A stretch of DNA of 64,000 nt from positions 259,573,863 to 259,637,862 of the forward strand of contig CP136064.1 in the NCBI GenBank assembly GCA_032622095.1, given 5' to 3'. Below, piece after piece: positions 1 to 64,000 of this stretch. Origin of the DNA: Siphonodentalium dalli (lineage: Eukaryota; Mollusca; Scaphopoda; Gadilida; Siphonodentaliidae). Position 1 is the first letter of the stretch; each line of letters starts with the position of its first letter. The position numbers were made by a program, and so were the translations under genes. The notes beneath the pieces were generated by a model that saw only the letters and a list, made by a program, of their open reading frames with translations, ran no database searches and was not told the DNA's origin.

Positions 1-69
1 ATAGCGTCACTAAATTCACCCTCTGGGGACCTCATTCTGCAAATGAGAGGCACACTAAACTCAAGCTTG
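1..69. mobile_element. Family A MITE, right end only
   Basis: CACTAAATTCACCCTCTGG, CCTCATTCTGCAAATG and CACACTAAACTCAAGCTTG match the terminal arm of A elements. The left part lies before the window. Confidence 0.85.
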
Positions 70-155
70 GTATTTAGTTCAGAAAGGGTTAAAAATTATC
101 CTGATTCCCACCCAGCATTTATTTAGGACTGAACATTTATCTGGAAAACATGATT

Positions 156-2181
156 CAGGGATCAGCTTAGAGAATTCAAATTGGGAGAATTAAGTCACTT
201 CTCTTTAGACCGGTACACAGGAACCAGCCTAGAGAATTAAAATTGGGAGAACTAAGTCACTTCTCTTTAGACCGGTACACAGGGACCAGTCTTGAGAATT
301 CAAATTGGGAGAGTTAAGTCACTTCTCCTTAGACCGGTACACAGGAACCAGCCTAGAGAATTCAAATTGCGAGAATTAAGTCACTTCTCCCTAGACCGGT
401 ACACAGGGACCAGCCTAGAGAATTAAAATTGGGGGAATTCAGTCACTTCTCACTAGACCGGTTCATAGGGACCAGCCTAGAGAATTAAAATTGGGAGAAT
501 TAAGTCACTTCTCTTTAGACCGGTACACAAGGACCAGCCTAGAGAATTCAAATTGGGAGAATTAAGTCACTTCTCCCTAGACCGGTACACAGGGACCAGC
601 CTAGAGAATTCAAATTGGGAGAATTCAGTCACTTCTCACTAGACCGGTACACAGGGACCAGCCTAGAGAATTAAAATTGGGGGAATTCAGTCACTTCTAA
701 CTAAACCGGTTCATAGGGACCAGCCTTAGACCAGCCTTAGACCGCTACACAGGGACCAGCCTAGAGAATTCAAATTGGGAGAGTTAAGTCACTTCTCTTT
801 AGACCGGTACACAGGGACCAGCCTAGATAATTCAAATTGGGATAGTTAAGTCACTTCTCCCTAGATAGGTACACAGGGACCAGCCTAGAGAATTCAAATT
901 GGGAGAGTTAAGTCACTTCTCCCTAGACCGGTACACAAGGACCAGCCTAGAGAATTCAAATTGGGAGAATTAAGTCACTTCTCCCTAGACCGGTACACAG
1001 GGACCAGCCTAGAGAATTCAAATTGGGAGAATTCAGTCACTTCTCACTAGACTGGTACACAGGGACCAGCCTAGAGAATTAAAATTGGGGGAATTCAGTC
1101 ACTTCTCCCTAGACCGGTACACAGGGACCAGCCTAGAGAATTCAAATTGGGAGAGGTAAGTCACTTCTCTTTAGACCGTACACAGGGACCAGCCTAGAGA
1201 ATTCAAATTGGGAGAGTTAAGTCACTTCTCTTTAGACCGGTATACAGGGACCAGCCTACAGAATTCAAATTGGGAAAATTATGTCACTTCTCTTTAGACC
1301 GGTACACACAGGAACCAGCCTAGAGAATTCAAATTCGGAGAGTTAAGTCACTTCTCTTTAGACCGGTACACAGGGACCAGCCTAGAGAATTCAAATAGGG
1401 AGAATTAAGTCACTTCTCCCTAGACCGGTACACAGGGACCAACCTAGATAATTCAAATTGGGAGAGTTAAGTCACTTCTCTTTAGACCGGTACACAGGGA
1501 CCAGCCTAGAGAATTAAAATTGGGAGAATTAAGTCACTTCTCCCTAGACCGGTACACAGGGACCAGCCTAGAGAATTAAAATTGGGAGAATTAAGTCACT
1601 TCTCCCTAGACCGGTACACAGAGACCAGCCTAGAGAATTCAAATTGGGAGAATTAAGTCACTTCTCCCTAGACCGGTACACAGGGACCAGCGTAGAGAAT
1701 TCAAATTGGGAGAATTAAGTCACTTCTCCCTAGACCGGTACACAGAGACCAGGCTAGAGAATTCAAATTGGGAGAATTAAGTCACTTCTCCCTAGACCGG
1801 TACACAGGGACCAGCCTAGAGAATTCAAATTGGGAGAATTTAGTCACTTCTCACTAGACCGGTACACAGGGACCCGCCTAGAGAATTCAAATTGGGAGAA
1901 TTAAGTCACTTCTCCCTAGACCGGTACACAGGGACCAGGCTAGAGAATTCAAATTGGGAGAATTAAGTCACTTCTCCCTAGACCGGTACACAGGGACCAG
2001 GCTAGAGAATTCAAATTGGGAGAATTAAGTCACTTCTCCCTAGACCGGTACACAGGGACCAGCCTAGAGAATTAAAATTGGGAGAATTCAGTCACTTCTC
2101 ACTAGACCGGTTCATAGGGACCAGCCTAGAGAATTAAAATTGGGAGAATTAAGTCACTTCTCCTTAGACCGGTACACAGGG
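156..2181. repeat. 62-bp satellite, about 33 copies, derived from D element end
   Basis: The period is 62 bp (for example GGTACACAG at 212 and 274), with GGGACCAGCCTAGAG, TTCAAATTGGGAGAA and GTCACTTCTCCCT in each unit. The same three blocks occur in the same order at the end of D elements (12890-12950, 22660-22720). CTAGACCGGTACACA is specific to the satellite. Copies differ at scattered sites (ATTC/ATTA, CCCT/CTTT). Confidence 0.97.
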
Positions 2182-2307
2182 ACCATTATAATGAGTAAGT
2201 ACACCATTATAATGAGTAAGTACACCATTATAATGAGTAAGTACACCATTATAATCAGTAAGTACACCATTATAATCAGTAAGTACACCATTATAATCAG
2301 TAAATAT
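2182..2307. repeat. 21-bp x 6 tandem array
   Basis: Units start at 2182, 2203, 2224, 2245, 2266 and 2287 (ACCATTATAATGAGTAAGTAC, drifting to AATCAGTAA). The array abuts the 62-bp satellite. It resembles the D interior at 22830-22860 (CCTTTATAATCAGTACATA), so both arrays may be expansions within one D copy. Confidence 0.93.
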
Positions 2308-2503
2308 GTTTCAATGAATTCAATTCATTGCTGATGATATGATATGATCATATAATAATGAACTGAAGGAATCTTAATGCTATATTCATTCAGCCAGGTA
2401 GCCATAAAAAAATGACACATAATGCTGCACAATGTTGGGGTTAAATACGATGGGACACAAGCGAATCAAATCACTACCACGATCATAATGATAGAGTCCC
2501 TCG

Positions 2504-2945
2504 CAAGCCTGCAAATAGCGTGCCTGTCATTTGCAGAATGAGGTCCCCAGAGGGTGAATTTAGTGATGCTATCCCACACAGTGGGCTAGCATCACCAAAT
2601 TCACCCTCTGGAGACCTCATTCTGCTTAGGCCTCATCTTCTGGGAAGTATCTACAGTATCAAATTAACATTGTTTTTAGTTTTCCCTTCTGGGAAGTTTC
2701 TATATCCCCTAATTTGCAGCAGATAAAATGCATAATTGAGGTGCCCAATGGGTGAACATCACCAACTTCAACTGGGGAACTTCAATCTGATCCTATGTCT
2801 ACCATAGCAGTTGAGGGCCTATGCAGAATGAGGTTCCCAGAAGGTGAATTTAGTGATGCTAGCCCGCTGTGCGGGATAGCGTCACTAAATTCACCCTCTG
2901 GGGACCTCATTCTGCAAATGACAGACACGCTATGTGCAGGCTTGG
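2504..2945. mobile_element. Family A MITE, long form
   Basis: CAAGCCTGCAAATAGCGTG faces CGCTATGTGCAGGCTTG at the far end. Two internal hairpins with CCCCAGAGGGTGAATTTAG arms are separated by a spacer containing TTAGGCCTCATCTTC. The hairpins are inverted copies of each other, the design common to the family. Confidence 0.9.
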
Positions 2946-3300
2946 TCCCTCGGCTGTGATTGTGCCTCTATGATGGAGAATCAGCACTGCTATTTGCATC
3001 GATTAATTCAGCAGAGACCTGACATGAGCTAGTCCAGAATTAAATACATATCCAACACATAAAAGGCAAATAGAACTTGTTTCTGGCTAAATTAGAGAGG
3101 GAGTGGAATCTAAATGATTGTAGCCCGGTGTTCTGTCTTCTTATCTGGACTGGTCATATAGAGATATTAACGCTTTGAACCCTGGGATATATATGTAAAA
3201 TACCTCAATTTCCTGGGTTATAAGACAAAATTGGGATATTTCAAATGATATCTAAACCACATTAAAATAGTATCAAACAAATGTAATTAAATTTAGATAT

Positions 3301-3500
3301 ACAGTAATGCCCTAAATAATCGACTCCTTAACCACAGCATAATTATGGGTAACTTTTCAGGATTTAGTCGGAAATATGGCTTGTTGCCATTCATTGGAAA
3401 GCTCTCAGTGAGAGCTTTCCGATGAATGGCAACAAGCCATAAGAAAAATTACCCATAATTCTGCTGTGGTTAAGGAGTCGTTTATTTAGGGCATTACTGT
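3301..3500. mobile_element. Family B palindromic MITE (Tc1/mariner-like ends)
   Basis: ACAGTAATGCCCTAAATAAT faces ATTTAGGGCATTACTGT, and the whole 200 bp folds on itself around CTCTCAGTGAGAG. Family copies are typically flanked by TA, as for Tc1/mariner-derived MITEs. It is non-coding. Confidence 0.93.
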
Positions 3501-3643
3501 ATAGAGATATTAACGCTTTGAACCCTGGGATATATATGTAAAATACCTCAATTTCCTGGGTTATAAGACAAAATTGGGATATTTCAAATGATATCTAAAC
3601 CACATTAAAATAGTATCAAACAAATGTAATTAAATTTAGATAT

Positions 3644-3843
3644 ACAGTAATGCCCTAAATAATCGACTCCTTAACCACAGCATAATTATGGGTAACTTTT
3701 CAGGATTTAGTCGGAAATATGGCTTGTTGCCATTCATCGGAAAGCTCTCAGTGAGAGCTTTCCGATGAATGGCAACAAGCCATAAGAAAAATTACCCATA
3801 ATTCTGCTGTGGTTAAGGAGTCGTTTATTTAGGGCATTACTGT
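3644..3843. mobile_element. Family B MITE in second 343-bp unit
   Basis: Duplicate of the 3301-3500 copy carried by tandem duplication rather than by a new insertion. Confidence 0.92.
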
Positions 3844-4105
3844 ATAGAGATATTAACGCTTTGAACCCTGGGATATATATGTAAAAGACCTCAATTTCCT
3901 GGGTTATAAGACAAAAAATTGGGATATTTCAAATGATATCTAAACCACGTTAAATTAGTATCAAACAAATGTAATTCAATTTAGATATAAATAAAAGACT
4001 GCTAGGCCACAATTCCCCAGAATAAGGTGGCTTTTTTCTACCTGTAGCCTTTTCTGGGAACAATCATTGAATAAAATTTGCTTTCAACTGTCTATGTTAG
4101 TATAT

Positions 4106-4245
4106 CAGTAATGCCCTAAGTAATCGACCCCTTAACCACAGCAGAATTATGGGTAACTTTTCAGGATTTAGTCGGAAATATGGCTTGTTGCCATTCATCG
4201 GAAAGCTCTCGGTGGTTAAGGAGTCGATTAATTAGAGCATTACTG
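4106..4245. mobile_element. Family B MITE, right arm internally deleted
   Basis: The left arm is complete through CGGAAAGCTCTC and then jumps to GGTGGTTAAGGAGTCGATTA. Most of the right arm is missing, so it can no longer form the full stem. Confidence 0.9.
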
Positions 4246-4370
4246 TATATCAGTAATCAATAAATTCTAAGTCTATGATGTTATTATCCAGATACCAATA
4301 TAATCGGCAAATTCTAAGTTTACAAGGGTCACAACTCTGGTAAAAGTTGACATGGCGAATTCAAATTCAA

Positions 4371-4611
4371 ACTTGACGAGTATTTTCATATGGGTCATCT
4401 ATATACTAAATATGACGAGTATTTTCATATGAGTCATCTATATACTAAACTTGACGAGTATTTTCATATGGGTCATCTATATACTAAACTTGACGAGTAT
4501 TTTCATATGGGTCATCTATATACTAAATTTGACGAGTATTTTCATATGAGTCATCTATATATTAAATTTGTCGAGTATTTTCATATGGGTCATCTATATA
4601 CTAAATTTGAA
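4371..4611. repeat. 39-bp tandem array, about 6 copies
   Basis: TTGACGAGTATTTTCATATG and GGTCATCTATATACTAAA recur every 39 bp. The period is divisible by three, which creates a spurious open frame. Similar sequence (GGCAAATTCTAAGTT...AACTCTGGTAAAA) flanks it at 4308-4345 and 4657-4695. Confidence 0.95.
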
Positions 4612-4779
4612 AACGATGGGATAACTAGAGTTATCATCCAGAAACAAAAATACTTGGCAAATTCTAAGTTGACAAGGATCATAACTCTGGTAAAAATGGG
4701 CAGAGCGCACCCATGGCTGTGATTGTACCTCAATGATGGAGACGCAGCACTGCTATTTGCATCGATTAATTCATGAAAG

Positions 4780-5108
4780 TGTTAGGGGGAGGGGGAGATA
4801 CACTGTCCGGTGCACTTGCACTATCAGTGGTGGAGGGGGAGATACACTGTCCGGTTCACTTGCACTATCAGTGGTGGAGGGAAGGGGGAGATACACTGTC
4901 CGGTTCACTTGCACTATCAGTGGTGGAGGGGGAGGGGAGATACACTGTCCGGTGTACTTGCACTATCAGTGGTGTAGGGAAGGGGGAGATACACTGTGTG
5001 GTGCACTTGCTCTATCAGTGGTGGAGGGGGAAGGGGGAGATACATTGTGCGGTGCACTTGCACTATCAGTGGTGGAGGGGGGTGGAATACACTGTCCAGT
5101 GCACTTGT
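4780..5108. repeat. G-rich tandem array, about 7 copies of 44-52 bp
   Basis: GATACACTGTCCGGTGCACT and TGCACTATCAGTGGTGGAGG repeat with a G-rich linker of varying length. Unit starts are at about 4797, 4841, 4890, 4939, 4988, 5039 and 5087. Confidence 0.93.
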
Positions 5109-5784
5109 TGGTTATCTGTTTATAGCATGATGGTACAATGATTGCATGTACCAGACACTTCAAGACCCACAAATTCCGCAAACTGTCTGCCAATAAGACT
5201 CATGTGCAATTAAGCGTTTATTAATGTCTGATCAACATCTTCTACCTGATGAATTTGGAAGATTTATGTCCATATTTGTTCATATCATGGAGGGACATTT
5301 CCAGGCTGGTTTTCATACCGGTAACCTGTATGGTCGCCCGAACTCCAGGTGCCCAAAAAAAAAAAACACATTTATTTAAAAAAATAATATTTTTTATTCA
5401 GTTTACAATTCATATCATAATGAGATACAAATACATTTATATATATATATTGACCTAAGACGTTTAAGTTTACAAAAGTGGAATCTCATAATACCAAATG
5501 AATAATTAACATAGAGATTAGTACTACTAGTAATTACTAACTTAATAGACATTGTTTCTGCACTATATTATTTATGTGTTTCTCTTTTGAAGTTTAGAAA
5601 ATAGCCTATTATATGAATTAAGAGTTAGATAAGAGTTAGAGTTAGTCTCATTTCAAGCAAGATAAGCATAATCGATTGAACCAAAAGATATCTGACAATA
5701 ACTTATAAGCATTTACAATCCCATGTACATATATTAATATTTCCAAAGTTACTCTTGAGAAACTTGATCAAATTGACCTCTCAG
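5109..5784. other. No gene or family recognised
   Basis: AT-rich sequence with an A run at 5347-5358 and a short TA repeat at about 5437-5450. No exon-like segment was seen on either strand. Confidence 0.6.
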
Positions 5785-6186
5785 TTAACCCTTTACCCAA
5801 CAGAAGGGCCCTGTGCCAATGCATTCTCTTATATATGCGAGTCGACCATAGGTCGCCTCGCATATATAAGAGAATGCATTGGCTTAACACATTAAAAATT
5901 ATAAAATTGTTAAAGAATGTAAGAAAAAATGGTAAAAAGTGTTAAAAACAGATTTTGTTTAGGCCAATGCATTCTCTTATATATGCGAGGCGACCTATGG
6001 TCGACTCGCATATATAAGAGAATGCATTATTGGCACAGGGCTAACTGTAACTATCACAATGTGGTCAAGGAGCCGGTTCCAATGATATCCATATTTGTAT
6101 GGTTCTATTGAGACAGACCGAAGATATTTTAGGCTGTTGAAGCTTTATTTGGCCGGTTTTGGCCGGTTTGTTGGGTAAAGGGTTAA
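5785..6186. mobile_element. C1 MITE (TTAA target, piggyBac-like ends)
   Basis: TTAACCCTTTACCCAACAGA faces TTTGTTGGGTAAAGGGTTAA. The interior has two inverted copies of the GCCAATGCATTCTCTTATAT hairpin around an A/T-rich loop. The right shoulder is longer (AACTATCACAATGTGG...GGCCGGTTTTGGCC). TTAA targets with CCCTTT termini are known for piggyBac elements. Confidence 0.92.
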
Positions 6187-6527
6187 ATTCAAAATACTGA
6201 CTCAGAGAGCCATGGATTCACTCTCAATGCATTAGATTTCCCTTACCCCCCCCCCCCCCCCCCCCCCTCACCATCAGGAGGGGGACACCCTGAACCTTCT
6301 CCCACTCAGGCATTTGGCCTTCTGGATATGCCTTCGGCATATCATTGCCTGAAAACAGGTGTCCCCAAAAAATCCCTGGATCCTTCACTGCCATGGTTGA
6401 TCAATTACATTGAAATTTAGACATTCATCATTATTCGATCCTTCCGAAGGTGAGTGAAATGGTGGTGTTTGAATTTTAGTCTTCCAAAAATTGGGGGACT
6501 ATAGAAATGATCAGTGTCTGTCCATCC
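6187..6527. other. Poly-C run in unannotated spacer
   Basis: A C run of about 22 nt (6246-6267) is followed by a CT/AG-rich stretch with GATATGCCTTCGGCATATCA, a small perfect hairpin at about 6325-6345. No gene is seen. Confidence 0.7.
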
Positions 6528-6574
6528 AAGCCTTGAAATAGTGACAATTAGTGTGTCTGTCATTTGCAGAATGA
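6528..6574. mobile_element. Family A MITE, left end fragment
   Basis: CAAGCCTTGAAATAGTG and TGTCATTTGCAGAATGAGG, then similarity stops. Confidence 0.75.
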
Positions 6575-6631
6575 GGATTATTGAGGGCCCCAGCCTGGAT
6601 CTAGTTGTAGAGTTTACAATGCATTTTTATT

Positions 6632-6785
6632 AACCCGTTTTAAAAATGGGATATATTATATTATTGGTCTGTTGTCCGTCTGTTCATATTACATTTCCGG
6701 ATGATAACTTTAGTTAAAGTTATCTGTATGCATATCCCCCTGGGTATGCCACTATGTGTCGATGACCATGATATTTTATAAGGAA
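6632..6785. repeat. Family E repeat fragment
   Basis: GGGATATATTATATTATTGG, GTCCGTCTGTTC and TCCGGATGATAACTTTAGTT match the start of E repeats elsewhere (18040, 39240, 41167). Confidence 0.75.
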
Positions 6786-6803
6786 AGGTTATAGTGATCT
6801 CAC

Positions 6804-6910
6804 CGAGAGCTTTCCAATGAATGGCAACAAGCCATATTTCCGACTAAATACTGAAAAGTTACCAATAATTCTTCTGTGCTTAAGGAGTCGATTATTTAGA
6901 GCATTACTGT
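6804..6910. mobile_element. Family B MITE, right half
   Basis: GAGAGCTTTCCAATGAATGG through GGAGTCGATTATTTAGAGCA to CATTACTGT. The left arm is absent. Confidence 0.87.
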
Positions 6911-7036
6911 AATTTGTCTCCTATCATCAGTTCCTGTAATTCTCATTTGTACTAAAAATATAATGAGCAGAGTTTGAAAGATGTATTCAGGGGTTCATAC
7001 CTCCAGTTACAACAACAACAACACGTAGAATCTAAT

Positions 7037-7262
7037 TTAACCCTTCCATAACAGGAGCTTTCTAAAATTTTGCAAAAACCCTGTGCCAATGCATTCTCTT
7101 GTATATGCGAGTCTCCCATAGGGAGCCTCACATATATACGAGAATACATTGGCTTAACAATGTTTACCTTGACCTTGTAAGGCAGTATATTCTATTATAT
7201 ATGCGAGGTTCCCTAGGGGAGACTCACATATATAAGAGAATGCACTGGCACAGGATCTTTAA
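7037..7262. mobile_element. C3 MITE, left part, interrupted at TTAA
   Basis: TTAACCCTTCCATAACAGGA then the paired hairpins to CACTGGCACAGGATCTTTAA. In intact C3 copies ATCTTTAA continues as TGCTGCACCAG. Here a second C3 left end begins exactly at that TTAA. Confidence 0.8.
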
Positions 7263-7943
7263 CCCCTCCATGACTGGAGATTTCTGAAATTTTGAGAAAA
7301 CCATGTGCCAATGCATTCTCTTATATAATATGCGAGTCTCCCATAGGCCTAACATTATTTACCTTAACCTTTTAAGCCAGTGCATTCTCTTATATATGTG
7401 TGGATCGCTATGGGAGACTCGTATATAAGAGAATGCACAGGATCTTTAAAAGCCCACTTAATTTTTGAATCACTAGATCACATTATATACAGCATATTTC
7501 ATATTATATACCATTTGAAAGAGTAAGCTCCAAAACAGTTTATTATCAATTTATCCTGTTGTATAAACTGTGAACATGTTGTTTTTGTGAAGGTACCGAC
7601 ATGTGTTCTGTGCTTAATTTTGATCTTATCTCTACTGCCAGTTAATTATTCTCAATGGAAATGAAATAACTCTATCTCTTAGTCATGGTTTTATGATGCA
7701 TTCTTGGATAAATAACAGGGGAAGTCATAAGATGAATCTGAGAATCTCTATCACTTGGTTGACACTCCTAGGCCACAGCTGCTCCATATTATGGTGGAAT
7801 ATATAAATGTTTGGTTCCTCTTCCAAGTGGTATATTATGAGATGGAATATGTTGTGTATATATATTATATGTGGTATGGGAATTTGAAAATTAAGTGGGC
7901 CTTTAATGCTGCACCAGCGCAGCTACCATCATGAAAGAGTTAA
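7259..7943. mobile_element. C3 MITE containing a further TTAA insertion
   Basis: The left end is TTAACCCCTCCATGACTGGA. The right end is TGCTGCACCAGCGCAGCTAC then CATCATGAAAGAGTTAA. The body is split at 7446 by another element. Stacked insertions at TTAA sites explain the arrangement. Confidence 0.8.
7446..7916. mobile_element. TTAA-flanked TIR element nested in C3
   Basis: TTAAAAGCCCACTTAATTTT faces AAAATTAAGTGGGCCTTTAA. Inverted similarity continues for about 75 bp. The interior of about 300 bp shows no coding frame and no family seen elsewhere in the window. Confidence 0.82.
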
Positions 7944-7960
7944 ACACAACTACCAGTAGT

Positions 7961-7967
7961 TTATTAT

Positions 7968-8001
<34 letters not shown>

Positions 8002-8470
8002 TGCCCCCGCAACAAAGTTGTGGCAGCATATTCTGGAATCAGTCCGTCGTCCGTCTGTGGACACAAATTTGTCCAGAGTTTTCTCAGAGTAATCATTTTC
8101 CGTGAAACTTGGCACAGACATCAACCTCCATGGGAACCTGCTATTTTGAGGTCTGTTCGACTTATCCCCCCTTTTCGACTTAGAAAATTTTCAATACAGG
8201 TGTATATCTTTGTCAGAGCTTTTGTTCCTGCATTTTTGGTCAATTTAAAAAAAAACTTTGCACAGATATTTAGTACCATGGGAACCTGTGCACCTGCACT
8301 TGGCGCAGACATCAACCACCATGGGAACCTGTGCACCTGCACTTGGCGCAGACATTAACCACCATGGGAACCTGTGCACCTCCGATTTTAATGTTGGTCA
8401 GACTTATTTTTGCAGAGTTATTGGCCTTCTTAACTTAGAATATTTTCATTTTTCTCAGTAATATTATTTT
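7961..8470. repeat. Family E2 repeat with 30-C run
   Basis: TTATTATA followed by C30 (7969-7998), CGCAACAAAGTTG, then CCGTCGTCCGTCTGTGGACA and TTTGCACAGATATTTAGTAC. The same order of motifs recurs at 29104-29395. Confidence 0.8.
8272..8385. repeat. 43-bp tandem array, about 2.6 copies
   Basis: CCATGGGAACCTGTGCACCT and CACTTGGCGCAGACATCAAC repeat from 8276, 8319 and 8362. The E2 text at 8110-8140 (GGCACAGACATCAACCTCCA) is the likely source. Confidence 0.9.
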
Positions 8471-9623
8471 ACTAAATTTTACTAGTCACATTGGGACACA
8501 TACCTCTAGTTTTTTTTAATCTTTGCTTGAAGTATGCTAGTATCTATAAGTGCTCTCAGTAAATACTCATTGACGAGTAGTTCCTTTGGGCTTCAGGAAA
8601 TGTTCAGATAACAAGTCATTTGTCAAAGATACGAGTCCTTCTGAACTTTTATTATCTTCTCGTCATTCTGTTGTCTGCTCATTTTAACTGAACAATTTCC
8701 TCCAATAAATAGATAATAAGTTCACAAGGTCAAAAAATATAGTCCTTCTGCACTTATTATTGTCTTGTCATACTGTTGTCTGCTCATTTTAACTGGACAT
8801 GGTCCAGACAGAAAAACAACGCGGTCATGTCAGCCTCAACATGGTCCAGTCAGAAAACCACCGATCAGTAAATTATCGTTGCTATTAATGCCAGACAAGG
8901 GGTTCATGCAAATGTTGAATTTTTTTGCGGTCAAGCCAGGTCAAGCTGAAGGTTTCTCGTGGTCAAAATCCCATGAGCACATGGTCACTGGTTTTCACGT
9001 CAGTGCTATTATCAGAATCTTACAAATTAACCTCTTCATTGCTATGACGTCCATAACTATTACGGACATAAAAGTGCATGCTGTTTGCTATATGGTCCGT
9101 AGTACTTCAGCACTCTAGCATTAGGTAGGTCATTATACATAACTGGAACTCAGATTGGAGCATCGGAGTAACTGTATTGTGAAGTTTCAAACAGATTGAT
9201 GTTCCACGATTGTGAACGATACTAGCCTTTCAACTGAGTCAGTTTTATGGTTTTTGTGACATTCCGTTATATTTTCCCACTGGAAAATGGCAATAACGTC
9301 AACAGCCCAGCACACAACATCATATAGCAGCGAAGAGGTTATTTAGTCTCCTGTCATTCTCATTTGTGCAAGATACTAAAAATATGAGCTGTGATTTAAC
9401 TCAGTTCTGGGACTGATCGCGTGAGCTATGATGTGGTCCAGTCAGAAAACCATCTGTCAGTATTTCAGTAATTATGCAGGGTTTCTGCTAGATGTTGGGG
9501 GTTTGGACATCTATAAATGCTGGAGGAAAGCCTCCAGTTCATGATACCAACTGTGAATATATGGTAGTGTCAACTATAATGGGATCCTAAAGGTTACAAT
9601 GGTATGAATAGTTTCCATAGGCA
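8471..9623. other. No gene recognised; H-like and GGTCCAGTCAGAAAAC repeats
   Basis: 8560-8720 resembles family H (AATACTCATTGACGAGTAG, ATGTTCAGATAACAAGT). GGTCCAGTCAGAAAACCA or close variants occur at about 8801, 8842 and 9434. An open frame of 117 codons (8765-9118) has no recognisable similarity and is probably chance. Confidence 0.55.
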
Positions 9624-9640
9624 CCAGTGCAAACATTTTA

Positions 9641-10232
9641 GGGTAGCCATTAGACCACGTTTTCTTGGTCCGCAACAGCTTGGGATATCGGTTGGGATGA
9701 TGCTGTTTTGGACCGAGTCCCCTCCCGTTGCTCTTCTATAAAAGACTTTCATTCAAAAGATGTTCTACATGTACACATGGATCCTGCGCATTCACATGAT
9801 CCCCTGCATATAATTAATCATCTCGCATGTCCTCGATGAATCTGTCTTCAAAATGATTTGTCACATGCCATGATAGAAAAAGGTAAAGTGATCGTTTAAT
9901 ATATTGTTTACATGCATTTTTCTGATAGCGCGACAATAAAAATGTTCTGGAAAACAAGGCTTTGTTTACTTATAAATCTTGTTGCTTTGACTTTCCATGG
10001 ACCTCTGATATCATCATGCTTGGGAATGGCTGTCCTGTATGTTCGTATGCGCAAACCTTTCATTTTATCTAATCTGAAGACATTCAAGCAAGATAACTCC
10101 CACCCACGATTCTGGACGTAAAGTCCTTTATAGAAGAGTAATGGGATGGGACTCGGTCCAAAACAGCATTAGCCCAACCGATATCTCTAGCTGTTGTGGA
10201 CCAAGAAGACTTGGTCTAGGTGTCCATATGCT
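9641..10232. mobile_element. 592-bp element with about 105-bp TIRs and 17-bp flanking direct repeat
   Basis: The left arm (TAGACCACGTTTTCTTGGTC, CAACAGCTTGGGATATCGG, TTTTGGACCGAGTCCC) is inverted at 10125-10225. Immediately outside, CAGTGCAAACATTTTAG is present at both 9624-9640 and 10233-10249. No transposase is present; a 69-codon open frame inside (9912-10121) has no recognised domain. A 17-bp target duplication is unusually long for a TIR element. Confidence 0.85.
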
Positions 10233-10249
10233 CAGTGCAAACATTTTAG

Positions 10250-10794
10250 AGAATATACTATTTTTATGATAATGCCCATTATTGCAGGGATGTTACCAGA
10301 GGATCTCTGTTTGGGGGGGGGTGCATGGTGTCCCCCTCAAAAGTTCCTAATACACCTCCTCCCACTTGCACCTTGAACCAGAACAAAATCCCAGGTTTGC
10401 TAAATTCTATTTGCACCAGTAACTATTTATTTTCAGGAATGTACATGAAACATTCAAATTTTCAAGACCTTCCAATTTCATGTCCATTTTGTAGATCTTG
10501 ATCTCCTCCTAATTAAAGAACAGAAATCCATTTCCAAATTCTTTAAGTATTTTTCGAGTTATATACCTAAAAAAATTGCAGGCCACAATTTCTCAGAATG
10601 AGCCAATTTCTAACATTTTTTGGTCAAGTATTTTTAATAACTAGAGGGAAATAAAGGGCCTTTTCACTGTTTTAGTAATTTTATCACTAAATTAATTGTG
10701 CACAATTTTTTTTTTTTTTATGCATCTAGTTTATAGTCTGCTACTCAACATATGATAATGATGAATTGATATTGTAGTACATGCAGGTAGAGAA
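10250..10794. other. No gene or family recognised
   Basis: AT-rich, with a G run at about 10312-10321 and a T run at about 10709-10720. No exon-like sequence. Confidence 0.55.
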
Positions 10795-11449
10795 CAAGCC
10801 TGAGTTTAGTGTGCCTATCATTTGCAGAATGAGGTCCCCAGAGGGTGAATTTAGTGATGCTACATCGCACACCGGGCTAGCATCACCAAATTCACCCTCT
10901 TGGGACCTCATTCTGCATGGCCTCATCTGCTATGGGAGACATAGACTCAGATTGAAGTTCCAGTTGGTGAATATTGTGATGTGCACCCATTGGGAACCTC
11001 AATTATGCAATGTGTTGTCTGCCAATTTGGGGATATAGAGAAACTAAACTAAAAAAGACATAGAATCTATGTGAACAAGTTTCTATAGATATTTGATAAT
11101 AAAGAAATTTCCAGAGAAGATGAGGCCTAAGCAGAATTAGGTCCCCAGAGGGTGAATTTGGTGATGCTAGCCCGCTTTGCAGATAGCGTCACTAAATTCA
11201 CCCTCTGGCAACCCCATTCTGCAAATTACAGGCACATTAACCCTTTCAGTGCCAAGTCCGATTTTTGTATCAATCCATATTTCCTTGATCATTTTTTTAA
11301 TTTATTGATTATAATAATGTGATACATTAGAGCTCTTTCCATCAATGTATCACATTATTATAATAAATAAATTAGAAAAATATGATCAAGGAAATATGGG
11401 TTGATACAAAAATCGGACTTGGCACTGAAATGGTTAACTCGGGCTCGGT
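10795..11449. mobile_element. Family A MITE, long form, with C2-type hairpin inserted in its end
   Basis: The left end is CAAGCCTGAGTTTAGTG. The usual right end CACACTAAACTCAGGCTTG is split into CACATTAA (to 11240) and TTAACTCGGGCTCGG (from 11434) by a TTAA-flanked palindrome. The spacer includes CTATGGGAGACATAGACTCA and an inverted hairpin. Confidence 0.87.
11237..11437. mobile_element. C2-ended palindrome lacking the shared C interior
   Basis: TTAACCCTTTCAGTGCCAAG faces TTGGCACTGAAATGGTTAA. The 200 bp folds almost completely (TATTTCCTTGATCAT and TAATAATGTGATACAT arms). The termini equal C2 elements, but the GCCAATGCATTCTC module is absent. Confidence 0.9.
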
Positions 11450-12250
11450 TACATTGAATACACACATGTGAGGATCTTATTGTATCATGTAATTCCTCAA
11501 TGTTCCCAAGCGATGTTCTCCAGACTCCCCAAGCAATGACAATTACCCTCCCGTCAATTACAATCCCGTCATTCATGGGTTCCCTAGACACAGAATGCTG
11601 CAATTGTTAAGGCCACTACTCATCAATGATTACTAATGTTTATCATAGGTGCCCACCCCTGAGTTTCATCCTTTGTGAGAGAATTTTTTTTTGTAATTTC
11701 TTCAAATCATTAATTGATGGACATCTCTACTTTAATTATTATAGGGTTTGTACGCGGGTCTTGAATCCTTGAAAAGTTATGAAATCCAAATATTTTGTTT
11801 CCATACGCTTGCAAAGTCTGGAAAATGGCACCTATTTCTATCTTGGTATGGAAAAGTCCTTGACAATAAGCTGCTCAGTGATTCAAGGTCTTGAAAAGTT
11901 ATGGAATATGTACAAACATCCGTTCCGCACCGACATCGTCCTTCATTTTCATTATGATCTCTGTACCCATAGTTAAGTGCATGCATTTTATGGTGTGCCG
12001 GACACCTGTAGTAAATTCTCCTGGTAACTGTATATTCCATGACAAGTTGATCACAGTTAATGTTTGATTTAAAAGGTGGATCGATCAAAGTTCCCGACAA
12101 TAGATTGAAAACAAAATAGTAAAAGTTATGGAATTTATTCAGTGAATAGTCTTGGAAAATTTGTGTCGGAGAGTCCACAATAGATTTGGAAAAGTTATGG
12201 AATTTTTCTCTCAGCTGGGTGTATGAACCCTGTCAACAGTTTATTACATT
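11450..12250. other. CTTGAAAAGTTATGGAAT-type degenerate repeats
   Basis: CCTTGAAAAGTTATGAAAT (11768), CTTGAAAAGTTATGGAATA (11891) and TTGGAAAAGTTATGGAATTT (12186) recur in a block ending GGGTGTATGAACCCTG. A 133-codon frame on the - strand (11777-12178) shows no known domain. Confidence 0.5.
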
Positions 12251-12915
12251 GACCAGCATTGAGGTTTCATGTGTCGGGGACCAGTCTAGAGGTTTCATGT
12301 GTCAGGGACCAGTCTAGAGGTTTCATGTGTCGGGGACCAGCCTAGAGGTTTCATGTGTCAGGGACCAGTCTAGAGGTTTCATGTGTTGGGGACCAGTCTA
12401 GACGTTTCATGTGTCGGGGACCAGCTTAGAGGTTTCATGTGTCGGGAACCAGCCTTTAGGTTTCATGTGAGGGGGACCAGCCTAGAGGTTTCATGTGTCG
12501 GGGACCAGTCTAAAGGTTTCATGTGTCGGGGACCAGCCTAGAGATTTCATGTGAGAAGGACCAGCCTAGAGGTTTCATGTGTCTGGGACCAGCCTAGAGG
12601 TTTCAATATGTCGGGAACCAGCCTAGAGGTTTCATGTGAGGGGGACCAGCCTAGAGGTTTCATGTGAGGGGGACCAGCCTAGAGGTTTCATGTGTCGGGG
12701 ACCAGCCTAGAGGTTTCATGTTTCGGGGACCAGCCTATAGGTTTCATGTGTCGGGAACCAACCTATAGGATTCATGTGAGGGGGACCAGCCTAGAGGTTT
12801 CATGTGTCGGGAACCAGCTTAGATGTTTCATGTGTCGGGAACCAGCCTATAGGTTTCATGTGAGGGGACCAGCCTAGAGGTTTCATGTGTCGGGAACCAG
12901 CCTAGAGGTTTCATA
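12251..12915. repeat. 28-bp minisatellite, about 24 copies, from D terminus
   Basis: The unit holds GGGGACCAGCCTAGAGG followed by TTTCATGTGTC. Two alternating linkers (GTGTCGGGGACC and GTGAGGGGGACC) suggest higher-order amplification. The last unit runs straight into unique D sequence at about 12905. Confidence 0.96.
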
Positions 12916-13007
12916 TTGGGAGAAGTCACTTCTCCCTGTATTGTTATCAGGGAGAAGTAAACAATGGCTGAAGTTCAATTTATACTCCAATATCACCTTT
13001 CTATGAT

Positions 13008-13340
13008 CAAGCCTTGAAATAGGGTACGTGTCTGTCATTTGCAGAATGAGGTCCCCAGAGGGTGAATTTAGTGATGCTACCCCGCATAGCGGGCTAGCAT
13101 CACCAAATTCACCCTCTGGGGACCTATTCTGCTTACACCTCAGCAGAATGAGGTTCCCAGAGGGTGAATTTGGTGATGCTAGCCCGATATGCGGGGTAGC
13201 ATAACTAAATTCACCCTCTGGGAACCTCATTCCCAGAGGGTGAATTTGGTGATGCTAGCCAGCTATGCGGGGTAGCATAACTAAATTCACCCTCTGGGAA
13301 CCTCATTCTGCAAATGACAGGCACCCTATTTCAAGGCTTG
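13008..13340. mobile_element. A2 MITE with perfect 8-bp target duplication, inside D
   Basis: CAAGCCTTGAAATAGGG faces CCCTATTTCAAGGCTTG. TCTATGAT lies at 13000-13007 and 13341-13348. Three hairpin modules instead of two are present, because the right module (CCCAGAGGGTGAATTTGGTG) occurs twice. Confidence 0.95.
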
Positions 13341-13458
13341 TCTATGATCCACTAAGTATTTTTCAACACGAGAGCCTTTTTATAAAATCATTATAGTGCG
13401 TAGGAACACCATTAAATTCAGTGAATATACTTTAATTATGCTGTTTGGGCATACTGGT

Positions 13459-13552
13459 ACAGTAATACCCTAAATAATCAACTCCTTAACCACAGCAGAA
13501 TTATGGGTAATTTTTCAGGATTTAGTCGGAAATATGGCTTGTTGCCGTTCAT
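13459..13552. mobile_element. Family B MITE, left arm only
   Basis: ACAGTAATACCCTAAATAAT through GGCTTGTTGCCGTTCATGAG, then D sequence resumes. Confidence 0.85.
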
Positions 13553-13738
13553 GAGAGAGAATTCACTTCTCTATAGGACAAAAATAAGGAGAAGTAGCAA
13601 ATTTTAGGGAGAACATGTCTCCCCAAGTTGCCCTCTAGGCTGGTCCCTTCTCCCAAGTCACGCTCTAGGCTGGTACCTGCCTCCCAAGTCACCCTATAGG
13701 CTGGTCCTCTCCCAAGTCACTCTCTAGGATGGTTCATG

Positions 13739-16352
13739 CTGTGTTAATGAGACGACTAATGTTCATCTCTGGAGATGTAGAGTGATCTCCCCTAACTGGA
13801 ATCATATTTTTCAATTCTTAAGAAATGAATGTAGTTTTATTGAGGGCCGTTAGTGGTGATGCACTGTGATATATCCCTCATATATATCCTCCGTCCATCT
13901 GTCCGAGCAGATATCTCAAACACCAGGGGTCGTATTCACTGAGTGGGTTTATTTTATAAACCAGGTAGTTTATTTGGTAGCGGCTGAACGCTATCGATGA
14001 TGTGATTGACCCAATCTATCAGATTAGCCATTTGTATTTGTCAATGTATTATGACTAAATCTCGAGCACTAACCGGCCACAATCCGCATGCATAGCGGTA
14101 TACATTATGCGTATAATTTTAAAGAGACTCAGACTGGCCGGTGTGTATATATATATATGCAGAATGAGTTTTGGTGACATAATTGAGATTTTCGAAATAG
14201 CACAACGTCAGGAAGAGGAAAAACCACGACAACATCTCAGTTAATTATAAGGGATAGGTCCAACCCACTAGAAAAATCAGTGACGTGGCTAGAGGGTCTC
14301 CTGTGTGGGGGTGCATGCCCACCTTGATAACCTCAACTGCACCACCCCTTCAAACAGACCAAACACGTTTGCATAATTGCACCCTGTGGTCACTAGCCGT
14401 GGGTATAAATATAATCTACTGGGCGAACCACGGCTCTGTCCAATATGAGAATTTTTTTTAAACGGCAATAGGGAGGGATGATCAAGATACACCGGGCAGT
14501 CCACGGTTCGGTGTGAGAACATTTTGAATATCGCAAAATCCTAGCATCTAGACTGGCCTCAAGCTTATTTTCCAAGCGTTGTAAATTTCCAACCTGACAT
14601 CCCCTACTACGGTTGAAAAATTTCGAATAATTAGCAGTTTTTGACTGGCCACGGAGGAGGTACAAGGACACACGCTTGCCAAGTTTTGGAAATTTTCGAC
14701 CTGACACCCAAATTGGGTCGGTAAATTTCCAACTGATGGCCTTCTCAGTCAATCATTTTGACCAAAATTATGAGAATATGCAAATGTTGGTAAAAAAAAC
14801 AACGAATTCCCTAGTAAAAAAAAACCCTGTCGCCATGTCACCACATGATGAGTGGAGGTTTGTTGCACGCTATAGAATTTAAGCACAATCCAAATACTAG
14901 ACATGATCTATTTCCTGCCATTTCCGAAGAAATTGCTTTCCGGCACTGGTGGATGGTTTCGGTCTCTTTGTTTTCAAGGATTTTGATGTTTCAATGCACT
15001 ATATGCTCAAAAAGTGTTGCGTTCATCTGTTGTGTACCCCATCATTTCCATCGGTTACTCATGATTGAACTGAACCAAACATGTACCGTTACTCTGATAT
15101 GCGCAGCATGTTTTATGTACGTAACCGGTGGTCAATCCATGATTGTCCCCCAATCACCTTGATTGAATAATCCTATACCGTGCGGCGATGTCTTCCCATC
15201 GATGTCCACCGAGAGGTTCGCATTGAAAGTCGCCTCGTATAAATACCTGGACTATATGTAAACCCAGATGGTGAATACGACCTCAGTTGTCTGTAATTTG
15301 GTATAGGTGTTCACCAGTACTAGGCCATTCAACGGAGTGCTCAATCATTTTGTTTGGGTTTTCTGTTATAGAGTTGTTCTGGTTTGTCTCAAAATGTTGG
15401 TTTTTTGCCCGTCCGAACCAGATATTTGAAATTTTGCCATTAACCTGTGGATCGTTGCCCACAGAAGGGCTCTTTATCATGCACACATGGTTGTACATGG
15501 GACAGCCATTTACGTCCCCACCCAATGGGGCGGCGTGATCAAACCAGTGTCATCGCTGATCATGACACCGGGCTTTGAAAGGGTTAATGTCTGCACCCAT
15601 GCACCGTCTCATCAAATATTTCAGGCTGACATGATCTCTGCGTGAAAGCCAAGAGTACACGTAGCTTAGAAATTATATTGATTGGGAGTTTAAATCAGCT
15701 GCATCATGTCTTTTCAATTTTTAATTAGGCCAAAATAAAATGGATATGTGTTTCCGGTAACCTGTCTGCCACAAACTCATAGACTGTGCCTAATACTAAT
15801 TTTCTTCATTTTGGCCTTTTTCATTGCTAAAGATTTTAATTTTCTCTGCTTATGTGATCATCATCCTTAATTGTACTGTCCTTTTAACAGCTCTTCGATT
15901 CGTTCAGATTAGCCAAAGGCCGTGCAAGAACAAGAAATAAATTTAATTACTATCGAAACATGACTTGAAATATAATGAGGCATCGAAGTGATGTATAAGG
16001 CATCAAAACTTGAGAAAACATCATGTTTGTTGTCACCAAAAGTATTCAATTTATTGTGAGAGTATCATTACACAGGAAAATCCAGGTATAACTTTAGCAT
16101 AGAATCAGTTGTTCAGATGTATGAGAAGTTAAATAATTGTACCACTATACACTGGGGTGAAGGAGAAGATCACTAGATCTTTTCGACCATCCCGGGTGCG
16201 AAACTTTGAATCCCAGGTGCTTTGCACCCATCTACTCTCTTGCCGCTATATACACTTCACAACACCTTCCTTACAAATGAAATGTTTAGCGCAAAAACAA
16301 GGTTGCAGGTGACTGATTTAATTAAAACATTAAAACATTGGGGAATTTATAT
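13739..16352. other. 2.6 kb with no recognised gene or repeat family
   Basis: Only a short E-like piece (ATATCCTCCGTCCATCTGTC, about 13885) and a TA run (about 14145) stand out. Open frames here are under 120 codons without known motifs. This is the least repeat-rich part of the first 23 kb, so it is where missing 5' exons or a promoter should be sought. Confidence 0.5.
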
Positions 16353-16562
16353 AAAGTAATGCCCTAATTAATCGACTCCTTAACTTCAGCAGAATTATGG
16401 GTAACTTTTCAGGATTTAGTCGGAAATATGGCTTGTTGCCATTCATCGGAAAACTCTCCAGTTTTCCGATGAATGGCAACAAGCCATATTTCCGACTAAA
16501 TCCTGAAAAGTTACCCATAATTCTGCTGTGGTTAAGGAGTCGATTATTTAGGGCATTACTGT
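16353..16562. mobile_element. Family B MITE, full palindrome
   Basis: Both arms are complete around GAAAACTCTCCAGTTTTC. The left arm opens AAAGTAATGCCC (C lost from CAGT) and the right ends GCATTACTGTA. Confidence 0.92.
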
Positions 16563-16639
16563 ATATATACATCCCCAGGGAGTAAGTAGTGTGACGATGT
16601 CAAATCACGTCAACATGTGTCCAGCGGTATTAGTTAGTG

Positions 16640-17476
16640 TTAAAGGGGGACTGTACACTAAATATAGCCATATATGGAACCATCTCCTTTTATTCTCAAA
16701 GAATATATGCAACAAATGAATATATTTTACCCATGGATTACTAGTAGTGCAAAATACAATCATGTGCTCTATGGACGATACAAACAACATGGTAATTATC
16801 ATGAAAATGAATTTATGACTCCAGCCATTTATTCATTCTCATTGAAATTACCATGTTATTTGCATCGTTCATAGAGGGTATCCACCCCCCCCCCCCCCCC
16901 CCCCCCCCCTTTTCGGTATGCGGGATTCAGGGTGTTTTGAAGCCGTACGCGGGATTCATACCCCCGAATTAACTGGTATTCGGGTTCAAGCAAAACATCT
17001 TGGACGCAGGTTTTGATGGCGCAAAATAATATTTTGTGCTAGTTATCTGTATGAATGAGTGGGTAGAATAGCTTCTTGGGCATATTCGACCACCATGCCA
17101 TCATAAAGTATCATTAATCGTATCATAACGGCCTCATAACGCGACCGGTGTCTCTTCAGTCATTAACCGGAAAGCGTCCAGAAACTATATTTGATTTGTG
17201 TTCCATTTCCAAACTTTTAATTAACCGGTATATTAAAACAGTCAATTTGTATGTCATTTATCGCATATTATTTCTTAACATGTATTCAGGATTCACCCCC
17301 CAAAATTAACTGGTATTCAGGATTCAGGGGGGAGGGGGTGATACCCTCATAGAGCACATGAGTGTATTTTGTACTAATCCATGGCTCAAATTCATTCTTT
17401 TGTTGCATATATTCTGTTGAGTATAAAAGGAGATGGTCCCTTAAATGGCCGGATTTAGTGTACGGTACCCCTTTAA
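16640..17476. mobile_element. TTAA-flanked TIR element, about 130-bp arms, poly-C inside
   Basis: TTAAAGGGGGACTGTACACT faces GTGTACGGTACCCCTTTAA. The arms also share ACCATCTCCTTTTAT, AATATATGCAAC, CCATGGATTA and ATGTGCTCTATG. The interior holds C25 (16885-16909) and inverted GGGATTCA/CAGGATTCA copies. No transposase is seen. Confidence 0.85.
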
Positions 17477-18039
17477 TGAGTTAAGAAAGGCGGTATGAGG
17501 GAGCACTGTGAGAATGTAATGATTGATCATGGCAGCATCACCTTAAATTCAGCACTTAATAGCTTTATTATGAAGCTATTTATATTCACTCTTACTAATC
17601 TAATCAATTTCCACAATGTAACTCTCTTCTTCTTTGTTCTCTACATGTTTTAACTTAAGCTTATAAAATCAATTTATGAACTTTGAATACATGCTAGCAT
17701 GACACTGTCTGTAGCCCAACACACAAGTCTTTTGTGTCCGAGGTATGGGTACATTCAAGAATATAGTGACCCTGTTTGGCTGTCAGCAGTTAGGCCCATT
17801 TCAAACAACGGATTTTTGTTGACTGGAATCTAATACTAGACCCACAATTGAATTAAATGCGTCAAAGATGCAACGTATGAAACATATGAAACAATTAGAT
17901 CCATGCCAGGCGCACCACAGACGAATCTCCATCCAATTCAGATGAATCTTCGTAAGTGATGCGTCTGAAATTCATCTTTGTTTCATACGACGGATTTTTG
18001 ACGACTCAAATCTAATACATGTTACCGGGAATGCCGAAA
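17477..18039. other. Spacer with a weak inverted repeat
   Basis: ACGGATTTTTGTTGACT...TCTAATAC (17807-17835) recurs in related form as ACGGATTTTTGACGACT...TCTAATAC (17990-18016). AGATGAATCT motifs lie between. No gene is seen. Confidence 0.5.
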
Positions 18040-18106
18040 GCATAACAGCAAATAATGGGACGTATTATATTATTGGTCCATCTGTCTGTCCATCCGGGTG
18101 CACATT
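18040..18106. repeat. Family E repeat start, cut by C4
   Basis: GGGACGTATTATATTATTGG and CCATCTGTCTGTCCATCC, then the C4 terminus. Confidence 0.75.
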
Positions 18107-18557
18107 TGTGACCCGCCATATCAAATCCAGTCGTAAGGGATTTTTTTACCCTGTGCCAATGCATTCTCTTATATATGCGAGTCGACCATAGGTCGCCTCG
18201 CATATATAACAGAATGCATTGGCCTAACAATTTTTTATCATTTTTTAAAAATAAATGTTTCTTACAATTTTTAGGACATAAAATAAAAAACATCCATTAC
18301 CCTGCAGGGAGCCCCACACATATATAGAAGAGTGTTGTCTGCTCATGTTTGTCTGGGGCTCTGTATGGGTGAAATTATAAAATTGTTAAAGAATACAAGA
18401 AAAAATTATTAAAATTGTAAAAAATTGTTACCGGTAGGCCAATGCATTCTCTTATATATGCGAGGCGACCTATGGTCGACTCGCATATATAAGAGAATGC
18501 ATTGGCACAGGGTAAAAAAAATCCCGACTTACGACTGGATTTGATATGGCGGGTCAC
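18107..18557. mobile_element. C4 MITE (TGTGACCCGCC ends, C-type interior)
   Basis: TGTGACCCGCCATATCAAAT faces ATTTGATATGGCGGGTCACA. The interior has the same two GCCAATGCATTCTC hairpins as C1-C3 plus a middle segment with CTGCTCATGTTTGTCTGGGG. It is nearly identical to 46346-46805. Confidence 0.93.
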
Positions 18558-18704
18558 ATTTGAGCCTTAGGAGGTCAGGGGAGGAGCCTAAGACAAAAAA
18601 AACAAGTTTGACATGATCGACCACCTGATGTCAAACTGCCACATAATGCCCGTTATTTCGTACAATTTACTAATTAAATGGTTGTCTTCAGTGGTCAAAC
18701 CTCT

Positions 18705-18949
18705 CAAAAACAACAAAAGAAAGACCACGTAAAGACCAAATGTATGGGTGTCCGTCCGTTTGATTTACTGGTTTTCGGGTGATAACTTTAGTATATGTCT
18801 GAATTGATTAGAATGAAATTTGGTACATGTATGTCGGTTTACTAGCACAAAATACAGGTCAAATTTTAATTTGGGTTTCACTTGCCAATTTTCACCAAAG
18901 TTATGGCCCTTTGTAGAAATTACCACAGGCAAAATTTTGTCACACCCAG
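18705..18949. repeat. Family E repeat
   Basis: GTGTCCGTCCGTTTGATTT, GGGTGATAACTTTAGTAT, AAATTTGGTACATG and GTTTACTAGCACAAAATACA are in the order seen at 39300 and 41170. Confidence 0.8.
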
Positions 18950-19450
18950 GTTCCGCGCTGGACCGAAATTTACTTTTGCCAAATAATTCCCAAATGAAAA
19001 TAGTTTTTGCCAAATTATTTTAGCATTTGCCAAATGAGGTTTGAACGAGTTTTTATATCGATAGAAAAACAGTTAGTTGATAATTAATTATACTCGCATC
19101 TCTGTTGTGGTTTATCATACAAAAGTAAGCCAATCACCGAACGATACAATGATATAGAAGGGTTGCTTCATCAGAAAGGCACATCACAGGAGGATTAGTA
19201 ACCCCTACAACCATCAGTACTGATGCTACGAGATTAACTACATCTTAATAGAGGTGTTAACTTTCCCTAAACCTTATAAAACACCACTAATGTAATTATG
19301 TTGTAAGCGTTCCTGAAATGAATGGTAATGATTGACCAATATTTTCAAATTGCTTGATGAATTAAAAAGTGACTTGCCAAAACTTTTGCCAAATGAAAAT
19401 ATTTTTTGCCAAATTTGAATTATTTTTGCCATTGGCAAATTTGGCAAGTG
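18950..19450. repeat. Family G repeat (TTTGCCAAATG)
   Basis: It runs from GTTCCGCGCTGGACCGAAA to GGCAAATTTGGCAAGTG, with reiterated TTTTGCCAAATGAAAAT at both ends and a shared interior (CAATCACCGAACGATA, GAAGGGTTGCTTCATC). The other copies are at 38245 and 47272. Confidence 0.87.
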
Positions 19451-19858
19451 AGAATCCATTTAGTTTAGAAGGGGTTTATTTTGGTCCTATATATGTATGC
19501 CAGTATGTTTATTGTGTTTATTACATGCCACCTGTCCCAGAATCCGTGAATAAAAAAAAAAAAAGTCTTACAAAGTTTATTCAGGGACATGCAGGGTTGA
19601 ATTTGTCATGTGTGATGATTCTTTTATTTTATAATTCCGATTTCATCATTGAGGCTTGAGGCGAATGTCATTTACGTCATGTGACGTCAACCGGATGAGT
19701 ATTCCACACCTGGGTCATACGGATTTGTAAATATGGCAACGCAGGAAGACTGTAATTCTAGGAACAAACATAATAAATAAATAAACATTGGAATGTTCTA
19801 TTATTAATCTGGATGGATGCTCAGCAAATATAATTAGGCGACAAGGAGACAGTGGGAG

Positions 19859-20266
19859 TCAAGCCTGTCATTTGCAGAATGAGGTCCGCAGAGGGTGAAT
19901 TTAGTGATGCTACGGCACACCAAATTCACCCTCTTGGGACCTCATTCTACATGGATTCATCTGCTATGGGAGACATAGACTCAGATTGAAGTTCCCAAAT
20001 GAATATTGTGATGTACACCCATTGGGAACCTCAATTATGCAATGTGTCGTCTGCCAATTTGGGGATATAGAGAAACTAAACTATAAAAGAAATAGGATCT
20101 ATGTGAAGAAGTTTCTATAGAATTTTGATAATATTGAAACTTTCCAGAGAAGATGAGGCCTAAACAGAGGGTGAATTTAGCGATGCTAGCCCGCTATGCG
20201 TGATAGCGTCACTAAATTCACCCTATGGGGACCTCATTCGGCAAATGCAAACTAAACTCAGGCTTG
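19859..20266. mobile_element. Family A MITE, long form, left hairpin damaged
   Basis: TCAAGCCTGTCATTTGCAGA to CAAACTAAACTCAGGCTTG. The first hairpin is reduced (TGCTACGGCACACCAAATTC) and has lost most of its inner stem. Confidence 0.87.
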
Positions 20267-20450
20267 GAGTGTATGGCGATGTTGTTGATCTTATTATCTT
20301 GACATTTCCTTAGGGAACTACTCATCAATGAGAATGTAGTACAGAGAGGCATTTTGCATTAGGCTCCTCATTAGGCTTGTCTCTTTACTGTAGTAATTCA
20401 TATCCACTGAGTATACATACATCATGCTCATTGTTCCTATTCTCCTTGAC

Positions 20451-20696
20451 CCAGCCTTGAAATAGTGTGTCTGTCATTTGCAGAATGAGGTCCCCAGAGG
20501 GTGAATTTAGTGATGCTACCCCGCATAGCGGGCTAGCATCACCAAATTTACCCTCTGGGAACCTCATTCTGCTGAGGTGTAAGCAGAATGAGGTCCCCAG
20601 AGGGTGAATTTGGTGATGCTATGCGGGGTAGCATCACTAAATTCACCCTCTGTGGACCTCATTCTGCAAATGACAGACACACTATTTCAAGGCTTG
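20451..20696. mobile_element. A2 MITE with 8-bp target duplication
   Basis: AGCCTTGAAATAGTG faces CACTATTTCAAGGCTTG. TCCTTGAC lies at 20443-20450 and 20697-20704. The two hairpins are joined by GCTGAGGTGTAAGC. Confidence 0.94.
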
Positions 20697-20765
20697 TCCT
20701 TGACCCAGTTCCAGGAAAGTACACCTATAATTTACTCACTGAGGACTGCAGACATTTAGATAAAT

Positions 20766-21066
20766 ACAAGCCTGATTATAGTGTGTCTGTCATTTGCAGA
20801 ATGAGGTCCCCAGAGGGTGAATTTAGTGACGCTATCCCGCATAGCAGGCTAGCATCACTAAATTCATCCCTCTGGGTACCTCATTCTGCTTAGGCCTCAT
20901 CTTCTCTGGAAAGTTTCTTTATTATCAAATTTCTTTAGAATCTTCTTCACATAGATTATTTTTGTTTTTTAAGTTTAGTTTCTATATTTCCCGGGATAGC
21001 ATCACTAAATTCACCCTCTGGGGACCTCATTCTGCAAATGACAGGCACACTAAACTCATGCTTGGA
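20766..21066. mobile_element. Family A MITE, internally deleted
   Basis: CAAGCCTGATTATAGTG to CACTAAACTCATGCTTG. The second hairpin is mostly gone: TTCTATATTTCCCGGGATAG passes directly into the right arm. The flanks GATAAATA / GATAAAAA resemble an 8-bp target duplication with one mismatch. Confidence 0.87.
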
Positions 21067-21183
21067 TAAAAAGGTTGGCGCATATGTACCAAATGAGCTC
21101 CTGAGACCAATCAAATGTTCGGAAAAACCGTTCTGTCTCCCAAAAAATAACATATAATACATAGTAACAGAACCTTATCAGTA

Positions 21184-21389
21184 TCAAACCTGAGAATAAG
21201 GTGCCGCTCCATTTGCAGAATGAGGTCCCCAGAGGGTTAATTTAGGATGCTACCATGGACAGTGGGCTAACATCACTAAATTAATCCTCTGGTTAATGGT
21301 GCTAGCCTGCTGTGTGGGGTAACGTCACTAAATTCACCCTCTGGGGACCTCATTCTGCAAATGTCTGGCACCATATTTTCAGGCCTGCA
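21184..21389. mobile_element. Family A MITE, short degenerate copy
   Basis: CAAACCTGAGAATAAGG to CCATATTTTCAGGCCTG, with TCCCCAGAGGGTTAATTTAG and a rearranged centre. Confidence 0.8.
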
Positions 21390-21416
21390 TGGTCAGCCTG
21401 GTCATCAAATGAATTA

Positions 21417-21666
21417 TTAACCGTTTCAAGATGGGAGCAGCTGGTGCAGCATTAAAGCTCTTGTGCCAGTGCAATATCTTATATATCCGAGTCTCCCATA
21501 GGGAGCCTCGCATATATAGAAGATGCGCTGGCTTACAAGGTCAAGGTAAAATATTGTTAGGCCAATGTATTCTCTTATATATATGCGAGGCTCCCTATAC
21601 ATAAGAAAATGCATTACACAGGGTTTTCGCAAAATTTCAGGAAGCTCCAGTCATGGAATGGATTAA
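21417..21666. mobile_element. C3 MITE, opposite orientation
   Basis: TTAACCGTTTCAAGATGGGA, GCAGCTGGTGCAGCATTAAA and then the hairpins, ending GGAAGCTCCAGTCATGGAA and TTAA. Hairpin stems are decayed. Confidence 0.85.
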
Positions 21667-21772
21667 ATTAAATTCTGCATGTTGTTTTTGTAATTGTTTA
21701 TTCATGCTCCTATAATTTAATCTAGGATAGCCATTGCTACCCCTATACAACAACCATGCAGTCACAATAGCT

Positions 21773-21987
21773 ACAGTAATGCTCTAATTAATCGACCTCT
21801 TAACCAAAGCAGAATTATGGGTAACTTTTCAGGATTTAGTCAGAAATATGGCTTGTTGCCATTCATCGGAAAGCTCTCCCCGAGAGCTTTCCGATGAATG
21901 GCAACAAGCCATATTTCCGACTAAATCCTGAAAAGTTACCCATAATTCTGCTTTGGTTAAGAGGTCGATTAATTAGAGCATTACTGT
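21773..21987. mobile_element. Family B MITE, full palindrome
   Basis: ACAGTAATGCTCTAATTAAT faces ATTAATTAGAGCATTACTGT, with centre CTCTCCCCGAGAG. Both arms carry matching variants (GCTCTAATTAA, AACCAAAGC/GCTTTGGTT), so changes are mirrored between arms. Confidence 0.94.
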
Positions 21988-22134
21988 ATGTCTGTCAGAA
22001 TAACATGTTTGTATTTTGCCTTTTTGAAATTATAGTGCCATAATTTATGCAAAATTTGGGCTATTTAACTGTTCTCCTAGCACCACAAAGGCACAATATT
22101 TTTCAGTGGATCGTAGCAAATTATAGCTGAGTGG

Positions 22135-22341
22135 TTAACCCTTTCATGACTGGAGATTCCTGAAATTTTGCGAAACCCTGTGCCAATGCATTCTCTTATA
22201 TATGTGAGTCTCCCATAGGGAGCCTCGCATATATAAGAGAATACATTTGCCTAACAATATTTACCTTAACCTTGTAAGTATGTGCACTGGCACAGGATCT
22301 TTAACGCTGCGCCAGAGCAGCTCCTGTCATGAAAGGGTTAA
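22135..22341. mobile_element. C3 MITE, internal deletion
   Basis: TTAACCCTTTCATGACTGGA to CTGTCATGAAAGGGTTAA. The first hairpin is intact and the second is reduced to GTATGTGCACTGGCACAGG. Confidence 0.9.
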
Positions 22342-22378
22342 CTGAATACGGCAATGCATGGAGATGGGAGCCTAAACA

Positions 22379-22470
22379 GAGCTCTCCGATGAATGGCAAC
22401 ACGCCATATTTCCGACTATAATTACCCATAATTCTGCTGCGGTTAAGGAGTCGATTATTTAGGGCATTAC
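22379..22470. mobile_element. Family B MITE, right half
   Basis: GAGCTCTCCGATGAATGGCA to TTATTTAGGGCATTAC. Confidence 0.83.
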
Positions 22471-22653
22471 CATAGTTAAGATATAAATCACTCTAATACT
22501 GCATAAGACAGTTAAGTGCTGCTGTGATGGCCTCCAGTAATCATCTGCAAAAGTTTGTTTTGACAAACCATTTCCAAGTTTGGTGGGATTTTGAATAGTG
22601 TTATAACTCTACATGTATCAAGACCAAGCCAGGGCTGAGAAAATAAATTGTCC

Positions 22654-23088
22654 ACAGTCAGGAAACGCCTAGCGGTTTCAAATTGGGAGTCATGCACTTC
22701 TCTCTGTTTTGTTAATTATTATGGAGTCGACTGTTATCAGGAGACGTAACAATTTAAGTTATATTTACACCCCATCATCACCCTTTTATAAAACACAAGA
22801 GCCCATTTATAAAACCAGTACATGTATAGTGAGTGAGAACACCTTTATAATCAGTACATATACTTAAAATATACTATTCCTGTTGAGACATATGTACAGT
22901 AATGCTCTAATTAATAAACTCCTTAACCACAGCAGAATTGTGGGTAACTTTTCAGGATTTAGTCAAATCCTGAAAAGTTACCCATAATTCTGCTGTGGTT
23001 AAGGAGTCGATTAATTAGAGCATTACTGTATGCTGGTATATGAGATAGAAGTCACTTCTCCCTGGGACAAAAATATGTAGAATCGGTA
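22654..23088. mobile_element. D element, left part, with B nested
   Basis: It begins CAGGAAACGCCTAGCGGTTT (degenerate CAGGGACCAGCCTAGAGG), then AAATTGGGAGTCATGCACTT and CCCTTTTATAAAACACAAGA. B interrupts at 22896, and GAGATAGAAGTCACTTCTCC follows. The right terminus is missing. The RasGRP exon starts 57 bp later. Confidence 0.83.
22896..23029. mobile_element. Family B MITE, shortened palindrome
   Basis: The arms meet at GGATTTAGTCAAATCC. About 80 bp were lost symmetrically from the centre. Confidence 0.92.
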
Positions 23089-23145
23089 CAATGATATAGA
23101 TGCATACATAAATTATAGATCTAACTTTTTAAAATCTAATTTCAG

Positions 23146-23278
23146 GTTTGTCTGGAGAATTAGAGACGGATAATGAGTTTCCTCGAATTTTCTTCCTCAT
23201 GCATGAATGGTTCACATCTTCCGGAAATCTCGCAAACCAACTCATCGATTTGTATCCTTTCGTTATGGAATTTCCAAG
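23146..23278 (+). CDS. RASGRP: RasGRP exon: RasGEF-N region
   Basis: The acceptor is TAATTTCAG ending at 23145. The frame begins with two bases of a split codon and contains [20 protein letters not shown], which resembles the conserved 'FLLMHRW' segment of RasGRP N-terminal regions. I placed the 3' end at CCAAG|GTTGTT because phase 2 (AG) joins the next exon (G TTC TGG) to give Arg-Phe-Trp, matching the family's R-[YF]-W. This gives a segment about a dozen residues shorter than vertebrate RasGRPs. A donor at 23251 (TTT|GTATCC) plus an unseen short exon in the 8-kb intron is the alternative. A D element ends 57 bp upstream. Confidence 0.75.
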
Positions 23279-26200
23279 GTTGTTTGAAAGTCGCATGAAG
23301 TCTTCAATAAAATAAAATAGCTAGGTTTTCATTACTGCCTTCACGATTTTTAAAAATATTTTTTTATTTAGCCTGAATATTGCAGCCCATTATTTACCAT
23401 AAGTCACTATTAAATCATGTTATCTGTATCTGCACAGTGGTTTGGTCAGAATAACAATATGTGGCTGTAGAGTCGCACCCTGTTCAATGCTGACAAGTTT
23501 TGACCCTTGAGCAAGGTCACTCCGCTTACTGTGATGGCGTTCTCATACCTACGAAATATGTATCCAGTGTGTTGGTCAAACGTAAGTTCATGTTGAAGGT
23601 TTAGTATGTATGTGTGCATGTCTTGCCGCTCCAGTGAAGCATTTGTACAAATGGCAGCACACATTAGGCTGAGCATTGCTCAACGACTGGGGTAATAATG
23701 TAACTGCTAATTCATTCAAGCGCTTAGAGACTCATGTGATTAAAGATGCATAATCTGAATTAATGCTCCCAAATTACTATTTCTTTGGCTTCGGGGGTCA
23801 AAAATATTTGATTTGAGTCTAGGAACCCAACCATCAAAGCTCAGAGTGATCAGGTATCGATTTTTTAAATTTGTTATTTCTCGAGATGTGTTGTTAGTTA
23901 TTGGTGGCCTGGTAAAAAGTCGTCAAACAGATGGTCTCGGACCAAATTGGGGATGACTGCCTGTCATTTGCAGAATGATGTCCCCAGAGGGTGAATTTAG
24001 TGACGCTATCTCGCTTGGCGTGCTAGCATCACCAAATTCACCCGCTAGGGACCTCATTCTGCATAGCCTCATCTGCTAGACTGATGTTCCCAAATGGAGA
24101 ATATTGTGTATGTTCACCCATTGGGAACCTCAATTATGCAATGTGTCATCTGCCATCCGAAATTTTATAATAAAGAAACTTTGCAGAGAAGATGAGGCCT
24201 AAGCAGAATGAGGTCCCAGTGTGTGAATTTAGTGATGCTAGCCCGCTATGCAGGATAGCATCACTAAATTCACCCTCTGGGGACCTCATTCTGCAAATGA
24301 CAGGCACATAATCTCAGGCTCACTAGGGAGGCTTATGAATGCCCACTATGCACCTTACCGACTGAGCTATCAGGGGGGGGGCTCATTGCCCTTGTTGTAT
24401 ACTTTTATCTGAACGTTTTGCTTAACTATCTAAGATACAAACACAGCCAGGAGGATATAGAGTGTGATACAGAGGCATGTCGACACAAAACCACAGATTT
24501 TAGTTGTAAAAAACAAATTTACAAATGTAGACTTTGTTATGCTATAGGGTAAGTTGTGTGATTGTATGACAGTTTGTATTTATATGTGTATTTCACCCTT
24601 TCATGCTGGGAGGCTCAGCTGATGCAGCATTAACCCTTTACCCAACAGAAGGGCCCTGTGCCAATGCATTCTCTTATATATGCGAGTCGACCATAGGCCA
24701 ATGCATTCTCTTATATATGCGAGGCGACCTATGGTCATATATAAGAGAATGCATTGGCACAGGGCATAACTGTAACTATCACAATGTGGTCAAGGAGCCG
24801 GTTCCAATGATATCCATATTTGTATGGTTCTATTGAGACAGACCGAAGATATTTTAGGCTGTTGAAGCTTTATTTGGCCGGTTTTGGCCGTTTTGTTGGG
24901 TAAAGGGTTAAAGATCCTGGGTCAGTGTATTCTCTAATAGACGTAAGTCTCCCATAGGGAGCCTCACACATATAAGAGAATACACTGGCTTACAAGGTCA
25001 GGGTAAATATTGTTCTCTTATATATGCGAGGCTCCCTATACATAAGATAATGCATTATACAGGGATTTCACAAAATTTCAGGAAACTCCAGTCATGGAAG
25101 GGTTAACCCCTTCTATACTAAATTAATTCAACCACTTAAATATAAAAGTACAGTAATGCTCTAAATAATCGACTTCTTAACCTTATTTAGAGCATTACTG
25201 TATACATCGGAATGGTCTATTGTTCATCTGGAGGGAATTTCAGGAAAAATAAGCAGACAGTAGGTTAAAGACCCTTTGAGTGCCAGGTCGATTTTTGTAT
25301 CGACCCATATACCCTTGCCAATGCATTCTCTTATATATGCGAGTCGACCATATGTCGCCTCGCATATATAAGAGAATGCATTGGCCTAACAATTTTTTTT
25401 ATTTTTTTATTTTTTTTTTATTTTTATTTTTTTACAATTTTAATAATTTATTCTTATATTCTTTAACAGACTTATTTTGTAGGTTTAGGGCCGATGAGAT
25501 CGGCCCCTGGCACTCAAAGGGTTAAAGAAAGTGTTAAGATACATGGGAGATTTACAGATAAATGGGAGAATTAATTGAATACAGAAATTATTAAATGTAT
25601 TAAATATAATGTTTCACCAACATTTATCTACTATTTGCCACTTTAACATTTATATTTGACCTCCAAATCTGAATTATTTCTTTTTCTGAAATAACTACCC
25701 CCCTTGCTCTCTGGGTCTTCTGGCATCCCTGCTTGCCAACTAAATTTTTCAAGCATTTGTTGGTCACATACCACCATACTTCAGAATTCTATATAATGAC
25801 CTCAAGCCTTGAAATAGGGTGTCTGTCATTTGCAGAATGAGAATTTAGTGATGCTACCCCACATAGCGGGCTAGCATCACCAAATTCACCCTCTGGGAAC
25901 CTCATTTTGCTGAGTTGTAAGCAGAATGAGGTCCCCAGAGGGTGAATTTGGGGATGCTAGCCTGCTATGCGGGGTAGCATCACTAAATTCACCCTCTGGG
26001 GACCTCATTCTGCAAATCACAGGCACACTATTTCAAGGCTTGAATGACCTTGACCATTACAACCAACATGCAAAATATCTCGGTTAACCGTCTGCATCGT
26101 GTGACAATTTGTGTAATTAAACCTAGTAACTGAGTTGAACAGATTTTCATTTTGGGTTCTTGCCAACTTTTCACTGTCTCGTGGAGAGTTGTTTTTGTGA

Positions 26201-29200
26201 CTTTCTAATTGCATGGTGTGCAAGCCTCGAAATATTGTGTCTGAAATTTGCAGAATAAGGTTCCTAGAGGGTGAATTTGGTGACCCAATCCCGCACGGCA
26301 GGCTAGCGTAACCAAATTTACCCTTTGGGAACCTCATTCTGCTTAGGCTATGGGAGACCTAGGATCAGATTGAATTTATAACCCCATCCCAAAAGATGCC
26401 GGGTATACGGGATTACATGCGTCCATCCGTCCGTCCGTCCATCTGCTCATATAGCTCAACCATCGGTTATCGGATATCGATGAAATTTGGTATGCAGGTT
26501 TGGCATCAGGAGGGCTTTCAAAAGAGGGTCATTGACGTTGTTCACATTTTCCGTTCGTTAGAATTGTCTAGTAATTTGTTAGTTCATCACATCTTTTTTC
26601 ACAATTTGGTTTCCGACCTGCCCATATTTCGGTTTTCACCATGGCGATATCCCAGCACCTGTCACCATGGGGATATCCCAGCACCCGTCACCATGGGGGT
26701 ATCCCAGCACCCGTCACCATGGGGGTATCCCAGCACCCGTCACCATGGGGGTATCCCAGCACCCGTCACCATGGAGGTATCCCAGCACCCGTCACCATGG
26801 GGGTATCCCAGCACCCGTCACCATGGGGGTATCCCAGCACCCGTCACCATGGGGGTATCCCAGCACCCGTCACCATGGGGGTATCCCAGCACCCGTGGTG
26901 CAACCTCTTGTTTATGATGTTTAATACTTTTTAAACTTAATGGATTCTCCCATTTAGTAAAAGTACATATAGATGATCTACAAAGAGTCCCCAGTTTATA
27001 ACATAATTTACATCTACTAATTTACATCTACTAATTTACATCTACTAAGTTACATCTACTAATTTACTGAATGCTTTTTGCAAATTCCGCCACAAATGAC
27101 AAACATATTTAACCCTTTCAGTGCCAGGGGCCGATCTCATCGGCCCTAATTTACGGTCTGTAAAATCGGCCCTAAATCATTTTTAAAATAAATTATTAAA
27201 ATTGTAAGAAAATTGTAAAAAATAATAACAAATGATGAAAATTTGTTAGGCCAATGCATTCTCTTATATATGCGAGGCGACCTATGGTCAACTCGCATAT
27301 ATAAGAGAATGCATTGGCACAGGGTATATGTGTTGATACAAAAATCGGACCTGGCACTGAAAGGGTTAAATCAACAAATGGGACATGAAACTAACATCGG
27401 CTTCTATAAGGTATGCGATGATATTTCACGTAACTATTCATTGTTTGCCCACTTAAAGAAATAGTCCCAGATAAATAAAGACGATTTGTTATATTTAATG
27501 GCGAATATTTAATGATAACTTTTCAAACTCTTCAGTCATTATAGTTTAGTGGAAAAATATTGGAAGCCATAGTTAGACGACAAACGTCAAAGGTCACCTA
27601 GCTCTATTTCCTGTTATTAAACGATCGTTTAATATCATAATTTATAGAATGGGTTTATTGAATGGAATAAGGATAGGATCATGTAATAATATAAAGTTAT
27701 TATACAATGCTGTGTACAGTATGTGTTTTTCTTGTACGAGTCCAGGTTGTGGTGAAAAGTCATATTGGACGAGACACACCAGTGTCGAGTCCAATATGAC
27801 TTTTCACCACAACCTGGACGAGTACAAGAAAAACTCATACTGTACACAATATTGTATAATGACATTTTTATTATCCATCTGTATGTTTATCCAAATTTTG
27901 GGAATAAAACTTTTGTGGTTATTTTTGGTATTTGTCGGCACTTAATTCTCTATAAAAGCCTGTATATTGATCATCAGAAAGCATGATTTGGAAAAGTAAA
28001 CACGGAAGTGAGAAAAAAAAACTCAATGCGGAAATGAACTGTCTGCTAAAATCCATCAGTGTTGCGCTCGCATCACAATTTCACCGATTCATTTCGCAAT
28101 AGCGTTAATTCGTGACGTCACGTAGTCCCAATAAAAAGTGATATTGTACAGTCGGGAGTCCAATATGACTTTCGGGAGTCCAATATGATTTTTTCCAGGA
28201 CTATCACGTGTGGCTTTTGCCCAATCGGAAATGGTGTTAGTTAAGGGATGGATAATAAATTGGAATATTACTCATCTATTAATCTTTTGGAGGGATGTTC
28301 AGGAAACATGAGCGGGCGACATTCAGACAAAAAGATACAGTAATGCCATAAGTAATCGACTCTTTAACTACAGCAGAATTATGGGTATCTAAATTTTCAG
28401 GATTTAGTCGGAAATATGGCTTGTTGCCATATTTCCGACTAAATCCTGAAAAGTTACCCATAATTCTGCTGTAGTTAGAGTCGATTACTTAGGGCATTAA
28501 TGTAGTACAAGCACAGAACGATTCCTATTCATTGGTGGGAAGTATTCAGATAATAAGTTCACAGAACGATTCCTATTCATTGGTGGGAAGTGTTCAGATA
28601 ATAAGTTCACAGAACGATTCCTATTCATTGGTGGGAAGTGTTCAGATAATAAGTTCACAGAACGATTCCTATTCATTGGTGGGAAGTGTTCAGATAATAA
28701 GTTCAACATAAAGAGTGGTCGTTTGTTGAACTTATTATCTTAACATTTCTAAAGGCAATGAGTTTTTCGTAAATAATGGGTTAATGAGTTATTAATTAAA
28801 AGTTATAAAAACATGATATGATACTCGATATTTAAACATTTTTAGTAGTGAGTGCTTAAAAATTATTTGTTGTCACTTAATTTGCCAATAAGGGCATTTT
28901 TTTCAATAACCTTAACCTTAACTGTGATCAATTGGTGTTGTCACTCTTCTGTAGATCATAGCTGTGTGAACAGCAGCAGTTCGACATGTTAGCAGTCTGT
29001 TAATTTCAATTGACCGACCAATGAAAATGATGAAAATAAGTTTCTCTTCAAGCGAATAATGTGGTTGTTGTATATAGTGACAAGCTGGCGCTCGCCATTC
29101 CATTATTATACCCCTGCAACGAGCTGTGGGGGGGGGGGGGGGGGTATACTGGAATCGGCTTGTCCGTTCATCCATCTGTCCAGCAGTATGTTCGTCCATG

Positions 29201-32200
29201 GACACAATTTTGTCCGAGCTTTTATTCCTACAATTTTTTGTCAATATTTTTAAAACTTTGCACAGATATTTAGTACCATGAGAACCAATGCACCTGCGAT
29301 TATGAGGTCTATCCAACTTTTTTTTGTGGAGTTAACCAGAGTTAACCGCCTTTTTCAACATAGATAATTTTCAATATTGGGGTATACATTAGTCCCACCT
29401 GGCACAGGCCCATCACTTATTTAGAAAGTCACTGATCCGATACAGAATCAACATGCACCCCATTCAGCATCTTTCATCATACAGTTTATCTATTATATAT
29501 TTTGGAACTTCTGTCTCTGTGTATGTACAGTAATGTCCTAAATAATCGACTCCTTAACCACAGCAGAATTATGGGTAATTTTTCAGGATTTAGTCGGAAA
29601 TAAGCCATATTTCCGACTAAATCCTGAAAAGTTACCCATAATTCTGCTGTGGTTAAGGAGTCGATTATTTAGGACATTACTGAACGGATGTATGTTCAAA
29701 AGACATAATTGCAGAGAACTTATCTGATTTTATCACATAATTAGCCCCTAAACTTTGCTTCATATTTTTTAGTAAGACACACATGTATTATCGGCACATG
29801 CAGTGATGTAAGAGCTTAGTGCAATGATATCAATACCGGAACTTTATTATTATGTTAACCCTTTACCCAACAGACCGGCCAAAACCGGCCAAATAAAGCT
29901 TCAACAGCCTAAAATATCTTCGGTCTGTCTCAATAGAACCATACAAATATGGATATCATTGGAAGCGGCTCCTTGACCACATTGTGATGGTTACAGTTAT
30001 GCCCTGTGTCAATGCATTCTCTTATATATGCGAGTCGACCATAGGTCGCCTCGCATATATAAGAGAATGCATTGGCCTAAAAAAAAACTTTTTTTACCAT
30101 TTTTTCTTACATTCTTTAACAATTTTATAATTTTTGATGTGTTAAGCCAATGCATTCTCTTATATATGCGAGGCGACCTATGGTCGACTCGCATATATAA
30201 GAGAATGCATTGGCACAGGGCCCTTCTGTTGGGTAAAGGGTTAATTAGAATATAATTATGATATTCGATTTATGTTGGGTTGTTTAGTGTTGACTATGAG
30301 ATAAACATGGGTGATAAGGGTGGTTGAACAATTTTGTCAACATGAAAAGACACATTTAACATGGAACTATATTTTTTCTTGAAGGTGTCTTTATTTCCTC
30401 TTTGGTTGTGATAAGGAAATCAATAATATTATAATTGTTTTTAGCCTTTCAAGATAGTTATTTCCTTCCTAAAATGTGATTATGTGATAAAATGCATTTA
30501 AAATTTGTCGCAATTCTATACAAAATTTATTAATCTCATCTACTACATTCGAATCGAGCCAAAGCTCGGCTAGAATCGAATTTAGTGCACTCGGTTAACC
30601 CTTTACCCAACAAACCGGCCAAAACCGGCCAAATAAAGCTTCAACAGCCTAAAATATCTTCGGTCTGTCTCAATAGAACCATACAAATATGGATATCATT
30701 CGAACCGGCTCCTTGACCACATTGTGATAGTTACAGTTATGCCCTGTGCCAATGCATTCTCTTATATATGCGAGTCGACCATAGGTCGCCTCGCATATAT
30801 AAGAGAATGCATTGGCCTAAAAAATATATTTTTTTAACACTTTTTACCATTTTTTCTTACATTCTTTAACAATTTTATAATTTTTAATGTGTTAAGCCAA
30901 TGCATTCTCTTATATATGCGAGGCGACCTATGGTCGACTCGCATATATAAGAGAATGCATTGGCACAGGGCCATTCTGTTGGGTAAAGGGTTAATAACTG
31001 CGTATAGAATTGTTACTCATTAGAGATTCTCCATTTATGGTATATATAAACTGGAAACCAGTCATTTTTTTTACCAATACTGGGATTAAATTAAAACAAA
31101 TAACTCTTGCTTAGATTAAGGTTATGAGTTAATTATAACTGAAAAGTTTTAAAGTCAAATTTACTGCAACGTTGTCTTCAAATTTTTCGGTTACAACTGC
31201 ATATCCTTAATCGAAACAAGAGTAATATCTTAACTATTTTCATTACCATTTCGTTCATAAAGCCATTGTGAAAAAAATCCAAATTGTGCTTATTTTGGAT
31301 TTTTTTCACACTGATAATATGAATGTTCTAATGTCATGTGTGACTTTTACATTGTGAAAATTTGCCCCGACTGACTGATAGTAATATTTTAGTAATATTT
31401 AGTTAATTTTTTGTAAAATTTAGTGAAATTTTTGTAACAGTTTGTAGTCAAATTTCTCATTTACTGTATGTGTGCTTTTATTTTAGGTTCTGGATAAGTA
31501 AATTCCCACTGCATTTCGACTGTGACAAAAATTTGTTTACATGCATCAAAGAATTCGTACAAGTCCTGAAAGCAGACGGCAACAAGAAAATGAGAGATGT
31601 TATAGACAGAGAGCTAACAAAAGTGTAAGTGTAAATGACTACTGTATCTACAGACACATGCAGGCAGCGTCATGAGTGGCATGTCACAGGAACCAGCCTA
31701 GACTTGGGCGTCATCTTCTCCAAGTCTGAGTTTAGTGTGCCTGTCATTTGCAGAATGAGGTCCCCCGAGGGTGAATTTAGTGATGCTATCCCTCATAGCG
31801 GTCTATCATCACCAAATTCACCCTCTGTGCACCTCATTCTGTTTAGGCCTCATCTGCTCTGGAAAGTTTCTTTATTATAAAATTTCTATAGAAACTTCTT
31901 CACATAAATTCTATTTCTTTGTAGTTAGTTTCTCTATATCCACAAATTGGCAGACGACACATTGCATAATTTATGGTTCCCAATGGATGTATATCACAAT
32001 ATTCACCATTTGGGTTTATGTCTCCCATAGCAGATGATGCCATGCAGAATGAGGTCCCCAGAGGGTGCATTTAGTGATGCTAGCCCTCTATTTGGGATAG
32101 CATCACTAAATTCCCCCATCTGGGGACCTCATTCTGCAAATGACAGGCACACTAAACTCAGGCTTGATTTTTCTCCCTAAATTGTGCCATTTCTCCTTAA

Positions 32201-35200
32201 TTTAGTCCTCGGGATAATTAGTGACTTCTCTCTCATATACCATATGCACATGTCCCAACAGCATGTTTAAAGTTAATTTCCTGATTATAATAGTGTATTT
32301 ACTCATTTAATGATTTTATAATGGGCTCTTGTGTTGCATAATACTTATTGGATCATAGAAGTTGGGGTGTAAAATGAATGTCACACTTTATTACTTTTCC
32401 CTGATAACAGTCCATTCCCCACTATTAACCCTTTCAGCTGATGCAGCATTAAAGACCCTGTGCCAGTGCATTCTCTTATATATGTGAGTCGACCATTGGT
32501 CGCCTCGCATATATAAGAAAATGCATTGGCCTAACAACGTTTATTATTTTTTATAAATTTTTCTTTCATTCTTTAACAATTTTTATAATTTTTTATAATT
32601 TTTTCTTACATTCTTTAACAATTTTTACAATTTTTTATAATTTTTTCTTAACATTCTTTAACAAATTTTTATAACTTTATTCATTTTTTCTTACATTGTT
32701 TAACAATTGTAGATAATGATATAAAATTTGTCAGGCCAATGCATTCTCTTATATATGCGAGGCGACCCATGGTCGACTCGCATATATAAGAGAATGCATT
32801 GGCACAGAGTTTTCGCAAAAATTCAGGAAGCTCCAATCATGAAAGGGTTAAGCAAATAGTGAGAAGGCACTTCCCTATTTGCTTATTTGAAACATCTAGA
32901 CTGGATCCCTGGCGCGTCTTCCTCAATTTCTGCATCTGACACTGAATTAGAATGAACAATACAGAGACATGAGTGAATTCTTTGCCTTATTCTTGCTCAT
33001 TTCGCCCTATTCCCCCCAACAATGTATGCTATTTGCTTGGCTTACAACTGACTATTGTGAATCTACAATTCAATTATCCACTGTTAGGGTATTATAAAAA
33101 CAATTAATACCTTTATTGATCAAATTAGGAATGTTTACACATTAGTCTGATTGTTACCAGCTGTGAAAGCATCGCCAGGTGTCATCAAGTGTTAATCTAA
33201 TTGTTGTGCTTTTGAAAGGATCCTCAGTTCGCGACCCACAATACACAACCAGGTCAACGGGTTCTGACACTCACACAGGAGTGGAAGGCGGGCATTGCTC
33301 CATCAAGAGTTGAGCCCAGACCGACCTTAAGTCAACTGGCTGGCATTGCACCCTCTTCCTAGTGTTGAGCCCATAGTACAAGCATGGAAGACAACAGACT
33401 AAGGCAACTGCAGTCTGCGCAAGCACAAAATAGGACATTAAGTCTTCATCGCCAGTCCAGGTTCGGAATGGGGGTGGGGCTTTGGTTCTTGCTGCGGTGG
33501 CATCCACCCCATTCACAGTAGGCAAACACCTACTGTGCATGGGCATATAGTAATCTACTTACAAACTCACAAACCCTACAATTGCTCTTCAGCCGAATTA
33601 TAGCATCCAAAAGTGGGTTGTAGGAGAGGGCTAACAGCGTGGGTTGTAGGAGAGGGCTAACAGCGTGGGTTGTAGGAGAGGGCTAACAGCCCTTTCAAAT
33701 CTTCCCGGGTATCATCCCAATCTCCAAACTTGCCCTCTATGGAAGTTTGGTAAAAAACTTTGAAAACTAATTTTTTGTGTGGCATAAGCAAATCTGAAAT
33801 GGGATGAGAGCATTGTAATAAGTGCATGCCTTGAAATAGTGTGTCTGTCATTTGCAGAATGAGGTCCCCAGAGGATGAATTTAGTGATGCTACCCCGCAT
33901 AGCGGGCTAGCATCACCAAATTTACCCCTGGGGACCTCATTCTGCTTACACCTCATCAGAATGAGGTCCCCAGGGGTGAATTTGGTGATGCTAGCCCGCT
34001 ATGCGGGGTAGCATCACTAAATTCATCCTCTGGGGACCTCATTCTGCAAATGACAGACACACTATTTCAAGGCTTGAATAAGTTTATTTTGTTTTTGTTA
34101 CTGTTCATGTTTTTAACCCTTCCATGACCGGAGCTTCCTAAAGGGCACCTCGCATATTTAAGAGAATACATTGGCCTAACAATATTTACCTTGACCTTAT
34201 AAGCAAGAGCATTCTCTTATATATGCAAGACTCCCTATGTGAGACTTACATATATAAGAGAATACACTGGCCTAACAATATTTACCTTGACCATGTAGGG
34301 AGCCTCGCATATATAAGAGAATGTACTGGCACAGGTTCTTAAATGCTGCACCAGCTTCGCTCCCATCATGAACATTCTGCTGACATAAAATGCAGCCATT
34401 TTCTCACAATTATGTTTGGGGATTACAAGCTATTAGGATCATGAATCATGAAAACGAAAGTACAAAATGACCCGTCTTACAATTTTACCTGCAAACGAAA
34501 TGTACGTTCGCAATGCATACCACTAATCCGTTACAAAGAATTGTTCATTAATGAGGCCTAACAATACAGCTGCAAACTGTTATTTTACGTATTGTATACT
34601 ATAACAAAACCCTTTATACGTGTGGCTTCACCAGAATGTGAAAATCAATTAATACGAGTCTTCAATCAGAGGGAACATCAAAAGTGAATGTTGATGAGTG
34701 GGTATTTACTGTACTGGAAATAAGGAAATCCCTCTGATTTGGGAAATCCCCGTAATTTCATGAATTCAAAAAATTAAAAAAACATCGTTTTTTGGGGGAT
34801 TTGAATGCAGGGTTTTGCTGAATCCGGGAGATATATAGACAGAACAAAACGCGCATCTTAATCGAGAATCTTTTATCGAATGAGTTGCGGATGGCGCAAG
34901 GATATATTTCGCGAGAGCGTAGCTCGAGCGAAATATAACTTTCCGCCGTCCGCAACGAGTCCGATAAAAGATTCCAGATTATGATGCAAGTTGTGTTCTG
35001 TATTTATTCTACACCGTTCAGTCAAATAAGTTAAATCCATGAATGTCACCTCCATTGTTACTATAGCTACCTTTATTGTGATTTAAATCTGACAAATAAC
35101 CAGTAATTATGCGGGGATCACCGGAAGCGGATGATCGACATAATGTACGTCATCTTTCTTGGCGACAACGTCAACAAGAATAGTTCCGGCTTGTATTCCT

Positions 35201-38200
35201 TTAGAGGTATACACAATTATGTATTCAATGGCTGGGATTCCGTTGAATACATGTGCACCACGTCAATGGGTGTGGAATAATGGGGGTTATCCGTATTTGC
35301 GGAATTGCCGTGGCAATCCGGGAGTCTCACGGACAATCCGTGAAACTTGACAGCTCTGGTCATGATACAAAGACTTCTTATTACAACCATTGTTTCATAA
35401 TTTTAATATACAGTTTACATCACTCATAGTTTTGTAACTACTAATCAACTACTAATCCGTTTTCTAACACACGCTTCACCCCAGAGAAAGGCCACTTTGT
35501 CTTATGTTTGTGACATGGAGAAGTTACTTGGCCCTGAAAATCTGCTCTATATTGGTCCCTGCATCGTATAACTATTATGACTTTCACTTGTCGAGCCAGG
35601 AACCAGCGTGGAGTGCGACTTGGGAATCATCTTCTCCCTAAAATTTGCCACTTCTCCCTATTTTATTGTCCCAAGTACAGTAATGCCCTAAATAATCACT
35701 ACTTAACCCCAGCAGAATTATTGGTAACTTTTCAGGATTTAGTTGGAAATATGGCTTGTTGCGATTCATCGGAAAGTTCTCACAGAGCTTTCCGATGAAT
35801 GGTAACAAGCCATATTTCCAACTAAATCCTGAAAAGTTACCCACAATTCTGCTGGGGTTAAGGAGACGATTATTTAGGGCATTACTGTAGAAGTGACTTC
35901 TCTTGCATATACCAGTATGCATATATCCCAAGAGCATATTTAAAGTATATTTATTGATTATAATGGGGCTCTTACACACTACAATGGTTTTATAATCAGG
36001 CTCTCGTGTTGCATAATATAAAGTTATTATACAATGTTGTGTACAGTATGTGTTTTTCTTGTACGAGTCCAGGTTGTGGTGAAAAATCATATTGGACGAG
36101 ACACGCCAGTGTCGAGTCCAATATGACTTTTCACCACAACCTGGACGAGTACAATAAAAACTCATACTGTACACAACATTGTATAATGACATTTTTATTA
36201 TCCATCTATGTTTATCCAAATTTTGGGAATAAAACTTTTGTGGTTATTTTTGGTATTTGTCGGCACTTAATTCTCTATAAAAGCCTGTATATTGATCATC
36301 AGAAAGCATGATTTGGAAAAGTAAACACGGAAGTGAGAAAAAAACTCAATGCGGAAGTGAAACGTCTGCTAAAATGCATCAGTGTTGCGCACGCATCACA
36401 ATTTCACCGATTCGTTTCGCAATAGAGTTAATTCGTGACGGAGTCCCAATAAAAAAGTGATATTGTACAGTCGGGAGTCCAATATGACTTTCGGGAGTCC
36501 AATATGACTTTTTCCAGGACTATCATGTGGCGGCTTTTTCCCAATCGGAAATGGTGTTAGTTAAGGGGTGGATAATAATACTTATTGGATCATAGAAGGG
36601 TGATGTTGGGGTGTAAATTGAACTTCAGCCATTGTTATTTATTCCGGATAACATTCCACTTCTCCCTGATAACATTCCACTTCTCCCTGATAACATTCCA
36701 CTTCTCCCTGATAACATTCCACTTCTCCCTAATAACCAAACAGGGAGAAGTGACTTCTCACAATTTTAAACCTCTAGGCTGGTCCCTGGGCATTGCGCTG
36801 AAAGTGTCAATGGTTTAGCCAATCAGAACGTCAGAAAACATAGCTAAAATGACAATAAACCCTCTATAAAACCAAACCAACCTAAGTCATACCATAGAAA
36901 TCAACGAAAGTACATGCATGGGCAAATACATGGTTTGCAACACGTCCAATGGTTTAACAAATATTATTACACATGGTTTGCAACACGTCCAATGGTTTAA
37001 CAAATATTATTACACATGGTTTGCAACACGTCCAATGGTTTAACAAATATTATTACACATGGTTTGCAATACGTACGTCCAATGGTTGAACAAATGTTCA
37101 ACAATATAGGAACAGAACTTGAATGGGGGGTCTAAAGATGAAAATTTGAAGATTGTTGTCGGCTTTTTATGTGTACCCATACCATAGTATGATACAGTAA
37201 TGCCCTAATTAATCGACTCCTTAACCACAGAATTATGGGTAACTTTTCAGGATTTAGTCGGAAATATGGCTTGTTGCCATTCATCGGAAAGCTCTGCTGT
37301 GGTTAAGGAGTCAATTATTTAGAGGATTACTGTAGTGTCGACATCCACCCATACCATTGTATGGTACATATAGTGTCGATGTCCGGATTAACTTATATAC
37401 ATATAGTTTCGACGTCCGGATTAACTTAAATACATATAGTGTCGATGTCCGGATTGACTTATATACATATAGTGTCGACGTCCAGATTGACTTATATACA
37501 TATAGTGTCGACGTCCAGATTGATTTATATACATATAGTGTCGACGTCCGGACTGACCTATATACATATAGTGTCCAGATTGACTTATATACATATAGTG
37601 TCGACATCCGGATTGACTTATATACATATAGTGTCGACATCCGGATTGACTTATATACATATAGTGTCGACGTCCTGATTGACTTATATACATATAGTGT
37701 CGACGTCCGGATTGACACTTGTCGTTCATCCGTCCATCCGTCTTTGTCTCATTACATGTCTTTTAACCCTTTACCCAACAGAAGGGCCCTGTGCCAATGC
37801 ATTCTCTTATATATGCGAGTCGACCATAGGTCGCCTCGCATATATAAGAGAATGCATTGGCTTAACACATTAAAAATTGTAAAATTGTTAAAGAATGTAA
37901 GAAAAAATGGTAAAAAGTGTTAAAAAAAGAATTTTTTTAGGCCAATGCATTCTCTTATATATGCGAGGCGACCTATGGTCGACTCGCATATATAAGAGAA
38001 TGCATTGGCACAGGGCATAACTGTAACTATCACAATGTGGTCAAGGAGCCGGTTCCAATGATATCCATATTTGTATGGTTCTATTGAGACAGACCGAAGA
38101 TATTTTAGGCTGTTGAAGCTTTATTTGGCCGGTTTTGGCCGGTTTGTTGGGTAAAGGGTTAACCTTCCATTATGAAATAACTATATTATTTTGATATCTC

Positions 38201-41200
38201 ACATGGTAATTTGGAACAATATAAATAGAACTGCTTACACTCAGGGTCAGCGCTGGACCGAAATTTATTTTTGCCAAATGAAAATATTATTTGCCAAATT
38301 CTTTAAGAATTTGCCAAATATTATCCCTGATAGTATCATTTCCTGCAACCGTGAATGAGTTTTATGTTTCGACATTCGCGGTTTGATATCAATAGAAAAG
38401 CAGTTAGTTAGTTAGCAATTATACTCACATCTCTATTGTGGTTTATCATACAACAATAAACCAATCACCGGACAATAAAATGGTAGAAGGGTTGCTTCAT
38501 CGGAAGGGAACATCACAGGAGGATTAGTTATGTAAACGCCACCATCACATTAAATACGGGTAATCGTCCACCCATCGCTACTAATGCTATCATATTAACT
38601 GCATCTTAATGGAGGTATTAACTTTTCCGGAACCATATAAAACACAACTAATATAATTCCATTGTAATATTGATTGACCGATATTTTTCAACTTTATTGA
38701 GGAATTGAAAGTGACTATTTTTTGCCAAATGTAAATTATTTTTGTCATTGGCAAATTTGGCAAGTGGCAGCTCGAACCCTGCTTACACTATGATAGTGGT
38801 GACAGGTTCTATAGTTTAGATGCTATGTTAACCCTTCTTTTTTGGCTCATAGATTCCAATAGTTTGTGTTATTATGTGCATTGTGTATAATACTTTGGTA
38901 CATAACAGTATACTTTATAATTTAACATCAAAGCTCTAGATTATGATTCCGATCATAGCAATTTACTATCGCCAAGGGATTGTGATCGCCCTCTCGTTAA
39001 ATAGATTGGCTGTTAACTTGAGACCAAGTCTGAGTTTAGTGTGCCTGCCATTTGCAGAATGTGGTCCCCAGAGGATTAATTTAGTGATGCTATCCCACAT
39101 AGCAGGCTAGCATCACTAAATTCACCCTCTGGGGACCTCATTCTGCCTAAGCCTCGTCTTCTCTGGAAATTTCTTTATTATCCAATTTCTATACAATTCT
39201 TCACATAGATTCTATTGCTTTTTATACGCCCTTTTGAAAAAAAGGCCGTATTATAGTATTGGTCTGTCCGTCCGTCCGTCCGGGCGTCCGTCCGGGCGTC
39301 CGTTAACCTGTTGTCCGGATGATAACTTTAGTTAGAGTGAACCAAAATTAGTAAAATTTGGTATGTGGGTTTATTAGCCGAAAAGTAAGTTCAAGTTCGA
39401 ATTTGGGTTCTGCCCGCCAATTTTCACCGGAGTTATCCCCCTTATTTAACGTTTTTTGACTTAGAAAATCCTTGAAATTTGTTGTCCGGATGATAACTTT
39501 AGTATAGTTTATCGGAATGAATCCAAATTTGGTATATTACTTTCTCCCACCAAAACACAGGTCAAGTTCGAACTTGGGTTCTGTCTGACCATTTTTGGCA
39601 GAGTTATGCCCCTTTTTCGACTCAGAAAATTCATTTTTTCTTATGTTTTTTGGTTTCCGGATGATAACTTGATTTTGGAATGTTTATACGCAAAACCCGT
39701 TTTTTTGTGGATTACATATATCGAAATACAGCTCAAGTCCGAATTTCGTTTTAATCCGATAATTTTTGCGAGAGTTATGGCCCTTTTTTTTTACGTAATT
39801 TGACTTAGAAAATCCCTGAAATTTGTTGTCCGGATGATAACTTTAGTTAGAGTGAACCGATTTCAATCAAATTTGGTATGTGGGTTTATTAGGAGAAAAG
39901 ACAGCTCAAGTTCGAATTTGGGTTCCGTCCGCCAATTTTCACCGGAGTTATGCCCCTTATTTGACGTAATTTTACTTAGAAAATCCCTGAAATTTGTTGT
40001 CCGGATGATAACTTTACTAGAGCTTATCGGATTCAATGATAATTTGGTATATTACTTTCTTCCACCAAAACACAGGTCAAGTTCAAATTTGAGTTCCGTC
40101 TGCCAATTTTTACCTGAGTTATGCCACTTTTTTACCAGTTTCCTCCGACCCAAGAGAGGGCGTATATTGCACGCCCAGCGTAGCTCTTGTTTTGTTTAGT
40201 TTCTCTATATCCCTAAATTGGCAGATGACACATAGCATAATCAAGGTTCCCAATGGGTGTACATCACAATATTCACCATTTGGGAACTTCAATCTGAGTC
40301 TATGTCTCCCATAGCAGATAGGCCATGCAGAATGAGGTCCCCAGAGGGTGAATTTGGTGATGCTAGCCCACTATGCAGGATAGCGTCACTAAATTCACCC
40401 TCTGGGGACCTCAGTCTGCAAATAACAGGCACACTAAACTCAGGCTTGATTAAGACGGATAAAGTATCGAAATAATAAACTCCCATGCAATATGCCATCC
40501 GACCACGCTTTCTGCTTCATGTGACATTTTAGTCGACATATTTAGATAACACCAAAAGAATACAGTGATTAGTCCAAGAAATAAATTTAATCGTAGTATG
40601 ATACAAATGAGAACAGAAACAAGCCTTGAAATAGTGTCTGTCATTTGCAGAATGAGGTTCCCAGAGGGTGAATTTAGTGATGCTACCCCGCATAGCGGGC
40701 TAGCATCACCAAATTCACACTCTGGGAACCTCATTCTGCTGAGGTGTAAGCAGAATGAGGTCCCCAGAGGGTGAATTTGGTGATGCTAGCCCACTATGCG
40801 GGGTAGCATCACTAAATTCACCCTCTGGGGACCTCATTCTGCAAATGACAGACACACTATTTCAAGGCTTGCACCTCTCTGTAAGCTGAACTGCTAAATG
40901 GTATTGGACAAAATGTCATCGCTAAAACGGTAGGAAAGGTTACCTAGATTAGTTTCATCGCTAAAAATGGCAGTGAAGGTTACCGATGTCAGTTGTCTTT
41001 GAATGTATCCATCGTGAGAATGCTTTCTATTTTTGGATTTACATTTTCTGTACTGAGTGGATTCAGTTATACAAGTATACATTGGAATGGTCTGTTTTTC
41101 ATTTGGAGGGATATTAAGGATATATGATAATACAACTGCAGAACACCCGTTTTGAACAAATATCCGGGACATATTATGTTATTGGTCCATCCTTCCGTCT

Positions 41201-44200
41201 GTCTATCTGTTTGCTTTTTTTCCTTTCCGCATGATAACGTTGGAAAGTCTGAACTGAAGGGAATGAAATTTGGTATGTGAGTTTACTAGCACAAAATACA
41301 GGTCAAGTTCAAACTCGGGTTCCGCCGCCACCAGGGTTACGGCTCTTTTGTTGGAATTTACACTCAATTTTTTTTTCCGAATGATAACTTTAGTAAGTCT
41401 CAACTGAATGGAAATAAATTTGATATGTGTGTTTACTTTTTTTTTTTTTTTTTTTAAATGTTTATTGAAGAAACAATCACATTGAGGAATGTCAAATACA
41501 GAATGTTCAGTAGCATTGATAATTGTATACAGATATGGCATTCCTCGCGTTCACACATATCTCTTTCTTACTGCACGCACTCGCCTGGCTCACAGCATTC
41601 GCACACCAGTGGTATAAAGTTATACAATACATAAACATATGCATATGCTTAGTATATATATAGTAAATGTATTATAAATATGTCGGATGTTTCGGATGGA
41701 CTCAACTCTCAACATAGAGGCTATTGTGGAGATGGTGGTAGATAGTATATGTTTTAACTGACTGCGTGATAATCGATAGGAGTCTCAAAAATTAAAGTAA
41801 CTTTGTCGAATTTTTATTAAGTCGCCTGTTTGTTTAAAGCTTTTTCTATAAGGAACCAGTTTTTCAAGAATTCTGAAAGTTTCGATTGACATCGTGCTGT
41901 ATATTTTTCGCAATCGTATCTATATGCCAACTCTTTGAGGAAGACATTAACAGACAAAGTGATTGGTTTAAATTTAGACCGATATATATATTGTTTAATT
42001 AGGAGCCAGAGTAAGTTTGTAGTATAGTTTTTACTAATGGGTGGTGTGCCAAGAATCATCGTCATATTTGTGGGATAAAGATTTATATCATTATTTTTAC
42101 CCCAATTACAGATATCTCTAATAAATGTCTGCACATGACAACAATCCCAAAAAATGTGGTTGATATCTTCCTTTTCACTTTTACACTTATCACATTTGCC
42201 ATCTTGTCTTATATTAGAAATGTGTAGAAAGTTATTAGTTGATAATATTCTAGAATTTATTCGGAATTGTAGCCATTGTAGCTTGGTGTCAGGCATCGTG
42301 AGAAAGGGTAGTTTATCATATGTAAATAATGTACTTCCCATATCAGGAAACTGTGATTGCCATTTTGTGCGCGCTTTAGTCATAATTTGAGAATCGTTCA
42401 AAGTTTTGTAAAAATCTTGTCCTCCCCGCGAATTTTTAAGCAAAGTGATGAAGTTAGTGGGTAGAATGGGGTAAGAAACTCGAGTTATCTGTTGGCCAAG
42501 CTTTTTTGCTGTTAATTTTATTTGCTGCTGTATAGTGTTTACAGTGATGAAGTCTGTGCGTATATTAAATGTCTTATGTATGGCTTCTTGTGAAAGAAAA
42601 GAACCTTTACTTTCTAGCATATCATTTATATACATAATCCCTTTTTCGCGCCAAGAAGTGAAGTTTATTACCTTTCCATATTGTTTTATATTTGAATTAT
42701 TCCACAGCGTACATGTGGATATATTGCAATTGTTCACATTTAGTTGTAAAAATTTGACAAATGATAACAAAACGTCATGCCAGAATGGATTTGTGAATTT
42801 CTTTGCCTGTTTCTCTAAATAGCCATGCTCATATGTAAGGAACATGGGGTCTTCGCATAATGGAATATCTGTGAGGGGCATCCACTTGGCGCTCTTTGTT
42901 ATGAGGCGTCTCACCCAAGTTATTTTCATTGACAGCATAAAATTATTGACATTAACCATTTTCAAGCCACCGTTTTTGTAATCTTGGCATACAACTTTGC
43001 GTTTCACTCGATCACGTTTTGAATTCCATAGATAATTATAAAGCATAGTGTCCAATTTTTTCATAAATGTTTTATCGGGATTTGGAAGTGACACGAAAAG
43101 GTGTGTTAATTTTGGGAGTATAAGTGATTTTATTACAGTTATTCGACCAATAGGTGTCAGTAATCGGTGTTTTCATGTCTCAATCAGTCGTTTCACATCA
43201 GCAAATTTTGTATCGTAGTTGATTTTCATTTTGTCAAGATGTGTATCAAAATGAATCCCTAGAAGATCAAATGAGCTATCAAATCTGATACCAAGATCTG
43301 AGCATATACCATCTCTACGCCCAGTATAAGAACCTATCCACGATGCCTGACACTTGCTAGGGTTAATTTTTAAACCGGAAAGATTTGCGAACAGTGTTAA
43401 TACATTGTATACTTCCCTTAGGCTTTCTTCTGTGCCGTCTAAAATGAGAGTTGTGTCGTCTGCATACTGTGTGATTTTGTATTCAAAATTGCCGAGGTTT
43501 ATACCTTTGATGCGTTTATTAGATTTAATCATGATAGCTAAGATTTCTGCGCATATCAGAAAAATATAAGGCGAAATTGGGTCACCCTGCCGACAGCCAC
43601 GGTTTAGTTGGAAACTCTGAGATATATGTCCATTTATCAGAATAGATGAGTTTATATTTGTGTAGAAAGTATAAATCCATTTTTTTATGTCATCACCAAA
43701 GTTAAAAAGGTCAAGGCATTTATTTATAAATTTCCATGATACTGAGTCAAATGCCTTTTCAAAATCTAGCAGGAGCAGAAGACCAGGTTTATCAGCTAAT
43801 TTTGTCTTATGGATAATATCATAAATTAATCTAGTGTTGTCTCCAATATACCGATTTTTTAAGAAACCAGTTTGATCATCGCTGATTATATCGGGTAGAA
43901 CATTTTTCATTCGTTCAGCTATACAAGAGGAAGCTAGTTTATATGTTATATTTAACAGAGTTATTGGACGCCAGTTCTTTAAAAGATGTCTCTCTTTATC
44001 TTTTTTCGGAAGAAGAGTAATAAGTCCTTGTTTTTGGGTTATGGATAATTCACCAGTATCAAATGCTTCACGAAGGGACTCACAAAGAATTAGACCTAAG
44101 TTTTGCTAGCCCAAAATAGATATCAAGTTCGAATTTGGATTCCGCCCACAAATTTTCTCAAAATACTATTAAAGTATTTATTTTTGCTTAAAAATCACAT

Positions 44201-47200
44201 TTTCAGTCAACAAATCAAGGGCCTTAGTTATTGGTACCCCCATAATATTGTTATTATGTATAAAATGCTGAAACCAGTACACCTTCCCCCTATTGTATGT
44301 TTTCCACAAATTGCAAATTTATATCCAAAATATTATGTGAACCAAATATAACACTCACCATACTTATACAAATATATTCAGTCTGATTGCAATAAAAACT
44401 CCATTCCCTCTGTATTCCAGGAAAATAATAATTCTCTCTCAAAACTGGCCTCAATTACTTCCTATAGGAGACCTACATATGTAGGATCAGATTGAAGTTC
44501 CCCAGTTGAAGTTGGTGATGTTCACCCATTAGGCACCTCGATTATGCATTTTATCTTCTGCAAATTATGGGATATAGAAACTGAAGAGAAGGGAAATAGT
44601 AACTAAACATAATGTTAATTTGAGACTATAGATACTTCCCAGAAGATGAAGCCTAAGCAGAATGAAATCCCCAGAGGGTGAATTTGGTAATGCTAGCTCA
44701 CTGTGCGGGGTAGAATCACTAAATTCAGCTTTTGGGGACCTCGTTCTGCAAATGTCAGACACACTACAAGTTACCTTGCCCAAGGGTCACAACTTTGCTT
44801 GAGATTTGAATAGTGTATGACTCGACAGCCACACACCGTTAATCCGTTGACAGCCACACACTGTTAATCCATTGACAGCCACACACTGTTAATCTGTTGA
44901 CAGCCACACACCGTTAATCCGTCGACAGCCACACACCGTTAATCCGTTGACAGCCACACACCGTTAATCAGTTGACAGCCACACACCGTAATCCGTTGAC
45001 AGCCACACACCATTAATCCGACCAACCCACTGTTGTGAGAAACTCAATACTCCATCATCTCGATGTGTTGACAGTAAAGACAGATCTGACACACTGAGCA
45101 TCCAGATTTATGATTTAATAATACCCTACTTTTTCCCCTTAATATGGAATTCCCTAGAAAGTAAATATACATCCAAGCAATCAAGACATGTCTTCCAAAA
45201 ACGTATGAAAACGGATATAATTAATACCTATTCAGCAAACGTTCGATGCAAAAACCGAAGATGCCCTGATTGTATAAACGATACATAATATTTTGCTAAC
45301 AAATATAAAACAAACAAACAAACAAAAAGAGTATACCTGTTAATTAAAATATTCCCAAGACCAGAGTCACTCTCATTATTCCTACTCTGTTCCACTGACA
45401 CATGTATATTCATAGTATTCATTCATTATGTCGACCAAGTAGGTGTTTTTACATATGAACCACTCTTCGTACCATCGCCCTAACAAAGCCTATTAAAAAA
45501 AACACAGTCTGCACTCTGCACACGATGAACGTAACCCAAAAAACAATCAAATCAATTCTGCCATCTATATCATATAATCCGTCATCACATTCAGGGGTGA
45601 TAGGAAGACAGTCAGCCATGACTATATCACCCCTAACAATATTCATTTATAGTCTATTAATATTATATTTATTTGTAATTGTACTTTCCATGTGTGTATA
45701 TTGTAAATAAAATTATCCTATCCTATCCTATCTTTTTTATTCATATGTAGAACAACAAAAGATTGGAAATGGAATCAGCTGTCTGTGAGAAATCCTTCGA
45801 TGAGTGAGAAACGTAAGGTGTCTCTCGTATTCAACCACCTAGAACCTACAGAACTCGCTGAACAGCTCACCTATCTCGATTATAAAGCCATCAGAAGAAT
45901 AAACGTAAGTAGCGATTTCACTTGATATTAATTATTATTAATTTGATATCATATCTTTCGCCTTGAGCAATCTATTATCGACCATGGCTGACATCGTCCC
46001 AAACTCGGCTGATACCCCTCAATCTCGGCTGATAATTCCTACAGTGTAGGATCGAATTAATAATGTCATGTCTGGATAAAGTATGTCTCACATTTAGGAT
46101 GAATTTAGTGTCGCTATCCTGCACAGTGGCATAATTTCGGGTTTTCAATGCATGAAGTAATGTGTCACCAATGCTAACAGCTATTTTGGATGCCATCTTG
46201 GATACTGAATTTTCCCATGAGCGGATTTTTGTGGATTTTGGATATGTTGTTCCTGGTGTTTTCCACGTCGATTCGACTCGATTGACACCAAAATCAGCTG
46301 GTATCCAATTTATTCCAGGTTCAGCACTCCCACTGCCACACTATATGTGACCCGCCATATCAAATCCAGTCGTAAGTCACGATTTTTTTTACCCTGTGCC
46401 AATGCATTCTCTTATATATGCGAGTCAACCATAGGTCGCCTCGCATATATAAGAGAATGCATTGGCCTAACAATTTTTTATCATTTTTTAAAAATAAATG
46501 TTTCTTACAATTTTTAGGACATAAAATAAAAAACATCCATTACCCTGCAGGGAGCCCCACACATATATAGAAGCATATAGAAGAGTGTCGTCTGCTCATG
46601 TTTGTCTGGGGCTCTGTATGGGTGAAATTATAAAATTGTTAAAGAATACAAGAAAAAATTATTAAAATTGTAAAACAATTGTTATGCCAATGCATTCTCT
46701 TATATATGCGAGGCGACCTATGGTCGACTCGCATATATAAGAGAATGCATTGGCACAGGGTAAATAAATCCCGACTTACGACTGGATTTGATATGGCGGG
46801 TCACATATGGGAGACCTAGAATCAGATTGAAGTTCCCCAGTTGAATTTGGTGATGTTCACTTCTTAGTCACCACGATTATGCATTTTATCTTCTGCAAAT
46901 TATGAGAAATAGAAACTGAACAGAAAGCAAAAATTAAATGAAAACAATGTTAATTTTAGAATATAGATACTTCCCTGAAGATTTGGTCTAAGCTGAATGA
47001 GGTCTCCAGAGGGTGAATTTAGTTATGATAGCCGTCACTAAATTCACCCTATGGGGACCTCATTCTGCAAATGTCATACATACTATATCCAGGCTTGGAG
47101 GTTATTTCTTGGTTAGTTTGATATCATCCGAGATATCAGCTTTATATATATCATCCTTCGACCTATGCTCTCAGGCTGATATGAATTTACCAAGGGCATG

Positions 47201-50200
47201 CAGATATCTCAGCCGATAACATACTAACTACCTAATAACCTCTGAGTACTTATTGAAGGGATATAGATCATGGTTCGCGCTGCCACTTGCCAAATTTGCC
47301 AATGGCAAAAATAATTCACATTTGGCAAAAAATATTTTCATTTGGCAAGTCACTTTTTAATTCCTCAATAAAGTTGAACAATATTTGTCAATCAATACGA
47401 TTCATCTCAGGAAATTCTCACAATATAATTATATTAGTGGTGTTGTATAAGGTCTAGGAAAAGTTAACACCATTTTGAAATGCAGTTAATCTGATAGAAT
47501 TAGTATTGATTGGTAAGGGATTACCCATATTTAGTGTGGCGGTGGTGTTTACATAGCTAATACCTCGAATGTATCCTTCTGATGAAGCAACCATTCTACA
47601 GTTTTATTATTCGGTTATTGGTTTATTTGTTGTGTGATAAACCATAAAATATGACTCAATGTTGCAGAAAATTTGCCAAATGAAAATATTTTTTGCCAAA
47701 TTCTTTTAGAATTGCCAAATGCTATTCCTGATAGCATTTGGCAAATTCTAAAAGAATTTGGCAAAAAAATATTTTCATTTGGCAAAAGTTAATTTTGGTC
47801 CACCGCGGACCCTGATATAGTCATTATCAATTTAAAATGAAAAATAACTGTTATCAGTTTATTTGCAGCATGTATCAATAAAGATTGTACTTTTGTTCTT
47901 ATAAGGTAAAAATAAAAGGCGTTTCTTTCACTGCTGTACGAAAATCAACCTGATATTATTTGTTATCACTTCGGTAAGTCTTGGGTCAGTTAGCACTTTT
48001 TTTTAAAACCGTTTCCCCATAAAAATGATTGGCTGTTAGCAAGCCTTGAAATAGCGTGTCTGTCATTTGCAGAATGAGGTCCCCAGAGGGTGAATTTAGT
48101 GATGCTACCCTGCATAGCAGGCTAGCATCACCAAATTCACCCTCTGGGAACCTCATTCTGCTGAGGTGTAAGCAGAATGAGGTCCCCAGAGGGTGAATTT
48201 GGTGATGCTAGCCCACTATGCGGGGTAGCATCACTAAATTCACCCTCTGGGGACCTCATTCTGCAAATGACAGACATACTATTTCAAGGCTTGGCTGTTA
48301 GAGACTTGCAGATTCTCCAATAATGAGGAGTGCTTGTCACCTTCTTACACACAATAGTAGGCCCACCAGGCAGTTTGATGTCATTAATTGATTGGCAGTA
48401 TACTAGTTAATTCCATTACCATGCATTCAAGTCTGAGTTTAGAGTGCCTGTCATTTGCATAATGAGGTCCCAGAGGATGAATTTAGTGACACTATCCCGC
48501 ACAGTGGGCTATCATCACCAAATTCACCCTCTGAGGACCTCAATCTGCATGGCCTCATATGCTATGGGAGACATACAATGTATACTCAGATTGAAGTTCC
48601 CATATGGTGAATATTGTGATGTAGACCCATTGGGAACCTCGATTATACAATATGTCGTCTGATAATTTGGGTATATAGAGAAACTAAACCAAAAAAGAAA
48701 TAGAATCTATGTGAAGAACTTTCTACAGAAATTTGATAATAAAGAAACTTTCCAGAAAAGATGAGGCCTAAGCAGAATGAGGTCCCAAGAGGGTGAATTT
48801 AGTTATGCTAGCCCGCTATGTGTGATATGGTCACTAAACTAACCCTCTGGGGACCTCATTATGCAAATGACAGGCGCACTAAACTGAGGCGTGATCTCAA
48901 TCTCATATTAAAAGCCAATCTATTTAAACTGAGGATTGCATGCATTCACATTGTGGTAATAAAAACCTATCTCTATATAAATCTAGTAGCCTGGGACAAG
49001 CTGTCTGGAGTTTCAGTCTGAAATACCAAAGTTCAGGCATGAAAAATGGTGCCGGACATTTGCAGAATGAGGTACCCAGAGGGTGAATTTAGTGATGCTA
49101 CCCCTGACAGCAGGCCAGCATCACTAAATTCAACTTCTGGGGACCACAATCTGTTTAGGCCTCGTCTCTGGTTTTCTGTGGTGGGAAATGTTCAAATAAT
49201 AAGTTTAAGAAACGAGCTACAGTAATTCCCTAAGTAATCGACCCCTTAACCACAGCAGAATTATGGGTAACTTTTCAGGATTTAGTCGGAAATATGGCTT
49301 GTTGCCATTCATCGGAAAGATCTCGACGAGAGCTTTCCGATGAATGGCAACAAGCCATATTTCCGACTAAATCCTGAAAAGTTACCCATAATTCTGCTGT
49401 GGTTAAGGGGTCGATTACTTAGGGCATTACTGTGTGGTCGTTTATTGAACTTATAAATGTGAATATTTTCTGAGAGATAACTACTCGTCAGTGAGTATTT
49501 AGTATAGATATTTTTAAGAAGTTAATAAGCTATTATCATAAATAAAGGCTCCCGAATGGAGCCTGTTTCAGTTAGTATATATAGTATTAAAGTAAAATAT
49601 TTGCTTGTTGCGTTCCATATATGTGGCTTGGGGAAGGGGGCTGTAGAAAATACAGTTTTATTGAAACTAATGTTCCCACAAATGGGCTGAAGTGCAGAGG
49701 CTGCGATCCTTAGGCTGCATGCTGCATACAGGCTCCCAAGGGGGTCCGTTAATGTGCCGCTGAATAAAGGCTCCCGAATTAAGTATATTTCTGTTAGTAT
49801 ATAGTAATATTTAAAGTAATATGCTGATTTTTTTCATTCAATATGTGCATGCGTATATGTGGGGTGTGAGTGTAGAAATACAGTTATTAGTGAAATAAAT
49901 GTTCCCACGCGCATACAAAAGCGAGACCATTCCATTTCTAATATAGAAATGAGAATTTGTTCATGTTCGCGGACACTAGAAAGTAACACAAAACATGGAT
50001 ATACCCATCATTTTGTGATGGGCAATCCCCTATATAGTCAATATATATATAACCCGTCATCTGTGTGTGTGTATCTGTGTGTTTGTGCGTCTATAATTCG
50101 GTTACGCTTTTGGCATGTTTATAACTTTTCAACCATAAGTCAAGCAAGTTATATTCATGAATTTTATGCCATATTCCTTTTTTTCCAGTTTACAGACTAC

Positions 50201-53200
50201 AAAAAGTATGCATTGTGTGGGAACTTGAAAGATAATCCAAAACTGGAGCGATCCATAGCGCTGTTTAATGGATTGTCACAATGGGTTCAATGTATGGTGC
50301 TCAGTAAAACCACGCCGGAACAGAGGTCAGACATCATCGTCAAGTTCATCAATGTATCTAAGGTGAGGCCACTGTCTGCTAATTTTCCCCTGGAAAAAAT
50401 TTCAGAGGAATCATCTGTGTCAAGCCTTGAAATCGTTTGTCTTGTCATTTGCAGAATGTAGCCACCAGAGCGTGAATTTATTGATTCTACCCTGCACAGT
50501 GGGCTACCACCACTAAACTCACCCTCTCATTCTGCTTAGGCCTCATCTTCTGGGAAGTATTTATCTATAGTAGCAAATTAACTTTGTTTTAGTTACTTTT
50601 TCCCTTCAATTCATTTTCTATATCCCCTAATTTGCAGCAGATAAAATGCATAATCGAGGTGACTAATGGGTGAACATCACCAACTTCAACTTAGGAACTT
50701 CAATCTGATCCTAGGTCTCCCATAGCAATTGAGGTTCCCAGAGGGTGAATTTGGTTATGCTAGCCCGCTGTGTGGGGTATCGTAAAAAAATCACCCTCTG
50801 CAAATGATAAACAAACTATTCAAGGCTTGATCAGTGTCCCAGATTGATTCCGGATAATATCTTCAGCAATAAATAATGGATTGTCTTCAAATTTTATATG
50901 TGTATTACCCACAGGTCAAGTTTAAATATGGTTGCAGTTTGTCAATTTCTATCAGAATTATGGCCCTTGTAGACTTATAATTTGCTGATTATTTTGGTTT
51001 ACAGATCACATGAAAATACAGGTCAAGTTCAAATTTCAATTTTGTTCACCCATTTTTAGCTCAACTTGACTAAGTCAAATTTAAGATATTTAGTCATTCA
51101 CTGTATACTGATAAATCCGATCGATGATCATACAGTGACTCCCTGTATACATATATACCCCCTAATGACAATACACCAACAGCAAAGATGCACATACATA
51201 CCATATACACCTATGATCACAATGACACATCATATATACCAACACGCTCGCCAATGACCATCCATCTATACATGTATGCATATACACTTCAACAATCATG
51301 ACCATACAGCCGTTCCATGTACACCAATAGTTTATTATACCCATAAGCATACAACCACTCCTTATTTATCCATACACCCCACCCATTTTCATACAACCAA
51401 CACATGTATACATATACACCCATCCATGACAATAAAGCCACCCAGTGTACACCTGCACATTCCACACATGATCATAAAGTCACTCCATATTGTTGTTGTC
51501 CGTCCATCCATCAAAAATGTTCATTATCACACCCTACATGTCATCCTATCATCACCAAAATTAATATGGATCTTCAAGGTGACCTCTTAATTGTAGCCTC
51601 CAATTTTTACCAAAATTCATTAAAAATCATGGCTGCCTGCAGCTATATTGGATTTCAAATTTGGATCTATTGGCACACTCTGCAGCCCGCATTTATTGCA
51701 GAATTGTTTTGAAAATTTACAGGCATGTTTAGGATCACCTCTAGATGAGAGCTATTGAATTTGAATGAATATCTATTAAAACATGGCCACCAGCAGCCAT
51801 CTTGGATTTTACTTTTTGTCTGACTAAATCCTTCGGCACACCCAACAGACGACATCTCTTATCCGATTGTCACCAGACTTCATATGGATATTCGGAGTGA
51901 CCACTAGATTGGAGCTATCAAACTTTTCTGAAATTTGTTGAAAATCACAAGCGGCCATCTTTGATTTTACTCTTTGCATGACTAAATCCTTCGGCACACT
52001 CTATAGGTCTCATTTCTCATACTGAATCCCAAACTTTGTATATCTCTTCACGTTGACATCTACATTACTTAGACATTTCAAGTTTCCGCTTTCCTAATTG
52101 CTCCATTGACTAACACATGAAATTATCCCCTCTCCAAGTTGAGCCACAGTGTTATTGACACCTTCATTTGGAAGATGTTTGAGGATAATTTGAATATTGA
52201 ATTGATGAGATACAGTTTGAGAATCCCACATATAATATGTTCTCTTGTTGTTTCAGAGACTGAGAAGCTTACAGAATTTTAATACTTTGATGGCCGTCGT
52301 GGGAGGCTTAACTCATAGCGCTCTGGCTCGATTGTATAAAACCAACGCTTGTATCCCGGTGGACTTCCAAAAAGTATGTATCTAGCAATTTACAAGCAGA
52401 TTACTACAAGTGACTACCTCCACCTCCATGAGTTAAGAAATGTGAATGAAACTTTTAAAAAATTGTAGTTATCACCTTGTTACGAAAATATTTTTGGTTC
52501 CCAGTCAGTAATTTGGACCAAAAAAAAATAAGAAATTTACTAAATTTTCGTTTAATTTCAGAAGAGTAATTTGTCTAAAAATTTCTAGTATAATCATCAG
52601 TTGTTCATGCCAAACAATTATTAGCTCAACTTTACTTTGTAAAGTTTGAGCTTTTGCCATGGGTTGGTATCATTATGAAATTTGTCATGGCTGTTGAAAT
52701 TGACATGTAGATGGGAACGAGTCATTCGGCAAAAAAACATGACTGCCAGCAGCCATCTTGGATTTCAATGTTCAATTCATTAGAACGGGCTAAAGGCTGG
52801 AGTGTTCATCTTGATTATCATGAAAATTGTTGTGGATGTTAATATTGACATGTCGTACCTTTGGTCGGATAATTATGAAATTTGTCATGGCTGTTGACGT
52901 TGACGTTTAGATGGGAATGAATCATTTTGGGGTCATTCGGCAAAAAACATGCCTGCCGGCATCTGATCATCACCAAACTTCATATGGATCATCGGGGTGA
53001 CCTCTAGATGGTAGCCATGACAGTTTCCTAATTTTGTTGAAAAACATGGCCACCAGTGGTCATCTTGGATTTGACTCTTTGTGTGACCATACAGGCCACC
53101 TCCCTCATCCAATCACCAAACTTCATATAACATTCAGGCTGACCTCTGGATAGGAGCCATCAATTTTTATGTTTACCCAACCATAGTATGGTAAACATAG

Positions 53201-56200
53201 TGTCATTGTCCGGATTGACCACTCGTCATTCGTCCGTCTGTCTGTCTGTCCGTAGACACTTTACGAGTAATGCGATAACTCAAACATTTTCTATCCGATC
53301 GGAACCAAATTTTGTATATGGGTTTCTCAGCACAAAATACAGATCGAGTTCGAATTTGGATTTGATCTGAGTTTTTGATACAGAGTTATGGCCCTTTTTT
53401 TACTTAGAATTCACGCATTCTGCCATAACTCAAACATTTTTTATCTGATTGGAACCAAATTTGGTATGTGAGTTTCACAGCCCAAAATACAGATCGAGTT
53501 CGAATATGGGTTTGATCTGATTTATTTTAAAGGAGTTATGACCCTTTTTCGAGAAAAAAATGGGGGAAAAGAATGATTTTTTTAGATTTTTTTTTAACTT
53601 TTATACATGTAATAATAATAATAAAAAAATGCCATTGATTCTTTCATTTGTTTTCATTTAGATATTGATGATTATGATACAAGTTGATAAAAAGGTTCCC
53701 AATGTGTCCCTTTAAATATTTAGTAATGAACCCATAAATTAATAGTGTTAAGGTGCCATTCCACCACCGAGCCGTTTTTGCATACAGCACAGATCCCCCA
53801 TTAATGTCAAGTAGCAGTTAAATAACAATTCCTCCTGATATCTGATAAAAAACACATGTGTAGTTCACAATATTGGAGTGTACTGCCACTGGTTAATAGA
53901 ATGTTATTTATTTGGTGATAGACTGTATCCCACAGACCAGTTAATTATGATGGACAATCTGTGAAAGATTTCCTGATAAAACAGTGCTTTTAAAAATTTG
54001 CTGGATGCTGCATTGCACAGCTGAATATATAACTCTACAGATGGTCTGAGGTCATTTTAAATGTTATTGCATTAATAGAGATACCAGCATCAATATAAAC
54101 AATGTCTGTGATTTGTTGACAGCTCTGCTATATAATTGATATTAATGGGTCAGCAGTGAGGTGTCTTTATTTTGATGCGTGTTGTTGGTAGAATTTGAGA
54201 TATTATCATTGTAAACTTAAATTGGACTCTCTTAACCCAAGTATTCCATGTCCAGGTCACCTTTTTCACATTTAACCCAAGGTTGTGGTGTTGCAGCATT
54301 ACAGATCCTGTACCAGTGCATTCTCTTATATAAATGCGAGTGACCCATAAATACCAATAATTTGTTTTATGTACATTTGTCTATAATAGTACATAACAGT
54401 ATACTCTATAATTCAACATCAAAACTCTCATTTATGATTCCGATCATAGTAATTTACTATCGCCAAGGGATGGGTTAACATCTGCCGATCATGATCGGCC
54501 TCTCGTTTCTGTAATTTGTAATAAAACATTGCCACTAGAATCCATCTTGGATTTCAAATTTGAATCTATCGGCACACCCTGCAGCCTGCATTGTTTAGAA
54601 TTTCATTAGAAAACATGGCCACCAGTGGCCATCTTGGATTTTATTTTCTATATGTCTCTTCATGTTGATATCTAGTATGCACAGACATTTCAATTTTCCG
54701 CATTTCCTAATCGCTCCATTAACTGTAACACATTAAATTATCCCTCTCCATGTACAGTGTGATTGACACTTTCATTGAAAGTTTTCATTAATTGTGAGTC
54801 CACATTGTGGTGTCATATGAGAATTATCTCGTAAACTTCATTGCGAAATTCTTCCATATGCTTAAATACATATTAATGATGATATTTATATGTTCGCCTG
54901 TTCACATATCCTTTCTTGGCTTTGATTTCAGGTTTTACAAGAATACACAGAACTGCTTTCCTCAGCAAATAATTTCAGTACTTACAGGAAAGTTTTCCAG
55001 CAGTGTACAGGCTTCAAGATTCCTATATTGTAAGTATTACAGCAGTGTACAGGCTTCAAGATTCCTATATTGTAAGTATTACAGCAGTGTACAGGCTTCA
55101 AGATTCCTATATTGTAAGTATTACAGCAGTGTACAGGCTTCAAGATTCCTATATTGTAAGTATTACAGCAGTGTACAGGCTTCAAGATTCCTATATTGTA
55201 AGTATTACAGCAGTGTACAGGCTTCAAGATTCCTATATTGTAAGTATTACAGCAGTGTACAGGCTTCAAGATTCCTATATTGTAAGTATTACAGCAGTGT
55301 ACAGGCTTCAAGATTCCTATATTGTAAGTGACTTCATATTTACATCATCTGTGATTTTACTGCTGATGCTGAATTACAAGCCAAATATCATTGAGGTATT
55401 CACATGGCACCCGTTACAGGTATTGTGACAAAAGCTTCAAATACAACAATACAGGGTGTCCACTAGGTGTTGGGGGAATGGTACCCCTATGGCTGCAGGG
55501 GGAAATCTCAGTCCGGAAAAACTGAAAATATCTACTAGTATTTAGGTACCGTAAACTTTGTGATAAAACATCAAGTTAAATTCGCGATACAATACGTATA
55601 CTGACAATTTTATTGTGCGCCACCAACAATGGTAGAGGAATTGTTAAAATTTGAAATTTATTTTGACATCTGACCACTACATTCATGTTATACCATGAAA
55701 TATTCCTGATCATTCTTCAGTGGCTAATATCTGGACCTCGTCTACATAATCATAAACGAAAACCAGTCAGAACAGTGTTAGTTGAGAATGTAATCGCGAT
55801 GTATGAAGACAGAATCAACCATGTGGCTTTTAGTGACGTCCACTCTGATAACTTTCAGAATATGGAAATAATAATTGTCAATGTGTGCAGCCCTGAAAAG
55901 CATTCGTTTCCTGCCAAATGGTTCTCTAGTGGTCAGCGTTAATGCATGGGCAAATAAAATTATCTTCGTTTATTACTCCCTGTTGGTTTTATTTAGTAGC
56001 AGATACACGCTTGTGTTGTAGACATTAATCTGTGGATCGGGTAGGAACATATTATGGAGGGGAAATTTGGGTGAGAAGAAGGGACCTTAAAAGTGACCTG
56101 CTGCGCCCATAGCGGAGACCCTGAATATAGTATTGTGCTGTAATTTGACATCGCATGGGATGTGTTTACTCGCCAGTTTCTATCATGTTCAAGTATTTTT

Positions 56201-59200
56201 GCAAAAACATTGTGTTCGCATCAAAATCTCTTCTTATTAAAAAGATTGAATATTAGCCTACATGGTGAATATTACCCTACATGGTTGAATATTACCCTAC
56301 ATGGTTGAATATTACCCTACATGGTTGATTGAATATTACCCTACATGGTTGATTGAATATTACCCTACATGGTTGAATATTACCCTACATGGTTGATTGA
56401 ATATTACCCTACATGGTTGAATATTACCCTACATGGTTGAATATTACCCTACATGGTTGATTGAATATTACCCTACATGGTTGAATATTACCCTACATGG
56501 TGAATATTACCCTACATGGTTGATTGAATATTACCCTACATGGTGAATATTACCCTACATGGTGAATATTACCCTACATGGTTGATTGAATATTACCCTA
56601 CATGGTTGATTGAATATTACCCTACATGGTTGATTGAATATTACCCTACATGGTTGATTGAATATTACCCTACATGGTTGATTGAATATTACCCTACATG
56701 GTTGGCACATGAATAATAAAACATGCAATCCATGAGGCTTAAAAATGACAGCACAGAAAAAGCTCCACTCGCAATGCTTGCATAACATGCAATGATATTA
56801 TACTTAACCCTTCCAAGACTGGAGCTTCCTGAAATTTTGCGAAAACCATGTGCCAATGCATTCTCTTATATATACGAGTTGCCATATTTAAGAGAATGCA
56901 TTGGCCTAACAAATTTTATATTATTTTTTATATTTGTTAAAGAATGTAAGGAAAGTGAAAAAAAAATTAAAAAAAATTGTTAAAGAATGTAATAAATAAT
57001 GATAAAAATGATTCAATTTGTTAAATAATGTAAGAAAAAATAATAAAAATTGATAAAGAATGTGAGAAAAAATGATTAAAAAAATGACAAAAATTGTTAA
57101 AGAATGTAAGAAAAATTGATAAAAAAGTTTGTTAGGCCAATGCATTCTCTTATATATGCCTTGCATATATAAGAGAATGCATTAGCCTGACAATATTTAT
57201 CTTGATCTTGTAAGCCAGTGCATTCTCTTATTTATGCGAGGCTCCCTATGGGAGACTTGGATATATAATAGAATGCACTGGCAACTGGCACAGGATCTTT
57301 AATGCTGCACCAGCACAGCTCCCGTCATGAAAGGGTTAAAAATATTTCATTGTAACTTGAGTTTTTGAAGCCTGAACACATTTAAACAGATGTTTTTTTT
57401 TATCATATTCATTAAAATTTAATTTATTCATTTCAGAGGAATTCATTTGAAAGATCTTGTGATAATGAACATTGCCTCTGAAGATCAAGTTGATGGTAAC
57501 CTAATAAACTTCCGAAAAATGGCGCAACTCTCCGGTGTTTTCGAGGAAATAATGAAACTACAGTTCAATGAAAGTATTCCAGTTCAAGCAAATAAAGACC
57601 TGATTAATACATTACGAGTAAGTAATATGCTCAATACAGCAAAACAGGTTATCAATCAAGACTGAGAATAAGGTGCCTCACATTTACAGAATGAGGTCCC
57701 CAGAGGGTGAATTTAGTGACGCTATCCCATATACCGGGCTAGTATCACTAAATTCACCCACTGGGGACCTCATTCTGCTTAGGCCCCATCTTCTCTGGAA
57801 AGTATTTTTATTATCAAATTAACAAGTGTTTTTGTTATTATAGAAACTTCTTCACAAAGATTCTTTTTCTTATTTAGTTTAGTTTCTCTATATTCCCGGG
57901 TATAACAGGTATTAACAATGAAATATATTCTCTGCACTGTTTTTTATTTCAATGTTATAAAATTCCCGTTCAGAACATCAAAAAGGTCCCAGGTTTTGAA
58001 CTGCTGGTGTATGATCTATAGGGGCGTAACCAGAATATAGATTCATGGCATTTTCTAATCCAATGAAACACTTAGGGTGAGATAATTTCTTTTTTTGTGT
58101 ACATATAAAAAAATGAATAATGTCACTTGGTTCAAGTAACTATGTATTAATAATATTCGAAGAAAACTGTCTCACCTTAGCCCATGTCTTGGAAACATGC
58201 AAAATAACTTGGGTTACCTCTTTTACATCTTTCATTAGACATTCGGTACACTGAAGACGACATCTATGAGTTATCTCTGCCTCTTTTACAGCTTTCATTA
58301 GACATTCGGTACACCGAGAACGACATCTATGAGTTATTTCTGCCTCTTTTACAGCTTTCATTAGACATTCGGTACACCGAGGACGACATCTATGAGTTAT
58401 TTCTGCCTCTTTTACAGCTTTCATTAGACATTCGGTACACTGAAGACGACATCTATGAGTTATCTTTGCCTCTTTTACAGCTTTCATTAGACATTCGGTA
58501 CACTGAAGACGACATCTATGAGTTATCTTTGCCTCTTTTACAGCTTTCATTAGACATTCGGTACACTGAAGACGACATCTATGAGTTATCTCTGCCTCTT
58601 TTACAGCTTTCGTTAGACATTCGGTACACTGAAGACGACATCTATGAGTTATCTCTGCCTCTTTTACAGCTTTCATTAGACATTCGGTACACCGAGGACG
58701 ACATCTATGAGTTATTTCTGCCTCTTTTACAGCTTTCATTAGACATTCGGTACACTGAAGACGACATCTATGAGTTATCTCTGCCTCTTTTACAGCTTTC
58801 ATTAGACATTCGGTACACTGAAGACGACATTTATGACTTATCTCTGCCTCTTTTACAGCTTTCGTTAGACATTCGGTACACCGATGATGACATATATGAG
58901 TTATCTCTGCCTCTTTTACAGCTTTCATTGGACATTCGGTACACCGAAGATGACATCTATGAGTTATCTCTGGGCAGAGAACCAAAAACCACAGCTATGG
59001 TGAGTATAAATTAACCATTAACCTTTTCATGACGGGAGCTGCGCTGGCGCAACATTAAGACCCTGTGCCAATGCATTCTCTTATATATGCGAGTCGACCA
59101 TATATAAGAGAATGCATTGTCCTAATAAATTTTTTTATCAATTTTTCTTTCATTCTTTAACAATTTCTGTCATTTTGTATAATTATTTCTTACATTCTTT

Positions 59201-62200
59201 ATCAATTTTTATAATTTTTTCTTACATTCTTTAACAATTTTTATCATTATTTCTTACATTCTTAAAAAAGTTTTATCATTTTATTCATTTTTTTCTTACG
59301 TTCTTTAACAATTATAAAAAATAATATAAAATTTGTTAGGCCAATGCATTCTCTTATATATGCGAGGCGACCTATGGTAGTGTTGCATATATAAGAGAAT
59401 TCATTGGCACAGGGTTTTCACAAATATTCAGGAACCTCTCGTCATGAAAGGGTTAACCATGAAGATTTTTCTTTAATCATGTTCATGATGGATTTATTAG
59501 GTATAGCAAATTTTTGTCTCTCAACTAAGATCAAGCTTTAAAAAAGGAAATATCATGTCTTTTCAGAAACTGCTTTTCTCTGTCTCAAAAAGTGTCGTCA
59601 CATAAGAAATGAACCAGAATGAACAGTGGTTTTATTGTCAATGTGGTATTTTGACCATGAGAAAAATTCAGCATACTTGAAGAACCCCGTTCCATGCTAT
59701 GTCATGATTGCATGATAGGCTGGACCTTTCAAAATTTCCAAACAGTAGGATTAATAACATAGGAGATATACGGTTATTATATGAGGGTGGACTTACTTTT
59801 TTTTTTAGGTATTTAATATCTACCTTCTAATAGGACAGTAAAAGGAGCCATTTTTAGAACAGGCGACCTGTGGAAATGTTTGGAAGAGAGATAACTCTAA
59901 CTTGTTAGCACCCTCCATCAATGCAAATGTCATTTAAAATCAAAGATTTTGCTCGGCTGCATCAGAATAAATCTATTTATTATGCATTTATTGACAAATA
60001 ATATGTACAATATTCGGTTTTATTCACAAAAATAGATATTTGTAGTCTTGAAGGGTTTTAAATAAAAATTATGTTATTGTAAATCTGGCCCGACAGAGAT
60101 ACACTATCTTTATAGATATTGACCTGAAATGAAGTTGGAATAAATATTGTTAATTATTGAACTTATTGGTGATATTGCAACCTTGAATGCTTTTATGAGG
60201 GAATTTATGAATGACAGACTATTTTATCTCACCATTCGTTACATCACTTCATTTTATTCCAGCCAACCACACCCACAAAACCAGTTGTGTTTGCTGATTG
60301 GCTAGCTGGAATTCGACCACCTGATCCAGACACAATAAACCAGCATGTCCATGATATGGTCGACGTGAGTAAATGGAGTATTCAAGAACCATGGCTTGAA
60401 ATAGTGTGTCTGTCATATGCAGAATGAGGTCCCCATGAGGGTGAATTTAGTGAAGCTACCCTGCAAAGTAGGCAAAATTCAACCTCTGGGGACCTCTGCT
60501 TCGGCCTCATCTGCTGGGAAGTATCTATAGTCTCAAATTAACATTGTTTTTAGTTACTTTTTTATATTTTATATGGGTGAACATCACAAACTTCAACTTG
60601 GGAACTTCAAATCTGATCCTAGGTCTCTCATAGCAGTTGAGGCCTCAGCAGATTAAAGTCCTCAGAGCGTGAATTTGGTGGGCTAGCGTCTCTAATTTCA
60701 CCCTCTGGGGACCTCATTATGCAATTTACAATCAAGGCTTGTCAAGAACATTTTATGTTATCTCTGGCAAAATCGGGGTACTCTTGAATTTTTTACCATT
60801 CTAGTTTTTGAATTATTTTTTACCAAGGTTCGATTTTTTTGTTTAGAAAAAAGGCAACCACCAAAGAAAACCGTCTTATTTCGGGGGATGTGTTGTCGGT
60901 GACCTTTTATTCTATTTTTTATTCAGAAATCGGTAAAGCCGGTAAATTTTTAGTGTCAATTTGTGTTTCAATGCCATAAATATTTTTATATCAGTCCGTT
61001 CTATTACTGCAGGCTGTTTTTAAGAACTATGACCATGATAGAGACGGCTTCATTTATATTAGCCATATGAGTCCATTCTATTACTGCAGGCTGTTTTTAA
61101 GAACTACGACCACGATAGAGACGGCTTCATTTCACACGAGGAGTTTGATCTGATCGCTGGAAACTTCCCATTTATTGACTCTTTCTGTGTCCTTGACACA
61201 AACCAGTAAGTATAATATCTTTATGTTTAATTGGACCACGAGCATTGCTCAGTTTCCACACATAGAATATAGTATGGAGAACTATTGCCATAATAGACAG
61301 GTTCAGCCGCATGTAAATGTAACTTGTAACATATGTGTTACTATGGTATTGCTATGAAGATGCACATGGTGGAAACAGTCACATGATTTCTTAGTGCCAA
61401 ACCTACACCTTTATAGATATCGGTCAATGTCTAAAGATGTAAGTAATGGTTGGGTGGATAAAATAAGATAAGTTTTATTGACAATCAGGTCACCTTCACA
61501 GGTAGAGTAATTTGGATAAACAACAAACAAACAAATAAACAGAACACATGAGAAAGTATTAAGTGATTGATGTTGATTGGTGAAATAAAGTGATACAACT
61601 TGCTTATTGTTCGTGTCCAGCTTAATGTTCAAGTCCAACAGTTATCTATATAGGATACGGCAATACAGCATTAACCCTTTGAGTGCCAGGGGCCGATATT
61701 ATCGGCCCTAAACCTACACAATAAGTCTGTTAAAGAATATAATAAAATATATTAAAATTGTAAAAAAAAAAATTAAAAAAAATTAAAATAAAAAAATTGT
61801 TAAGCCAATGCATTCTCTTATATATGCGAGGCGACCTATGGTCGACTCGCATATATAAGAGAATGCATTGGCACAGGGTATATGGGTTGATACAAAAATC
61901 GGACCTGGCACTCAAAGGGTTAATGGGCCTACATGGTACTATATCATAAGAGTTACATGAAAGATTGATATACCGGCTTCATATGCTGATGGTCACGGCC
62001 ATTTCCCAGCTGTTTTAAATTTTTCACACAGAAGTGAAATAAATGCTCTTTATTTCTACCATATCAGGAATATACTAACACAGAACGATCTTTTCTGTTC
62101 CATGTCGTGCATTTGGCTGTTGTAAAACAATGTGTTCAAGGTTGTATATTTTATAACTTCAATGCATGTTTCCAGTACATATAATGCGTAGTTCAAGGTA

Positions 62201-63138
62201 GTTCAAGTATTTATCGACCTATTTCAATACCGAGAACATTTCAAAAGCGAATATTATTACAGTAATGCCCTAAATAATCGACTCCTTAACCACAGCAGAA
62301 TTATGGGTAATTTTTCAGGATTTGGTCGGAAATATGGCTTGTTGCCATTCATCGGAAAGCTATCTCCGATGAATGGCAACAAGCCATATTTCCGACTAAA
62401 TCCTGAAAAATTTCCCATAATTCTGCTTTGGTTAACCCTTTACCCAACAAACCGGCCAAAACCGGCCAAATAAAGCTTCAACAGCCTAAAATATCTTCGG
62501 TCTGTCTCAATAGAACCATACAAATATGGATATCATTGGAACCGGCTCCTTGACCACATTGTGATAGTTACAGTTAGCCCTGTGCCAATGCATTCTCTTA
62601 TATATGCGAGTCGACCATAGGTCGCCTCGCATATATAAGAGAATGCATTGGCCTAAAAAAAATCTTTTTTTAACACTTTTTACCATTTTTTCTTACATTC
62701 TTTAACAATTTTATAATTTTTAATGTGTTAAGCCAATGCATTCTCTTATATATGCGAGGCGACCTATGGTCGACTCGCATATATAAGAGAATGCATTGGC
62801 ACAGGGCCATTCTGTTGGGTAAAGGGTTAAGGAGTTGATTATTTAGGGCATTACTGTAGGTTAGTTTGGATTGCAAACGGCCATGTGGCTTTAATTATTC
62901 CTCTTTGCTACAAGTTTATACTGCACCTTGGACACAAAATTTGAAAATAAATTATCCAAATTATTATTTTGTTCACAAATATTTATGATTTGTTTTCAGA
63001 GATGGTGTCATAAGTAAAAAGGAGATGAAAGAGTACTTCATCCGAGCCAATTCTCATGCCTTACGAAACAGCTTCAAACATGACTTTCATGAAATCACAT
63101 ACTTCAAACCAACGTTCTGTATTCACTGTACTGGCCTG
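23146..63138 (+). CDS. RASGRP: RasGRP (CalDAG-GEF) gene, partial, 11 exons
   Basis: The spliced product is about 476 residues. In order it carries the end of RasGEF-N, the CDC25 catalytic domain (around [20 protein letters not shown] through GREPKTT), a linker, two EF hands and the start of a C1 domain. Family knowledge: RasGRPs load GTP on Ras/Rap at membranes, recruited by diacylglycerol through C1 and modulated by Ca2+ through the EF hands. Coding segments: 23146-23278, 31487-31624, 45751-45904, 50189-50362, 52257-52373, 54932-55029, 57437-57617, 58922-58999, 60263-60364, 61090-61205, 63000-63138. Phases agree at every junction. The 5' exons were not found and the C-terminus is beyond the window. 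Three exons have tandem-duplicated edges containing splice sites. The subtype (RASGRP1-4) is not resolved; an invertebrate single-copy orthologue is likely. Confidence 0.93.
23934..24378 (-). repeat. Possible tRNA-derived SINE head split by the A insertion
   Basis: On the - strand, TAGCTCAGTCGGTAAGGTGC (about 24351-24370) fits a Pol III A box and GGTCCGAGACC (23934-23944) is close to a B box. They lie on either side of the A element and in the right order. With A removed, spacing would be about 75 bp, longer than in a tRNA. Tentative. Confidence 0.35.
23952..24331. mobile_element. Family A MITE, long form
   Basis: CCTGTCATTTGCAGAATGAT to CAGGCACATAATCTCAGG. The spacer is shortened but both hairpins are recognisable. 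Confidence 0.83.
24594..25106. mobile_element. C3 MITE hosting a C1 insertion
   Basis: ACCCTTTCATGCTGGGAGGC and GATGCAGCAT, interruption, then AAGATCCTGGGTCAGTGTAT and hairpin remnants to CTCCAGTCATGGAAGGGTTAA (25106). Confidence 0.88.
24630..24911. mobile_element. C1 MITE nested in C3 at TTAA, hairpins partly deleted
   Basis: TTAA is present at 24630-24633 and 24908-24911. Removing 24634-24911 restores GCATTAAAGATCCTG of C3. The A/T loop and half of each hairpin are missing compared with 5785-6186. Confidence 0.93.
25150..25201. mobile_element. Family B MITE, smallest copy (52 bp)
   Basis: ACAGTAATGCTCTAAATAAT then, almost at once, ATTTAGAGCATTACTGT. Only the termini remain. Confidence 0.88.
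25265..25525. mobile_element. C2 MITE
   Basis: CCCTTTGAGTGCCAGGTCGA faces GGCACTCAAAGGGTTAA. Only one GCCAATGCATTCTC hairpin is left. The loop is extremely T-rich (25389-25435). Confidence 0.9.
25803..26042. mobile_element. A2 MITE with 8-bp target duplication
   Basis: CAAGCCTTGAAATAGGG faces CACTATTTCAAGGCTTG. AATGACCT lies at 25795-25802 and 26043-26050. Confidence 0.95.
26221..26375. mobile_element. Family A MITE, left half
   Basis: CAAGCCTCGAAATATTGTG, one hairpin (CTAGAGGGTGAATTTGGTG), then GGGAGACCTAGGATCAGATT, after which similarity ends. Confidence 0.83.
26385..26636. repeat. Family E repeat
   Basis: CGTCCATCCGTCCGTCCGTC and CGATGAAATTTGGTATGCAG are E signatures. It leads directly into the 26-bp array. 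Confidence 0.7.
26637..26897. repeat. 26-bp minisatellite, about 10 copies
   Basis: CACCATGGGGGTATCCCAGC plus ACCCGT per unit. The period is 26 (26640, 26666...). The unit has no stop in any + frame, which makes three overlapping open frames of 85-173 codons. These are artefacts of the array. Confidence 0.96.
27007..27066. repeat. 14-bp x 4 tandem repeat
   Basis: TTTACATCTACTAA repeated, with one T-to-G change. Confidence 0.9.
27109..27368. mobile_element. C2 MITE
   Basis: TTAACCCTTTCAGTGCCAGG faces CCTGGCACTGAAAGGGTTAA, with TTAA at both ends. One C-type hairpin is near the right end. CCGATCTCATCGGCCC forms a small stem near the left. Confidence 0.93.
27692..28256. mobile_element. Family F element, copy 1
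   Basis: A perfect hairpin centred near 27780 (GTCCAATATGACTTTTCACC arm, GACACACCAGTGTC centre) is followed by a non-palindromic tail with GGGAGTCCAATATGACTTTC twice. Copy 2 (36019-36572) is highly similar along its full length. Confidence 0.88.
28337..28503. mobile_element. Family B MITE, shortened palindrome
   Basis: ACAGTAATGCCATAAGTAAT to ACTTAGGGCATTAATGTA. The centre GGCTTGTTGCCATATT is asymmetric. Confidence 0.9.
28512..28704. repeat. 48-bp x 4 tandem array from family H
   Basis: CACAGAACGATTCCTATTCA and GGGAAGTGTTCAGATAATAA repeat every 48 bp. The following 28705-28760 (GTGGTCGTTTGTTGAACTTA) is the opposite arm of H, as at 49436-49460. Confidence 0.93.
29104..29395. repeat. Family E2 repeat with G17 run
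   Basis: TTATTATACCCCTGCAACGA, G run 29128-29144, TATACTGGAATCGG, then TTTGCACAGATATTTAGTAC. It parallels 7961-8290. Confidence 0.82.
29527..29682. mobile_element. Family B MITE, shortened palindrome
   Basis: ACAGTAATGTCCTAAATAAT faces ATTTAGGACATTACTG, with centre GTCGGAAATAAGCCATATTTCC. The C-to-T change near the left end is mirrored at the right end. Confidence 0.92.
29855..30244. mobile_element. C1 MITE, reverse orientation
   Basis: TTAACCCTTTACCCAACAGA at the left, GGGTAAAGGGTTAA at the right. Two complete inverted hairpins. Confidence 0.95.
30595..30994. mobile_element. C1 MITE, reverse orientation
   Basis: TTAA both ends. Nearly identical to 29855-30244 and 62432-62830. GAATCGAGCC/GGCTAGAATC in its left flank is a small hairpin (30551-30579). 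Confidence 0.95.
31487..31624 (+). CDS. RASGRP: RasGRP exon: FWISKFP segment
   Basis: Bounded by TTTTATTTTAG and the donor GTAAGT. It encodes [17 protein letters not shown] and then [14 protein letters not shown], matching the RasGRP stretch that begins '[FY]WI..FP' between RasGEF-N and the catalytic domain. It enters with one base of a codon and leaves with two (GT). A D element with nested MITEs starts 62 bp after the donor. The following intron is about 14 kb and contains the LINE. Confidence 0.9.
31721..32166. mobile_element. Family A MITE, long form, in D
   Basis: CAAGTCTGAGTTTAGTG faces CACTAAACTCAGGCTTG. Both hairpins and the full spacer (TTGGCAGACGACACATTGC) are kept. Confidence 0.92.
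32425..32851. mobile_element. C3 MITE in D
   Basis: TTAACCCTTTCAGCTGATGC to CCAATCATGAAAGGGTTAA. The loop contains reiterated TTTTTTCTTACATTCTTTAA units that expand its length. Confidence 0.92.
32915..33824. other. Intron sequence, with a 26-bp x 3 repeat at 33613-33689
   Basis: GTGGGTTGTAGGAGAGGGCT plus AACAGC occurs at 33613, 33639 and 33665. The 33180-33560 stretch is comparatively GC-rich with a 91-codon - strand frame lacking recognised motifs. I do not call it a gene. Confidence 0.6.
33825..34076. mobile_element. A2 MITE
   Basis: CATGCCTTGAAATAGTG faces CACTATTTCAAGGCTTG. The flanks AATAAGTG and AATAAGTT are an 8-bp target duplication with one mismatch. Both hairpins lost bases at the AGAGGG/CCCTCT step in a complementary way (CCCCAGGGGTGAATTT against AAATTTACCCCTGGGG). 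Confidence 0.93.
34113..34373. mobile_element. C3 MITE, degenerate
   Basis: TTAACCCTTCCATGACCGGA to GCTTCGCTCCCATCATGAA. The hairpins are mutated. Confidence 0.8.
34374..35596. other. Intron sequence with a CpG-rich hairpin at 34865-34974
   Basis: GAATCTTTTATCG...GGATATATTTCGC (34865-34911) is inverted at 34928-34974 around GAGAGCGTAGCTCGA. It is locally rich in CG compared with its surroundings. The rest shows nothing recognisable. Confidence 0.75.
35677..35888. mobile_element. Family B MITE in D
   Basis: ACAGTAATGCCCTAAATAAT to TTATTTAGGGCATTACTGTA, with near-complete arms. Confidence 0.92.
36019..36572. mobile_element. Family F element, copy 2, in D
   Basis: It interrupts D between GTTGCATAATA and TAATACTTATTGG, which are contiguous in the D copy at 32335-32350. 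ATAATA on both sides suggests a short target duplication. Confidence 0.9.
36652..36740. repeat. 21-bp x 4 array from D inner stem
   Basis: CATTCCACTTCTCCCTGATA plus A repeats every 21 bp, ending in AACCAAACAGGGAGAAGTGA. CTTCTCCCTGATAAC is the D stem sequence. Confidence 0.93.
36927..37080. repeat. 43-bp x 4 tandem array
   Basis: CATGGTTTGCAACACGTCCA and ATGGTTTAACAAATATTATT begin at 36929, 36972, 37015 and 37058. The last is diverged. Confidence 0.94.
37194..37333. mobile_element. Family B MITE, right arm deleted
   Basis: The left arm runs to CGGAAAGCTCTG, then GCTGTGGTTAAGGAGTC to GGATTACTGTA. It is similar in design to 4106-4245. Confidence 0.88.
37334..37745. repeat. 33-bp x 11 array from an E-type repeat start
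   Basis: GTGTCGACGTCCGGATTGAC plus TTATATACATATA repeats at about 33 bp from 37371 to 37714. The flanks CATACCATTGTATGGTAC and TCGTTCATCCGTCCATCCGT equal the E copy at 53168-53255, where the unit occurs once. 33 is divisible by three, so frames stay open on both strands. Confidence 0.94.
37763..38162. mobile_element. C1 MITE, complete
   Basis: TTAA both ends. CTTTACCCAACAGAAGGGCC and both inverted hairpins are intact. It is a good consensus copy. Confidence 0.95.
38245..38779. repeat. Family G repeat, copy 2
   Basis: GGTCAGCGCTGGACCGAAAT to GGCAAGTGGCAGCTCGAACC. The interior CAATCACCGGACAATAAAAT is shared with 18950. Confidence 0.88.
39025..40448. mobile_element. Family A MITE, long form, split by an E repeat
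   Basis: CAAGTCTGAGTTTAGTG faces CACTAAACTCAGGCTTG. The A spacer breaks after ATAGATTCTATTGCTTTT and resumes with TTTAGTTTCTCTATATCCC. Confidence 0.9.
39219..40192. repeat. Family E repeat with five internal units of about 172 bp
   Basis: It opens TATACGCCCTTTTGAAAAA and GGTCTGTCCGTCCGTCCGTC and closes GAGAGGGCGTATATTGCACG. TCCGGATGATAACTTTAGT or a variant begins at about 39313, 39484, 39655, 39828 and 40000. Each unit proceeds through AAATTTGGTATG and GAATTTGGGTTCCG to GAGTTATGCCCC. No protein-coding frame. Confidence 0.9.
40621..40871. mobile_element. A2 MITE
   Basis: AAGCCTTGAAATAGTGT faces CACTATTTCAAGGCTTG. The two hairpins are inverted copies with a single difference (CCCGC/CCCAC). 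No target duplication is visible at this copy. Confidence 0.92.
41167..41436. repeat. Family E repeat, left of the LINE
   Basis: CATATTATGTTATTGGTCCA, GTTTACTAGCACAAAATACA and AATGATAACTTTAGTAAGTC. It continues at 44107-44170 on the other side of the LINE. Confidence 0.85.
41437..44106 (-). mobile_element. 5'-truncated L1/Tx1-like non-LTR retrotransposon
   Basis: Read on the - strand, this has the 3' part of an ORF2 polyprotein, a 3' UTR, AATAAA (41461-41466 reversed) and an A tail of about 19 nt (T run 41437-41455). It is truncated at about 44100-44106 inside the fingers region of reverse transcriptase, the usual result of incomplete target-primed reverse transcription. It sits inside an E repeat: the host text GTTTAC / TAGCCCAAAATA resumes on either side. 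No clear target duplication was found. Confidence 0.93.
41817..44105 (-). pseudogene. LINE ORF2 fragment (reverse transcriptase and C-terminal zinc knuckle), one stop
   Basis: One long frame covers the reverse transcriptase core and C-terminus. In order it has [18 protein letters not shown], the catalytic [27 protein letters not shown], the active-site [10 protein letters not shown] (YADD at about 43455-43466), GLKINPSKC, and the C-terminal C-x2-C-x8-H-x4-C knuckle ([18 protein letters not shown], about 42150-42190). It is broken once, by TGA at 43173-43175 where a Trp codon would be expected. The endonuclease domain is missing. L1/Tx1 is judged from motif style only. Confidence 0.9.
44461..44772. 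mobile_element. Family A MITE, right part
   Basis: GATCAGATTGAAGTTCCCC, GAAGCCTAAGCAGAATGAAA, one hairpin (GGGTGAATTTGGTAATGCTA) and GCAAATGTCAGACACACTA. The first hairpin is absent. Confidence 0.83.
44822..45019. repeat. 25-bp x 8 tandem array
   Basis: TTGACAGCCACACACCGTTA plus ATCCG every 25 bp (44824, 44849, 44874...). Confidence 0.95.
45020..45750. other. Intron sequence without recognised features
   Basis: Apart from the pentamer run (about 45712-45733) forming the pyrimidine tract before the exon, nothing is recognised. Confidence 0.55.
45751..45904 (+). CDS. RASGRP: RasGRP exon: start of CDC25 catalytic domain
   Basis: The acceptor is TCATATGTAG, preceded by a TATCC pentamer run at about 45712-45733, and the donor is AAC|GTAAGT. 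It encodes 51 full codons including [20 protein letters not shown] and [12 protein letters not shown]. This is the diagnostic RasGRP start of the RasGEF domain (family: F[DN]HLEP.EL[AS]E.LTYLE). Confidence 0.95.
46346..46805. mobile_element. C4 MITE, second copy
   Basis: TGTGACCCGCCATATCAAAT to GGCGGGTCACA. The flanks CTATA and TATGG hint at a TA-type target. It is inserted in an A element, whose text resumes at 46806 (TATGGGAGACCTAGAATCAG). Confidence 0.93.
46806..47097. mobile_element. Family A MITE, right part, disrupted by C4
   Basis: GGGAGACCTAGAATCAGATT, a spacer with ATTATGCATTTTATCTTCTG, a collapsed hairpin and TATATCCAGGCTTGG. Confidence 0.83.
47272..47813. repeat. Family G repeat, copy 3, reverse orientation
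   Basis: GGTTCGCGCTGCCACTTGCC to TTTGGTCCACCGCGGACC. An extra inverted stretch (AATTCTAAAAGAATTTGGC) near the right end makes a local palindrome around 47700-47760. Confidence 0.88.
48040..48293. mobile_element. A2 MITE with perfect 8-bp target duplication
   Basis: CAAGCCTTGAAATAGCG faces ACTATTTCAAGGCTTG. GCTGTTAG lies at 48032-48039 and 48294-48301. Confidence 0.95.
48428..48892. mobile_element. Family A MITE, long form
   Basis: CAAGTCTGAGTTTAGAGTG faces GCACTAAACTGAGGCGTG. Point mutations are scattered and the spacer is complete. Confidence 0.9.
49033..49162. mobile_element. Family A MITE, left half, abutting H
   Basis: GGACATTTGCAGAATGAGGT, one hairpin, GTTTAGGCCTCGTCTCTGG, then H sequence. 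Confidence 0.8.
49163..49530. repeat. Family H foldback with B inserted at its centre
   Basis: GGGAAATGTTCAAATAATAA (49181) is inverted as TTATTGAACTTATAAATGTG (49440). ACTACTCGTCAGTGAGTATT follows. Related text lies at 8560, 28690-28760 and 63235-63330. Confidence 0.75.
49219..49433. mobile_element. Family B MITE, full palindrome
   Basis: ACAGTAATTCCCTAAGTAAT faces ACTTAGGGCATTACTGT. The arms run complete to the centre CGGAAAGATCTCGACGAGAG. Confidence 0.93.
49531..50188. other. Intron sequence, partial direct repeat
   Basis: AATAAAGGCTCCCGAAT...TTAGTATATA...AGTAATAT is found at about 49541-49600 and again at 49763-49825. No family recognised. Confidence 0.6.
50189..50362 (+). CDS. RASGRP: RasGRP exon: CDC25 domain, [15 protein letters not shown]
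   Basis: The acceptor is TTTTTTTCCAG and the donor AAG|GTGAGG. It has 58 codons in phase 0/0. It contains [20 protein letters not shown] and [14 protein letters not shown], core helices of the RasGEF catalytic fold. An upstream open frame from 49859 runs into the exon by chance. An A-family MITE starts 58 bp after the donor. Confidence 0.95.
50421..50829. mobile_element. Family A MITE, long form, near splice donor
   Basis: CAAGCCTTGAAATCGTTTG faces CAAACTATTCAAGGCTTG. The flanks ATCTGTGT and ATCAGTGT are an 8-bp duplication with one change. The hairpins are decayed, suggesting age. Confidence 0.88.
50870..51075. repeat. Family E repeat fragment
   Basis: CGGATAATATCTTCAG, ACAGGTCAAGTTTAAATAT, GAATTATGGCCCTTGT. 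Confidence 0.65.
51076..52256. repeat. Intron with ATGGCCACCAGCAGCCAT-type repeats
   Basis: CACAATCATGACCATACA-like sequence covers 51130-51530. From 51550, blocks with CATGGCTGCCTGCAGC, CATGGCCACCAGCAGCCATC and ATCTTGGATTTTACT recur every 150-170 bp (51630, 51783, 51950). The same blocks return at 52735, 53045 and 54600. Confidence 0.65.
52257..52373 (+). CDS. RASGRP: RasGRP exon: CDC25 domain, [14 protein letters not shown]
   Basis: The acceptor is TTGTTGTTTCAG and the donor AAA|GTATGT. It has 39 codons in phase 0/0. It encodes [20 protein letters not shown] and SALARLYKT. The [12 protein letters not shown] motif is close to invariant in RasGRPs and lies in the Ras-contacting part of the domain. 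Confidence 0.96.
52620..53165. repeat. Continuation of the ATGGCCACCAG repeat group
   Basis: CAGCAGCCATCTTGGATTTC (52748), TGTCATGGCTGTTGA twice (52684, 52880) and CACCAGTGGTCATCTTGGAT (53050). Non-coding. Confidence 0.65.
53166..53570. repeat. Family E repeat (CATAGTATGG subtype)
   Basis: GTTTACCCAACCATAGTATG, GTGTCATTGTCCGGATTGAC, TTCGTCCGTCTGTCTGTCTG, then two units with AACCAAATTTGGTATG and GAGTTATGGCCCTTTTT. It is the unexpanded counterpart of 37334-37745. Confidence 0.82.
53571..54931. other. Intron sequence; C3 remnant near 54270-54350
   Basis: A fragment with GTGTTGCAGCATTACAGATC and CCAGTGCATTCTCTTATATA is a C3 remnant. TCCATCTTGGATTTC blocks lie at 54540-54650. TTCAACATCAAAACTC...CGATCATAGTAATTTACTAT matches 38925-38970, a further dispersed repeat. 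Confidence 0.6.
54932..55029 (+). CDS. RASGRP: RasGRP exon with tandemly duplicated donor edge
   Basis: The acceptor is TTTGATTTCAG. The frame reads [20 protein letters not shown] and then FKIPIL, leaving TT of a split Leu codon completed by the next exon (A GGA ATT, then H-L-K-D-L). The donor chosen is the first GTAAGT (55030). The last 32 exon bases plus 10 intron bases are repeated seven more times downstream. In the exon frame TTG-TAA forms across each donor, so using any later donor would end the protein right after IPIL. The first donor is therefore the only productive one. Confidence 0.93.
55003..55331 (+). repeat. 42-bp x 8 tandem array carrying exon end plus splice donor
   Basis: Units begin at 55003, 55045, 55087, 55129, 55171, 55213, 55255 and 55297 and are essentially identical. 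Each holds exon sequence (TGTACAGGCTTCAAGATTCC...), the donor ATT|GTAAGT and TATTACAG, a possible weak acceptor. Donor GTs lie at 55030, 55072, 55114, 55156, 55198, 55240, 55282 and 55324. Near-perfect identity suggests recent expansion, or a collapsed or artefactual assembly. Long open frames on both strands here are shadows of a period divisible by three. Confidence 0.97.
55332..56249. other. Intron sequence; an unrecognised 85-codon frame
   Basis: A frame at 55685-55942 contains [20 protein letters not shown]. It shows no repeats and no family motif. It may be chance or a decayed transposon fragment. Nothing else is recognised. Confidence 0.5.
56250..56703. repeat. Tandem array of GAATATTACCCTACATGGT, about 21 copies, three unit lengths
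   Basis: Units of 19 (GAATATTACCCTACATGGT), 20 (extra T) and 24 bp (extra TGATT) are mixed. The last six are all the 24-bp form, pointing to the newest expansion at that end. Confidence 0.95.
56804..57339. mobile_element. C3 MITE with expanded A-rich loop
   Basis: TTAACCCTTCCAAGACTGGA to CCCGTCATGAAAGGGTTAA. The loop repeats TTGTTAAAGAATGTAAGAAA several times (56935-57120). The right shoulder has a second hairpin pair. Confidence 0.9.
57437..57617 (+). CDS. RASGRP: RasGRP exon: HLKDL segment
   Basis: The acceptor is TTCATTTCAG and the donor CGA|GTAAGT. One base completes the split Leu, followed by 60 codons beginning [20 protein letters not shown] and ending [12 protein letters not shown]. 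The family equivalents are G-V-H-L-K-D-L and [LV]-[EQ]-A-N-[KP]-D-L. A C3 MITE ends 97 bp upstream and a partial A element starts 39 bp downstream. Confidence 0.95.
57657..57905. mobile_element. Family A MITE, left half, 39 bp from a donor
   Basis: CAAGACTGAGAATAAGG, one good hairpin (GCTATCCCATATACCGGGCT centre), then TTAGGCCCCATCTTCTCTGG to TTCTCTATATTCCCGGG. Confidence 0.85.
57906..58225. other. Intron sequence before the 63-bp array
   Basis: No repeat or exon recognised. Confidence 0.5.
58226..58972 (+). repeat. 63-bp x 12 tandem array carrying splice acceptor plus exon start
   Basis: The anchor GACATTCGGTACA recurs every 63 bp exactly from 58238 to 58931. Each unit is 51 exon bases plus 12 intron bases (CCTCTTTTACAG). 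Potential exon starts are 58292, 58355, 58418, 58481, 58544, 58607, 58670, 58733, 58796, 58859 and 58922. The first copy (58229) has ACAT instead of ACAG and so lacks the acceptor. Read through in the exon frame, the acceptor translates as LPLLQ, and the array is an uninterrupted series of 21-residue repeats with few replacements (E/D, S/F, D/N). Confidence 0.97.
58922..58999 (+). CDS. RASGRP: RasGRP exon: [17 protein letters not shown], acceptor edge multiplied
   Basis: The minimal exon runs from the most 3' acceptor (CTCTTTTACAG, ending 58921) to ATG|GTGAGT and encodes 26 codons: [17 protein letters not shown] and then GREPKTTAM. The family equivalent is L-S-L-D-x-Y-x-T-E-D-[DE]-[IL]-Y, the end of the CDC25 domain. 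Eleven further copies of its 5' edge precede it, ten of them with an intact acceptor and all in the same frame. Longer forms of the exon would remain coding. A C3 MITE begins 18 bp after the donor. Confidence 0.93.
59018..59456. mobile_element. C3 MITE 18 bp downstream of a splice donor
   Basis: TTAACCTTTTCATGACGGGA to CGTCATGAAAGGGTTAA, TTAA at both ends. The loop has reiterated TTTTTCTTACATTCTTTAAC. Confidence 0.92.
59457..60262. other. Intron sequence without recognised features
   Basis: AT-rich, no repeat family and no exon-like segment. Confidence 0.5.
60263..60364 (+). CDS. RASGRP: RasGRP exon: proline linker before the EF hands
   Basis: The acceptor is ATTTTATTCCAG and the donor GAC|GTGAGT. 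It has 34 codons in phase 0/0. [20 protein letters not shown] and [14 protein letters not shown] match the RasGRP linker pattern P-x-x-P-x-K-P-V-V-x-x-x-W, then K-x-D-P and H-[IV]-x-x-[ML]-V. An A MITE with a perfect 8-bp target duplication is inserted 17 bp into the following intron. Confidence 0.94.
60390..60741. mobile_element. Family A MITE with perfect 8-bp target duplication
   Basis: CATGGCTTGAAATAGTG to ACAATCAAGGCTTG. TCAAGAAC lies at 60382-60389 and 60742-60749. The hairpins are eroded. Confidence 0.93.
61013..61089 (+). repeat. 77-bp partial duplication of the EF-hand exon start with its acceptor
   Basis: The unit holds 43 exon bases starting GCTGTTTTTAAGAACTA and 34 intron bases ending CTATTACTGCAG. 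It is repeated immediately downstream as the real exon start. The exonic differences are third-position changes. 77 is not a multiple of three, so use of the upstream acceptor (AG at 61011-61012) with read-through would shift the frame. The upstream copy is best called an exon fragment. Confidence 0.93.
61090..61205 (+). CDS. RASGRP: RasGRP exon: EF hand 1
   Basis: The acceptor is CTATTACTGCAG and the donor CCA|GTAAGT. It encodes [19 protein letters not shown] and [15 protein letters not shown]. The Ca2+ loop [12 protein letters not shown] has all canonical ligands (positions 1, 3, 5 and 12). The second EF loop starts at its end (D-T-N-Q) and is completed by the next exon. Confidence 0.95.
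61206..61670. other. Intron sequence without recognised features
   Basis: A run of ACAAACAAACAAATAAAC lies near 61523-61541. Nothing else was identified. Confidence 0.5.
61671..61923. mobile_element. C2 MITE
   Basis: TTAACCCTTTGAGTGCCAGG faces CCTGGCACTCAAAGGGTTAA, TTAA at both ends. GGCCGATATTATCGGCC stem at left, one C-type hairpin at right. Confidence 0.95.
62259..62857. mobile_element. Family B MITE split by a C1 insertion
   Basis: The left arm and most of the right arm run to GCTTTGGTTAA (62435). The B end resumes GGAGTTGATTATTTAGGGCA (from 62831) to CATTACTGTA. Confidence 0.95.
62432..62830. mobile_element. C1 MITE inserted in B with TTAA duplication
   Basis: TTAA at 62432-62435 and 62827-62830. 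B normally has a single TTAA here (GGTTAAGGAGTCG), so the TTAA is duplicated and the element proper is 62436-62826. Confidence 0.97.
63000..63138 (+). CDS. RASGRP: RasGRP exon: EF hand 2 and start of C1 domain
   Basis: The acceptor is TTGTTTTCAG and the donor CTG|GTATGT. It completes EF loop 2 ([12 protein letters not shown], canonical ligands) and continues [20 protein letters not shown]. It then gives [17 protein letters not shown], the start of a C1 zinc finger with the first His and the C-x2-C pair. The remainder of C1 lies in exons beyond the window. Confidence 0.95.
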
Positions 63139-63502
63139 GTATGTACAATTAACTTACCGCCCAGTTCATATAGAATGATGCTGGCTTACTGAATGATATC
63201 TACTGGCTGGAAAGTGATCTTAACATTTATGTACTAAATACTCATTGATGAGTAGTTTCTCGTAGGAAACGTTGAAATAATAAGTTAAAAAAACGAGTTG
63301 AACTTATTATCTGAACATTTCCCATTTATCAATATGAATTCTTCTGCACTTGTGTAATCATTTTGTCTGGCTGTCGTCTGCTCCTGTATCCTTAACATCC
63401 CTCCAAATGAACAATAGACCGTTCCAATGTATAGTTTGGGAGAATCCATTTAGTAACGAAAGTGTTAAGAGTTGTATTTCAAATCTAATATTTGTTGCTA
63501 AA
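63139..63502. other. Intron sequence with family H remnant
   Basis: AAATACTCATTGATGAGTAG, AATAATAAGTTAAAAAAACG and GTTGAACTTATTATCTGAAC (63235-63325) form an H foldback. The rest is unassigned. Confidence 0.65.
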
Positions 63503-64000
63503 AACATGGATTCTAAATGGTCGTGAGCTGCTAACTTTTGTTTTTGATTCACCAGCAGACGGTGAACACATTTATATGGACCATGTTGTTTTGTTGCTTT
63601 AACATGGATTCTAATTGGTTGTGAGCTGCTAACTTTTGTTTTTGATTCACCAGCAGACGGTGAACACATTTATATGGACCATGTTGTTTTGTTGCTTAAA
63701 CATGGATTCTAATTGGTCGTGAGCTGCTAACTTTGGTTTTGGATTCACCAGCAGACGGTGAACACATTTATATGGACCATGTTGTTTTGTTGCTTAAACA
63801 TGGATTCTAATTGGTCGTGAGCTGCTAACTTTTGTTTTTGATTCACCAGCAGACGGTGAACACATTTATATGGACCATGTTGTTTTGTTGCTTAAACATG
63901 GATTATAATTGGTTGTGAGCTGCTAACTTTTGTTTTTGATTCACCAGCAGACGGTGAACACATTTATATGGACCATGTTGTTTTGTTGCTTTAACATGGA
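63503..64000. repeat. 98-bp tandem array, at least 5 copies, continuing past the window
   Basis: ACATGGATTCTAATTGGTCG, TGAGCTGCTAACTTTTG, ACCAGCAGACGGTGAACACA and TATGGACCATGTTG repeat from 63504, 63603, 63701, 63799, 63897 and 63995. It lies in the intron after the C1-start exon. Confidence 0.95.

Follow-up and report, generated by a model that had tools for sequence, protein, structure and literature searches.

A tandem array at the acceptor edge of a RasGRP exon in Siphonodentalium dalli, a probable member of an abundant class of exon-edge minisatellites

Tandem arrays whose units lie across exon-intron boundaries have been described in amphioxus as mirages; their units repeat either the acceptor or the donor edge of an exon, and many of them carry the AG or the GT (PMC3087553). 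In the Adh3 and globin mirages, one of which is of the acceptor type, regular splicing is seemingly undisturbed, as judged by RT-PCR, and exon-edge arrays are a proposed source of new introns (PMC3087553). Intron gain is also described through the tandem duplication of exon stretches that carry proto-splice sites (PMC2891723, PMC2812944), and variable repeats at an exon-intron boundary may form novel introns (PMC2812944). The mirage cases treated in PMC3087553 are from cephalochordates, and no exon-edge array case beyond that paper was found in the literature, as judged by titles or the beginnings of abstracts.

The array analysed here lies in a RasGRP gene of the scaphopod Siphonodentalium dalli, in a window of 64,000 nucleotides (contig CP136064.1, forward strand, positions 259,573,863 to 259,637,862) to which the coordinates below refer. 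As in the amphioxus mirages, its unit spans the exon-intron boundary, and the unit lengths are comparable (those in Adh3 are 10-72 bp; PMC3087553).

The RasGRP gene and its acceptor-edge array

The gene is identified as RasGRP from its predicted protein. A CDC25-type RasGEF domain is matched by PDB entries 4l9m, 6axf and 6axg and by PF00617 at two exons of the window, and the product of exon B joined to the last copy of the repeated exon edge matches RasGRP1 (4l9m) with an E value of 2.5e-16, the join lying inside the aligned stretch. An EF-hand motif at 61090 and a C1 motif near 63000-63150 are assigned by eye only. The features that concern the array are as follows.

54932-55029, plus strand: RasGRP exon A, ending in CCTATATT before GTAAGT, phase 2
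54990-55329, plus strand: donor-edge array, 8.1 x 42 bp, exon end and GTAAGT in every unit (TRF and reading)
57437-57617, plus strand: RasGRP exon B, end of the CDC25 domain, phase 0 donor with CGA before GTAAGT
58217-58972, plus strand: acceptor-edge array, 12 x 63 bp (TRF and reading of units)
58217-58279, plus strand: unit 1, without its acceptor (ACAT where the other units have ACAG)
58280-58909, plus strand: units 2-11, acceptors intact and in frame, exon bases beginning at 58292 + 63n
58922-58999, plus strand: authentic last exon copy, 78 nt, phase 0 start, GTGAGT donor
60263-60364, plus strand: next RasGRP exon, by reading frame and splice sites
60988-61132, plus strand: second acceptor-edge duplication, 1.9 x 77 bp, EF-hand exon (TRF and reading)
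61090-61205, plus strand: EF-hand exon read from the second acceptor copy, which is in frame; EF-hand named by eye from a 12-residue loop

The acceptor-edge array is built of 12 head-to-tail units at a spacing of exactly 63 bp with no indels; TRF gives 12.0 copies with 95% matches and 0% indels, and the units diverge from the TRF consensus at 0-5 of 63 bases. In each unit, 12 intron bases, CCTCTTTTACAG, precede 51 exon bases, and together they reproduce the acceptor edge of the RasGRP exon. The AG dinucleotide is present in 11 of the 12 units, all of which keep CTCTTTTACAG, and unit 1 reads CTCTTTTACAT. This structure is beyond what chance can give, and it agrees with the preliminary description, in which twelve 63-bp units (51 exon plus 12 intron bases) without a frame break and a first unit deprived of its AG had been reported; only the start, at 58217, lies slightly before the 58226 given there. 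A two-unit query of the array DNA against the same genome, in a search that skips very common words, returned no second locus.

A single frame is open through all 12 units, and one open frame runs from the chosen intact acceptor to the donor after 58999, whichever acceptor is the start; all 10 intact upstream acceptors are both open and in frame. Across the unit joins, CTG CCT CTT TTA CAG reads as LPLLQ, the translation previously proposed for the pyrimidine tract, and blocks of 17 residues are linked by PLLQ. Because exon B ends in phase 0 and the last copy begins in phase 0, any choice of acceptor keeps the frame. From acceptor 2 to acceptor 12 the number of added modules would fall from 10 to 0, at 21 residues per unit, which upholds the earlier count of 0 to 10 possible in-frame modules; the exon measures 78 nt from the last acceptor (58922) and 708 nt from the acceptor of unit 2.

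Three edge arrays are present in this one gene (54990-55329, 58217-58972 and 60988-61132), and only the middle one figures in the preliminary description. Exon A joins exon B in frame as IPIL-GIHLKDL, a join read by eye, and the first unit of the donor-edge array is followed by seven identical ones. Read-through of the first donor yields IPIL and then TAA, so that only the first donor fits the protein. In the EF-hand duplication, the first acceptor is out of frame and runs into a stop, and the second copy continues the EF-hand loop. TRF arrays of period 10 or more make up 17% of the window bases.

It is highly improbable that the array or its copy number is an artefact of assembly. The genome is represented by a single assembly, and one amphioxus mirage was apparently misassembled in a draft genome (PMC3087553); however, the units are distinguished by specific bases, the full length of the array is just 756 bp, the genome of 2.23 Gb is contained in nine very large contigs, and like arrays occur at many independent exons.

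Elsewhere in the window, a 98-bp tandem repeat of 5.2 copies occupies 63491-64000, up to the window end, and two long open frames on the minus strand at 41817-44105 have the look of a LINE-type reverse transcriptase (QYADDTTLI by eye). A palindromic element (GCAGAATGAGGTCCCC...), perhaps a MITE, is present in several copies across the window, for example at 13041-13232, 40647-40842 and 48069-48264, and one copy adjoins the exon in a locus of the sample described below (L045).

Exon-edge arrays elsewhere in the genome

Exon edges were surveyed in 200 loci of the same genome (labels L###), whose 204 Pfam matches to six families were treated as exons: all 21 RasGEF matches outside the window, 23 of 85 myosin head, 40 of at least 152 tyrosine phosphatase, 80 of 123 kinesin, 20 of 33 RhoGEF and 20 of 63 UCH matches, with RasGAP (6 matches) left out. 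The sample was picked roughly by rank with many near-identical copies skipped, and it is not random; L004 and L007 are paralogues of L003, and one flank of L159 is 200 bases short.

Donor-edge arrays, in which the exon-end/donor junction is copied at least one more time downstream, are found at 17 of the 204 matches (two exons of L003, and L004, L011, L024, L051, L090, L093, L109, L111, L117, L125, L131, L136, L151, L160 and L181, the last a marginal case with 3 exon bases copied). The count stood at 19 before a recheck; L007, where the exon end is copied and the donor is kept in the last copy only, and L121, a duplication within coding sequence with no further junction copy, were dropped. Long donor-edge arrays stand in the kinesin exons of L109 (516-944, 14 x 30 bp) and L111 (587-1016, 12.6 x 34 bp; both in coding orientation).

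Acceptor-edge arrays are found at five of the 204 matches, with few or no exon bases copied in L109, L139 and L156, about 51 in L151 and 16 in L172. Arrays inside the match (L070, L157), upstream copies without AG (L135) and arrays near an edge but not across it (the 67-bp array of L011, L045, the 26-bp array of L160, and L176) were not counted. TRF coverage amounts to 8.5% at the donor-side match end, 6-9% in the far flank and 2.3% at the acceptor-side end, in a blurred profile whose exon ends are Pfam match ends and not proven splice sites. In a separate count, match-end positions lie inside a TRF array in 17 of 204 cases on the donor side versus 5 of 204 on the acceptor side (P 0.017). Donor edges in this sample are thus about as open to arrays as the intron, and acceptor edges are several-fold depleted.

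Exon-edge arrays are therefore a frequent, genome-wide habit, and the RasGRP array is not a one-off; it is most probably one ordinary case among the many exon-edge minisatellites of this genome. Of the potential repeat-length switch put forward in the preliminary description, the sequence part is upheld, in that the ten intact upstream acceptors are in frame, open and of ordinary strength; the switch itself is a candidate. As the lead reading, however, a special adaptive switch is set back by the two further arrays in the gene and the many elsewhere.

The reading that we favour, with moderate confidence, is that the array is a mirage-type exon-edge minisatellite that is normally removed with the intron, the last acceptor being used. 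The acceptor edge may first have been copied by a short duplication that arose between the end of the intron (GGGTTACCTCT) and an exon stretch resembling it (GAGTTATCTCT), and the copies would then have grown to twelve units by slippage or unequal exchange. By analogy with the comparison arrays treated below, the spliceosome most likely joins 57617 to 58922, the acceptor nearest the downstream donor, which would give the normal 78-nt exon, and the remaining units would leave with the intron. Some leakage to the upstream acceptors, at 21 residues each, would be tolerable because the frame is unbroken. The two additional edge arrays in the gene and the 17 donor-edge and 5 acceptor-edge arrays among the 204 matches argue for this reading, and so does the seemingly regular splicing of the amphioxus Adh3 and globin mirages (PMC3087553). 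The depletion on the acceptor side (5 versus 17 of 204) argues against it, since it suggests that in some cases acceptor copies upstream do harm and are therefore in use.

Acceptor choice and codon positions

Six acceptor arrays serve for comparison, namely those of L109, L139, L151, L156 and L172 and that of the RasGRP EF-hand exon. These arrays have 28 upstream acceptors, recognised by the AG, and from each of them the reading frame runs into a stop before the exon is complete; 13 of the 28, all TTTCAG, belong to L172 in the piece read. Because the upstream acceptors lead to stops, the six exons need the last acceptor, assuming that the genes work. On that assumption the last of several similar acceptors is chosen in these arrays, and neither tandem acceptors nor a kept AG imply isoform ladders. 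Retention of the AG was rejected as a sign of use, since in L139 and L172 it is also retained in upstream copies that lead to stops. Together with the 78 nt obtained from the last acceptor, against 708 nt, the 28 stop-bound acceptors argue for removal of the RasGRP array with its intron.

In L172 (1-416, coding orientation), 14 tandem TTTCAG acceptors in 28- and 31-bp units precede the ubiquitin protease exon, in an array that reaches the edge of the piece; the exon carries a GNTC motif, which we take to be the catalytic cysteine site of the protease.

The open frame of the RasGRP array, which results from the unit length of 63 and from the absence of a stop in the 12 intron bases, is weak evidence by itself. 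The absence of stops was set aside as such evidence, with a probability of 0.53 by chance. A random unit of this kind is estimated roughly at 0.19 to be in frame and open, which gives a probability of 0.77 for at least one such array among seven and makes one in-frame open array unremarkable.

A position matrix from 163 inferred acceptors of the same genome gives units 2-12 scores of 5.3-6.8 (44th-58th percentile) with no clear winner, and other AGs in unit 1 are at the 4th percentile or lower; the 11 intact acceptors are typical for the genome. Under exon definition, as in long-intron genes, the acceptor closest to the donor (58922) would be preferred, for an exon of 78 nt and not 708. Under the scanning rule, by which the first AG downstream of the branch point is taken (PMC1431707), unit 2 would be favoured here, which counts against removal of the whole array. 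The comparison arrays favour the exon-definition rule over first-AG scanning, and the preliminary description's own alternative, in which the downstream acceptor dominates, is the better fit to these six arrays, with room left for a ladder by the third-codon-position excess described below.

Translation of the array is, in our view, the less probable reading, though one of appreciable probability. In that case splicing would go to the first intact acceptor, at 58292, or in graded measure to several, and up to 10 extra 21-residue modules would be inserted between the CDC25 and EF-hand parts of RasGRP, either as a constant insert or in isoforms of stepped length. The scores of units 2-12 lie close together, and 10 of 10 intact upstream acceptors lead into an open frame without a shift, compared with 0 of 28 in the six comparison arrays. 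However, the other acceptor arrays in the genome must use the last acceptor, and an exon of 708 nt, judged by the exon-definition rule, is long beside flanking introns of about 1.3 kb. Additionally, the AlphaFold model of 58292-58999 is of low confidence (pLDDT 60.5, pTM 0.47). If the upstream acceptors were used, the first copy could take the native position, and the others would lie ahead of the EF-hands as a linker of at most 210 residues.

The distribution of variants over codon positions bears on the same question. Units 1-12 contain 13 variants in 11 columns; 10 of the 13 are at third positions and 8 are synonymous, with 4.2 expected (P 0.0016 and 0.019, respectively), and by column the third-position share is 8 of 11 (P 0.009). 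The share is 9 of 12 without unit 12, 6 of 9 without units 11 and 12 (P 0.042) and 5 of 8 without units 1, 11 and 12 (P 0.088). For units 2-11, 8 of 11 variants are at third positions (P 0.007) and 7 of 11 are synonymous (P 0.026), a bias that an array removed unread does not need.

As a control, the downstream copies of 14 donor arrays, whose reading is not expected, have 11 of 29 variants at third positions, or 7 of 21 when restricted to in-register copies; the 14 arrays held some out-of-register copies (L011, L160), and the inclusion of five more arrays in the in-register count left all among-copy numbers as they were. The RasGRP share of 9/12 exceeds these two values with one-sided Fisher P values of 0.034 and 0.025, respectively, and the share of 8/11 with 0.053 and 0.040. 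In the positive control, columns in which only the real exon differs from the copies are mostly third positions (8/9; 12/16 in register). These contrasts argue for translation, but the variants are few, the test was devised after the data were seen, the P values are borderline and the effect is weaker without units 11 and 12. Moreover, the looser contrast of 10/13 RasGRP variants with 20/40 donor-array variants, counted with the real exon, gives P 0.082, and, because some variants also occur in the authentic copy, the bias could have been brought in by renewed copying of the real exon. The third-position excess is therefore a hint, and the upstream acceptors may sometimes be used and translated, at 21 residues per unit.

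A mirage turned coding, with ten 21-residue modules or a ladder of 0-10 after CDC25 in which selection kept the frame and left mostly synonymous changes, is a tentative and rather unlikely extension of these observations. If true, individuals or cells that differ in minisatellite copy number would also differ in the length of RasGRP.

Relation to known systems

With a repeated donor edge in about one of every twelve sampled exons, the genome offers a natural experiment on spliceosome choice among near-identical sites, and the depletion of acceptor edges relative to donor edges bears on the direction and rules of that choice. In-frame exon-edge arrays, as in RasGRP, could additionally supply new repeat domains.

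The recurrence of such arrays in other genes of the same genome is a further likeness to the amphioxus mirages. The present case differs in its gene, RasGRP, in its twelve units and in its uninterrupted frame, and it is known from the DNA of one assembly. The amphioxus genomes are smaller than the present 2.23-Gb assembly. A search for a mollusc haemocyanin family was negative both in this genome and in every control genome, and is uninformative on placement. In coding VNTRs and tandem acceptor systems such as NAGNAG, alternative in-frame acceptors add defined residue blocks; the step in RasGRP is 63 nt and not 3, and its upstream acceptors are candidates only. As in intron gain by tandem duplication (PMC2891723, PMC2812944), extra splice sites arise and coding copies can become intron; unlike there, an intron already exists at the RasGRP site, and the array adjoins it.
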